From Buxus sempervirens (taxonomy: Eukaryota > Streptophyta > Magnoliopsida > Buxales > Buxaceae), in contig OX387191.1 in assembly GCA_947561395.2 (NCBI GenBank), forward strand, positions 39,139,439 to 39,203,438: a stretch of 64,000 nt of DNA, read 5' to 3'. The notes beneath the pieces were generated by a model. That model was not told where the DNA came from. It saw nothing but the letters and a program-made list of their open reading frames with translations, and did not search any database. The position numbers were made by a program, and so were the translations under genes. Shown here one piece after another: positions 1 to 64,000 of this stretch (position 1 is its first letter; each line of letters starts with the position of its first letter).

Positions 1-512
1 CTTCCAAATCCTTAATGCAACTTTCACCGAGTCTCTTTTTTCCCTACATTTAGTCCCCTCACATTCCAAGATAGGATCTTAATCTTTATTTAAACCCTGA
101 TTTCCCTTCCTTGAGCTTATTTTGCTACAACTCCTCTTCCGAGATGGGCAAGAGGACTCATTTATTGACCACGTTAACTTTTGTAACTCCTTGGTTTTTT
201 CCCCATATAACTCCTCCTTCTCATGTTGAGCTTCAATTGCTGCAAATAGGGCCATTGCCTCCATTTCAAATCCCTCAAACGACAACCCTAAACTTTTGCT
301 CATTTCCATCATCTTATTCAACAACCCCGCGCATGGATCTTCCACATCGCATTGGCCTTCAATGCCTTCCATATCTTGATTATTTACCTCTCCCAAAGTC
401 CTTTCCATATTCATCTCCTCTGAACTTGGGCATGTGATGGAATCGAATCTGCCACTTCCCTTCCTTCTTCCAATCGTTTGGACTCATCCTCTCTAACAAT
501 GTCATCCAAACT
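1..512 (-). pseudogene. L1-type LINE: end of ORF1 and start of ORF2 (endonuclease)
   Basis: This is the leftmost part of a minus-strand LINE that runs off the window edge. A reading frame at 414-79 has a basic, serine-rich C-terminus of the kind that closes plant LINE ORF1 proteins (KELQKLTWSINESSC near its end). Its stop lies at 79-81. Immediately downstream, in another frame, minus-strand bases 78-25 read ILSWNVRGLN, the opening motif of the APE-type endonuclease that begins LINE ORF2. That frame has stops soon after, so ORF2 is decayed. The LINE continues at 6608-7626 and 9863-11,290 after two LTR insertions. ORF1 would bind RNA and ORF2 would nick and reverse transcribe; neither looks functional here. 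The family call is firm from the endonuclease motif; the ORF1 call rests on position and composition. Confidence 0.72.
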
Positions 513-3500
513 TTTAGAATCCCAAATTTTAGGGAATAATAATATAATTGTAAATCTAAATATTAGAAGAAATAAAATAAATAAGTTTAAAACATTAGAG
601 GATAAATATTTAATCTAAGTATTTAGGAGATTGAAATTATAATCCATACTCATATTATGAAGAGAATAATAAGGAGATTAAATCTGGAAATTTAGAAATA
701 CATCTAATGGTCAAATATAGTATAATCATGAAAAAGGGTATTTTAGTCTTTTTCAAATGCCCAATTATTAAATTAATAAAATAAATAATTATTAGAATCG
801 AAATAATCAATTAGATTTAAGTTGGATTAAATTTGGATTTAAGTAGTCTAATTTATAGTTTAAAAGATGAGAAAATGGCCTAATTGTAATTATACTTAAT
901 TAGGGGTCTTAAATTTGAGGATAGGAGGAGTTTTGGAGTGTTTTAGTAATATTTTAAAATAGGGGAAATAATTAGCACGAAAATTAATTAAATTAAAAGC
1001 TCACTATAAATTAGATTCAAGAGAAAATAATTAGAAGAAGAGATAAGATAGGAAAGTTTTTCAAATAGAATTAGGAATCCTAGTTATAAAGTTTCCTAAT
1101 CCAATTAGAACTTGTATTTGGGTGAGTCTCTAAAAGGAAGGCATTAGGGAAGATTTAGGGTTTCCATTAATTCAATTGTGAGGAGAAAAGGAGAGAGAAA
1201 ATTTGTGCATAATGTAAGCACCTCATTTTTGCACCCCCGAAAGTGCCGGAAATGCAAAACCCTGGCAGAAAGTCAAACCCCGAGGGGACAAAAATTTGAC
1301 TTCTTGATCCAGGAATAATTGGCCACCTTGCTTTATCTCAATGGATAGAGAATCCCGACACGAGTCTAACGCAACTGAGTTTGCTGGAATCGGAGTCCGG
1401 ATGAAGGTTCGGCGGGCAGTCAAACTTAAGGGAGAGCCGAAAGTTGACTCTTCCTTGAATTCCGTGCCAAGTGCTTAGCCCCATGTCATTAAATAGAGGG
1501 CTCCGATACGAGTTCAACGCAACTGAGTTTGCAAGAATCGGAGTCCGGAGGAGGGTTCTACGGGCGGTCAAACTTCAGCGGAGCCAAAAGTTGACTTTCT
1601 GCTAAAATCCGATCCAAAGGCCTACCCCTAGGTCATGGGATAGAGGGCTCCGATACGATTCTAACGCCACTGAGTTTGCCCAGATCAGAGCCCGGATGAA
1701 GAAAATATGAGCTGGCGAAGTTCCCGAGCAGCAAAACCGGCGAACTGCGCACGTGGCAAAAAGCTGCACACGTGGCGAGTTGCGCAGGAAAATATCTCGG
1801 GGATCAAATCCGTAAATATCCAAACATTCAAAATATCCCAGGGACCAATCTGAAAGTATTTGAAAATATCTGAATAAAATAATATTAAACCTAAATATCC
1901 CAGGGACCATATCCTAATTTTCAGATTTTTAAAACAAACGAGCGGCGGCATTTATTATTTTGAAATGATTAGGTCGCTCGCGCGAACGTGGCAGGGGGTA
2001 TGCGCTCACCTTGAGGTGGGCGCCAAACTCGGCGGATACCCTCTGTACTCTTCTATAAAAGCCGCGCAGGGTTTCATTTCCGGAGGTTCGAAAATTTTGG
2101 TGGGGGGGGGGGGGGGGGTTCGGAAATTTTGGTGGGAGAGTTCCAGGATTCTGGATTTTTTGTTGGTTTCGGCATTTTTGTTTTGGGGTTAGGATTCGAG
2201 GGTTCGGCATTGTTTTTCTGGGCTCGGGATTTTGAAGAAAAAAGAACATACACACAGGTCCCCTCCCTTCCTCTTCTTCTTCGTCAAATCCGAAGGAGGC
2301 CGTGCTCTTGGTGTGAGAAGAAGGTTGCTCCGGCGGCCGCTCGCGCGCTCCAAGGAGGCTTCACCCACTTCGGAGAGGTGTGGAAACACCCAGGTAATGT
2401 TCCCGATGGCCTCTGTTACAAAATAAATAAGTTTATTGCTATCTTTTCTTTTCTGTTATTTCGTTTAGTAACAGTGATTGTGTGATTCGAGGGGGGAGCA
2501 TGTTCTCCCTGATGTTTGCATCTCTTGTATCATGATAAAGCCCCTTGTTCCCTTCTTCATTTATTCATGTTCTGTTAGATGTTGTTAGATGTTTTGTTAG
2601 TGTTTTTGTTTCGGATTTGTAGATGTGAAATGAGGTTTGATCCTCACAAACTAGGTTAGATTAATTTCCAACTATGTTCAGAGGTCTGCTGGGGTTCTAA
2701 GGATCCCCAGAAACCAGTTACAGAGCTCAAAAACAGTCAGAAATGGAGTTTGGAGAAAAAAAAACAGAGAGTCAGGGTCTGCGCTGAGCTCGCGCTCACC
2801 TCGCGCTGAGCTCACGCTCACCTGGCTTGGGTCCGCCCACCTAGCGCCTAGCTCGCGCCCACCTGGCGCCGAGCTCGCGCCCACCTGGCGCCGAGCTCGC
2901 GCCCACCTGGCGCCTAGCTCGCACCCACCTGGCGCCGAGCTCGCGCCCACCTCGCGCCGAGCTCGCGCCCACCTTTTTGGGTGCGCCTAACTCGCGCCCA
3001 CCTGGCGCCTACCTCGCGCCCACCTCATTTTACGTGTTTTTCGCTGTTTTCGGTCCGCCCCTTTCGCGCCGACCTTGCGCCTAGTGCCCGAGGTCGGCGC
3101 ATACCCCTAAAAGCCTGCCGAAATGCTATATTTTTGAAAAATTCCAAAAATACCCTTTACTGTACCGCGGGGGGCGCCCCCAGCACCCCCCACCCCCTTT
3201 GTTCGCTACGCATCTAACTCGTACCTTGGTACGAGGAGGTACCCCACCCCGTGGGCTCCGCTTCGCTCCGCCCACAGGGCCCTCGGGTACCTCCTCTTGG
3301 ACCCAGCACAATGAGCCATTTTTTTTCTGGATAGAATGTCAATCTTGTGTATTTTCTTATGTGATTATTGCTGAATGTGAATGATATTTCCGAACCAAAC
3401 CGGATAAACCAAAAGGGTTTCTGGGTCACCCGGAAACCCGATATGGGACTTGGACTCTCGGTCCAACTTGACTTCCAGTGGGCCTTCCAACGGGGCCCAC

Positions 3501-6500
3501 CAAGCCCGACCAATTCATTTTGCTTAACTAAGATAATAAAAGATTTGAGTGGGCCAGACCACTTGAGGCACACCCAAGCCCTAATTGGGCCATGCATGAT
3601 TAAAGTAAGATATGGTTTGGCCGAGACCACGGGTAGGGCCTATCGGGCCCACTAAGCCCATGAACCCGACCAACTTAGGGTTTCCAAACCCTAATTCAGG
3701 AAGCCTTGGGCTTTCAAACCCAAGCCTAGGTAAAGGGCCCCAAGCCCAATGCTTGGCCCATTTTGGCACAGATAAGAAAGATAAAATCAAAATCACTTGG
3801 CAACCAATTGTGGGGCCCACTCAAGGGCCCACAAAGCAATCCCGGCCCACTTTTTAGCATGAAATCCACTTAACTAATCCAACTTGAACTCCAAAAGAAA
3901 ATCAATTCAAATTGAACCAAAGTCCAAAGGGCCACACTTGGCCCACCAAGGGATACCGTGGGCCTTCCAACGGGGCCCACCCAATCAGACTCACTTCATC
4001 TTAATTAAAAAGATAAAATCAAGTAAAGGGACCCACACCACTTTGGCGGTCCCGTCAGACCTAATCAAAATTGCATGCTGGAATAGGAATCGGGTGAGTG
4101 AGAGACCAAAGTTGACTCAAACCAAGGAAACCTATGGGACCCGTCACTTGACGGGGTGGACTGGGGTGTCTACGGACTTCCCCAGACCGCAACCGAGCCC
4201 CTACTTAGAATCTCAAAGCCGCAGACCAAAAGCCTTAGAAGAAGAACTTAGGCACCCAGGTGTCTGCCTGCACCCCATCAGGCAGTGGCGACTCCAAACA
4301 AATCCCGAGGCACGCATCGTTTTGCGTGCGCCTCGTCATGCGACCGAAATCGGGTGTGCACACATAAGGCTAGAAAAATAGAAAGAGAATAAGAGACTTT
4401 AGAGAAAAAGAGGAGTTGTAGAAAATTCCGACTAGCAACCATCAAACGACGATCTAGGCAGATCCAACCGTTGGATTGAGCTCAAAGTTGGAGGTTTTAT
4501 TCTAGGCTAGTGGTTTTACAATCTAAACGGTGGAGATCGTGTTGGGAGATCCCTAAAGTTGTGCAGATATTTCAGAAAATCGGTTATACTTTGAGGTTCA
4601 TTGGAAGAGAAGGATTTTGTAATCTTAAATCAAGTAGTAACCTTGTACATTGGAAAACTTGCATGGTTTATTGTTTAGACGATAAATATTATGTTCTTCG
4701 GATTTGTGATGATTTAGAAACATGTTTATGTTCATTGGAAGGTTTTAGTTGAGGTTTAAAGCATGGAAGAATTATATGTTCTTCTTTTTTATAGAATTTT
4801 GTGTACTTTGATCTTTGGATGAAAAGCATGATCTTGATGATTGGATTTGTTAGTAATTGTTTTAGAATATTTTAGTGAGTTTAGAGAATGATTTTAGATG
4901 TGTTAAAAGTAATCTTGAATGATGGAAATAAGTTATAGAAAAAGAAATAGAAAATTCGCAAAATTTCGTAAAACCTAGATTTTCTTCATTTTATATGGAC
5001 ACCCACAATGACACTCAAGCGCCATCAAAGGCGCTCCCCCGCCTGTGTTTTTTTATAGAAAATTTAGAACCCAAAAGTCAAACTTTTTATTTAAGCCGAA
5101 CGCCCGAAATACAGCTCGAGCACCATCCTGGGCGGCAAAATTTTGGAAAATCAGTTTTCTTTGAGCGCCTGACAGCGCTCAAGCACCCATGACATAATTT
5201 TTGTATTTTTGGAAATATACCTACTTTTTTATTATAAAATTGTTTTTGTTGAATTCCAACTCACGTACCAATAAGATTAGGGTGTTTTGAGAGTGTTTGC
5301 ACTGGCCGATGATTTATGTGGATTTTTATAAAGAAATTTGGTACGTTCTACTAAAATGACTTTTATTTGAGTTTATTGTTCCAAATTGTTTTTTTCCAAC
5401 TTAGTTTGATTTTATTGATTTCTACACTTGCATTTGACCTATCTAAAAATGTTTCCAGGGTTGTTTTGAAAGAATTGCATATATTTTCCTCCCTGTACCT
5501 TGGAGTGGTTATTTCTGACTCATGTAACTTGAGTTTGAGCATTGTTTTCATCCATGTATCTTGGAGATGATTTGAGATGAATTATAAATGTTATGGATTG
5601 TTTTTGGATATCAAAGATTATAAATTTTCAGTATTTTGTTTTGCATGTCTAATGGGCATAGCTTGGTATGAATCCATACTTTGGCTAGATAGTGAGGTCT
5701 ATCTATCTTTGTTTGAATTAAGTTTAGTTCTATTTATGCGTTTCCTCCAAGAAGGAGAGGCTATTCCAAGAGGGAATGAGCTGCAGCGGTTCGTTTCCAC
5801 CAATATGATGAGGTCTTTGTTGGATATGTTGCAACATTGTTCTTTGACTGAATTGTACTCGCCAACTTAATTCTTGTATCAGGTTTAAGTGATCCGTTGT
5901 GTAAAGCAAAGTCCGAAACTCAGAGTAGGTCGACTTCGTGGTGACCGAAATCCAGAGTAGGCTAGTTCATCACACGTAAGAGGGTGAGGGGGCGATTAGG
6001 ACTGGATTTAACCTCTCAAAGTGGTCATATTTCACGAGTCATGTGATATCACAATTGTGTGGCTTGTTGTGTGAATACTCTGGATTTTGGACTTTATATT
6101 GTATTTGCCGGTTATGGACTTTGATTTAATTGTTGTACCTCATGAAAATGTTTTCTAAAATTATATAGACTGTTTAATAGCATGCATGTTACTACTTGCT
6201 GAGATTTTATATCTCACCCTTGTTTTTAATATTTGTTTTTAGATACTCTTGGAGAGAATGTGCAAGTTGGGGTAGATAATACAAAGGGTACAGCAAAGGA
6301 CCTTGATGAGCACCTTATGGATTATTAGTTTTCTTTTATATTCTATTAGGAGATTTGCTTAGAAGTTATTTCTTTTAATGATAGGTTTGAGAAGTGTCTA
6401 GAATAGGTAGTTGCCTTTTAAAAATTCCAGATTTGATGTATTGAGTTAAGAAGTTTATTTTGAGGATCATTAGCACTTTTATTTTGAATTAATGAAGGAG

Positions 6501-6607
6501 TTGTTTGAATTTGGCGTACTCTAATTTATCTTTATCCATTTATGCTTTTGCATTCAAGTAATGCCTTGATCCGTTAAAAAAAAAAATACCGGATCCGGGG
6601 CGTTACA
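513..6607 (+). mobile_element. Solo LTR, family 2a (Gypsy-like), carrying a nested family 1 LTR
   Basis: Flanked by the 5-bp duplication AAACT (508-512 and 6608-6612). It begins TTTAGAATCCC, probably an aged TGTA start, and ends CGGGGCGTTACA. The element is interrupted at 1213-4362 by a family 1 LTR, so its own length is about 2.9 kb. It has a TATA-like stretch near 1005, GCGC-type hairpins near 5018 and 5161, a hairpin array near 5909-5936, a GAGAT/ATCTC stem-loop near 6200, and a TTTTTAG acceptor-like end near 6240 before the terminal segment. No internal retroviral genes or second LTR are attached, so it is read as a solo LTR left by recombination. It sits inside the LINE. The decayed start suggests it is older than the LTR at 7627. 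Confidence 0.85.
1213..4362 (+). mobile_element. Solo LTR A, family 1, inserted into the family 2a LTR
   Basis: Starts TGTAAGCACC, ends GTGTGCACA and is flanked by CATAA (1208-1212 and 4363-4367). Length is 3150 bp. A TATAAAA box is at 2054-2060, followed by a leader and a CAG|GTAATG donor-like site near 2391. A GC-rich stretch at about 2780-3100 repeats ACCTGGCGCC(T/G)AGCTCGCGCC. The 3' third is dense in GGGCCCA blocks shared with the other family 1 LTRs. There is a 17-base G run at 2102-2118. Several long frames here are translations of the low-complexity repeats and code for nothing recognisable. The parent superfamily cannot be named because no internal region of family 1 is present in the window. 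Confidence 0.88.
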
Positions 6608-7626
6608 AAACTTGTCTTGTTATTAAAACAAGCCAACTCCCAACCTGATTTAGGTGAATCTGCCCTCTACATATGAGTAGAATATAGCGGCACTTCAATC
6701 TTTGCACACACATCTTCAGCTTCTGGTCTAGAGTACCCACATAGCATTAAAGTCTTAATGGTCTTGCACTCATCCAATACAAGTTCAGTATTTGGAGCTG
6801 CCTTTATCTCTGTCGTTTCCTGATAGCTTATTCAAGCCATAAACATCAGTAGTCACTTCCTTTGTTTACTCATGGATGTCTTCAGCAGAACCTCTTTAAC
6901 TCTTCACTATCCTTCACAGTTAACAGGTTCTGGTTCAAGGAATCTACCTCCACGTCCATCCTTGATAATTCATTTGTCATTCCTCCTTCAAACTTTTTCC
7001 AACAAGTAATGGGCCTCTCCCCTCATTATATTTGATAGTCTCCCTTCCATAACTTTACTAACCACTTCCTTTACTCATCGCTCTAATTGGTTCTTCCAGA
7101 TTTTCTCAGCAAGTGCTAGGGATAGATCACTAGCCACTTGATCCTCTCCCTCTTCTGAGACTGATATTTGAATGATGAGGATGTAGGAGATCCTTTTGCA
7201 CTATGGTTACTCGACTTACTCACTTGAGGTCCTTTCCACGGTGATGATGGTCTTCCAGGCCCCTCAAGTTCTTTTGCTTAGCACAACTGATTAGGAAGCC
7301 GATCCAACTCCACACCGTTGCCCCGACCCAACCCATAATTGATCCTATTCGAGCTACCAAATCAGATTTTGAATCAGCGCCTTCAATCAACTTCCGTTCA
7401 TTGTCCCCACCTTGTTGCCATGCATAGTAGTGTCCTTGAACCCTTGGATTTCCTCTTCTCTCCATCTCCTTCGTGGTTCTAGCCTCCATAACACTTCTTT
7501 CTGCTGCTGTCGGCTAATTTCAAGCAAAATTTTATACAAAGTGACCTATCACATATTTAGATTGCTCTCAGAATTCGACACCAACACTCTTCTTTGACCC
7601 AAATTTAAATCCCCCTGCTGAGAGCC
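6608..7626 (-). pseudogene. L1-type LINE: middle part of ORF1
   Basis: Minus-strand LINE sequence between two LTR insertions. It lies between the AAACT target duplication on its left and the GAGCC duplication on its right. A frame at 7489-7220 reads into a serine/lysine-rich linker, and other frames downstream carry stretches such as LALAEKIWKNQLER. Stops and frame changes separate the pieces. I infer it is the linker between the DUF4283-like domain (right) and the ORF1 C-terminus (left), mainly because both neighbours are LINE ORF1 on the same strand in the right order. No domain is visible within it. Confidence 0.5.
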
Positions 7627-7772
7627 TGTAAAACCCCAATTTTCTACATGATTTTTTTATTGGAAAAATAAAAATTAATAAGCTGTGTGTATGTAGGGAA
7701 ACTTGGTGGGCGAGCGTTACATCGAATCCAGTTGATTTAAAACTCGTCGAGCGGCAAAGTATGTATAGTAAG

Positions 7773-7780
7773 TATAAATA
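7773..7780 (+). promoter_or_regulatory. TATA box of the family 2a LTR
   Basis: TATAAATA about 146 bp into the LTR. Comparable boxes lie at 44,572 and 53,407 in other 2a copies. Each is followed after some 250-550 bp by an AAG|G(T/C)(G/A)AGT donor-like site. Transcription start is not visible in the sequence. Confidence 0.55.
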
Positions 7781-9130
7781 CTTAAGGAAGTTAGACTCGT
7801 AGGTTTTCGTTCTCGCATACTTTGTGTTGAAGGCGATTTTGGCTGGTGATCTAGGGTTTTTGGAGAGAAGAATACCGGGTGCTTCCTGCTGATTAAGTGT
7901 TCAGAATCGAGGAGTTCAGAAGAAAAAACTCTTGCGAACCGAAGACAAACGGAGTGAAGATCGACTTGTTGGATTGCTCTACTAGGAGTTGCTGTTGCAA
8001 GACTTGGGAGCGTATAAGGTGAGTAGCATCGTATTGATTTTATGGTGGGTTTTGATCTCTGAGATTAGTCGGAAGCATGTTTTTCTGAATAAGTTATTTA
8101 TCGAGTGTGAGTATTTGATGGGTTAGAGTCGTGATCATAAAGTTGTTTGGATTAAATCCGAAACATGTTTAACAGTGTTTTGGTAATGGTAAAAGTATAG
8201 ATGAGTGGTTACAGAGGTCAAAAATACGGCCAGTCATGGAGTTCTAAGATTAACAGAGAGTCGCGAGTCGGAGGTAGTGTCCGCCGACTTGGCGCCTACC
8301 TAGCGCCAAGTGTTACAGTCAATGCAAGGAATGTTATGTGTTCTCGTCGAGTTCGCGCTAAGCTCGCGCCAACTGCGGGCGAAGTATATTTTAGTCTTGC
8401 CGAGTTCGCGCTTGTCTCGCACCAAGTCATTTTAGTTCGCGTGAGATGTTGATTTCGTATACGCTGAGTCCACACCGACCTCGCGCCAAGCACTAGAGGT
8501 TAGCGCACCCAATAGAAATTTCTGAAAGTTGTTTTCTGACCAATCCAAGCCAATTTTTGATACTTTGAGACTTCAACCTTTTACCCAAAGACTAGATTAG
8601 GATATTAGAAATAGTATATCTGTTCAAAACAATTGGGGAAGCCTTGAATCAAGTTCTTGTTATTTATATAGGTTTCCGAAGTGGGAATTGAAGGAATCTG
8701 GGTAGGTTATTGGTTGTTCATGACACTATAAGTTAATGAGTTAGTCTTCGTTATGTATTATAATTGTCTTTTGATTTTGAATCTGTTTAATCTGAATTTG
8801 TGTGATATCAAAGGGCTAAATAGTATTGAAAATTCTCTTGTGTGAGTAAAAGGATTTTACTTCTAATGGGGTTTGTTGTTTTGGGGTTTGGATACCTATT
8901 GAAAATACATGAGTTGCTATTCTGGTTGGAATGATTTGTGATGAGTGTATTGGGATATACATGATGGTAACCAGTGTGGGTTTATTGTTTTGTAACTACT
9001 GAGTTTTGTGAACTTGTTAATTTGGTTTTGGGTTTAGTTTCCCTTCGATCTATGTTAAGCTTAGTAATGTGATAGTATTGTTTGTTGGGGTAATTGCATG
9101 GCCTAGTGTGTTGCCACGACCGGTGTAGAG

Positions 9131-9254
9131 CAGCCAGATACCCTGAGTAGGCCTGGTTGTCAATGCCGATACCCGGAGTAGGCCGGCATTGGATGACGAT
9201 ACCCTGAGTAGGCCGTCATTTCAGAGTGTCTGATACCCTGAGTAGGTCGGAACT
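9131..9254 (+). repeat. Hairpin array: constant 15-nt loop, changing stems
   Basis: Four consecutive units. Unit 1 (9131-9159) has stem CAGCCAG / CTGGTTG. Unit 2 (9162-9190) has stem AATGCCG / CGGCATT. Unit 3 (9192-9220) has stem GATGACG / CGTCATT. Unit 4 (9226-9254) has a weaker stem GTGTCTG / CGGAACT. In all four the enclosed 15 bases are ATACCC(T/G)GAGTAGG(C/T). Units 1-3 each form seven pairs, with one G-U allowed in units 1 and 3. The stem sequences differ between units while pairing is kept. See Part 2. Confidence 0.85.
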
Positions 9255-9615
9255 GTGTACATGGAGGTGTGGAGTGTCTCCTTGGCATGTGAATTAACCA
9301 ACTTAAGCAATATGCATGACATTGACCTTTCGTTGTTTTATCGGTACTGTGGTTGATAATTGATGTGAACTAATATTAGACTTCTGGATTTCCATCTTGT
9401 ATTTATCTCTATTGATGTATTGGTGTTGGTTATTTATCGGTGCATACTTTATAACTGTGGTTAACTATTTCTGCATGCATGTACTACTCGCTGAGATATT
9501 TGTATCTTATTCATTTGCTTTTGTTTTGTTTCAGATACTCGTGGTGAGGCGCCTATGGGGGTAGATTCGACTGACACTTATAGGGAGGAAGATTATTACT
9601 ATAATCCATAGACTA

Positions 9616-10915
9616 GTAGGTTTATTTTAGATTGAAACTTTGACTCATTTGATTTTGGGAAATGTAATAAAGTAGTTGATGTGGATTCGTTTGAATTTAC
9701 TTAAAGATTATTTTGGACGTATTAGATAAGAATTTAATTGTGCACTCTGATATGGTATTAATTGCGTGATTATCCAGCGATCACATTTATTTTGGATCCT
9801 TACCTAATCCTCTGTGAGATGTGTTATATTTTTAATGAACAACACGGATCCGGGGCGTTACAGAGCCCCGACAGATAGAACACTCCCCAATCCATCAGAT
9901 CCCCACATCTACCCCTTATGGAGTCAAATGTTGAAGACACCCACAGGTGGATGAGCACTGCAAAGACCTCTAACCATGTTCCTCCTATGCAACCTTTTGA
10001 TATTTCTCCTACGAATGTAGGACCCCATTTAGCAAATTGGAACCTCACATCTCCTCTAGAGATATTTCTCACTGCCACCGATTTATTTGCTTCTTCTTTC
10101 GATGCCAAGAATAACATAGTTGAGGAAGATGACAAAGGAATAAAGCTCAACACTTGAACCTCTATCTGCTGGGAACATATCAGCTATCGGTTCCTTCCAT
10201 GCTTTCACAAGAGTGGATGACAAGCAAAGAATAGGAAATTGCCGTATAATACTCATCTCTTTACTTTAGGTTTATTTTAGATTGAAACTTTGACTCATTT
10301 GATTTTGGGAAATGTAATAAAGTAGTTGATGTGGATTCGTTTGAATTTACTTAAAGATTATTTTTGACGTATTAGATAAGAATTTAATTGTGCACTCTGA
10401 TATAGTATTAATTGCGTGATTATCCAGCGATCACATTTATTTTGGATCCTTACCTAATCCTCTGTGAGATGTGTTATATTTTTAATGAACAACACAGATC
10501 CGGGGCGTTACAGAGCCCCGACAGATAGAACACTCCCCAATCCATCAGATCCCCACGTCTACCCCTTATGGAGTCAAATGTTGAAGACACCCACAGGTGG
10601 ATGAGCACTGCAAAGACCTCTAACCATGTTCCTCCTATGCAACCTTTTGATATTTCTCCTACGAATGTAGGACCCCATTTAGCAAATTGGAACCTCACAT
10701 CTCCTCTAGAGATATTTCTCACTGCCACCGATTTATTTGCTTCTTCTTTCGATGCCAAGAATAACATAGTTGAGGAAGATGATAAAGGAATAAAGCCCAA
10801 CACTTGAACCTCTATATCCTGGGAACATATCAGCTATCGGTTCCTTCCATGCTTTCACAAGAGTGGATGACTAGCAAATAATAGGAAATTGCCGTATAAT
10901 ACTCATCTCTTTACT
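9616..10915. repeat. Tandem duplication, two 650-bp units, across an LTR/LINE junction
   Basis: Unit 1 is about 9616-10,265 and unit 2 about 10,266-10,915, with a constant offset of 650. Each unit holds the last ~247 bp of the family 2a LTR, the GAGCC target site and about 400 bp of LINE ORF1. By eye the two differ at about a dozen positions (roughly 98% identical). The duplication therefore happened after the LTR insertion. It leaves an orphan LTR end at 10,268-10,512. One copy of the LINE coding sequence is a mirror of the other, so the two near-identical 109-residue frames here are one sequence counted twice. Confidence 0.92.
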
Positions 10916-11290
10916 CTCTTGTTCAATGACCAGTCGAGGTATCATCCCTTTCTCATAGGCTTTCCAGCTTGAGGTGCTTGATTCCATCCATGATTTATGT
11001 ATACATTCGATTTCCACCACCAGCTCTAAAGGTTCCACCATACATGCCCATAAAATATATTCCCATCCAATCAGTTCATTATCTTTCGGAAAAATAATCA
11101 TCGATTGCTGCCTATTACGAGAGTACAACGAGAGCTGGAGAAATCTCCCTCGAGCAATAGATAATAACTCAAGGATGAAGGCTGAATCACCTTCTCTCAA
11201 CGAGCCCAAGGGACCAATCCTCTCGTATCTTCGCAAGCCTCTCACCTTAGCATAGAACCAAGAGATGCCTTCCGAGCTCAAACATATCTT
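9863..11290 (-). pseudogene. L1-type LINE: N-terminal ORF1 with DUF4283-like domain
   Basis: The minus-strand frame at 11,281-10,871 (136 residues) reads into frames at 10,803-10,474 and its duplicate at 10,153-9824. The stretch RFQFAKWGPTFVG followed by TWLEVFAVLIHLWVSSTFDSI has the layout of the DUF4283-type domain found in plant LINE ORF1 proteins: a (R/K)W-P core, then W-(V/E)-(V/F) and LHLW-like helices. This part is tandemly duplicated by the 650-bp repeat, so the C-terminal half of the domain is present twice. The frame is also disturbed near its start by a short oligo-A insertion (11,271-11,325). ORF1 would coat LINE RNA. The frames are open over stretches but the protein as a whole is not intact. 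Confidence 0.62.
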
Positions 11291-11325
11291 TTTTTTTTTG
11301 GTAATGCTCCGAGCTCAAACATATC
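11271..11325 (-). mobile_element. Micro-retroinsertion: oligo-A tail with 18-bp target duplication
   Basis: The 18 bases 11,271-11,288 (TCCGAGCTCAAACATATC) are repeated exactly at 11,308-11,325. The 19 bases between them (11,289-11,307) are, on the minus strand, GCATTACC followed by eleven A. An 18-bp target duplication around a short tail ending in poly-A is the footprint of target-primed reverse transcription. It looks like an extremely 5'-truncated LINE or SINE copy, inserted into the older LINE ORF1. Confidence 0.7.
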
Positions 11326-11329
11326 GATG

Positions 11330-12498
11330 TCAAGACCCCTTGGCACTACTCATTAATGCGAAGCTCTGGTTTGTTCTTCCATTTTCTTTGCTCAAATAGG
11401 AATATTTTGTTATGGATATTCACCTCTCTTCCTTGATTTTTCAGAGATCTGGTAGAATTTATCAGAGCTCACTTCTTCCAAATCGATTGATACCCATCAA
11501 CAGGCAGTCTCTGCTCACAAAGTGGTTGACTTCGACGCCTGCTGATCACTGTCCACCCTCCGCTTCCGCAACATCCTCACATCCTTTTCCGCAATCACCA
11601 ATAGTCTCACTGAGTTCCATACCCTTCCTAATGGGTTGCCATCATTTCAGTTGGCCAGTACCGCTGGTTCACACGCAAAGTTCCACGATAGTCGCAAACA
11701 GACCCACCACCAACAAGCTCTTTGCCTTTTGCCTTATCGTCATTCGCGACTTTCTATTGACATCAGCTGCTGGGATCCAACAGCAGAGCCTCAGACAAAC
11801 CTCCTTCGCGACACTCAGACTCCTTTGTCAGTTGACCTTCACCAATTGCCGAACCCCTTCGTCACTTGACCTTCATGAGTCTTATTAACCTTCTTCGTCA
11901 ATCACTCTTTGACAGTTGCAGTCACCTTTTCCGCAGTCACAGTTGCCTTTACCACAGTCGCAAATGCCTGTCGACAATCGCCTTCATCCTTAGATGCCGT
12001 TCGTCGTCAATCACAGACGCCTCTGCAGTTGCAGACGTCTTCATCCTCAGCTGTAGACGCCGTTCATTCTCAGACACTGTTCCATATCGTGTTCTTACCT
12101 TCACAATTCTCCGTTTTATCTTTTAATTTTTAGTATTTTATTCAAGATTTTTATGTGTTTTATTATTTTTTCCTTGTCTAACTTTTGTGTTTTGTCTTTT
12201 TTTAATTTTTTGTTTATTTTATCACTTAGCAAATGCGCACAACGCTCATTTTTGCCACTTGGTACACGTATTTACAAAATTTCCATTCAAATTGCTTTGG
12301 CTGTAACATTCTTGTTTGGACTCCGATTTGTACAAGATGAGTGACATTGGAATTGTATCGAAGTACTCTTTCAAATGGTATACAAGTTATTGGCCAACTC
12401 AGCTCTTGGCAAAGGACCACTTTCTAGCTCTTGATTCACAGCTAATTGTTTAGGGTTTTTGGGTAGACTTGCGAGAGTGCAAATATTGGGTGCTTACA
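11330..12498 (-). mobile_element. Probable old family 1-like LTR remnant, inner end unclear
   Basis: The right end, read on the minus strand, begins TGTAAGCACCCAATATTTGCAC. That matches the start module of the family 1 LTRs, and is followed at the expected distance by the AATCGGAGTCC-like segment and an ACGTG..CCAAGTGGCAAA-like segment shared with LTRs A, C and E. I cannot find the opposite LTR end or a target duplication, so the left boundary (about 11,330) is a guess. The region 11,400-12,130 is rich in CAGTTGCAGTC/ACAGTCGC repeats and gives two long plus-strand frames that match nothing I know. Confidence 0.4.
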
Positions 12499-12870
12499 AG
12501 CATCATCAAAGTTAATTGAATAAAAAATAATTATACTTTTTTAATTTTAAAATTTTGGTTTTCTTTTTACCTTCCGGCAATCTCTCTTGAAGTGACCCTT
12601 CTTGCTATTGTTCTAGAACTTTTTTTTTTAATCTTGTGGATGTCCAATGTTGCTCTTTCTTGACCCTAATTGTCCACTACTTTTGTCTCATCTTTTTGCT
12701 CTCTCTTTCTCCAATATTTAAGCCATTTCCATATTCTTACCAATGGCCCCTATAGATTTTCTACGAGATTTTTCACCAAAGCTGGATGAGACCAAAATAG
12801 CGCTGATTTAATCCTCAAAAGTAATAACCCACGGATGACAGCTGTCTACTATCTGTGCTGAAATCATTAA

Positions 12871-13050
12871 TGTAAAGGTTTCACAAACCGTAGTGTTTTC
12901 CTCAATGAATAGATGAGGAAGTCTCAAGTCTTTATATATAAGAGATTGATTACACAAAATCAGGATATACAACAAACTATCCTACAGTTATATAATTTGA
13001 ATTTAAATATATATACAGTTAAGATCTGATCTTATCTTGACTCAGTAACA
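12871..13050 (-). repeat. 3' LTR of the young Copia element
   Basis: 180 bp, TG...CA on either strand reading, identical base for base to 17,281-17,460. It lies next to the purine tract that primes plus-strand synthesis. Confidence 0.97.
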
Positions 13051-16000
13051 CCCCCCCTCAAGTGAATCATGGGTACTGGAGACGCATTGAACTTGCTTCT
13101 GAATAACAAGAATTGAGGCTTGGAGACTCCCTTGGTGAGTGTATCTGCTAATTGAAGATGAGAAGGGACATAATCAATCTGTAATACTCCATTAGCAACA
13201 AGTTCCCGAATAAAATGATAATCAATAGCAATGTGTTTTGAACGTTGCCGAGTCACTGGATTTCCAGCCATAAAAATGGCACTTTTATTATCACACAAAA
13301 TTATGGGCTTGGCATGTAAAGTGATGTTCAAATCTCGGAAGAGTTGAAGAAGCCAGGAGACCTCAGCTGCAGCAATAGCAAGAGAGCGGTATTCTGCTTC
13401 TGAACTAGAACGAGACACAGTAGCCTGTTTCTTAGAACACCAGGAAATCAAATTTCCACCTAAGAAAATAGCATAACCAGATGTTGATCTCCTAGTATCT
13501 GGGCAACCAGCCCAATCGGCATCGGAATAAGCAATAAGTTCCGGTTTAGAAAGCCGATTGAGATTGAGACCAAAATGATAGGTGCCTTTGACATATCTAA
13601 GAACTCGTTTTAAGGCCTTAAAGTGATCAACTGTAGGAGCATGCATATACTGGCAAATGGTATTAACATTGTAAGACAAATCTGGCCTAGTAATAGTAAG
13701 GTACTGAAGAGCGCCTGCAAGTGAACGAAAAAGAGTGGGATCAGCAAAAGCTTCGCCTTCCGCAGTGAGATGGTGTCCAACCACGAATGGAGTGGAAATT
13801 GGTTTGCAGTCTTGCATATCTGCCTTCTTAAGTAAGTCCAAGGCATATTTTGCTTGACTTAAAAAAATGCTCTTAGAACTCTGTTGAACCTCAATGCCCA
13901 AAAAATAATGAAGATGACCAAGATCCTTCATTGAAAATTCCTTAGAAAGACTAGTGATGATCGAGCGAACAAGAGTTGGATTAGAGCCAGTAATCACCAT
14001 ATCATCCACGTAAAGAAGTAGATAAATGGTTCCAAGTGAACCATGATATACAAAGAGAGAAGAATCAGCTTTGCTTGAAGTGAAACCCAGTCTGATAAGA
14101 TAAGAACCAAATCGTTGAAACCAAGCTCTAGGAGCTTGTTTCAACCCATAGAGCGACTTCTGTAGACGACATACATAATTAGGATGACGAATATCCAGAA
14201 ATCCAGGAGGTTGCTCCATGTAAACCTCCTCTGTTAAATGTCCATGTAAGAATGCATTCTTAACATCAAGTTGATGAAGAGCCCAACCTGAAGCTGCTGC
14301 CAAAGATAGAACAACTCTAACAGTTGATGAGCGAACTACAAGACTAAAAGTGTGCTCAAAGTCAAGACCTGGTATTTGAGAAAATCCTTGAGCCACCAAC
14401 CGAGCTTTATGTCTTTATATGGAGCCATCTGCTCGTAATTTGGTCTTAAATATCCATCTGCACCCGACCACATTGTGGTTTTTAGGACGTGGAACAAGAC
14501 GCCAGGTGTTATTGTGATGCAAATCTGATATTTCATCTTCCATAGCAGAAAACCATTCAGGTTTCTTTGCTGCTGATTTGAAACCACGTGGTTCTTTTAG
14601 AGCTAGTAAAACCTGAAAGAACTTAGATGGTAAATCAGTAAGAGCATGATAAGCCTTTGGTTTGAAAATTCCAGCCTTACCACGGGTGATCATAGGATGT
14701 GTTGGCAACAGTGAAGAAGGATTTGGTTGGGGTTGAACATGTGAAGATACTGAAGAGGAGGTGATACCGTGATCAGAAGAAGAAGGCTCATGTAAAGTCA
14801 TTGGAGATGATGTGGGGTCTACTGTAGTGTCATGAAAGGAAGAATCAATGCTTTGATCAAGGGTAGAGAATGAGGATATTGAATCTGACCCATGACTAAA
14901 AGGATTGTTGTCTTCACATGGAAGACATTTGGTAGTTGACCCACACGATTTGGAAGCATCTGAAGAAAAATAATCATTGGACATGTTAGCAGGAATTGAA
15001 TCATCACAAAAACTAACATAGTCAAATGAATTAATTTGATTGAAATGGCTGTCATTAGCAAAAGGAAAATTTGTTTCACAAAAATCAACATGACGGGATA
15101 TATATACACGATTAGAAGGACGATGAAGACATCGAAACCCCTTATGTGTAGTACTATACCCAACAAAAACACATGGTAAAGACCGAGGAGCCAATTTATG
15201 TGGTGCATAATCACGTAAATATGGAAAACATAAGCACCCAAAGCTTCTTATCATGGAGTAAGAAGGAGACGTACCATAGAGAATAGCATACGGTGTTTTG
15301 TTGGCAAGAACTTGTGATGGGAGCCGATTGATGAGGTAACAAGCAGTGGAGAAGGCCTCAACCCAAAGATGAAGAGGAGCACTGGAATGAAACAGTAAGG
15401 TTAAACCAGTTTCAGTTATGTGCCGATGTTTTCGTTTAGCTACACCATTTTGATTTGGTGTATAAGGACACGAAATTCGTTGGGAAATGCCACAGTTAGA
15501 AAGGTGAGATTGAAAGCCAGTATTGGTGAATTCGGTTCCTCCATCACACTGAAAAGATTTAATACGTGTAGAAAACTGGTTTTCAACGAATTTCTGGAAT
15601 CTAATGAAAGTGTCATAGAAATCAGATTTTCGTTTGAGAGGATAAAACCAACTGAAACGAGAATGATCATCTATAAACACTACATAAAATCGATAACCAG
15701 AAAGAGATGAAATAGGGGAGGGTCCCCAAAGGTCACAATGAATACGATCCAAAATAGAAGAACAACGTTTATCATTAATTGCAAAAGGTAATCTGTGACT
15801 TTTACCAAGTTTACAACCAAGACAAGGAATATTATTGCTGTCCTTCTGAGAGGAATTGAATGAAATAACACCATGCTTATTCAATGAATGAACAATACGG
15901 AAAGATGGATGTCCTAATCGAGCATGCCAGACTGAGGGTAAAGCAGTAGAAGAAGAAGTGTCAGAAAAGAGAGCTGCATGGCCACGCTCAAGAATGTAAA

Positions 16001-17280
16001 GACCTCCCTCACATCGCCCGGTTCCCATCACTGCTCTTGTCACCAGATCCTGTATAACAAACCCAGAGGCATAAAAATAAACAACACAATTATTATCTTT
16101 TGTGAGTTTACTAATAGACAACAGATTTTTTTTTAAACCAGGAACAACAAGAACATCCTTGAGAACTAAAGAGTTAGAGGACATAAGAGGTGAAGAATGA
16201 CCAGTATGAGAGATTGGGAGGGATTGGCCATTACCAACATATACACGATCATTACCATTGTAAGGGATGGACTTGTCAAGCAAAGAAGCATCAGTGCTCA
16301 TGTGAGAAGTAGCGCCAGTATCAGTATACCATTCAGAGTTATCATGTTCAGACATAGATACAGTGGAAAAGGCTTCCACTAGATTAGCCTGCTTCTTGTT
16401 CAATTTCAGGTACGTCCAACATCTATTGGCTGTGTGTCCTTCCTTATCACAAAATTGACAAAGAACACCAGAATTTCGAGAATTCTGATTTCTAACAGGA
16501 CGTGACACATCACGTGTCTGTTTGTTGGTGTATTTCTTGGAAGTGCCTTTGATGAGTTTGACAGTGCACAGAGAAGGCCGAATGTGCATTTGACTGAGCA
16601 GTGAGAGATTTCACAAAAAGCTCAACACTTATTGCTTTGGGAACAAGATCTGCAAACACAGGAATAGGTTGTTGAGATAACATAGTAGTAGAGAAAGTTG
16701 TGAACTCTGTACCAAGACCTCGTAGGAACCAATGTGTTTTGTCAGTATCTTCAACAGGTTTCCCAATTGCATCTAGTTGATCAACAACAGACTTGAAAGA
16801 CCGTGCAAACTCAGCTACGGATTGACTCCCACGTTGCATTAGTTGGAGCTCATCCTTGAGTTGAAGTTGACGGGTCTTAGAATGATGAGCAAAGGCAGCT
16901 TCAAGGGTCATCCAGGCGTCCCTTGCCGTCGTTAAACCGAGAATCTCACTCATAGCTTCTTCAGATAAAGAAGAATAGATCAAGCTTAGAAGCATTTGAT
17001 CTTTTTGATGCCAATCCTTGTATGCAGGATTAGGAACGTCCTCTCCAGCAGTGTTTTTGATGGTGATGGGAACGGCAGCACTAGTGCCAACCAAAAACGA
17101 CATCAAGCCTTGACTGGTAAGTAGAGGAACAAATTGACTCCTCCATAACAGAAAGTTAGAAGAGTTCAACCTAATGGTCAACATGTGAACCATTGTGTTT
17201 AGCGGAATAGTGGTGGAGAAAGAGGAAGTGTCGGCCATGAGAATAACCCAAAAAAAAATAAAAACTTAGCTCTAATACCA

Positions 17281-17460
17281 TGTAAAGGTTTCACAAACCG
17301 TAGTGTTTTCCTCAATGAATAGATGAGGAAGTCTCAAGTCTTTATATATAAGAGATTGATTACACAAAATCAGGATATACAACAAACTATCCTACAGTTA
17401 TATAATTTGAATTTAAATATATATACAGTTAAGATCTGATCTTATCTTGACTCAGTAACA
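17281..17460 (-). repeat. 5' LTR of the young Copia element
   Basis: 180 bp, identical to the 3' LTR. On the minus strand it contains a TATATATAAAG box and is followed directly by the initiator-Met tRNA primer site TGGTATTAGAGC. Confidence 0.97.
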
Positions 17461-18226
17461 ATTAAGTTTCTTTGCCACACTTCCACCATCAGCCATTTGC
17501 ATATTGAATAACTTTTAAGAAAACCTTACTTGATGTGGAAGGTTTCTCATACATCTTTGCCAAAGCTGACATCAAATCTATAGTCACCTTCTCTTGGAGA
17601 TATTCAATGCAAAGGATGAAAGGATGGGGCAAGTGAGAGTCTTATAGCCTATGGGGCCTTATTGTTTAGCAACTAACGCTTAAGGTTGCTCCATATTCAT
17701 AAGAGTAGTCTTCAATCTACATCTTCTAATAACCAAAATTTGAACTATTGAACTTCTTAATTTTGATCTTACCTTCCTCTACCATTGCTCCCACTTGAAC
17801 CAGTAGTGCTCTAAAACCAATTGTTAAAACAACACAATAAACAAGCATATGGAAGTAGAACTTATCAAAATATAAAATATTAGAATACACAGATTTTATG
17901 TAGAAAACCTTTCGAGGAAAAACCACAGAGTAGTAAAAATTTTCTATAATGAAGCCAAAAGAAAAGACCTAACTGAAATGATAGTTCTCCCATCCTTTAT
18001 TTTAACTCTTTTTTGCCCCCGTATCTGTTGGAGTAAGTTGCTGGAAGATCGGCTGGAGCTCCATTGGATCTTCACCTTGCGTCCTCAAGCCCCCTCACGT
18101 TAGACACTAACGTGACACCTAGGGATTTAACGGGAAGATGAAAGATGGAACACGTTCGTTTGTCTCCTTCCGAGAATATGAAACTTGATGCTAGAAAGGT
18201 TTTGAAAATTTGGGAACGAAAAGGAG

Positions 18227-18480
18227 GGAATCTTCATTCCAAATCTCTGGCAATCGCTGCAGCCTTCATTCCAAAACTCTGGTAAGTTGGAGCCTCTCGC
18301 TATAACATTAATTCCTCCAAACCCTTTTTTATTCTTTCTTTCACTTCCTCTTTTTCATTCTCAAAATTTTCAAAACCTTTCCAATGTTAGGTCTCCAGGA
18401 ATCGCTACAAATTGGAGAATCTCACTGCAACCTTCATTCCAAAACTACGGTAATTTGGAGCCTCTCGCTGTAACTTTCAT
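18227..18480 (+). repeat. Degenerate direct repeats, CCTTCATTCCAAAACT type
   Basis: A block around 18,259-18,310 (GCAGCCTTCATTCCAAAACT, then GTTGGAGCCTCTCGCT) recurs at 18,427-18,477 with an offset of 168. A partial third copy begins at 18,229. Roughly 85-90% similar by eye. Function unknown; no gene is seen around it. Confidence 0.7.
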
Positions 18481-18550
18481 TCAAAACCCTTTTTTTTCTT
18501 TCACTACCTCATTTGCAGTTGCATCCTGTCTCTACAATTCTGATTTGGAA

Positions 18551-18676
18551 ATTGAGACATTCCAAAATTCTCGCTGCTTTATAGAAGGGAGAAGGATCAA
18601 ATTCTCAATAGATAACGTTTCCTACCATGATACTCTCCCTTCTATGAAGTGGAGAGAAATTCTGAAATGACTCAAT
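18551..18676. repeat. 126-bp stem-loop (MITE-like or small-RNA precursor-like)
   Basis: The left arm 18,551-18,592 and the right arm 18,635-18,676 are inverted copies that match at about 34 of 42 positions. The outer end is ATTGAG(A/T)CATT and the inner end is an exact ATAGAAGGGAGA. The loop is about 42 nt. I see no target duplication, so it may be a foldback element or a hairpin RNA gene. No coding sense is evident. Confidence 0.6.
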
Positions 18677-18689
18677 AACCTTCTGCCAA

Positions 18690-20391
18690 TGACAATTTAT
18701 CCTATTTTATTTTAAAGTATATTCGATTTTGATTACCTATATGTTGAAGGTGTTTTCGATTTCCTGCATTATTTTTCTTAGTGATATTTGAATGTTTCAT
18801 TTCATGTCGTTTTTTAGCTACATCAGTTGTGCTATGTCCTTCTTTCAGGTTTAGGCAAATGACTTGAATGCCATCGCTGTTACATTCTTTTTTTTTTCTT
18901 AATAAGTTATCATTGCCTACTAAAAACAAGGTTTTTTTTTTCTTATCAAACATTCAAAGTTCAAAGTATCTAAAACTTTGGATAAGTCAGGATTATGCAA
19001 ACTCTCCTCTTCAGCAACATATCATGCACAATCACCTAAAGCTACCATAAATTACACAAACTCCATGTCTCGCTCTGCTCTCATGGCACCATCTTTGGTT
19101 CAGCATTCTCATCACTCACCTTTGCTTCAGCCTACTCATCACTTATCTCTACTTTTGGCCAGCTATAATCTATTGTGACAATCAAAGAGACAATAGATAA
19201 GAAAGATTATAGTATAATTTCGATGAGGCCAGGATCCCAAGGTAGAATAGATTGAAAGCACTTAAAGCTCCTTCCTTCTACTATTTTCGTAAACTATAAT
19301 AGTCAATATCATCACCCATCACCTTCGAGCAAAGACAACAATAAAAAAAATGTAACAAGTAGGAGCACTTTGAAAACAATTTATTCAATCAAGATGGCTT
19401 AGGCATCAAGCTTCTCAACTTTGAGTCATTAAATAGTCGACAAAACCAAATTGGTATTTCTCATAAGCCATGTGGCCAAGAATTTCTTCCTCTCTCTGTT
19501 GAAGGATTTCATCCATGACCTCCATCCTCATTTCTAGACAAAGCTTGAAGTCAACATATAAATGATAGGCTCCACCTCATCCTCCAATTCTCGTATGACC
19601 GTATGAAATCCATAATATCTACACAATTTCCCCACTTGAAGCTGAATAGTATTTGCTATGTTCAAAGCTTGGTACAAATTATTGAACAAGATAAAAAAAA
19701 AAAAAAAATGATTGACGGAGCATGTTTTGTTCATAATTTTGAAGGTTACCATTGGCGGATAACAAAAAATGAGGCGCAAGACTATATCCAACAAAGGTAA
19801 AGAAGAAGCAAGAAATTACAAGAATAAGAACGGTTAAGTACCTATTCTTATCCCCTCTAATGGGTTATTAGTTTTATATAGGACTGAAAATTGTGTGTAA
19901 ATTCACTTTCTTAAAGGTAATTACTATCTAAATAAACATAGACTTTATTTACTATGTTTTTGTAAACATATTTTTTTAATGCATGGAATAAATGTTCATC
20001 ATAGGATGCATGAGGATGCATCTGCATCTTTGTATTTATCAGAAGCAAGGCCACGCATTCATCCAAGAAATGCATGGCTATTTTTTTTTGTAAGTATTAT
20101 TGATCTTCATTTACATAGAAAGAAATATGTTAGAAACTATGTGCATATTTACTTGCACTTGTTTTATGTATTTTCCAAATATGTGGACACAATTTACTCT
20201 TTAAAAAGAAAGGAATATTTTGAAGAGCAAAAGAAGACAACACAAACAAATGAAGATGACAATATAGTCCATAAGCCATTTTTCCTTAGTAAGTTGATCA
20301 ATTCTAACCTATGTTTTACGCTTTATATCATTTGGAATTGTCTTTATCAAAAATTTATTTGCTATTGTTCTTATCTAACTTTGTCTCACAG
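18690..20391. other. Unassigned AT-rich sequence
   Basis: I find no supportable gene. It contains oligo-T/oligo-A runs (18,888-18,898, 18,932-18,940, 19,690-19,705) and scattered short frames. A minus-strand stretch at 19,690-19,540 (LCRYYGFHTVIRELEDEVEPI) looks protein-like but matches no family I can name. The last part may be the 5' flank or early introns of the plant mobile domain gene that starts to be recognisable at 20,392. Confidence 0.4.
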
Positions 20392-20738
20392 ATGACTAGA
20401 AAAGCAAAAGAAGTGTGGGATACAATGTCAGCTGTAGAAAAAGAAAAATTTTACCAATTGGCAAAAGAGTAGAAAGAGAGATGCCATACTAGCATTTTAC
20501 CCAATCCATTGAAGAGTAAAGCAAAGGTTAGCTATTTGCTATTTTTAAGAATCAAAATTTTAAATTAGATGTAGCCATTTATTATCATTCATTATTAATA
20601 TGACATTATACTCTCAATGTCGGTGATGTTTGAAACAAGATGCTCCCCAAAACACTTTTTGAGATGCCTAAAGGACCTTTCAGATGATCAAAAGTTGGCA
20701 ATCCAAGATATATAATTTGAGCATCTTTTAAATATTAG

Positions 20739-21225
20739 ATGCCTTTTTTTTTATGGTTGGTTAATAGAGTTGATGTGAACCATTTATCACCAGAGTTGGA
20801 GGAAGGTAGCGTACCAATGTCCCCACATGATGTTAAAGTTGTTTTTGGATTACCATTAGGTGGTTATGATGTACCTATACATGGGTTGGAGGAAAATATT
20901 TTAGAAATTGGTAAAAGCTTCAAAATGGATAGGCATGGGGTGCCACTTAAGCATTTAGAAGACTGTACGAAGGATTTAGGTTATGGAGTAGATTTTAAGC
21001 GGTCATTTATCCTTTTCACATTAAGTGTACTATAATGCCCTAGTGCTAATCTATATTGTAGTATGAAGTTTTTGCATGCAATAGCAGATGTCTTGATATT
21101 GGCAGAGTTCAATTGGAGTAAACTTGTCTTGGATTTTCTCATTGGAGAAATTAAAAAGTTCAAGGAAGGAAATAAGGGTTCAATTGATGGATGCCTACTA
21201 TTCTTAATGGTGAATTGCTTCCATG
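20739..21225 (+). pseudogene. Plant mobile domain (DUF1985-like) exons
   Basis: A 98-residue frame (20,739-21,035) contains WLVNRVDVNHLSPELEEGSVPMSPHDVKVVF, in the pattern of DUF1985/aminotransferase-like plant mobile domains: W-L-V helix, then L-(T/S)-P-x-D-V-x-x-V-(L/F)-G-(L/I)-P-x-G-G. A second frame from 21,063 (FLHAIADVLILAEFNWSKLVLDFL) fits the next helices of the domain (written in two runs: FLHAIADVLILAEF, NWSKLVLDFL). The residues just upstream of 20,739 (FLRCLKDLSDDQKLAIQDI) lie in another frame and contain a stop, so the copy is defective. Function of the domain is unknown. Confidence 0.65.
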
Positions 21226-22523
21226 TCTTGTACTTTAATTTTTTTTTATTTTTTTTGATAAGATAATATGCTTATTTGATATTAACATCTATATATAGAT
21301 TTTCTATTTGAATCGTGTTAGAGTTGGGCTATCTGTTGTTGATGTATGCTCCCCATGTTTACATGCATGTATATGAATCTTAGATAATTTCATTTCAATA
21401 GAGGAGGTGTACCATCTTCTACAAGTGATGTAACATGCGATGATTTTTTATCTAATAAGATCGCTTTATAAGTAATACATTTGAATATGTAAAATTTTCC
21501 ATTAAAATCATGACTTTCTAAGAGCTATTTTATTTAAGACGATGCATGAGTTAAGATCTCATGTGATAGCAGCAATGTAGGACGTTAGGGATGCATGTCA
21601 CATACTTATGATGCACGTCACTACACTTTCTGAATACACTAGTTGTGTTGTCAGTCCTCTTATTTGGAAACTACTCATACTACTTGTGGCATAAATGGTG
21701 GACATTCCCCCTATCATTCACCTCTTCACACAACTTCTACCACTACAAAAAAAAGTGATATAACGACACTAATATAAGGGTACTTATAAAAAAGTGTTGT
21801 TACAAGTGCCTTAATACGGAATTTCATATGCAGATGCCGTTATAAAACAATTTATTACGGCATTTTTCTAAAAATGACATTATTACGGCATTTCCTAGAA
21901 AAATGCCACTATAAAACGATTTATTACGACATTTTCCTACTGAATGTCATTATAAAATAATTTATTACGGCATTTTTTAATTGAATGCCCCTATAAAACA
22001 ATTTGTTATGGCACTTATCTATCAAATGCTGCTATACAACAATTTAAAATATTGTATTACGGCACTTTATTACAAAATGCCGCTATAAAATTTAAAAGAA
22101 TTATTAAAAATAAAGTATTTTTTGGGTAAATTTATTTAATTGTTGTTTTATGAAAATAATTTAGATTTAGTCATGCAATTATTTGAAAGAAGACTTGTTC
22201 TTAATTATTTGAAGAAAACATAATTAATTACCAATTAGAAAGAATTGGATGACTGAATATGAATTAGTTTTAAAAAGTAACCCTAAAAACCAGTTTTTTC
22301 CTTTTGTTGTTGTTGTTGTTGTCAATCTTTGCTCTCAACGAATGAAACAGAGAAAAAGACATGTCGGATTAGGGCTTTCGCATGACCTGAGTATGGCCCT
22401 TTGAATCAGGATCTTTGAGCGTCTCCATGAGCCTCAAAGAAGAAGACCTGTCGGATTACTTACGAACAAGAGATTTTTCAGAGGAATCGATATGCAAGTG
22501 AGTAAAGGAGAGAACGAATCATG

Positions 22524-23120
22524 AGTATCTGTGACGGAGAGTTATGGATTCGAGTTTGTTTGTAGCAATGGCGTGAGTATCTCTGACGAAGAGCTATGGA
22601 TTTGAGTTTGTTTGTAGCAATGGCATGAGTATCTCTAAGGGAGAGCTTGTTGAAACAGACGATCTCAAGTTTTGTGCTCCGATCGGTTGATTTGAGACTT
22701 TAGTGGACAAATTGGCAGTGATCACTATAGCAGCAGGAATATTTTAGGTCTCCTGCAATTTGTTGCATAGTTCCATTTTATAAGCGCACTCCTGTTCACG
22801 TATAAATCCAGTACGTTCCATTTTTCATCATTCTTTCATCTCATTGTATGCAATTGTGCCCCAGTGTTCTAATACTTAACCTGTTTCATGATTAAATTAT
22901 TTAATTAGTTTCATCTTATTAATTCATCTGTATTTTGTGCTTGTATTTTAATTCCAACAATTGGCAAATTGGTAGTGGTCACTGTATTAATTCGGTTGAT
23001 ATGAGACATTAGTGGAAAAATTGGCAATGATCAGTGTAACCGCAGAAAATTTCCGATCTCTCGCAATTTGTTGCACAGTTCCGTTGTATAAGCACATTCC
23101 TGTTCATGCATAAATTTGGT
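22524..23120 (+). repeat. Internal duplications within the CACTA element
   Basis: A ~58-bp unit (GAGTATCTCTGACG... to TTTGTTTGTAGCAATGGC) is repeated twice with a third partial copy from 22,524. A ~95-bp block starting CGGTTGATTTGAGAC at 22,684 recurs at about 22,993 with moderate divergence. Likely internal rearrangement of the element; no coding role is visible. Confidence 0.65.
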
Positions 23121-23457
23121 ACGTTCACTTTCTCATCATTCTTTCATCTCATTGTGTGCAATTGTGCCCCTATGTTTTCATCTTTAACCTATTGTCTCAT
23201 GATTAAATTGTTTAATTAGTTTCATCTTGTTAATTCATCTATATTTATGTGCTTGTATTGTAATTCTAGCTATTGGCCAGTGCTTGATATGGTCAGGCGG
23301 CCTTTTGAATAAAGTTTGAAGGCTTGTCTATAAAATGTTTGTTGAAATGCCTGAAAGAATTATTCTTGGATTTTTTTTATATAATTTGAATATGTAATTG
23401 GGTTGATTTAATTGTCCACGCTTTATAGCAAAAAAGAATATATCACGTGCTTATTTA

Positions 23458-23489
<32 letters not shown>

Positions 23490-25074
23490 GGGTTACCAGT
23501 ATGGTCCCTAGCTCACACTATCCCTATTTTATTCTAGGTATTATTTTAGTTTTCTGAATTAACGTGGAAAACAAGATGTACAGATTGCAGCCTAACCTGG
23601 TTGGAATTCAGGTTGAGGCATTTGTGTAAATTTCATGTCAAATGTCAACGCCATAGAGGGGCTCAACTGACGAAGACAGCTTGTGTTGAAGAATGTTATT
23701 TCTCTTTGGATAATAATTTTCATGCATAAATCAAGCCTTTGGATTGACTTTCTTTTTGTTTTATCTAAGTCCTTTTCACACATTGCAATCATTTTCGGAA
23801 TTCTATTTTCGTTCATTTTGTTGTCTTCCTACTTCTTGGACATCTTATTAATTGCCACATCCTCAGTTTCTCATTGATTTTCTATACAAAGCTCGTCTAA
23901 CTTTGAATCTTCTTCCCTTCTTTCTTTTGAAAGTTCAAACTTGATCTCATGGCACTATTTATATTTATATTCTTCTTCCTTGAAATATTTTTATGATGCA
24001 TAAGCAGAGAAAATATTTGCTGCATGCACTGTTGTACCTACCAAGTTGTATGCTTTAGCAGGTTGAGAGCCTGAGGTTTCTTCCACTTCCACAGAAGCAG
24101 GTGAATTATGTTCAATCCCCTTGATTCCTTGTTCTCAGATTGAGGTCTTGAACCTACTATTATATAATGATTGATCTAATCTGACCCTTGTGGCAACCAT
24201 GTGTCTCTGCTAGTTGAGTGCCTAGAAAAATGGGAGAAAGATGACAATGCAAAGCATTATTACTTCCTCAAATTGTTGTTGTCATAAGGATTTCGTGTGT
24301 CACTCACCTATCCTTGTTTAGGGGGCCGGCCATGCGTTTTTGCTAGTGGGGATTTGAAATGTTCTATGATGGAAGGAGTTCAAGTAAACAAACTATTTAT
24401 GGAGAGCTCATTCACTCTGGTGTCTGTAAGAAGTTTGCCATATTAGAACATTGATCTCATACTATTGACGCACTTACTGTTTCCTGATTATAGCTATAAC
24501 CAGGAAACTCTCCTTGGATTCCATCCTTATAATTTTAAACTAATCACAGGTTCAATGGAAAATGTGCTGGTGTGAGTAAGAGAAAGGATTGAGTTGTTCT
24601 CGTGAGCTAAGGCAACCCCATACATAATCAATACCTTGTTGATGTTGCAAGTGAGCTGAGGTAATCCATCCATAATCCATAATCAAAGCCTTGTCATCCT
24701 CATCTTTTTATATTGATTACCTTCACTTGTTTCCTGTTTGTGTTAGCATTGGATTGAGCAGAAATTAGGAGGCAAATAAAGGGATTTTATTATATCTTTT
24801 TTGTGAAAGTTGTTTTGATTGCATTGATGCTGAATAATGAAATCCTAAATTACTACTGATCTTGGTTGTTGTTGATTTTTATTGCTTTAATAACTTTTTT
24901 CTTTTCTTGAATTCTAAGGTGATTGTGCACAATTGATAGTGCCTTGATCTTGGTTGATCTATTTTTTTTTTATAAGAAACAAATTGTCTCTGTGCTGATT
25001 TGTTTTTTCTTAAGAATAACTTCATGGTACTTGAGCTAAGTACAATATTTCTTTCTTGTCATCTTTTCCAAAGA

Positions 25075-25173
25075 GAAAGAAGGTTCTCCTTGCAAGGATA
25101 AAGCAAATCATGTCTTGGGATCTCAACAGTTTGATTTTGATGGCAGTTTTGATGTCAAGGAGCTCAAGGATGA
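25075..25173 (+). other. Possible captured host exon inside the CACTA element
   Basis: A 34-codon open stretch (read as two runs, EKEGSPCKDKANHVLGSQQ and FDFDGSFDVKELKDE) is bounded by a pyrimidine-rich TCTTTTCCAAAG on the left and GATGAG|GTATATG on the right, so it has plausible acceptor and donor sites. I do not recognise the parent gene. CACTA elements often carry gene fragments. It could also be chance open reading in AT-rich DNA. Confidence 0.35.
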
Positions 25174-27589
25174 GGTATATGCTGCTTTATATTCTCTGAG
25201 TTGTGACCTCAATTGTGTGGTTTAATACCTTTCTTGGGTTCCATGAATAAATTTTTTTTTTGGGAAATTCATTCCATGAATGTTGAATGAAATTGAGGTT
25301 GGTTGGTTTGACAAGCATGTTGGTTCACCTGGGTTTGGTAAATCCAATTAATCTGGATAAGGTTTAGGTTATGCAAAACTGACTCTCTAGAAATGGGGTA
25401 GTTCTGTTCTGCCTTCTCTTCTCAACTCTGCCCCATTAACCAACTTATGCTTTAATTGGGGTTGAGGATCATATCTAGTATATGTTCTGAATATCATTCA
25501 AACAAAGGCATGAAACATAGCCATAGATGATCTTGTTCACTACTTTGGGTCTGATTTTAATTAGTTCAATGTTGCTTAAACTCATGGTTAAAGAATGTTG
25601 ATCGATTTCTAAAAGACCCTAGATACCATTATGTTTAAACCACACTTGTGCTTGAGTTTGGGAGTATTGGATTCTTTCGACTTTGGATTTTGAGTTAATA
25701 AAACAAAAATGGGAAGGTTTTAAATCAAGGATTATGAACTTTTAACAAATCATATATACAAAAGTTGAAACTTTTCAATCAACAAACACTTTTATTTTTA
25801 GCAAGTGAAACTTACTTAGACAAGTCTAATTCAATGAACATCGTCACAAACACGTCCTTTGGGTGTGCATGTTTCCATGTATCCTTTTGATAATTATATA
25901 TTTTTTCTTTTTTGTTCTTCCTGCGGATTATGCTATTGATAAGAGTTTGTATCACTGCATTTTGTAATTATAGTTATGTTTATATGAGGTGTGCCATTGT
26001 CATTGATATCGTATGAGACAGTAGCTAAAATTTTCTTCTTTGTCGTTGTTGCAGAGGGATATGACTCTTGATGACTAATTTCAGAGCACTTGCTGCCTAT
26101 TAAATCAATTTCGGACTGGGGAACAGTAGTCAATCATGTCAAATAGCTTATTTGTTTAGTTATTTAGATGCAGAATACTAGGGAAAAAAAGGATTTTTTG
26201 GGTTAGGGTATGGGGTTTTGAGAAGGAAGGGGGGGGGGGGGGGGGGGGGGGGTAAATGATTTTTTTAAAAATTAATATACTTTTAGCGGCACTTGGTGAC
26301 TGCCGCTAAAGCCTTCAATTGATGCTAAACTTTATTACGACACTTAAAAAAAATGCCGTAATAGCTTACATTATTACGGCATTTTTAAATGTTGTAAAAA
26401 GTCACTTTATAGCAGCATATTCCAAAGTGTCGTTATAAGTTGTCGCTATAACATAATGCAACACCACTTGAAACGGCACTTGGTCAAAATGCCGTTATAT
26501 GTTATGGCGGCATTTTTTATATTATAAGGGCACTTTTGAAGTGCTGTAATAAAAAGACTTTTTTTTTGTAGTGTACTACTCTAGAAACTCTCTCAGCAAT
26601 GGAGAAAGCATCATTGGATCGTCATGATACAGAAGTGGCCAATGTGGTAAAGATTGCCCAGGAGGTTGTTGAAGCATGTTCCCATATACCATCAAGTCTT
26701 CCTAACTTATCATCAAATTATATTAGGCCCCAAAGAAGATATTTTATGTGCACAACAATCTCCACGGAAACGACAATAAGCTCATCCTGGGCGTCTTTGC
26801 CAATGCAGTGTGCACATTCAAACACAATATAATGTGCCATATAGGTTTCCACCTTTATGTGAGGGAGAGAAAAATCGTGGTGTATGTGAAGAATGCAAGT
26901 GCACATGATGAGTAATAAGTCAACTCATACATGTGTTTTTAATATATAGATTGTATGTGGTTTTAATATTTTAGTAATCTTCATCTTGATGCCTAAATAA
27001 AGGCATATTAATATCGATAGACAACACGTATATCACAAGGAAAGAACAATGCTGCTTATTTATAGGCGAGATGATAAATAATATAGAGTTTATTTTTTAC
27101 TCTTTTCTCCATCTAAGGATATATCAGATAAGTGCTATTTTATGTAGTTGACAATTTTTAAACATGTAGGTGGTGGATGCAGTGTATAAGTTATTGATAT
27201 AACAACAAAAAAAGAATGGTGGCAAAGTGACTTGATACTATTTTGATACACTTATCTCGGAAAGGCTTATAGGAGCAAATTACGTTAAAATATTAGTAAT
27301 AGCAGACCTTGTCTAATGTTATATGCTATTTGTAACTCATTTTGTAGAGGCTTATCTTAAGCTCTGAAAATGGAGTGGATGCCATGCGCGAACTTACCAA
27401 ATATTTAGACATCTAGCATGTGAGGTACAATATCACGAATTGTCACATGGTATGTGATTAAATAGATTAGAAAATAAATCATATTAGTAGGTGTACGGTG
27501 CGGTATATGAAATTTATGCAACATCATTGAATATATTTAGTATGTAAAACAAACTAGTTGCTCGAATGCAGTTGTTCATCCAATGTGTC

Positions 27590-28390
27590 ATAAAACCCAT
27601 TGGTTTGCATACATGTGCAACTTAAGAGATCAAAGAATAGAGATTCTAGATTCAAAAAGTGGAAGTAGACTCCAATTCATTAGTTACAAAGAAAGTGGCT
27701 TGTGCTAAATTCTTTGTTATTGAATTCAGATAATTAATGCTGTTTTTATTTAAAATTCTTGAACATATATTTAATTATGTTGTTTATTTCAAGATGAAAG
27801 TGATGGATCAAGTTATTCAATAGGTGACTGTATTTGATGAGGACTTAAAAATTCTTCTTTGTTGTTGAATTTAGATAATTAATGTTGTTTTTATTTAAAC
27901 TTCTTGAACATATATTTAACTATATTGTTTATTTCAAGATGAAAGCAATGGATCAAGTTATTCAACATGTGACTACATTTGATGAGGACTTAAAAATTCA
28001 CAATTGAAAACTTCGTCATGTTAGTGTCCCTTATCAACAAAATTGGAAGTTTACATGTATGTGATAATTATTGTATGCTTTAAATACTGGTTTAATAATA
28101 CAATTTAAATTTATGATTTTGTAGCCTTAATTGTGGTGTCTTCTTAGTAAAGTTCATGGAATTTTGGGATGGAGCATCATTAACCACAAAATTTACACAG
28201 GTAAAGACCATGGTTGATGTTCACTTATCTTCATTCGTCTTGGCAAACATTATTTAGCTTATATTTATTCACTACATTCCATTTTGTAGGGCAATATTAT
28301 GTACTTTCACGAAAAGCTCATTTCAGACCTTATTCTTCAGTTTGATAATCGAGTTACCGAAGTAATTAGGTCTCTTATCGATTGGGAGAG
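27590..28390 (+). pseudogene. Ulp1/C48 protease exons with His, Asp and Cys positions
   Basis: The exon with HWFAYMCNLRDQRIEILDS carries the catalytic His (27,598-27,600) and Asp (27,649-27,651) in the usual H-W-(F/Y)...(L/V)-D-S context. The Cys exon 28,125-28,200 follows a TTTTGTAG acceptor, reads NCGVFLVKFMEFWDGAS with Cys at 28,132-28,134, and ends CAG|GTAAAG. The next exon, 28,290-28,390, follows TTTTGTAG and ends GAG|GTGAAG. Between the His and Cys exons an exon is tandemly duplicated. All three triad residues are therefore present. Upstream damage argues that no active protein is made, but this part decayed little. Confidence 0.68.
27711..27999 (+). repeat. 144-bp tandem duplication containing an exon
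   Basis: 27,711-27,854 and 27,856-27,999 are copies, about 92% identical by eye. Each holds intron sequence, a TTTATTTCAAG acceptor-like end and the exon start ATGAA(A)G...ATGGATCAAGTTATTCAA. In the first copy the exon has a stop (CAATAG), while the second reads on (CAACAT). The duplication lies between the His and Cys exons of the protease. Confidence 0.88.
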
Positions 28391-28773
28391 GTGAAGGTAC
28401 AAGACAAGGATACACACATGGCATTGATGGTAACACGACCTTGCCAATGTTTAATAATGTTTTTGCCTTTCCATAGCTGTTTTAACTTTAATTGTAGGAT
28501 AAAGGTTGCAACATGTGTAAATTACTTTAGGGTAAGATTATATAGTGATTTTGATGCAAATGAGACTTTTTTTTCCAATTATTTAAATCGAAAGCTTGTG
28601 ATTGCTAATTATAGTCTTTTTTGGATGACCTTCATAGGGTTTGTGATTTCAGATTGAGAAGGAACTGACAGGATTACGTCACCACCTCATGCAAACTATT
28701 CATACTTTGTTCAAGCTTGGAGGATTCATGCTGGTATCAATATGGTCAGTGACTCTATCTATATAAATCTCAT

Positions 28774-31650
28774 TGTGCGCATGTGGTTTCACATGGGCGA
28801 GGCGCAGGCAGGATGCGTGCCTCGGGACATTCAGAGTCGCCACTGCCTGAGAGGTGCAGGCAGACACAATGGTGCCTAACCGGGCTAATTTTGCTAGTCT
28901 GAGGTTTTCTAGAGATTCCGGCTAAGTTCTCGGTTATGTCCGGGGAAGTTAGAAAACACCCTAGCCTGCCTCGTCGGTTTGACTCGTCCCTCGGGTCTCC
29001 CTGGTTCGAGCCAATTCAGTCTCACCAAATTCCTAGGCCAACATGCATGTTTATTGAGTCTAAGTGGGGGGCTGCTGAAGGTGTAGGTCCCCTTTATTTC
29101 GATTGATTTTATCTTTTTATAATTTAGTGAAGTGAGTTGGATATGGGCCCCGTTGGAAGGCCCATTGGTTTCCAAGTTGGGCTTAAGTAAGCCCATGGCC
29201 CATTAGGATTATTGGGTAACTCTATTTTGGATTTGGTTATTTGATTTTGGATTTAATTGCATTTACAAAAATCAGTGGGTTAAAGCTTTTAGGGCCCAAT
29301 GGGCTTGGACTTGGCCCATGGGGAATTATCCAAGTGGCCTTGGGTCCATTATTGAAATGGATTTTGGTATGGGCTGGATTGGGTGTGGCCCCCGCTGGAA
29401 GGCCCACAAAACCATATTGGGTCCAAATGGGCCCAAGTCTAAAAAATGGGCTTAGGGTTGACCCAAAGGCCCAAATGGTTCAAATTAGCATGAAATGGGC
29501 TGAACCGGATGGACATGGGTCCAAAAGAAACGAAAAAAGGGGGTTAACAGGTCTGTCCACAAACACTGTGCGGACAAGGCCTGTCCGCACATACAATGCG
29601 GACAGGCCTGATCCGCAATGTGTATGATGATTTGGCCTGGAAACCAAAAATGGCCAAAACTGCTATGGCATTTGATTCGGCTTCTCTCCAGGGGGTTTAT
29701 GAACTGCTGTGGGTCTCATGGCAGACCCACAGTGGCTTTAAAAGCTCCAAAATGGCCCGAGAGGCCTCTGATTATACCATCATTCAACCATCCATTTAAA
29801 GATGCATCCAACAACTATGAACAAACACATGATCCATGTAGAACAGCAGTGATTGTGTGTTAAGAAAGTGTTTTAAAACTCACAAAAGACTATGGACAAA
29901 TGATGCATGTTGCTTATTGTGACTTCGGTGCGTGTGGGAATGACATGTATAATGGACTTAATATGCTGTACTAGTGACCATCTCTTGATATTCGTGATAG
30001 TGTGAGCATGTAGCAAAACAAACTTTTAAACAAGTCCTCTAAATATCATGCATGAGTGTGTGTGTGGTGTTTATTTACAACCTCTTGATCCTGCCAAAGT
30101 AAAGGATAAAGTGAGAATGAAAGTGTGTGCTAGTATGCATATGTATCCATGATGATGTGATGAACGAATATATAAGAAAAGATAGCAAATATCACTATGA
30201 AAGAAAAGAAAAAGGGGGATCTTATGGGGTGTAGCGGATTATGAGAACCGGGAACAGGCTCCCCTTGAAATGATATAACGATCAATCCATGAAGATGTTT
30301 CTTAACTCATAAAGCAAAGTCCCCATTACTATGACTTGTGATTATCAAAACAAAGCCTCTCCTCCCAACTTTTGTACGGGTAGTCCTCCTCACCACGGGG
30401 GACTCCAACGGCATGAGAAACAAAAGAAATGGTGAGAAAGAGCAATAAAAATACAGATTTAACAGCAGTCCAAAATAAATAAACTTAGAAGAGCTCTATC
30501 TCAATATATATTGAACAAAATTTTACAAAATTTCTTACCTTGGTATTACCTTCCCTCCTAGATAAGTGGTGGCCCCCTGGGTGTCCAAACAGCAGCTTGG
30601 AGTTCCTTTGTTGCTCCAAAAATCACCTCTTGGTTCTTTTATGAGTGGAAACAAGAAGAAAAAGAGAAGGAAGGAGATCCAAGGGTATTTTGGGTATTAA
30701 AAAGTGTTTTAGGTGATTGAAGTGAGATTCAAGGGTGTGCAGGTTTTCGGAGAGACAGAGTAATGAGAGGGTAGGAGAGAAGCTTTCAAACAATGGTTGC
30801 TGGCCTCTATTTATAGGCAAAAATTTTGGATCCGCCTTTAAGTGCGGATCACATTAAAAATGTGCGCGATCACAGAGAATCTGCCAGTTGTCATTCGGAT
30901 AAGATCCCATCCGCATTGTATGTGAGAACATGACCCGTTCGCACATACAATGCGATTCACACGTGTTAAATGCTCTTGGATTTCAAATTTTATCCAATTG
31001 TCAAACTTTTGGATTTTTTTTTCCGATTTTCCTTTTTATTTTTCATTTATTTTAAATGTGAAAAAGAGATATTTTAAGAAAAATTATTATTTTATTTTTG
31101 ATTTTTATTTATGTTGTCCTTTTCTGCTTCTTTGCCACGTGGGCAGTTTTTCTGAAACTTTGACTTGCCATAACTTTTTCATTTGATGTCTGATTTTAGT
31201 AAACTCAGTGGCGTTGGACTCAAGTTGAGATTCTCTATCCACTGAGCTAAAGTTTGACAGTAAATTCAGGTTTTTGGCAGAAAGCCGAAACTGCTCCTTG
31301 GAATCCATTTTTGCTTATAACTTCTTATCCGGGACCCCGATTCCGGCAAATTCAGTTGCGTCGGAATCATGTCGTTCTGGGAGCAAGTTGGGCAGCTGAA
31401 CTAGGCTCGAGTAGAAAGGCGATTTCTTTCCCCTAAGTTTGACCGGCTCATAACTTCTTCATCCGAACTCCGATTTGAGCAAACTCAGTTGCGTTGGAAT
31501 CGTGTTGGAATTTCGTTTTCAAAGGGAAGAAGCATGGTGGTTGATTTGCCCTAGATCAAAAAGTCAATTTTTTGACATCTCCGGGTTTGACTTTTTAGTT
31601 AGGATTTTCATTTTCTGCATTTTTAGGGATGCAAAAATGAGGTGCTAACA
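28774..31650 (-). mobile_element. Solo LTR B, family 1
   Basis: Minus orientation. On the plus strand it runs TGTGCGC... to ...GAGGTGCTAACA, flanked by CTCAT (28,769-28,773 and 31,651-31,655); 2877 bp. The sense strand has the family 1 start module, a TATAAATA box (plus strand 30,808-30,815), a CCAAG|GTAAG donor-like site near 30,535, then GGGCCCA-rich sequence and the shared terminal module with AGTCGCCACTGCCTGAGAGG-like sequence. Perfect hairpins lie near 29,578 and 30,915. It landed in or just after the PMD/Ulp1 gene remnant. No internal retroviral genes are attached. Confidence 0.93.
29578..29608. repeat. Perfect 12-bp hairpin in LTR B
   Basis: GGCCTGTCCGCA (29,578-29,589), loop CATACAA, then TGCGGACAGGCC (29,597-29,608). 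The same CATACAA core recurs in a second hairpin near 30,915-30,955, whose arms are CGCATTGTATGTG and CACATACAATGCG. Confidence 0.85.
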
Positions 31651-32152
31651 CTCATCATGGATAAGTTTTTAAAAAGATGGACTGAACTATTTTAGTTTTA
31701 TTGTTTTAACAGGTCATTGTTCCCTACATGCGGAGTTCATTGATGATTTGACTTACCATGTAAAGATAGAAAACAAAGGATATATGATGGTTGGGATTGT
31801 AACAAGAGAGGCAGGATAAATGAACATATATAGCTAAGAAAGTCATGCCTTAGAATATATCCATTAGTATTATTTGTCTTTAAATGAATGATGTGCACAA
31901 TGGTGTGTAATGTTATGTTTTCATCAAATCTTTATGTCTTAATGAAATTCCCTACACCATTTTTCTCTTTTTCTAAATCTACCTTCCAACAGGCTGTTAC
32001 CTTGAAGATTATATCTTTCAATCATGGCATTTCATTTTTCATTGAATTCCTCATCATCTTCATGTTCATATACACATCTCTAAAAATCTTCAGAAAATGA
32101 TTTGTTATGCAACAATACATCATGAAGTTGCTTTGCAACATTTTGATACATA
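31651..32152 (+). other. Flank of the PMD/Ulp1 remnant, no gene supported
   Basis: About 500 bp between LTR B and the Gypsy 3' LTR. It continues the sequence left of LTR B, since the CTCAT target repeat is shared. It may be the 3' end or intron of the PMD/Ulp1 gene (TTGTTTTAACAG acceptor-like site near 31,713), but I see no protein match. Confidence 0.4.
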
Positions 32153-33254
32153 TGCCATGTAGTTCCTCCGAACCGTGTTTGCCTTATCACGGCACCAACC
32201 TATCCTTGAGCCTTACTTATGGGCCTAAAAGAACCTAATTAATACAATCAAAACCTGGGCAATTACAAAGTAATTATCAGAGTGCATAAGCAATAAGAAG
32301 CATGGAATAAAATTTTCCATCTAACAAAAGGTCACCTGTATAATAACTCCAAAAGATGATGTCTATGTCTACAAAAGAAGGAAACTAAACTCACAATCTC
32401 TCTCATATAAACAGACATATACAGAAATCAACTCCCAAGTGTATAAGTCCAAAAAAAAATATTTACAATCCCATTTACAGTTTCCAAAACTAAAGACAAC
32501 AGTACCATAAAGAGAACCCTACAATGGGTGGTAGAAGTCCTCGGGCCTATAATCTGGATCTCCCTCAATGTCTCCCCCAATGCTTAGCTTACCAGGAGGA
32601 TCTGAAAACAAATCTGGTAAAACAAAACATGCGTGAGATGAAAGTCCCAGAAAGCAGCAAACATGCATGTATAGAAACATTTTATGCAATTTTATAACAT
32701 CCTGATAGCATGCTCAAATATAAAATACCAAATGTAAACTGAAACAACTCAGTCAGATAATACATAAAATCAGTAGTTCAATCAACACAATCATTTACTG
32801 CAAGCATGTCTTGTTAGGACTTGTGGGTTAGCGTGTCTCTAAATTAGATTAATGACCACTGACCATTTGCCACTTATACGACTTATAGAGAGAAACCTAG
32901 CTAGGGACATCTCAGTAAGTGGAGCACCCACGTATGGACTGGCAAGTGACAACCAAACCGATAATCAAGGCCAAGTGGAAGACCCCATCCACTGCCGAAC
33001 CATACCATATGAATCACAAGAACATCCCACCAAGACTCCATGATGGGTGGTTGCCGCAGCACCTCTATGCCCCAAAAGGGCCTCACTGATACCACACAGT
33101 GGAAAGCTATATGGACAAGGATATTAACGCTAACAAGCCAACACTAACACATTGACTAGACTAATTGTGGATTCACTCTAAGAACAACATCCAATTAAAC
33201 GACTCACAACTCAAAACCAAACTGTTCAATTCAATGAGTAAATCAGTGCACAAG

Positions 33255-33365
33255 CCAGGACCAAGTGGAATTCCCCATCCACGGCCAAATCATAACATAT
33301 GCCAAGTGGAATTCCCCATCCACTACCAAACCAACCGAGGCCAAGTGGAATTCCTCGTCCATCGC
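33255..33365 (-). repeat. Short tandem hairpin array, GTGGA / TCCAC type
   Basis: Three close units (33,263; 33,303; 33,343), and a fourth at 32,972, read AAGTGGAATTCC(C/T)C(A/G)TCCA. Each can pair GTGGA with TCCAC. Unlike the arrays in other family 2 LTRs the stem here is nearly constant. It occupies the array position of this LTR. Confidence 0.7.
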
Positions 33366-34345
33366 CAATAAAACCATAGGCTAAGAGCCTTGCCAAATCA
33401 CATAAGAGTTTTCAACCTTACTTTCATAAATCCAAATCAAGCAAAACGAATGCTATAAAATTGTCAAAATACGTATTTGATGAGGGGGATGGTTTTATAA
33501 TTTCCAATAAAGTCACCATACAAAAAATCAATGGATTCCGAGACAAAAAGTTTTCGACCTTGAAAAATATTCTAAGTTTGGTTAAAAACGTTGACTTTTT
33601 GAGTATATGATTTTTCTAAACAAATCTATAAGGAGTTGCGGCTTCAAATTTGGATTGTAGTCTAATGAAGGGTAGACACATTTTCTGTAATTTTATGGGC
33701 TTCTGAATCACTCATTTGGGTATCAAACTCAAAAAGTGGTTTTTGATGAAAATCAGACAAAATTGGAATTTTAGGCATGAAGTGGAAAGTAGACTTTTTA
33801 TTGGTAGGAAATTAGGTCTTGGGAGTATTTTTAGTGGTTTCAAATGGGGAGTAAAACCTTATTTACATGTAAAGACTTAAGTAAATGGAAACATAAAATA
33901 CACATGACATTTACTTCTAATTGTCACTTCTCAGGATTAACCGCTAGCTCGGGTTTTGAAAAATTTTGGCTATTTTTAACACTAAACTCATACAAACCAC
34001 TTCTAACCTTTCCAACACCAAGTAGAATGATCATAAAACATCCCAAGATACTTAAAAACACCTTCCAAAACAGAAATTCATCCCAAATCCATATGAACAC
34101 CAATCCAACACATGAAGGCTGTGTTTGGTAACGCTTTTCGGAAGTACTTTTTTGCTTTTGAAAGCAAAAAATTGCTTTTAAAAGCAAAAGTACCGTTTGG
34201 TAATGCACATGAGAAGCAATTTACTAAAAGCAAAGAAGCAATTTTATTGCTTTTCACCAGAAGCAACAAAACGTTGCTTCTCAATTTTTTTACAAAATTG
34301 CTTTATTGCTTTCAAAACCCCTCAATACCCTATTGCTTTATTCAT

Positions 34346-35218
34346 ATATTAAAGATGATGCCTCCATACTCACTTAAGAAGCAACAACGTATTGTTATTG
34401 CTAGAGCAGGCAAAATGCCACCCGACCCGACGGGTCAACTCGATTATAAACAGGTTGGGTTGACCCGTTTATTAATTGGGTTGGGTACGGGTTGGGCCAG
34501 TAATCGGGTCAACCTGATTATGACCCGCCAACCTGACAAGTAACCAGATTTAAAAAAAAAAGGTGGCAAAAGTATCATGTTTCGATCCGATTAACCCCAA
34601 AACTCGACCCGAACCCGGTACAACTGGATCCAATTAACCCCCCAATCCTATTTTAATAATATTTTTTGAAAAATAACAGTAATCGGGTCAACCCGATTAT
34701 GACCCGCCAACCCGATTAAAAAAAAAGATGGCAAAAGTATCATGTTTCAACCCGATTAACCCCAAAAACCTGACCCGAACCCGGTACAACCGGATCCAAT
34801 TAACCCCCAACCCTATTTTAATAATATTTTTTGAAAAATAAAAAATAAAAATAATAATAAACAAGTTGGCGGGTTGAACCCGTTTATTGGCGAGTTGGGG
34901 GTTTTCCAACCCGCCTTAAGTTAGTCCAACCCGATTATGACCCGATAAACCCCAACCTGATTATGACCCGACCCATTGCCAGCTCTATTTATTGCTTGTT
35001 GTGCATTACATAATTTTATCAGAATGCAAGCACATGAAGATAATTTATTCGCAGAATTTGAAGATGAGGAAATGGTGGTCGAAGATGAGCTAGCAGGTTC
35101 AAGTTCAGAACAACCTATAGAGATTGATGTGACGGCTAGATCTCGACGAGAGATGTCAGAATTAAGAGACTCAATTGCACGTAGACTAGCTAGTGCATAT
35201 GGATTAGCACAATGGTGA
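34346..35218 (+). pseudogene. C-terminal fragment of a HARBI1-like transposase
   Basis: Left of the hAT insertion the frame reads MPPYSLKKQQRIVIA. Right of it, from 34,988, it reads IACCALHNFIRMQAHED, an acidic stretch, and a C-terminal SRREMSELRDSIARRLA ending at a stop at 35,216-35,218. The (A/C)CxLHNFI motif is a hallmark of the C-terminal part of PIF/Harbinger DDE nucleases. The N-terminal domains and most catalytic residues are absent. The hAT insertion splits the fragment and duplicates the bases coding for VIA. Confidence 0.85.
34402..34987. mobile_element. Non-autonomous hAT element
   Basis: Terminal repeats TAGAGCAGGCAAAATG (left) and the inverse of TAGAGCTGGCAATGG (right). The 8-bp duplication is GTTATTGC (34,394-34,401) versus TTTATTGC (34,988-34,995). 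Length is 586 bp. The interior consists of repeated CGGGTCAACCCGATTATGACCCG-like blocks (written here as CGGGTCAACC and CGATTATGACCCG), which make it strongly self-complementary. No coding capacity. Confidence 0.9.
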
Positions 35219-36037
35219 TATTAGATACTTGTTTAGTTATTTGAATGTAATTAAATGACTATTTTATGAATCTTTTATAATATTGGACTTATATTTTTGA
35301 GTATATTTCTAAGTACAATACATAAATTGTGTACAATACTTTTATGAAAGCAAAAAGCAATTTCTATGTTACTGCAATTACCAAACATGTTTTTTTACTT
35401 CTTAGAAGCAAAGCAAAAGTTTACCAAACGCATTTGCTTCAAGAAAAGATCTTTCGAAAAGCATAAAATTGCTTTTTTTCTTTCTTGCTTTTAGAAGCAA
35501 AAAAGCAAAAGTGTTACCAAACGTAGCCGAAACCTCATTCAAAATACCAAACTCAAACCCAAATATGAAATATGATCAATGTAGGTTAGAAACCCATAGA
35601 AAATCAATAGAAAACTAAACAAGATTATTATATAACCAAAACTTTACGAATTTTAGAAGCAAAAACCAACATGCAAGATTATTTCCTGAAATAAATCAAA
35701 CCCTAGAGAGAGAATACGAATTTTTACAATACATTTTGGTTTGAAGGGTTTGCTTCTTACATGTTTAATGGAGAAGCTTACTTCACTTCAATCTCTCTTC
35801 CTCTTCTCCTTCTTCTTCAAGCTTTCAATCAAGCTCACACACTTCTTCTCTTGTTCTATTTGTCCAAAACAAGGAAAGGGGTTATAGAATATTAGTTAGG
35901 GCATCCTTTTATATGCCCTACTTTTTATCTTTCAAATTTGCCCCTCAACAAAGCCTTTATTCCACTAAATCTATAAGGTGTACCTAAGGCATACTAGGGG
36001 GTACCTTAGTGTTAAAGTGGGGGGGGGGGGGGGGTGG

Positions 36038-38523
36038 TGTCAGCACCTGATTTTTTCACTCCAAAAAGTGCAGAAAATGAAATTCTAATCTAAAAAGTCA
36101 AACCCTGAGGGGGCCAAAATTTGACCTTTTGATTTAGTGCAAATTGACCACTATACTTCATTCCAATGAAAAGAGAATTCCGACACGGTTCCAACGCAAC
36201 TGAGTTTGCTGGAATCGGAGTTCGGATAAGAAAGTTATGAGCTGGTCAAACTTTTAGGGGAGCGAAAGTTGACTTTTTGCTCGACCCCAATTCAGCTGCC
36301 CAAATTGATCCCAGTAAATAGATGGTTCCGAGCTGATTCCAATGACACTAAGTTTGCAGAAATCGGACATCGGACAAAAAAGTTATGGGCAGTTGAAGTT
36401 TCAAGAAAACTGCTCGTGTGGCAAAATAGCAGCAAAAAGCAGAATAAATCAATAAAATAAATGTTTATTGAAAATATCTTAATATTTTTATAATAAAATA
36501 ATAATAAAATCGGATAAAAATCTTTTAAAAAAATCAAATTTGATAAAAAATTTCAAATCTGGCATTTTTAAAACTTGCGTATCCGCATTTTAAATGCAGT
36601 CAAGGCACGACTGCATTTAAAATGCGGACAACCCTTCTAGAAACGGGACACGTGTCCCGTACGGCGACAGCTGGAAGATTTGCTCGATTTCGACACATGG
36701 GCGGCTCGACCGCATTTCAAATGCGGTCGAGACATGACCGCATTTGAAATGCGGTCATGTTTTTTTTGCCTATAAATAGACCCCCTCACCCCATTGTGAG
36801 AGGAGGAGAAGAAGAAGGCCATTGGAGCCCTGTTGTCCCCCTGCCTCTTCAGCAGCCTACCACCCTCCTGAAGCTCAACCTACTCACCCAAACACTTTTC
36901 TATACCCAAAATACCCCTAGCCCCTTTTCTTTCTCTCTTTTTCTCTGTTTTCACTTATAAAGAACCTTGAAAATCTGATTTCTGGAGTTGGGAAGACTGC
37001 CGAGGTGCTGTCCACATTAACCGGAGAACCTCCACTCCTCAAAACAAGGTAATAAGAGCACGGTGAGCTTTCCCTGTATTTTTTATTTGACATATATGAA
37101 AATCAAGCCTTTCTAATAAGTTTATTCTTTAATTATTTTTAAAATCTTGTTATTCTTTTTACCATATATATTTTCCTTTCTACCTTGTTTGTTCCATTTT
37201 GTGCATATACACGGGACTCCCCGAGAGGGGAGTTCCCTTACGCGAAAAGATGGGAGGAGAGAGATTCTATGTAATGTAAAGAGGCTCATTTTAGCATTTT
37301 TGTTCTAACCCCTTTTTCTGCAAATTTGATCATCTTATTTTGGAGGGGTTTGTCCTCCTATAAAAGTCTCTTGTACCCTTAACTCTCTCCCCTCTTTCCC
37401 TTCTTGGTTAGACCCACATATATTTGTGCTCTTACATGATTTAAGCGGATGCCAAAGAGTTGGGCGCTTTTCTTTTTGCGGAACACCAAGAAAGGAGGAT
37501 GTGAAACCAAGAACAAAGCACGAAGACAACAGTAAAGGTGCCGAAAGCACCAGTAGAAGTCGGTGAGCACCCCAAGGAGTGGATGAACTTGATTCGGTGG
37601 TCACAGCAGCTATTTTTTGGAAATCGGGCCGAAACTGAACTTTAAATACGGTCTAGGCTTGACCACATTTGAAATGCGGTCTGGCTTGAACTGCATTTAA
37701 TATGTGGTTCAATTCTGACCACAGTTAAAGTGTGGTCAAGCTCATAAATAAGTTAAAAATCTAATTTTTTGACCCGGTTGGATCCAATCCGATCCAAATG
37801 GACTTGACCCGACCCATTGGGCTTCTTGGACTTTTCCAAGCCCATTTTGAGACTGTGGGCCTAAGTGGGCCCACCAGGGCTTCGTAGGCCCTTCGACGGG
37901 GCCCACATCTCGTCCGGCCCAACCAAGGCCCGTTTTCAATAAACGGGCCCGAGGCCACTTGATTAATTGCCCGTGGGCCCAAACCAAGCCCATTGGGCCC
38001 CTGAAAATCTTTAACCCACTTGGCTTTCATGTTCAAATAAATCATTAAACCAAATAGCCAAATCCTATAAGGGTTACCCAATAACCCGAATTGGGCCCTG
38101 GGCTTGACTTAAGCCCAACTTGGATTCCAATGGGCCTTCCAACAGGGCCCATACCAGACCCACTTCATTAATTGATAAAAAGATAAAATCAAATAAAAAG
38201 GGGACCCACACCATTAGCGGTCCCCACCAGACCAAATAAGTGTGTATGCTGGCCTAGGAGTTGGGTGAGAACTAAGTTGACTCAAATTAGGGATACCCAT
38301 GGGACCTGTCGATCGATGGAGCAGGCTAGGGGGTCTTCAGACTTCCCTAGACGTAACCGAGAACTTTCTCAGATCTCTAATAAAGCCGCAGACCAGAACA
38401 ATTAGGCCCGGATAGGTGCTCATTTGTGTCTGCCTGCACCTCTTAGGCAGTGGCGGCTCCGAAAAAGTCTCGGGGCGCACACGTCACGTGCACCTTGTGT
38501 GTGATCGAAATCAGGTGCGCACA
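36038..38523 (+). mobile_element. Solo LTR C, family 1, in the minisatellite of LTR D
   Basis: Starts TGTCAGCACC and ends AGGTGCGCACA; 2486 bp. Both flanks are G-rich minisatellite (16 G at 36,019-36,034 on the left; GGGGGGTGGGGG on the right), so the 5-bp duplication cannot be read exactly. It has palindromes at 36,582-36,760, a TATAAATA box at 36,771-36,778, an ACAAG|GTAATAAG donor-like site near 37,025, a second set of CCGCATTT/AAATGCGG-like inverted motifs at 37,640-37,740, GGGCCCA-rich sequence and the shared end module. No coding genes. Confidence 0.9.
36582..36760. promoter_or_regulatory. Cluster of perfect palindromes just upstream of the LTR C TATA box
   Basis: 36,582-36,601 and 36,609-36,628 form a perfect 20-bp hairpin with a 7-nt loop. 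36,643-36,660 is a perfect 18-bp palindrome ACGGGACACGTGTCCCGT with a central CACGTG. 36,706-36,730 is a 25-bp palindrome with one central base (arm TCGACCGCATTT). 36,732-36,760 is a 29-bp palindrome with one central base (arm ACATGACCGCATTT). The TATA box follows 10 bp later. They look like dimer-binding sites or replication of one motif in both senses; function is not shown. Confidence 0.85.
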
Positions 38524-39250
38524 GGGGGGTGGGGGTACCTTAGTGTTATTTGAGGGGTACCTTGGTGTTTCAAGGAGTTTACCTTAGTTATTCAAGAGGT
38601 TATACTTTAGGCATGCTTAGAGGGTGTACCTTAGTTAACATAAGAGGGGTACCTTAGGTATTTAAGGGGTGTCCCTTAGGTAAAACAAGGGGGTACCTTA
38701 GGTATTTAAGGGGGGTACTTTAGTTTTATAATGGGGTGTACCTTAAGCAATACAAGGGGTTACCTTATGTATACAAGTGGGGCATCTTAGGCAACACAAA
38801 GGGGTACCTCAGGTATACAAGTGGGGTATCTTAGGCAACACAAGGGGGTACTTTAGTTATATAAGGGGGTATACCTTAGGCAATACAAGGGGGTACCTGA
38901 GGTATACAAGTAGGGTACCTTAGGCAATACAAGGGGTATACTTTGGGTAATACATGAGTATACTTTAAGTATACTTGGGTAATACTTAGGTGTACTTTGG
39001 GTAATACACGGGTGTACTTTAGGTATACTTGGGTAATATTTGGATATACTTTGGGTAATATATGGGTGTACCCTAGGTATATTTGGGTATACTTTGGTGT
39101 TATTTGGGAGGGTACCTTGGGTATACTTGAGAGGTTTTTAGGTATTCTTATGGGGCACTTTAGGTACACTTGAGAGGTACCTTAGGTATTCTTAGGAGGT
39201 ACTTTTGGTATACTTGAAGGTGTGCTCTAGGTGTACTTGGCCTAAATTAG
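38524..39250 (+). repeat. Minisatellite, ~20-bp units of GGGGTACCTTAGGTATACAA type
   Basis: More than thirty degenerate units of a GGGTA(C/T)(C/T)TT(A/G)GG(T/C)(A/T)(A/T)(T/A)AC motif, with unit length 18-24. The array starts left of LTR C (35,980-36,037) and continues here. Unit sequence drifts along the array, from GGGGTACCTTAG to GGGTATACTTGG. The long frames here are translations of the repeat. Confidence 0.9.
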
Positions 39251-39604
39251 TGTTAATGAGGGTTCAAGAATGATTTAGAAGTGTTGCAATTTGGATTTGG
39301 GCACAAAACAATAAATTTTGGAAATTTTTGTATTGGACGCTCGAACGTTAAAGTTGAACGTTCGAACGCTAAACCTTTATTTAGCTCAACATGCGATTAA
39401 TGCGCGATTCAAGGTCTGCAAGTCAAGGTAAATCTTCACATTTAACTTTAATTTTTCAGATTTTGATTTCCAATTCACTAGAACTAATTTGAGGGTATCT
39501 TAGCCAATTGAAATTGAGAAATAACATTAATTAAGCTTACCTTAATAACCTTCAATAAAGTTCAATTTGATTCTCCTAATTCTCAAGCATGATCAACATC
39601 CACC

Positions 39605-40020
39605 TCACCTTCATTAATGAGAGATCATGAATGGGATTTTTCTCATTAATGAGAGATCATGAGAGATCTCTCATTAATGAGTGATCATGAATGGGATTTC
39701 TCTCATTAATGAGAGATCATGAGAGAAAACTTGCCACATGGCAAATGTGCAAACCACATTCGCCAAGTGGCAAATTAAAGGACAAAATACAAATACCAGT
39801 GGGATCTCTCTCATTAATGAGAGATCATGAGTGAGATTTTTTCTCATTAATGAGAGATCATGAATAGGATTTCTCTCATTAATGAGAGATCATGAGAGAA
39901 AACTGGCCACATGGCAAATGTGCAAACCACATTTGCCAAGTGACAAATTAAAGGACAAAATACAAATGAGTGGGATCTCTCTCATTAATGAGAGATCATG
40001 AGTGGGATTTTTCTCATGAT
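39605..40020. repeat. Eight copies of palindrome ATCTCTCATTAATGAGAGAT, partly in ~170-bp units
   Basis: Copies centred near 39,616, 39,649, 39,677, 39,708, 39,816, 39,848, 39,882 and 39,987. A longer unit with CTTGCCACATGGCAAATGTG and CCAAGTGGCAAATTAAAGG occurs twice (39,720-39,795 and 39,898-39,965). The array ends about 25 bp before the TATA box of LTR D. Confidence 0.88.
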
Positions 40021-40042
40021 ATCCCCCTCCCCTAACCTCATT

Positions 40043-40050
40043 TATAAATA
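40043..40050 (+). promoter_or_regulatory. TATA box of LTR D
   Basis: TATAAATA followed by GGCCCCC, like TATAAATAGACCCCC at 36,771 in LTR C. Confidence 0.5.
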
Positions 40051-41628
40051 GGCCCCCTTCTCCACTTCACATGGGTGGGTCTTGGCTCTTCTCTAACCCC
40101 TCTCCCCCATATGAAATACCTTCCTAACCTCTCCCTCATCCAAAAGCACTCAAGCCTCACCTAAACACTTTCAAAATCCCTTCTTATTCTCTTTTCCTTC
40201 AACTTGGAACCAAGGAGGAACCAAGAAGGAGCTTGGGAAGAACCTTGGAAGCTCAAGAGGAGGAGCTCTAGCTGCTGTTCCAACTTCAAGAAGGCTCCTA
40301 TACACACCCAACAGGGTTAATAACCCCAAGATAAGCTTCCTAAACTTCTTGTAAATGACATTTATGAGAATGAGTTGAATGTGAGCATGCCTTAATAATG
40401 TCGATTCTCTTTTAATGTGGTTCATCCTTCCATCTTCTTTGCTTCTTCTTTTACTTTATTTCCTTCATAAAAAAGACCTCTCATGGTAAGGAGAGGTGAA
40501 TGAGCCAAAGGGGAAGAGATGAGAGGTTATTTGATGACAAAGTCACACCTAAGTCCATGTCCTTATATATTTACATGCTTTATCAAATGCAAGGAGAGCA
40601 TGTTCTCGTCTCTCTCTCTCAAATCCCATGTATCCCATTTTAATCCCCCATGTCCCTTCTTCTACTTATTTTCTTAGGTGGTGTTTAGCACTTTTGCTTG
40701 CTTTTTCTTAATATGAGAAGATGGTGACATGCATGCATGCTTGCATGGGTTAATAATACTTTCTTTTAATATATTTGCATGGATTAGTTACAATTTATTG
40801 CATGGATTAGCCACACTTTATGTATGCTTGCATGAAATTGCAAACACCTTTGCTTGATATTTTCTTTAGTAGGTATTTCTCCATTTTAACCCCCCATGTC
40901 CCTAAGCCTTGGTTTCTTAGAAAGCATGTTAGGTTTTTTTTATATGAATTTGATCTCCTTATAAGTCACATGCACACTTCATACATGCATATGCACTCTT
41001 GTCCACTTTAGAACACTTTTAAAACCTGTTTTCTCTTTTCATATTACTTGCTTTACGTGGATTGCTTGTATATGAATGCGTGGTGTGGCTGAAAGACTAG
41101 GGTTTGGGCCTATCGGGCCCTATCTCTTCAAAAGAGAGCCCACTTACCAAAATAAGGTGGGAGCCTTAGGCCTTCAAGCCTAAGCCTAGGAATTGGGCCC
41201 CAAGCCCATTCCTAGCCCATCTGGAAATAAATTGAACCAAAAATAACAAACTAAAGAAAACCCTTGCGAGGCCCACCCAATGGGCCCACAGACTGTCTAG
41301 GCTTACCAAATAACATGAAATCTTAAACCTAACTCCTTTTAAACCTTAACCTTAAATAAAACAAATCAAATTGAACCAAAACCTTAAAGAGCTCTTAGGT
41401 TTAGTTTTTGAGCCCACAAAAGGGGCATGTGGGCTACCCCAGTCCACTTGGGATTTTGCGGGCCTTCCAACGGGGCCCGCCCAATCAAACACAGATCACT
41501 AAATAAGCAAAGATAAAAATAAATAAAGGGACCTACACCACTCGGGCGGTCCCCGCATTGACTTAAAATGAAGAGTACATATCGGATTAGGATTGGGTGA
41601 GATAAACCAGTTGACTCATAAAACCAGG

Positions 41629-43061
41629 TGTAGACACCTGATTTTTGCACCCCCAAAATAAAGAAAAATGAAAAGTCAAACCCTGAGGGGGTCAAAAAAT
41701 TGACTTTTTGATTCAAGTGAATTTGGTCATCAAACTTCATCTCGTTAAAAAGAGCATTTCGACACGACTCCAATGCAACTGAGTTTACTGGAATCGGAGT
41801 CCAGATGAGGAAGTTATGAACCGGTCAAACTTTTGGGGAGTGAAAAGTTGACTTTTTGCTCGACCTCAATTCAGCTGTCCAAAGTAATCCCAATGGATAG
41901 GTGGTTCCAAGCTGATTCCAACGATACTAAGTTTGCTGAAATCGGACGCCAGATGAAGAAGTTATGGGCAGTTGAATTTTCAAGAAAACTGCCCATGTGG
42001 CAAAACAACAGCAAAAAAAGCAAAATGAATTAATAAAATCAATAAAACAAGAGAAAAGAAGAAAGCCTTGCTCGACAACAACCATGAGTGGTTAGAAGAA
42101 AGCCTTGCTTCTCCAAAGAACACAAGAGAAAAGAAGAAAAGGCCTTTTTTAGGCCAAATGAAGTAAATGGAGCACCATGAAGATGCTAAAGAACTTCAAC
42201 AAAGGTGTCGGACGTCCCAAGAACCCAACCAAACTGATTCAGATCAAAATCGGAACAAAACTGCAAGTTAGGGAGACAACCGCATTTACAGAGCGGTTTG
42301 GGCAGAACCGCACAATAAGTGCGGTCAAATAAAGAAATTGGTTTAAAATTTGATTTTTCGGACCGGTTGGACTTGACCCGACCCGAACCGGCTTGAACCA
42401 ACCTTTTAGATGTCTTGGGCTATTTTAAGCCCATTTGTGGACTGTGGACCTAGATGGATCCACCAAGACCTCCATGGGCCCACCTTAGACCGGCCCAAAC
42501 CAGGCCCGTTTTCTATAAACGGGCCCAAGGCCACCTGACTCCAGGCTAGTGGGCCAAACTCAAGCTCACCAAGCCCAAAGATCTGTAAATATTATAAAAT
42601 TTAATAAATAACCAAAAAGAGTTACCCAATAACCTTACTGGGCCCCCGACCCAACCTTGGCAAACCCACGGGTCTTCCAACGGGACCCGGATCCGACTCA
42701 CATCACCTAAACAAAAGATAAAATCAAATAAAAAGGGACCCACACCTTCAAAGGGCCCCGCCAGACCAAATAAGGTATAATGTTGGCCTAGGAAAGGGTG
42801 AAATCGACTCAAAACTAGGGAGACCCGAGGGACCCGTGAAACCGACGGGGCGGGCCAGGATGTCTTCGTGTCTTCGGACTTCCCCGGACGTAACCGAGGA
42901 CTTAGCTAGAACTCTGAAAAGCCGCAGACCAGACTTAGACCCGGATAGGGCAATCACCGTGTCTGCCTGCACCTCTCAGGCAGTGGCGACTCCGAATGTC
43001 CCGAGGCACGCACTCTCACGTGCTCCCCGTATGCGATCTAGGCCAGATTTAGGTGCGCACA
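41629..43061 (+). mobile_element. Solo LTR E, family 1, short form, nested in LTR D
   Basis: Starts TGTAGACACC and ends AGGTGCGCACA, with perfect duplication CCAGG (41,624-41,628; 43,062-43,066); 1433 bp. It lacks a clear TATA/leader region, having lost or never had the middle section present in A, B and C. It keeps the start module, CCGC..GCGG hairpins (42,287-42,330), the GGGCCCA-rich part and the end module. It inserted in the 3' part of another family 1 LTR, so two similar end modules occur in tandem. Confidence 0.92.
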
Positions 43062-44019
43062 CCAGGATAACCCATGGGACCCGTCATCCGACGGGACAGA
43101 CCGGGGTGTATACGGACTTCTTCGGACCGTAACCGAGAACTTAGCTAGAATCTCAAGCCGCAGACCACTTAATAGACAAACATTAGGCACCCAGGTGTCT
43201 GTCTGTACCCCATCAGGTAGTGGCGAATCCCATTCCCAAATTTCTCAAAAGAGAGGCACGTACTCACGTGCGCCTCCAAGTCAGCAACGTGCGGCCCGCA
43301 GATCGACGAGTGCACAATCTAATAATCAAACTTTAAATAATTAAACTTAACAATTAAGATATAATTAGGGTTGGGGTTTTACATGTCACGACCCTGAACT
43401 ACGTATGCCTCTCCAAGGCATCCCCTATCCCTGGTCGTCACAGGTTGGTCTTTCGACCTAATAAGATGCAGATATTTTAAAAACATTTTCCTAAGACAAG
43501 TGGAAGTGATATACAGTTCATTCTTGTGTGTATCAAGTGTGTAATTGTATAAAAGAAATCTAATAAGTCACGTGGACTATGAAGTTAATTACAAAATGGT
43601 GGGTGACTAATCACTCCTCTCAGTTAGAAGGTTTACAACAAAAGTATAACAGAAATAAACTCCTAGGTGGGTCTATAGAAGTCTTCCTCTCTATACCTTA
43701 TTGCCTTTTCCTTTCCTCTGTCCCCAGTCCGGTCCTTCACACTGGACGTCGACGGCTTTGAAAATAAGATGGTAAAGCAACTGTGAGACGAATGTCTCAG
43801 TAAGCAACACATGCATGCTCGGTAAAACACAGTTTATGCAGATATCATTCGATGGAACCATGACATGAGGTTAGTTGAAAGTATAAGAAATCATCACAAA
43901 TCAGTGCCATACAATAGGTGCAAATCTGTGCGTAGGTGTACAAGATAATCCACTTAATAGACACACGTTCATGTATTTTTATCACTTGTTAACTAAGATG
44001 TTTAATATATATTGCACAT

Positions 44020-46921
44020 TGTAAAACCCCGAATTTTAACCTAATAAATAAATAAATAATAAATAAAAGAAAATATGAGTTAAGTGAAGATTTAGAGGGT
44101 AAGTAATTCAAATAAGTCATAAGTTGTAAATAAAGAAAGAATTTTAATGAAATTAACCTAAAAGAGTAAAAAGGGTATTTTGGTAATTTTCAGAAAAGGG
44201 TAATTAATAATTAGATCCTTAAATAATAACTAGAATTAGAAAATAGAAGGAAATAATTTATTTTGACAATCTAGAAATTAATAAAAAGCCTAAAAGTGGG
44301 ACAAAGGGTAATTAGGAGATTTCACGTCTTAATTTGGGGAAAATAAGGTTTTAGGTGATAATAATGTTTAATTAAATGTTTTGCACGAAAATAGGTTATA
44401 AATAGCAGTTTAGATAATAAGAAACTTAATTAGTATTGTTTAATTAGAAAAATAGAAGGTGGAGAAAAAGTAGGAATTAAATTAGAAGGATTAGGCTTTA
44501 ACTAGACTATGGTTGGGTTAGCCCAAATTAAATTAGCCAATTAGGGTTGGTTTAAGATTTCTAAAGCTTAGTATAAATAGGAAACTAAGGTTAGACAAGA
44601 GGGAATTTTCGTGGGTTCTTCTGGAGAGAAAAGAGGGAGAGAAAGGAAGGAGGTTCCTAAATGGAGGTGTCTGACCAGCCACCATCAAAATATGATCGGG
44701 GAAAATCCGTACGGTGGATCGCCTTCAAATTTGGTGGTTTTGTTCTTCACTGATGGAACTACATTGTGTACGTTGGAGATTTGAATTGGAAGAGTCTAAC
44801 TTGGTGCGTTTGGGAGCAAAAGTCAGGTCCAGAATTAAAAGTTTCAATGGAAGAAGGATTTAGCGTATAAGGCAAGTAGTAACCCTTGGAAAACGTGAGG
44901 AACAGCATGATTTCGTTTTCTGTGATTTCATATGGATTGAATGGATTAGTCGGAACAGTATTTACATGGAATCAAATTGTTTATATTTTAGTGTTTGGTG
45001 TTCTTGAAGGATTTGTTGAAATAATGGAGAAAACTTGGTTTGATCATGAAATAAATTATAAGATGGTATTTAATTAATAAGAATTGATCTAGAAGGCTTT
45101 AGGAATGTTTTAGAATTTTATTAGATTAATTTAGACCAAAGAAACATATGGCAAAGGCATAAAAATCCGAACTTTAAAAATCTGGAAATTTCTGTTTAAT
45201 TTTGCACGAGCGCCTAGGATCGCCCAGCCCTGTAGAGGTAGGCGTTCTGTTCAGATTTTGCAGATTTTGGGAATTTTGTAATAGGAATAATTACCCAATA
45301 AATTTTCTGATTAATTAAGCATGTTAACATCTTTATAAGGACCTAATTAGGCTATAAAAATTATAAAATTAATTTGGAAATATTAAGCAATAAATTGAAG
45401 GTTATAATGAAAGGATTGTTTATAAAAGAGTCAAACGGTATGGATATTGCTAGAAGTAATACTACTGAAATTTATAGCTTATAAATATCTTTTAAACTTC
45501 ATTCTAGGTCTGTAGAACATGCTGGAAAAATAAAATACTGAAAATTCAAATAGAGACTAGCTTAGGTGCTACGGTTGGAAATTGGATTCTAATAAAAGGG
45601 ATTAATAAAGAAAACTCTAAGTAAGATTGGATTTACTTTATTTTGAACTTTAAATAGGAATATTGGCTACTGGAATTGCATAAACTCAGATTTTATTGGA
45701 TTTATGATACTTGAGTTTTATTTTGAATATAATAGGAAGAATTGCATATGTTATTCTGAAAATGCCTATAATTGGATTTGTTATGATTGAATCATGATTT
45801 TCACATGGAATGGAATACTTGGGTATGGATTGGTATGTGGTATGATGTTGTTCTCTTTAATTTTACGGTTGGGTGATACGGCTTCTGTGGTTGAGTTGAT
45901 ACCAACTTTTACGGCAGAGATGGGTAATCCTCTGTGTAGAGATGTGTAATCCTTTACGGGTAAAAGTGTGTATGCTTCATACATTAGCGTGTCCTCCTGT
46001 ATATGGTTTTATCGTGGTTTGTGTCAGTGGGCTTAGCTGTATATGGATCCATAGTTTGGCTGGTTAGCTAAGTGGTATTTAGTTTGGGTTGAGTTACTCC
46101 TATATGCGAGCGTGTTTCCCTTTGCAAGTTAGTTTGCTCTGAGAAGGTCCTATGTCTGGAGGGACACCCCGATGAGCCACTGGTGATTCCCTGTACATGT
46201 GGATAAGCGACCACACTCCATGTATTGATTCTGGTGCTGCATGCTGGTGGTACGTCCAACTCTGCGGGGTTCGTGTGCAATAAGTCGGTGACTACGGCTC
46301 TTGCCTAAGTTGCGTTGCATGGGGCTTGAGTATCATTAAGTAGCACTGCCCCTAAGCCGCACGGTGGAATAGCAGTTAGTCGAGTGTCATCTCAAATACT
46401 TATCATCTTTGTGAGTCCTGCAATGGCACGTGTTTTATCGCCTTATTTGTAATTGTCCTGAATAACTGGGATTTCTCGTCTTATCATTGATTAATCGAAT
46501 ACCTCATGATTATAGCTTACATTGGACTGTTTCAAATTGCATGCACCTACTACTTGCTGAGATGTAAATCTCATTCTGTTTTCCCCTATTTTTTAGGTTG
46601 CTTGGAGAGATCGCGAAGATGGGGTTTTAATTTGATGGGTAGAATTATAATTGGTATTAATGCCACATGTTGATTAGATAAACTTTATGGTAAACTGAAT
46701 TGATATTATTGAATAAAGAATTGTTTTTATTGGCCACCATCACTCTGATGTAATTAATTCATTAAAGTTTTAAAATTATTGTGAATCTTGGTTTGTATCT
46801 GACCCCAGCTTCGTGGTAACACCTCGAGTTTGGTTGTTGAACCGGACTTGGGTTGTTACAGTAGTGAACCGGGTTCGGGTTGGGTGCCGGTTTTGCACTG
46901 ACCCTGGTTCGGGGTGTTACA
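44020..46921 (+). mobile_element. Solo LTR, family 2a, inside the Gypsy 3' LTR
   Basis: Starts TGTAAAACCCC and ends TTCGGGGTGTTACA, with perfect duplication CACAT (44,015-44,019; 46,922-46,926); 2902 bp. TATAAATA is at 44,572-44,579. A donor-like AAG|GCAAGT is at 44,871/44,872 (GC type). There is a hairpin array at 45,915-45,957, a GAGAT/ATCTC stem-loop near 46,558 and an acceptor-like TTTTTTAG ending at 46,596. It lies in the opposite orientation to its Gypsy host. No internal genes. Confidence 0.93.
45915..45957 (+). repeat. Hairpin pair with shared 10-nt loop
   Basis: Unit 1: CAGAG / CTCTG (45,915-45,934) around ATGGGTAATC. Unit 2: GTAGAG / CTTTAC (45,936-45,957, one G-U) around ATGTGTAATC. 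Different stems, near-identical loops. Confidence 0.75.
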
Positions 46922-46959
46922 CACATGACCTCATCTAGCTTCACTGATTCCACATAGTG

Positions 46960-47075
46960 GCTAGGCATCCACGCCGATTACCCTTGACGTAGGCATTCAT
47001 ACACCGATTACCTTTGATGTACAGGCATCCATTGCCGATTCCCCGTAGCAAATGGGCATCGGCCACCAATGTTGC
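46960..47075 (-). repeat. Hairpin array of the Gypsy 3' LTR (family 2b)
   Basis: Sense (minus) strand units share a (T)CAA(A/G)GGTAATCGG loop or a close TACGGGGAATCG form. Stems: CTACG / CGT.., TACA / TGTA, CCATTTGC / GCAATGG, and CACCA / TGGTG at the outer end (about 47,060-47,080). The equivalent array in the other 2b LTR is at 59,205-59,325. Confidence 0.75.
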
Positions 47076-48864
47076 TGGTGCCGGGATGATATAACAATAG
47101 AGAACAAGAACAACAGTAACTTGGCCATGGCATTTATATACAAACATTCCTGTTTAAGTTTATGGATCCTTAACTTAAGGGTTCATTATGCAAATTTTCC
47201 TTTCATCAATTCCACATCAAGTATATCATGTGTATAACATCTCAAAGGTAGCCCATGGCCTTTTCCGAGTCAATCGTGGGCCAAGCCCTCTTTCATTTCT
47301 CATGGAATCTGGGCCACTGCCCTCCATATAATTCATCAATAACTGGGCCAACGCCCCTCATATCATGCTAACAACATGTATGGCATGCTAGACAAATGGG
47401 CCAATGCCCAAATATAAATTGCATGCTTACAAAGGTAATCAAATAATAACATATGCATTTTCAACAGAAAACCTTACAATTCATGGCCTACTTGGCAACC
47501 TAAGCCCCAACTCTTTGGATACAAGTGAAAATTGAATTTGGCTTTGGTTTTCTACTCCCAAGGGTCATTTGGAAGGTGGTCCAAGTGGTAGAATTAATTT
47601 ATCCCACTTCTATAAGAATCTGGAACGTAAACTCTCTATAAATCTTATTTTAGGGAAAACGTACCCAAAATCTTTGTTATTTGGAATTTTAAGATAATTC
47701 CAGTTGGTACACTTCCTAGACACCTAAATCCTACTTGTACATTGGTTGGATTCGAATAAAAACAATCCGTAGTTCAATTTGGGCTAAAATCCAAAATTTA
47801 CAAAAATCTGTCTAGGTTGCTCGAAGGTGCGCTCGGCTTACCTGGGAAAATAGCTCTCGGGTTCTAAAATTTTTAAAAAGCACAAGCGGGGCACTCGAAT
47901 TCACGCTCGAGCGGCAATGAGTGGCCTCACCTGCTAACTAATTCCTATGCGGACGCCTGAGAGATCGCTCGAGCGGCTGTTCGGGCGCCCTTGCGATTTC
48001 TCAGGTTCGTGAAAATCCGATTTTTCCTAACTTCTAGGGTTTTTCAAATCTCACTCTTTCCTATAGTTTTTGTTCTTTAAATTGTCTCTAGCATGTGTGG
48101 TTACCTATTTCTTACAAAACCCCCAACAATAATCTCCTCTATTTGCACAAATAAACGAATTTTTATTCAAACCCCCAAAATATACCTATTTCATACGAAA
48201 ATGGGAAAATGAGAAAACTAGGTTAGGGTGGTGTTGCTTACCTCTTTTAAGCAATCAAGCAAGCTTCCTAGCTTCTTTTTCAACCCACGAACAGCACCCT
48301 TGATTCCTTGGTTGCTTGCTCCACGAATCTCCAACCCCAAAACCCCCAAACGAAAATGATAACCTTGATCTCCTTTGTCTTTTTTTTTTTGCAATACTCC
48401 CTTGTATTTCTTGACAAGGAGGTTGTGATGAGGGGAAGTGAATGAGGAGGAGAAGAAGATGAAGAATGGTAGGAGGAGAGGAGAGTGAAGGAAGAGAAGA
48501 TGGGAGAGAAAGGGTGTTTCAATTGTATGGGGCTAAAACCCCCTTTCTTTAACACTTAACCAAAATTCCTCCCACAATGACATTTGGCAAAACTCCCAAG
48601 TTTGCCCTTCTCCCTCATGAAACACCAACAATTACCTTCTTGCCACTCTTTCCACTGCACATGATATTACCAGTTAGACATTCTCTCTCAGATTAATAAG
48701 TTTAGGAATTGCTTAGATAGAAGGGAGGCTTACCTTCATACATTACTGGCGAGCTGGGACTTAGCCACTTGGCTGGCTTCAAGTCTGGGCTTCTCCAACT
48801 TCACCTGCAAAATAAATTACACTATTTAGGGTGTGCTAATGGTATAGAAATCTGGGGTTTCACA

Positions 48865-51502
48865 TTACATTCCACCCTCCTACAAAAGAAATTTCGTCAT
48901 CGAAATTTTACCTCGTGGTTCTCCAAATAAAGTAGGATACTTCTTTCTCATTTTTGCCTCGGTCTCCCATGTAACTTCTTCAACCGTGTGATGTTGCCAT
49001 AAAACCTTCACTAGGGGAATGGTCTTGGTAAGAGTAGTTGCTCGCGCCTATCCAAGATTTGAACCGTACACTCCTCAAATGATGCATCCTCACATGCCTC
49101 AAAAGGCTCTATCTCAATGATGTGGCTAGGGGTCAGGTACATAAAGACAAAGCATGGATACGTGAAACACGTCGTGTACCCGAGCAAGTTGAGATGGTAA
49201 AGCCAATCGATAACTAGTAGAGTTGTAAGTTTGGCCCGGTCCGCCCAAAGCCCGCCCAACCCAGCCCGAATAACAGCCCGATTTAAGAAATAAGTTTAGG
49301 TTTGGGTTTGGGCTGGGCTCAAGATTGAGCACGAAGTTGAGTTCGGGCTGGGCTTGGGCTCACAAGGTACAGCCTGAAAAACCCGAAGTATATATACAAC
49401 TAAAACCCAATACTTTGTCTCCGACAAACCTCCATACGATTTTGTCTCATGCAAAACATAAAACTTTCTCATCTTCTCCCATCTCTCTACCATGGAAGTC
49501 GGAAGACTCGGAAGTCGGAAAGGCCATCTCACAGAAAGAAAGAACTCCATTCAACTCACAGGTGTGATTTCTTACGCTCTTTCTCTCTTTGTTCAAGATT
49601 TCGCCATTGAAACTCTTCAAAATACATCGATTTTTGCTGATCTCTCTTTTTATCGATTAGATTGCAGTCTTTGTGTAAGGTATCACTCTGACTGATAAAT
49701 CCTTTTTGTTTTCTGCTTGATTTTTTATTTTTTCTGATGTTTGATAATATGATCATTAGGAGATTTGGAGAAGTGACCATTAGTTAACAATAGCATTCGA
49801 ACAGTCGTAGATCGATCTTAGCTCCGTTTATGATATCGATTTTTGAAGAATTTTTTCATGATCTTCCCTTCCTTTATCATCTCTATGAGCTTTAGCTCTA
49901 AAACCTCTGCGTTTAAGTTCTTCTCTTTCCAAAAAGGCGTTTAATTTCTTTTTTTGAAATTCTTGGCTTTGGATTGGACTTTGAGGTGCTATTGATGGAA
50001 GAAAAAGTTGGCTATCTAAGCATAATCATGGACTTGAAAACTTGTGCATTTGAAAAGTTTCTCCTCCTTTGGAGCTTTTGAGCATTTGAGAATACTTACA
50101 AATATATTAAATCAACTGCCAGTTGAGGCGGCAAAAGTTAAAATATCAACCTCACTGCCTCATGTCACAAACCTTGCCAATGGGACCCTATCATTTCTTC
50201 TCCAAGTGCATCAAACTGATGTAGATTGCCACTTCCTCTTAATCAACCAAACTCACTTTTGTTCTGTGGGACCAATTACTTTGATTTGTATTGTTTTAAA
50301 TCTTAGCCAGCTAATATTACAATGACAGACAAAAGTAAATAATAACACCACATGATAATATAAAGTGATGTTTCCAGTCTTGATACATTCTTTTATTTTC
50401 TGCAACCTTGGCTGCTTGTTCATATCCACTGAACCTTAACCAGTGTCACCTAATGTACTAAGACTGTTGACAGATTGCCACCATGCCACCATTAATCATG
50501 TTAATCCCATGTTAATCATGCTTTAATTGCTTAACTATTTAGCTCAACTTTTGTCTAAAGTAGAAAAACAAGTTTGGGATGGCCCGAACCCAACCCAAAC
50601 TCAAGAAATAATTTTAGGGTTGGGTTTGGGCTCAAAGAGTTTGGGTTAGGGCCGGCCAAGGAGAGTTTGGGTTCACTAATTTTAGTTAGGGTTGAGCCTG
50701 AACTCATTGAAACCCAGCGCATCCCGCCCTCTTACAGCTCTATCGATAAGCCATGGGTTCTACTGTCTCCAGTATTTGAAATGGACCTATATATCTGTGA
50801 GACAGCTTTCCTCTCTTGCTGAACCTCACAACACCACAATAAGGTGATACTTTTAAAAACACTTGGTTCCTAACCTCAAATTTCAGATCTCATTTTCTTG
50901 TATCTGCGTAGCTCTTTTGACGACTTTGAGCAGTTTGTAGACGTTTCTTAATCAAATTAACATTGTCTACACTATCTTGAATGACCTATGGTCCCAAATA
51001 CTGCCTTTCTCCTACCTCTTCCCAACATAATTGGGATCTGCAAACTCTACCATATAAGGCTTCATAAGGAGCCATCTTGATGCTTGCTTGGTAGCTATTA
51101 TTGTATGAAAATTCCACTAGAGCTATGTGCTTGCTCCAACTACCTCCAAAATCTAAAACACAACATCTGAGCATATCTTCTAAAGTCTGGATGGTACCCT
51201 CGGATTGCCCATTAGTCTGTGGATGGAAGTTGGTACTAAATTTCAGCTAGGTACCCAATGCTTCCTGAAGATTTCCCCAAAATTTTGAAGTGAAACGAGG
51301 ATCGCAATTAGAAACAATAGACACCGGCACACCATGTAATCTGACGATCTCTCGGATATATAAGTCCACTAGTAAATTCAATGGTTGAAACTCTTGAATG
51401 GGTAGAAAGTGGGCTGACTTGGTCAATCTATCTACAATGACCCAAATAGTATCCTGATGTTTCACAGTCTTAGGCAATTTTGTGACAAAATCCATGGATA
51501 TG
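48865..51502 (-). other. Gypsy integrase and C-terminal region (fragment)
   Basis: Part of the Gypsy remnant. Read from 51,502 leftward: integrase core with [21 protein letters not shown] and DPRFTSKFW; then NNSYQ.SIKMAPYEALYGR; the GKLSHRYIGPFQILE-type linker near 50,800; the hAT insertion; LALPSQLARVHDVFHVSML; and a chromodomain-like end before the purine tract. These motifs and their order are those of Gypsy chromoviruses, probably the Tekay/Del group given the very long LTR. It is a fossil with several breaks. Confidence 0.85.
49214..50741. mobile_element. hAT element without transposase, in Gypsy pol
   Basis: Perfect 8-bp duplication ATCGATAA (49,206-49,213; 50,742-50,749). The ends are CTAGTAGAGTTGTAAG (left) and the inverse of AGAGCTGTAAGAGGG (right), so the inner repeat AGAG(T/C)TGTAAG is shared and the left end has about five extra bases. 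Length is 1528 bp. Both ends are rich in GGGCTGGGC/GCCCAACCC-like blocks. The interior has a short frame and AT-rich sequence but no recognisable hAT transposase, so it is non-autonomous. Confidence 0.9.
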
Positions 51503-53091
51503 TGTGAAACCCGGGATTTCAAATATCACTAGCACACTCTAAACAATAAACTTGTTGTGTAGGTGAAGTTGGAGAAGCCCAAGCTTGCAGCTAGTCAAAG
51601 TGGCTAAGCCCCGGCTCCTCAGTAGCCTATGAAAGTGAGCAACCTCTAGTTGTTGAATAAGATTTGATATTAAGTGAGAAAAATGGCTAAGTGTTGTTAT
51701 TGTGCAATATAGGAGGAGAGATGGGCAAAATTGTAATTCTTTTGTTATGGGAGTTGTTTAAGTGAAGAAAAAAAAAGAGCCCATTCGACCAAAGCACACC
51801 CGACCCCTATCTCTCCCTTTTTCTCTTCTTCACTCTCCTTCTTCTCTCCCACTCTCAAATCTTCATCTCCTTCTCTTCTCATTATTTCCCCATCTCATTT
51901 CCTCCCCCTTTATTAAAGCCCACTTGAGCAACCCTTGCAAGAAGAGGAGATTTTCGTTTGGTGAGCCTTGGTGGAGATTTGTGGAGAAAACATCCAAGAG
52001 GAAGCAAGAGTGATGTTCGTGGCTTGGAATAGGAGCTAGAAGGTTTGCTTAATCGGTTGCAAGAGGTAAGCAACACCACCCTCACCTATATTGTAAATTT
52101 CGGCCATTTTCGTATGTAAGTGTGAAAGTTAGGGTTTGAGATGTGATTTCGTCTATTCATGCAAATACGAGAGATTTCTTATAGGGGTTTTGTAGGGAAT
52201 AGATAACCACATATGTTAGGAGCAATTTAGAGCCCAAAGACACAAAAAACAAGTGAGATTTGAGAAAACCTAGAAATCCCAAAAATTCGGATTTCGCGAA
52301 TTGTCGAGAAGCTCAGTTGCCTGAATCACTGCTTGAGCGCGGTATCGGGCGGCCTTTTTAGGAAATGATTTAAAGCTTGGCCGCTCAAGCGACCCGCATT
52401 GTAAAACGCTGGATTTTCCTAAAAATAAAATAAATTAAATAAGCCTAAATATATAGAGAAGTTAAGATTTAATTTAGGTATTGGAGGAATAACAATATAA
52501 TCCAAGAGATATTAGTAGTTAAATGAATAAATAATAATTTTGAGTAATTAGGAAATTAAATAGTAACTCCAAATTAATAAGAAAAAGAAAAAGGATGATT
52601 TAGATAAATTGGGAGAGTAACTAAAATATGAATGTTGGAGAAGATAGATATTAATCCAAGTGCATTATATGATTAAGATTGATGTGATGAATAAAGAGGA
52701 GAATTTTTGGAAAAAGATTCAAAGGTTAAATATGGAATTTCAAGGAAAGGGTATTTTAGTTATTTTCCAATTAGCCAAATTAATATATTGGGTAATTAAA
52801 TAATTTTTAGACTTGAAATATTTAGCTAGACTTAATTTGGGTTAGGTTTGAATTTAAATAGCAAATTATGGCTTAAAAGTAGGAGAAAGGGTATATTGGT
52901 GATTATGGTTGATAAGGAGCCTTAAATTTGAGGACAAGAGGAGCTTTGGGGTGTTTTATTAATATTTTAAAATAAGAAATTAAATTAGCACGAAAATAAA
53001 TTAAATTAAGACCTTCTTTTGTATGAGATACTTAAAAGAGGAATTAAAAGGAGGGTTAAGATAGGAAGGTTTTCAATTAGGAGTAGGAATC

Positions 53092-53352
53092 TATTGGCAA
53101 TGATGGCTCATATTCTAGGTCCAACGAGTTGGATGCGCGGTGAACAATGGGGTTGGGGTACGGTAAAGGGTATTTTTGGGTTTTCAAAAATACCGGGTTT
53201 AGGGTTGTATATATACTGTTGTAACCCTAATCGTTTCATATAGTGGAAATTCTTTTCCGTGAACAGTGGACGTAGGCACAACGCCGAACCAATTTAATCT
53301 GTGTCTTCTTCCTCGTTTTTTTCTTTACTGTTTTGTTGCACGATTTTCAACA
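53092..53352 (+). mobile_element. Solo LTR of a Copia element
   Basis: 261 bp. Starts TATTGGCAATG (an aged TGTTGG) and ends GATTTTCAACA, with perfect duplication GAATC (53,087-53,091; 53,353-53,357). It has a TATATATA box at 53,208-53,215 and a CTGTTTTGTTGCACGATTTT-like end typical of short plant Copia LTRs. Unrelated to the young Copia at 12,871. Confidence 0.85.
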
Positions 53353-54686
53353 GAATCCTATTTAGAAGGACTCCTAAACCTATTGGGATTTCTAATTAAG
53401 AGAGCTTATAAAAGGGAAGGCCTAGGGAAGGTTTAGGGTTTGGAAAGTAAGCTAAAATAAGAGGGAAGAGAGAAGAAATTCGTGCTTGGGCTTGGAGAAA
53501 AATAAGGGGAAGAAGAGAATGAGAGAAAAGAGAAGGAAGAAAGAAAAGAGAGGTGCTGCAGAGGTCCGACCAACAGACTTTGAACAATGATCCCCGAAGA
53601 TCTAGTCGTTGGATCATAATGAAATTGTGAGGTTATAATCTATACATGAGATACTTTAATTTGAACGGTGGAGATTGGATTTAGAGGAGTCTAAGGTGGT
53701 TCGAACTAACCCAGAAGTTGGTGGAAAATCAGATTTAGAAAGAAAAAGGAGTTGTAGAGGTGGCTGACTAGCTAACTTCAAACGACGAGATAGGAAGATC
53801 CAACCGTTGTAATGGGCTAACATTTTAGGGTTTTAATCTACTCATAGAGGACTTCAAACTGAACAGTGGAGATTTGAATTGGAGAAGTCTAGAGGGGTGC
53901 GATTGAGATCATAAAATGGGCATAGAAGGGTTTTCTACAAATTTGGGTTCATTAAAAAGGCAAGTAGCAAACACTTAGAAAACTGGAGGAATTGCATGAT
54001 TTAGATATATTATGAGATGATTTAGAAACAAACCATGTTCATTTAGACAAGGATTTTCATAGGTGTTATGTGTTTGTGTGGGGTTTTCTCTAGAACTGTT
54101 AAAGTATGATGATTAGTTTTGATACGATTTTATTTGTAAACAAAGTTTTATTTTGTTTAAGTTGTTCTAACATGTTTATAAAGTGTTTTAGAATGATTTA
54201 GAATGGATTTGATGCATTGGATATTGAGTTGTGGAATTTTTATTGAATTTCGTAAAGTTGCGGATTTTTAACGTATCGGGGCGCCTGAGCAGTCGTTCGA
54301 GCGCCCTATGTGATTATTCAAAACCCGAGAGCTATTTTCACATATTGAATTGTCGCCTGAACAGTCGCTCGAGTGACCCATCGAGTGACCAACCCTGAAA
54401 CGACCAAATTGTTAGGTCGTTCGAGCGCCCTACTGCTGCTCGAGTGCCCTGTCAGTCAGATTTTGAAAATTGGCCTTTCAGCCTAGTTTTCAACTACGGA
54501 ATTGTTTTTATCCATTTTAACCTATGTACCAGCAAGTTTAGGGTATTTAAAGATTGTTTGCACTGGCGGTTGTTTAAAATTCATTTTTATAACAAATTTG
54601 GGTAGATTTTGCCAAAAAGGCTTTTCCACTTAATACCTTTGTTCCAAATAATTCTATTCTTAACCAAACTTGATTTTAAGAGGTCC

Positions 54687-57179
54687 TGTAACGCCCCGGG
54701 TCCAGGTTTACTTAACCACATAAACCCAAATCTGGTTCGTTAGGGAAAATGACCCAAAACACTATTCCAGACTTAAAAAATTTCATTTATTATATCAGAG
54801 TGCGGAAATAAAAACATCTTTCAGAAAGCGCGGAATTTAACTACCAAAATAATCCTTTTATATTTCATCCATGAAGTCTAGAAAGGGTTCAACTAATTAA
54901 CATAAATAACATCCACCAAGAGTGTGGAATAAAGACACTAATCATTCTTCAAATAATCATCAAACTCCTCAATCAAAAATACTAAAAATAATCCCTAAGA
55001 AAATAAATCTAAATGTTTCTCCTTGTTCTTTTGGACATACACAGGAATGAAATAATCTTCTTCCTGATAATCATAGTATTCCCTCGGTGGCTCTACCCCA
55101 GCAACGTCCTCTCCAGGAATATCTGAAAACAAAACCGATAAAACAATAATGTGAGAAACAACATCCCAGTAAGCAGTCATGCAAATAGTTGACCACAATA
55201 AAATAAGCAACGCTTAATTAGAATAATCACAATAAGATTCAAGACAACAATGAAATACAATTTGTCCACCTCATGGGACTCATGAAATAGTATACCAGAA
55301 AAAAAGAGTAGACATGTGCCAGTATGCTTCCTAACCGAATTACGATAGACCAGCCGCCTTGCAGTCTGGCTATTCAACAGCAACGGAAGAACCCAACCAT
55401 GAGTTAGCATGTACGGCCCAACCAATCTAGGAGTGGGTAACGTAGCGACCGACCAATCTAGGAGCGGTACCATTCTCGAGATGATGGAATGCCTCAGACA
55501 TAGAATTCAAACCCCTCTAATTAACATTTCACTTACTAGCTATTCTATTGATCCATATAACTGCTAAGCTCACTCAACAGTGAGAAAAAACAACCAGGGT
55601 AATGGACATACTTCTCAATAACGCCCACCAAAATACAAAACCATATCTGTAACCAAATCTGCCCACGCGGGATACAATAAATCAGGCACAAGCCTTGTCA
55701 CACCAGTGACCCAAAACCAAAACAGAATGCACCAAGTCATATGTCCAAAACTCTAGATTTCAACGGGCCAATATGTCCCGAATGTATATCGACTCTATTG
55801 ATGCACACAATACCTTCATATCACCCAAATACATGTGTATGAACTCACAAAACCAACCTTGGTTAAAAGTAAAATCTTTTGGAACAATAGAATCAAGTAA
55901 AAGTGCCTCTTTAGAAACATCTACCCAAAATCTTTATAAAATTGAATTTTAAACATCCGCTAATGCAAACACTTCTTAAATACCCTAATCTTGATGGTAC
56001 AAAGGTTAAAATTGTATAGAACCACTTCCTTAGTAAAAACTAGGTTGAAAAGTCAAGTTTTCCCAAAATCTGACATACTGTTGCTTGAGCGGCCAAGGGC
56101 GCTCGATCGGCCTTACAAAACAGGTTAATTCAGGGTAGGTCACTCGAGAGGTTGCTCGAGCGACTGTTCTAGCGACTGTTCAATTTGGGTAAAATTGCTC
56201 TCGGGTTTTGAATATATACATAGGGCGCTCGAGCGACTGCTCAGGCGGCCCGATACGTGAAAAATCCGTAACTTTGCGAAATTCCATAAAAATTCCACAA
56301 TTCAATATTCAATGCATCAAAACCATTTTAAATCATTCTAAAATACTTTATAAACATACTAGAATAATTCCAAACAAATAAAACATCATAAATAATAAAA
56401 ACAACGCATCAAAACACTGAATAACCATGAATATCGTCTAAACACGAATTTGGATTTTATGCAAGCGTCAAGGGACTATTTACCTGGTTTAGGTACTTAA
56501 ACCTTATCTAAAAGCAACGAAATATCACTCCTAAGGTTTACCAAACAATCCCGACAAGCCTTGATCACGTCTTGGTTCAAAAATCACACTTTTAAGACTC
56601 TTGAACATACGAAAATCTCCAGAACAGAACTTATATCTATATGGCTCTTACCTGAGTTCTCTATGCATGAAAATACTCCTCCTTCTTCTCTAAGACGGCT
56701 CCTACAGTTGCTTTAGGGTTAGGTTTGATCATAAGGCAACTGGGAGTAGGATAGAGGAAATAAGAAGGAAACGCACAGCTGATTCTAATTTGAGTTTTTA
56801 AATTCTACGTGCATAACCACTCCATGCACAACTAGGTTATTTTATTAATTAAGGTCTTTTATTCAATTGCCCCTTCTTCATTAAATCCATTGCAACCAAA
56901 CCTTCTTAAACCAACTCAATCATTGGGTCAACCCACTATCATTGGGTTCGACCAACCCCTTGTATTCTATTTGTTTATAATCCAATTAATTCTTACTAAT
57001 AATATAATAGCACAATAATTATTATAGTAAAATTATATTTGGTCAATAATCAGGAGCTCACCTTATATAAGCTCTCCTATCATCCCTTGTTCATCTTGAA
57101 CTCCTCAGGGTTGAACCGAAATTTCATCTCCTGCATATTATTAACCAATTAGACTATTTACTAAAATCTGGGATTTACA
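54687..57179 (-). mobile_element. Solo LTR, family 2a, minus orientation
   Basis: On the plus strand it runs TGTAACGCCCC to CTGGGATTTACA, with perfect duplication GGTCC (54,682-54,686; 57,180-57,184); 2493 bp, uninterrupted. The sense strand has a CCAG|GTAAAT donor-like site near 56,485, GCTCGAGCGCC-type hairpins near 56,230-56,090, a two-unit hairpin array (55,417-55,468) and a TTTTCAG acceptor-like end near 55,122. It resembles its host LTR, inserted in the opposite sense, giving a large inverted arrangement. Confidence 0.93.
55417..55468 (-). repeat. Hairpin pair with identical 13-nt loop
   Basis: Plus-strand reading: CCCA / TGGG (55,417-55,437) and ACCG / CGGT (55,448-55,468), both around ACCAATCTAGGAG. 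Stems differ, loops are identical. Confidence 0.72.
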
Positions 57180-57381
57180 GGTCCTACACCTGTATTTGGA
57201 CTATCTGGACATGTTTTGAGTGCCAAATGATTTTATATACACCCGGATTATTTTGCCCATTGAAACCATGATTTTGAGATATGTGTTGGACTCCAATTGT
57301 GTGGGTTTTTGGGTCACAGTGGTGACAAGGCAGGTGTTTGGTTTATTGTTTCCGCAGGGCGGATTTGGTTATTGGTGTTTA

Positions 57382-57820
57382 TATCCTCAGTCCGTGTATT
57401 CGGCGGGATACTTCCTCAATCTGTGTATTCGGTGGGAAGCTGGTTACTTTTGTTTATATTCTCAGTCCGTGTATTCGGCGGGATACTTCCTCAATCCGTG
57501 TACTCGGTGGGAAGCTGGTTACTTTTATTTATCCTCAGTTCGTGTACTCGGCGGGATACTTCCTCAATTCGTGTACTCGATGGGAAGCTGGTTACTTTTG
57601 ATTATCCTCAGTCCGTGTACTTGGCGGGATACTTCCTCAATCCGTGTATTCGGTGGGAAGCTGGTTACTTTTATTTATCCTCAGTCTGTGTACTCGGAGA
57701 GATACTTCTCAATCCGTGTACTTGGTGGGAAACTAGTTACTTTTGGTTATCCTTAGTCCGTGTACTCGGCGGGATACTTCCTCAATCCGTGTACTCGGTG
57801 GGAAGTTGGTTACTTGTTAT
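57382..57820 (+). repeat. 73-bp tandem repeat, six units, each with two hairpins
   Basis: Units start near 57,382, 57,457, 57,530, 57,603, 57,676 and 57,748. Each unit holds hairpin A (TATCC / GGATA outer, CCG / CGG inner, apex TGTA(T/C)T, inner bulge TCAGT) and hairpin B (CTTCC / GGAAG outer, CCG / CGG inner, same apex, bulge TCAAT). The linker is CTGGTTACTTTT. The three long overlapping plus-strand frames (up to 178 residues) are translations of this repeat and are not credible proteins. It lies at the array position of this family 2a LTR. Confidence 0.9.
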
Positions 57821-59204
57821 TTGATTTACTTCTTCAGTTCGTGTACTCGGCGGGAAGCTTGTTGTTTTGTGGTTGGTGCCTTTTATCCTTAGTCCGTGTA
57901 TTTGGCAGGATACTTCTTGGTGGTAGTGATTACCTTTCATTGTGTGATGTTACAGGGTGGTATACTGTTTGCCGTGATTTCTATATTATCGTTTTTCTAG
58001 TTGTTGCTTTGGTTTAATCGTACACCTTATGACTTATGTTTATGAAAATTATGGATTGATTTCATGCATGCACCTTGCTACTTGTTGAGATTTATTCTCA
58101 CTCCAGTTTTCCCCAATTTTTCAGGTAATCTTGGCGAGGATGACAAGTATTGGGCTAGTATGCAAAAGGGGTAGCCAGTTTAGTTGTAGTCTAGTTTCAT
58201 GAGCTTAAGGAAATTGTAAAGGTTAAAGATTAATTGTTAATGAATATTATTTTAGGTTTCTGCATATAACTCTGATGATGTAATTAATAAAGGTTTTAAT
58301 TTGATATGGATTTTAGTTGCTTTTGTTACTTATTATAACACTTCGGGTCCGGAAAAATTTGACTCGGAACCGGGGCATTACATGCATGAACCAGAAGAAC
58401 TCGAGAGCTGTTTTATACCCGCTAGAAGCATACTTGAGCGCCTTGTCCAGATTTTCCAAAGATGTGATTTTTTAGCCCAGATCAAACTACCAATTGTTTT
58501 TATTCAAATCCAGCCTATGTATAAGTAAGAGTTAGGTGTCTAGGAAGTGTTTCAACTGGAAGTATCTCAAAATTTCAAATAACAAGGATTTTGGGTACGT
58601 TTTACCAAAGAAGGTCTTATAGAGAGTTTTTTGTCCTAGATTCTTATAGGAGTAGGATGATTTGATTCCGTCACTTTGAGCACCTCCCAAATGACCCTTG
58701 GAAGTCGTAATTAAGAACCAAAACCAAGTTGCACGAATTTCCAAAGATTTAAGGCATAGGTTGCCCAAGTGAGCCATGAGCTGCAAAGATTATTGTTTAA
58801 ACTGTATTTTGATATTTTTGAGAATCTTGTATGCATGCAATATATATTTAGGGCATTGGCCCACTTGTTTAGCATGCCATGGATATTGATACATTGAATG
58901 AAAGGGCAGTGGCCCATTGATACTAATATATTGAATGGAGGGCAGTGGCCTAGAATCCATGAGAATTGAAAGAGGGCTTGGCTTAAGATTGACTCGGGTA
59001 AGGCCATGGGCTACCCTTGAGCATTTTCCATGCAAGTGTGCATGTTGTATTGTTATCAAACTTGATGAATGGACACACCAGCATAATAAACCCTTAAGAT
59101 ATGGATCCATAAACTTAAACAGGATTGTTTGTATAAAAATGCCTTGACCAAGTTATTGTTGTTCTTGTTACCATTGCTATATCATTCTAGCACCAGCAAC
59201 ATCA

Positions 59205-59325
59205 GTGGCCGATGTCCGTTTGCTACGGGTAATCAGCAATGGATACCTATACGTCAAGGGTAATCGGTGTATTAAATGCCTACGTCAAGGGTAATCGGCG
59301 TAGATGCATAGCCACCTTGTGGAAT
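59205..59325 (+). repeat. Hairpin array of the second family 2b LTR
   Basis: CTACG / CGTAG around TCAAGGGTAATCGG (59,279-59,302). ATACG / TGTAT (one G-U) around the same 14 bases (59,249-59,272). TTGC / GCAA around TACGGGTAATCA (59,220-59,239). GCCACC / GGTGAAGC around TTGTGGAATC (59,311-59,334). Stem sequences differ, loops are shared. Confidence 0.8.
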
Positions 59326-59344
59326 CGGTGAAGCTAGATGAGAT

Positions 59345-62300
59345 CGTAACGCCCTGGTTCCGGGTCCATTCCTAATCCCGAGGTGTTATGGTAATCAAAC
59401 AAAGCAACTAAAGAAACTGGATAATTTAAAACTTTTTGTAACTTTATATTCAGAGTAAATGCGGAAACTTGAATTTAAATTTTCTTTATTAATCAATAAC
59501 CATGATATACAATGATTTCAATTCCATGAACAACCTACAACTATATAAACTACCCATCTACAATTAGCCCAAGATTTGACGTCCTCGCCAAGAGTACCTG
59601 AAAAATGGGGAGAAACCGGAGTGAGAATAAATCTCAACAAGTAGCAATGTGCATGATGTAAAAAGTCCATAATTTTACAATACTAGTCATGAGGTGAACG
59701 ATAAAACCAACCACGATAATACGATGCTATAACAATAACAAATACCAATCCAAAACAAACATGTGTGACATAATAGGACTCGTGAACTGAAACCACCTAA
59801 TAAGAATATTCTTGCCCCCATAGTTCGCCACATCACGACTTACATGATAGATGGAGCCTGCACCTGCAATCATTACCATCTCCTCCGTCAACCATCAACG
59901 TGGACCACCCACGCATGGGTTGGCGAGTACAATCCACGGTCCAAATAAAATCCCATAAAGGGTACCGCTTCCGCGGAGGCCATACTAATTCGATCAAAGA
60001 TTAATGGACTCACGACAACACGTCTAATACCAGTGCATGTGCAAGTCACAAGTGATCCTCAAGCACGGCCAAGCTCCAATGTGCGAGTCACAAGTAACCT
60101 GCCAACATGACCAATATAAAGCTCATGAAAGTCGATGTCTCATTGAAGCATGCGGATGGTAACCTGAATAACAAAATAAAAACCGTTTATCGAAAGCAAC
60201 CTCGGCTAAGACCAGGCCGCACCTGTAGCGGTCTAGGATTGTTGCCTACGTCGCCCGCACCTGTTAGTACGACGGACCGCATACTAGGGAGTTCCGAACA
60301 AGAATAACTTACCAGCCAATTCCCTTTCACTTCCTAGCTAAGCTATGGATCCATACGAAGCATTGCCCACTAGACACAACTCACAATCAAAACCTTGAAT
60401 AACTCAATAATACAATATTCGGTGATAAACCTTGTACCAATAATCACAACCATGTCCTAAGTGCCGTGTCCAGCAATAATTTCCAAAACAACGGTGTCCA
60501 ACCAAAAGATGTTCAAAATAACCATTTAAACAGTTCTTAAACAAAGTTCCAGATCATTTAATAAGAAAAGTACGAGAGTATACACAAATTCTAAATAAAA
60601 GGTTTAGATTTGAGTCGTGTTAGTGTGAGCATGCTTAGTTTATCTTTCTAATTCAGTATTCATGTTATTTTTTATTTCTTACAAAGTTTACTCCAAACTC
60701 TATACTTTGGTTCATCCTAAAATCTTTACTTTTAAATCCTTATTTACTAACTAATACCTTAATTCTCTAAAACCTTTGGATTACGTTATTGATTCTTTCC
60801 AGAAGTTAATTTAGGTCTATTGTGACTTGTTAGACTTGGTGTCATACTTAGAATCCTAATGAAAGTGGTTTGAGTGCATAGGTATACCTTAACTAGTCTC
60901 CTTTGATTCATATTACATTCATTATCCCAAATAATTACCCTTTTATCCGATTTTAATTCCTTCACTTCCTACATCTCAAATTACCCTATTTACAGGTGTT
61001 ACAACATTAAGATTTTAAGGAAAATCATTAGAAATTGAATCTGGGCACAAATCCCAAGGTTTCAAATTTCTGACAGATGGTTGCAAAGGGTCGCTCGGGC
61101 AACTGTTCTAGCGGGTAGGTTTTCAGGTTCTGTTATTTTTCAAAGGCCTATTGCCTGAAGTAACACTCGAGTGGTGTATCGAGCGCTCCAGCTTTAACAT
61201 TGTTTTTGTTCAATTACGGAAATTGTAGAACTTTCTATACATACTATTTACTTGTTTTGATTCTAAACAACTAATTTCCATCCTAAACTAGTTCTAGGAG
61301 AACCCTAAACTAATCCCATCATCTTTCCACTTATCTTTGAGTTTCTTTTGAAGTTTAAACTCATCATGATCAATCTTTTCTTGATTTCCAAAAGAAAGAT
61401 AAATCACCAAACAATTCTTTATAAACAAGTAAGCTTTTTACCATGAAATCCAACTTCAAAACAATATGATTAAACATCAAAATCACGAGAAAACATGCAG
61501 TTCTTCCAGTTTCAAGGGTTTGCTACTTGCCTTATGATGAACCTAGATTTTTCAGAAACTTCGCCTGTGCCCGTTTTTGGAGCTCTACCACACCCCTCTA
61601 GACTTCTCCAATTTTGATCTCCACTGTTCAATTTGAAGTCTTCTATGAGTAAAACAAAACCCTAAAATTTTAGCCCATTCCAACAGTTGGATATTCTTAG
61701 CTCGCCGTTCGAAATTGGCTGGTCGGCCATCTCTGCAACTCTCTTCTTTCTAATTCCTCCTTTCTTTTCTCTCTTCTCTCCTTCTATTTTTGGCTCCTAT
61801 CACTTATGCACAAATTTCACTCTCCTTCTAAATTATTTTCAAAACATAAAACACTCTTTAAACCTCTTTTTTATAGCCTCCCTACTAGTTCAACTCTAAT
61901 TAGGTTTAGCTTATTCTAATACACTTAGTGTTTCCCTCTTCTACCCTTCTCTTTAATTTAACTCCTTTAACTCTCTTTTAAAGGATCTCCTAATTAATTT
62001 TCGTGCTTAACCTTATTTCTAATTTTAAATTGAACTTAGACTTTTATTATTCACTCAAATTACCTATATTTTGGACACTAAATAGTATAATTACCATTAG
62101 GCCCTTTTTCACCCTTTAAGCCTTAATTTCATTATTTTACATCCAACTAAGCTAAGATTTTGTCTAGTTGAATTTGTTGACTTAATAACTAATTATCTTA
62201 TTTTTCTTCAGGAATTTAACAAATTGAAACGACCAAATTACCCTTCCTCTTTAAATTCCTATTTTAACCTCTATATCTCTCTTTAATTCTCCTACTATTA

Positions 62301-62375
62301 TATTCCTTAGCATTTTCCTCCATAATTTATTTATTAATTATTTATTTTATTTTTAGGAAAATCCAGGGTTTTACA
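59345..62375 (-). mobile_element. Solo LTR, family 2a, minus orientation
   Basis: On the plus strand it runs CGTAACGCCC (aged TGTAACG) to CAGGGTTTTACA. The duplication is GAGAT (59,340-59,344) versus GAGGT (62,376-62,380); the other 2b LTR shows GAGGT is ancestral. Length 3031 bp. The sense strand has an AAG|GCAAGT donor-like site near 61,533 and a TTTTTCAG acceptor-like site near 59,600. Bulged hairpins around CCGCACCTGT lie at 60,205-60,285, and a GAGAT...TTCTC stem-loop near 59,622. It is somewhat older than the copies with perfect target repeats. Confidence 0.85.
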
Positions 62376-62711
62376 GAGGTCATGTGCATTATATATTAAA
62401 CAATCTAGATAACAAGTGATAAGAATATACGAATGGTTGTTGTTAAACGATTATACTGTACACTTAAGCACAAGCATGCACCATCGGGATGGCACTGAAC
62501 TATGATACTTTATTTAATATTTTCAACTAACCGCATGTCATGGTTTATCGAATAATAACATGCCTAAACTGTGTTTTCATCGACCATGCATGTGTTGCTT
62601 ATTGAGACACCCGTCTCACAGTTGTTTACCATCTTATTTTTCAGATCCATCAATATCTGGTGTGAAGGACCAGACTAGGGATAGAGGCAAGGAAAAGGCC
62701 ATTGGGTATAG

Positions 62712-64000
62712 TGTAAAATCCCAGATTTTAGTAATGAATAAATTAATTATTAAATAGACTAATTGGGTAAATAATATGCAGGAGATGAAATTTTGGTTCA
62801 ACCCGGAGGAGGTCAAAGTGAATCGGAGGTGATGGGAGAGCCTATATAAGGTGAGTACATGATTAATCGCCAAGTATAATTTTAATATAATTAATTGTAG
62901 TGTGCTATGATATATATTAGTGAGAATTAATTGGGAAATAAAATATACATGAAACTAAGGGAGTTGGTCGAACCACCAAGAGAGTGGGTTGACCCAAAAC
63001 TTTGTTTGGTTTAAGGCTTCAAGGTTTGGCTTAAAGAAGGAGGGCCATATGGTAAAAGGAAATAAATAATAAACTAAACCTAAATATGCATGAAGCAACT
63101 CAGTCCAAACCCAAAGAGAACAACCGTCCACTTTAGTTGTTCTTCTCCTATTCTTCTCTCTTCTTCCTAAAGTAAAACCCTAATCTCCAGAACTTGTTGG
63201 AGCCGTCTTAGATAAGGAGGATGGATTATTTTTGTGCTCAAAAACCCAGGTAAGAGCAAACCAAGAGAAAGTTGTAGTTTTGAAAGTTAGAGCATTGTTT
63301 TTGGTTCCTAAAGATATGATTTTGATCCAGAAGTGATAGAGGATTGACGTGATCAAATAGGCATTCGTTGGGGGTGATTTTGGAGAGCTTTTAGATAAGG
63401 TTTAAGCTTAAAAAACTAGGTAAGTAGTCCCTTTAAACTTGCACAAAAATATTTTCGTGTTTTTTCGATATCCATGTTTATTCGGAAGTTTGATGAGTTG
63501 TTTGCGTGATTTATGATGATTTAATTGTTGGAAATTGCTCCAACATGTTTTTAAAGTGTTTTAGAATGGATTTGATGCATTGGATATTGAGTTGTGGAAT
63601 TTTTATGGAATTTTGCAGAAGTTCGGATTTTCTTCGTATCGGGTCGCCCGAGTAGTCGCTCGAGCGCCCTTTTTATTTTATTAAAACCCGAGAGCAATTT
63701 TTCCAGATTGAATTGATGCCTGAACAGTCGTTCGAGCGATTCATCAAGTGACCAACCCTGAAACGACCAAATTGTTAGGCTGTTCGAGCGCCCAACTGTC
63801 GCTCGAGCGCCCTGTCTGTCAGATTTTTGAAAAGTTACCTTTTAACCTAATTTTTCACTACGTAAGTGTTTTTATCCAACTTTAACCCATGTAACATCAA
63901 GTTTAGGGTATTTGGGGATTGTTTGCATTGGCGGATATTTAAATTTCAATTTTATAGAGATTTTGGGTAGATGTTTCCAAAGAAGCACTTTTACTTGATT
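62712..64000 (+). mobile_element. LTR, family 2a, 5' part, truncated by the window edge
   Basis: Starts TGTAAAATCCC after TATAG (62,707-62,711, the presumed target site). It contains the family 2a leader, a CTAG|GTAAGT donor-like site near 63,420 and GCTCGAGCGCC-type hairpin sequence at 63,645-63,820 that closely matches 54,285-54,455. The hairpin array and LTR end lie outside. Confidence 0.8.

Follow-up and report, generated by a model that had tools for sequence, protein, structure and literature searches.

Rows of constant-core hairpins in related LTRs of Buxus sempervirens suggest an overlooked signal by which retrotransposons mark their own RNA

Little is known about how plant LTR retrotransposons distinguish their genomic RNA from mRNA, or their own RNA from that of their relatives. 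A solo LTR of Buxus sempervirens (contig OX387191.1 of assembly GCA_947561395.2) raises this question in a concrete form, as it carries a tandem array in which, according to a first-pass annotation, adjacent hairpins differ in their stems and share one loop. What would hold a loop constant while the stem around it is free to change, and in which molecule would such a structure be read? The array was followed up in the window, i.e., the whole analysed stretch of 64,000 nucleotides from this contig (Table 1). In our judgement it is very probably a base-paired structure kept by selection, and the hairpin rows found in related LTR ends suggest an overlooked signal by which these elements mark their own RNA.

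The array of LTR B proved to be real, with four copies of a core of exactly 15 nt, ATACCC(T/G)GAGTAGG(C/T), starting at 9138, 9169, 9199 and 9233. The arms pair at 7/7 positions in units 1, 2 and 3, and the fourth unit, rightly described as weaker, reaches 5/7 pairs, 4 of them contiguous. The stems had been called completely different, which holds for unit 1 against the other units (2-3/7 identical positions per arm). Between units 2 and 3, however, the arms match at 5/7 and 6/7 positions, and the differences are a compensated change of C-G to A-T plus a wobble change of A-T to G.T. Stems pairing no better than shuffled flanks had been named in advance as the result that would count against the structure; instead, the observed pairing sum was reached by none of 200,000 shuffles of the letters within each arm, and out of 24 possible assignments of 3' arms to 5' arms the true one alone gives 26/28 pairs. 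LTR B itself ends within a 650-bp tandem duplication (9617-9916 and 10267-10566, 99% identical) which copies the end of the LTR together with its flank.

Table 1. Coordinates of the LTRs, hairpin arrays and associated features in the window
Feature	Position	Strand	Description
LTR B, solo	7627..9862	+	ends TGTAAAACCCC...GGGGCGTTACA; 5-bp target duplication GAGCC; hosts array B
Predicted intron of LTR B	8019..9534	+	donor AAG/GTGAGTAG, acceptor TTTCAG/AT; contains array B
Array B	9131..9250	+	4 units, core ATACCCKGAGTAGGY
Array B stems			CAGCCAG/CTGGTTG, AATGCCG/CGGCATT, GATGACG/CGTCATT; weak GTGTCTG/CGGAACT (unit 4)
Small hairpin TGAGAT...ATCTTA	9492..9509	+	near predicted branch region of LTR B
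AATAAA	9666..9671	+	about 131 nt past predicted acceptor of LTR B
Array A	5907..5971	+	2 units, core AAAYYCAGAGTAGGY; LTR A ends at 6607
LTR G, solo	44020-46921		target duplication CACAT; hosts array G
Array G	45914..45958	+	2 units, core ATGKGTAATC; stems of 6 and 7 contiguous pairs
Array H	46936..47056	-	4 units; cores AMRGGKAATC and ATGTGGAATC
LTR D, solo	54687-57178		target duplication GGTCC; hosts array D
Array D	55417..55468	-	2 units, core CTCCTAGATTGGT; stems ACCG/CGGT, CCCA/TGGG (4 bp)
Array E	57380..57915	+	14 units, two stem types mostly alternating (TATCC/GGATA, CTTCC/GGAAG); further pairs within core
Array J	59215..59336	+	4 units; same family as H
Array K, third unit, looser	59849-59881		AGATGG/CCATCT
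Array K	60209..60274	-	2 units, core ACAGGTGCGG; stems CGTCG/CGACG, AGACC/GGTCT, shifted register

The central claim of the annotation, that both arms change together while the loop is held, was borne out between the units of the window's arrays, where covariation exceeds both shuffled and slid controls; these measurements compare units within the arrays of one 64-kb window, related units are not independent, and the core boundaries used for the counts were picked by eye. In array B (4 units, 9 pairs), 86.1% of cells are paired against 58.1% after shuffling (0/500 shuffles equal), the covariation score is 0.778 against 0.266 (0/500) and 7/9 pairs are changed on both sides (0/500), and sliding the partner by 1-3 columns brings covariation down to 0.32 or less.

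The folding energy of the array is ordinary. Sense RNA of 9131-9220 folds with a z of -1.80 (11/200 shuffles equally stable) and that of 9131-9250 with a z of -1.89 (10/200), the minimum free energy structure of the entire four-unit array is another fold (-42.4 kcal/mol), and unit 4 alone (z -0.06) folds no better than its shuffles. Among the 71 sliding windows of LTR B, array B had the second-lowest z (-1.7), and in E the array was lowest (z -1.8), with stronger windows (to -4.6) elsewhere in A, D, G and M; fold-energy scanning, run on shuffles without a fixed seed, gave a weak signal and was rejected as an array detector. The ordinary energy, the different fold of the whole array and the restriction to a single 64-kb window weigh against the hairpin reading, and the first of these is also what speaks for chance or an artefact of reading. 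Such an origin appears extremely improbable and is already contradicted by the shuffle, covariation and model tests: besides the arm shuffles, neither the covariation score nor the number of paired cells was reached in 500 shuffles for three alignments, and a covariance model trained on array B alone found the units of LTR A.

A 3' module is common to nine LTRs of the window, and arrays lie upstream of it in eight of them. Constant-core hairpins with differing stems are thus present in 8/9 LTRs having the module, weakly in A (stems interrupted), D (stems of 4 bp) and K (shifted register), with LTR M as the exception; M was rejected as a covarying array, its repeated hairpins having constant stems. 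The eight array-bearing LTRs are not eight independent families, because H and J are one family and cores are shared by A and B and by G, J and H. LTRs of the TG...CA type with 5-bp target duplications are B, D and G, all three being solo LTRs without an internal region; the duplication of K is imperfect, and none was established for A, E, H, J and M. Some of the LTRs are nested, D in E, G in H and K (59346-62375) in J, and the interrupted hosts H and J belong to the same family.

The link between A and B illustrates how the cores behave. The best non-training matches of the B-trained model were the two units of array A (E 0.0087 and 0.02), in which bulges or internal loops interrupt the stems, and 10/15 core positions are invariant across the six units of A and B; blastn (E up to 1e-3) aligned only the acceptor module of these two LTRs, among the matches listed. 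LTRs D and E are 80% identical over 547 nt of E and LTRs E and K 73% over 382 nt (blastn, among the matches listed), and the cores of D, E and K differ despite these alignments. In array D the re-assignment of arms gave 1/2, the best attainable with two units.

The largest array, that of LTR E, forms 9 pairs, of which 3 lie inside the core, so that the nominal loop is partly paired, and 96.8% of its cells are paired. Covariation was 0.453 against 0.257 in shuffles (0/500) and fell to 0.12 or less when slid, with two of five measures not above shuffles (pairs changed on both sides, 69/500; pair types, 500/500). The consensus sequences of its two unit types, compared for 13/14 units (unit 57702, which carries a 1-base deletion, was omitted here but kept in the covariation count), differ at 8/34 columns, and the 6 that fall in the hairpin make up exactly three compensated pairs; since the two unit types are two lineages, these three pairs may reflect few events. 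Unit 57557 has additionally changed a core C-G to U-A, for which other units show U.G intermediates; a single U.G pair is conserved in 13/14 units.

Arrays H and J, as members of one family, permit a direct comparison of stems: their 6 substitutions all keep pairing, the stems of the fourth units (CACC/GGTG in J4, CACT/AGTG in H4) show a compensated change, and both arrays retain a U.G pair in their units 2 and 3. Taken alone, J and H have 82.1% of cells paired and a covariation of 0.643 against 0.399 in shuffles (0/500; 0.33 or less when slid), with two of five covariation measures not above shuffles (130/500 and 214/500). When the 3' arms of array J were re-assigned, the true score was reached by 4/24 assignments with 4-nt arms, 2/24 with 5-nt arms and 1/24 with 7-nt arms, the true one included.

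A seed search detected no array in LTR G, which came up as the second-best non-training match of the J/H covariance model, on the right strand (E 0.55); the best such match (15437, minus strand, E 0.23) falls within a Ty1/copia element. The cores of LTR G, at 45920 and 45942, are enclosed by stems of a length which, around a 10-nt gap, is found at about 0.46% (6 pairs) and about 0.23% (7 pairs) of all places in the window. A core pattern matching G, J and H, written after G had been seen, has 20 matches in the window; every one of the 10 in J, H and G forms 4 or more contiguous pairs, as against 4 of the 10 others (one with 5, three with 4). In the joint alignment of these three arrays (10 units), 84.3% of cells are paired, covariation is 0.895 against 0.323 in shuffles (0/500; 0.36 or less when slid), the four inner pairs are formed in 40/40 cells, and 7/7 pairs change on both sides, a count matched by 30/500 shuffles. 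The copia element mentioned above (12870-17460) contains gag, integrase and RT domains (Pfam), and the 100% identity of 181-nt stretches at its two ends suggests a recent insertion.

Palindromic tandem repeats are common in the window, which lends some support to an explanation without any function: template switching (quasi-palindrome correction) copies one arm onto the other and would give matched changes in tandem repeats in the absence of selection. A CACTA-type DNA transposon, with ends CACTACAAAAAAAA in both orientations at 21741-26573, carries 41-bp subterminal repeats (21778-22046) that form hairpins with a compensated change (GGCATT/AATGCC vs GACATT/AATGTC), and the palindromic repeats at 36582-37728, of the CCGCATTT..AAATGCGG kind, likewise show compensated differences among copies. 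Further repeat fields were noted at 38622-40017 (two, with palindromic units GGTACCTTAGGTA and CTCATTAATGAGAGATCATGA) and at 2781-3025 (11 copies of the GC-rich 22-bp repeat GCGCCGAGCTCGCGCCCACCTG). A scan for seed pairs gave 28 and 14 matches, where the null averaged 2.5 and 2.1 with maxima of 6 and 7. It also caught simple palindromic repeats (38.8-39.9 kb and 21.9-22.1 kb), and its counts, being made of dependent pairs, serve as a pointer and not as a test. Against template switching, arm copying would erase wobble pairs, yet specific U.G pairs persist in the LTR arrays; the same architecture stands upstream of the same module in separate LTRs; and cores are alike in LTRs which blastn leaves unaligned there (A and B; G against J and H), among the matches listed. 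We regard functionless repeats of this origin as quite unlikely. Cores persist where arms and surroundings do not.

The acceptor-like 3' module ends in TTTTCAG or a near variant in 8/9 LTRs and is broken in H (TTTTCAA). Its profile, built from the nine modules, refound its nine training sites (E <1e-19) with nothing else above the inclusion threshold. A hairpin of the TGRGAY...RTCTCA type with at least 5/6 pairs occurs in 9/9 modules, its inner pair being T-A or C-G (for D another register with 5 pairs is listed); the hairpin lies near the predicted branch region and may have a part in splicing control. Donor-like sites AG/GYAAGTAG were found for B (8019, with GTGAGTAG), G (44872), E (53960), F (63420) and K (61530, minus), and one with a single change for D (56483, minus); three of the donor-like sites are of the GC type. 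Allowing one mismatch, the scan gave nine matches in total, of which 17117, 62851 and 36887 (minus) are the three others; A, H, J and M yielded none. A donor profile found its six training regions with nothing else above threshold.

Donor-like and acceptor-like sites thus stand at consistent places in B, D, E, G and K, flanking the array in each, and on this pattern of sites the five arrays are predicted to lie in an LTR intron. LTR F has a donor-like site only, the window ending there, and A, H, J and M have the acceptor module only. The distance from array to acceptor is 284-403 nt in B, 271-335 nt in A, 294-345 nt in D, about 210-740 nt in E, 638-682 nt in G, and 611-676 and 251-283 nt in K; array J would lie about 280-400 nt away if the nested K is discounted. 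An AATAAA follows the acceptor by 108-162 nt in B, E, G and K and is absent within about 320 nt past it in A, D, M and H; the one located 92 nt past the J acceptor was dropped, since LTR F starts at 62712 and includes it. All six donor-like sites have TATA-like boxes no more than 900 nt upstream, and in B, D, E, G and K the arrays are downstream of these boxes.

That the hairpins might work as DNA, in the form of palindromic or cruciform protein-binding sites with enhancer activity, similar to the repeated motifs of Sirevirus LTRs, seems improbable to us. Hairpins do form on the other strand and in DNA: antisense RNA of array B folds slightly better than sense (z -2.61), and in DNA folding it is again the antisense strand that scores better (z -3.34). 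LTR repeats of palindromic type for which regulatory roles have been proposed are on record as well (PMC2829016, PMC10760457). In the present arrays, though, arms vary and the middle is constant, the reverse of what a palindromic binding site shows; the U.G pairs kept in E (13/14 units) and in units 2 and 3 of J and H are not what duplex DNA would be expected to favour; and in B, D, E, G and K the TATA-like boxes precede the arrays. The ratio of G.U to A.C at non-Watson-Crick positions is 16:3 (LTR G included; p 0.07 allowing for composition), 13:3 with fixed 7-nt arms (p 0.13) and 11:2 without H (p 0.12); a first count of 15:2 (p 0.007) was discarded as biased, the stem ends having been picked by G.U pairing. 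Because the p-value is 0.07, the excess was dropped as proof that sense RNA is the acting form, and the antisense strand folding as well or better weighs against that reading.

Taken together, the features described above are consistent with a mechanism that we propose tentatively, by analogy with retroviruses, and hold at rather less than an even chance: selected RNA hairpins in an LTR intron would serve as a packaging mark read by the element's own Gag/nucleocapsid. Short RNA stem-loops, kept by selection, would lie within a predicted intron filling most of the LTR. Their stem sequence would be free provided that the arms pair, and the stem would hold up a core of about 10-19 nt, constant inside an LTR family and different between groups of families. 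The acting molecule would be sense RNA, namely the unspliced LTR RNA, in which the core would be recognised, most likely by the element's own Gag/nucleocapsid, and the likeliest job of the hairpins would be to label unspliced full-length RNA for packaging, a label lost on splicing being the simplest role. A self-encoded, fast-evolving reader is likelier than one host protein, because several different cores occur in one genome; since no coding region was seen for these elements, the link to Gag is one that we infer. Retroviral Psi lies downstream of the splice donor and marks unspliced RNA for packaging. By the logic of strong-stop synthesis, an intron in an LTR outlasts reverse transcription only if unspliced RNA gets copied, hence the element would have a reason for marking that RNA. 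A point against a label lost on splicing is that, should R include the intron, the 3' copy in spliced RNA might retain the array. The stronger form of this proposal, a fast-evolving, family-specific RNA identity tag seen by the element's own Gag on unspliced genomic RNA only, is in our view doubtful.

The nearest rival to a packaging mark is an export or splicing element read by the host, i.e., selected RNA hairpins whose readers are host factors controlling splicing or the retention of the intron, or else the export of unspliced LTR RNA from the nucleus, in the manner of CTE, RTE and MTE elements. The distance to the predicted acceptor is about 210-740 nt for arrays A, B, D, E, G and K, and another conserved hairpin stands near the predicted branch region. 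A 2025 review (PMC12786077) states that RNA export of plant LTR elements has not been directly studied and that it is unclear if CAR-like export motifs exist in plant elements. Cores that differ from family to family in a single host are harder to square with one common host reader, and we consider this alternative unlikely, while giving it more weight than the DNA-level and template-switching explanations. For work on selective packaging, export and splicing of these elements, a compact and recognisable cis element in a predicted LTR intron would offer a direct test, and its variable stems around a fixed core are a searchable signature for genome-wide work.

Searches beyond these LTRs gave the following picture. 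Rfam had no match in the 64 kb at gathering score and none at E up to 5 in 8900-9600. A 15-mer had 10 matches in viral_contigs, compatible with chance by estimate. Outside the window, a looser two-core pattern matched at least 120 stretches, and the stricter E pattern, the LTR 3' module and the two-core B pattern matched none; a copia RT search there returned no relative. Among the matches listed from the PMC literature, none was recognised as dealing with constant-core covarying hairpin arrays or with an intron inside a plant LTR.

The elements may belong to the Tekay/Del chromovirus lineage, as suggested by their TGTAA..CCC / GGGGCGTTACA ends. Several known systems resemble parts of the arrangement. 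The CTE, a retroelement RNA export element, is a cis-acting structure for unspliced RNA. The RTE of IAP and the MTE of musD (PMC12786077) are likewise cis-acting RNA structures serving unspliced retroelement RNA, but they belong to animal elements and have other folds. According to the same review, plant LTR elements are generally without introns, Ogre and EVADE excepted. Splicing in plant LTR retrotransposons is thus exemplified by Ogre and EVADE (PMC12786077) and by Tyran and Varan (PMC7730604), the latter from a sunflower survey in which two of the expressed elements had spliced introns and the expressed set included no Tekay element; the predicted intron described here differs from all of these in lying within the LTR and in carrying hairpin arrays. 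In maize, structure was reported to be concentrated in the LTRs of copia elements, with no obvious peak in Ty3 elements (PMC10760457), which weighs against the proposed reading.

The nearest plant feature seen in the literature is the set of Sirevirus LTR motifs. Their RM boxes are also multi-copy palindromic motifs in plant LTRs, but have constant arms, nearly all with a CGG-CCG core, and stand upstream of the TATA box (PMC2829016). By these properties the present arrays are not RM boxes: their arms vary, they have no CGG-CCG core and they lie downstream of a TATA-like box. The CACTA subterminal repeats of the window are similar in being tandem hairpins with compensated stem change, and differ in belonging to a DNA transposon, with a nearly constant stem and a varying loop.

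The hairpins of retroviral Psi have G-containing tips and lie in the leader past the splice donor, so that they are missing from spliced RNA. The Psi of MLV and HIV-1 resembles the present arrays as a series of short RNA hairpins with exposed tips, and the likeness would extend to position if the shared donor-like site ahead of array B is used in splicing. Unlike Psi, the hairpins described here form a tandem array with one constant core and free stems inside an LTR and a predicted intron, and their packaging role is proposed by analogy. If the identity tag, which we have rated as doubtful, were nevertheless to hold, a plant counterpart of retroviral Psi would have arisen in these LTRs in a repeat-based, easily diversified form.
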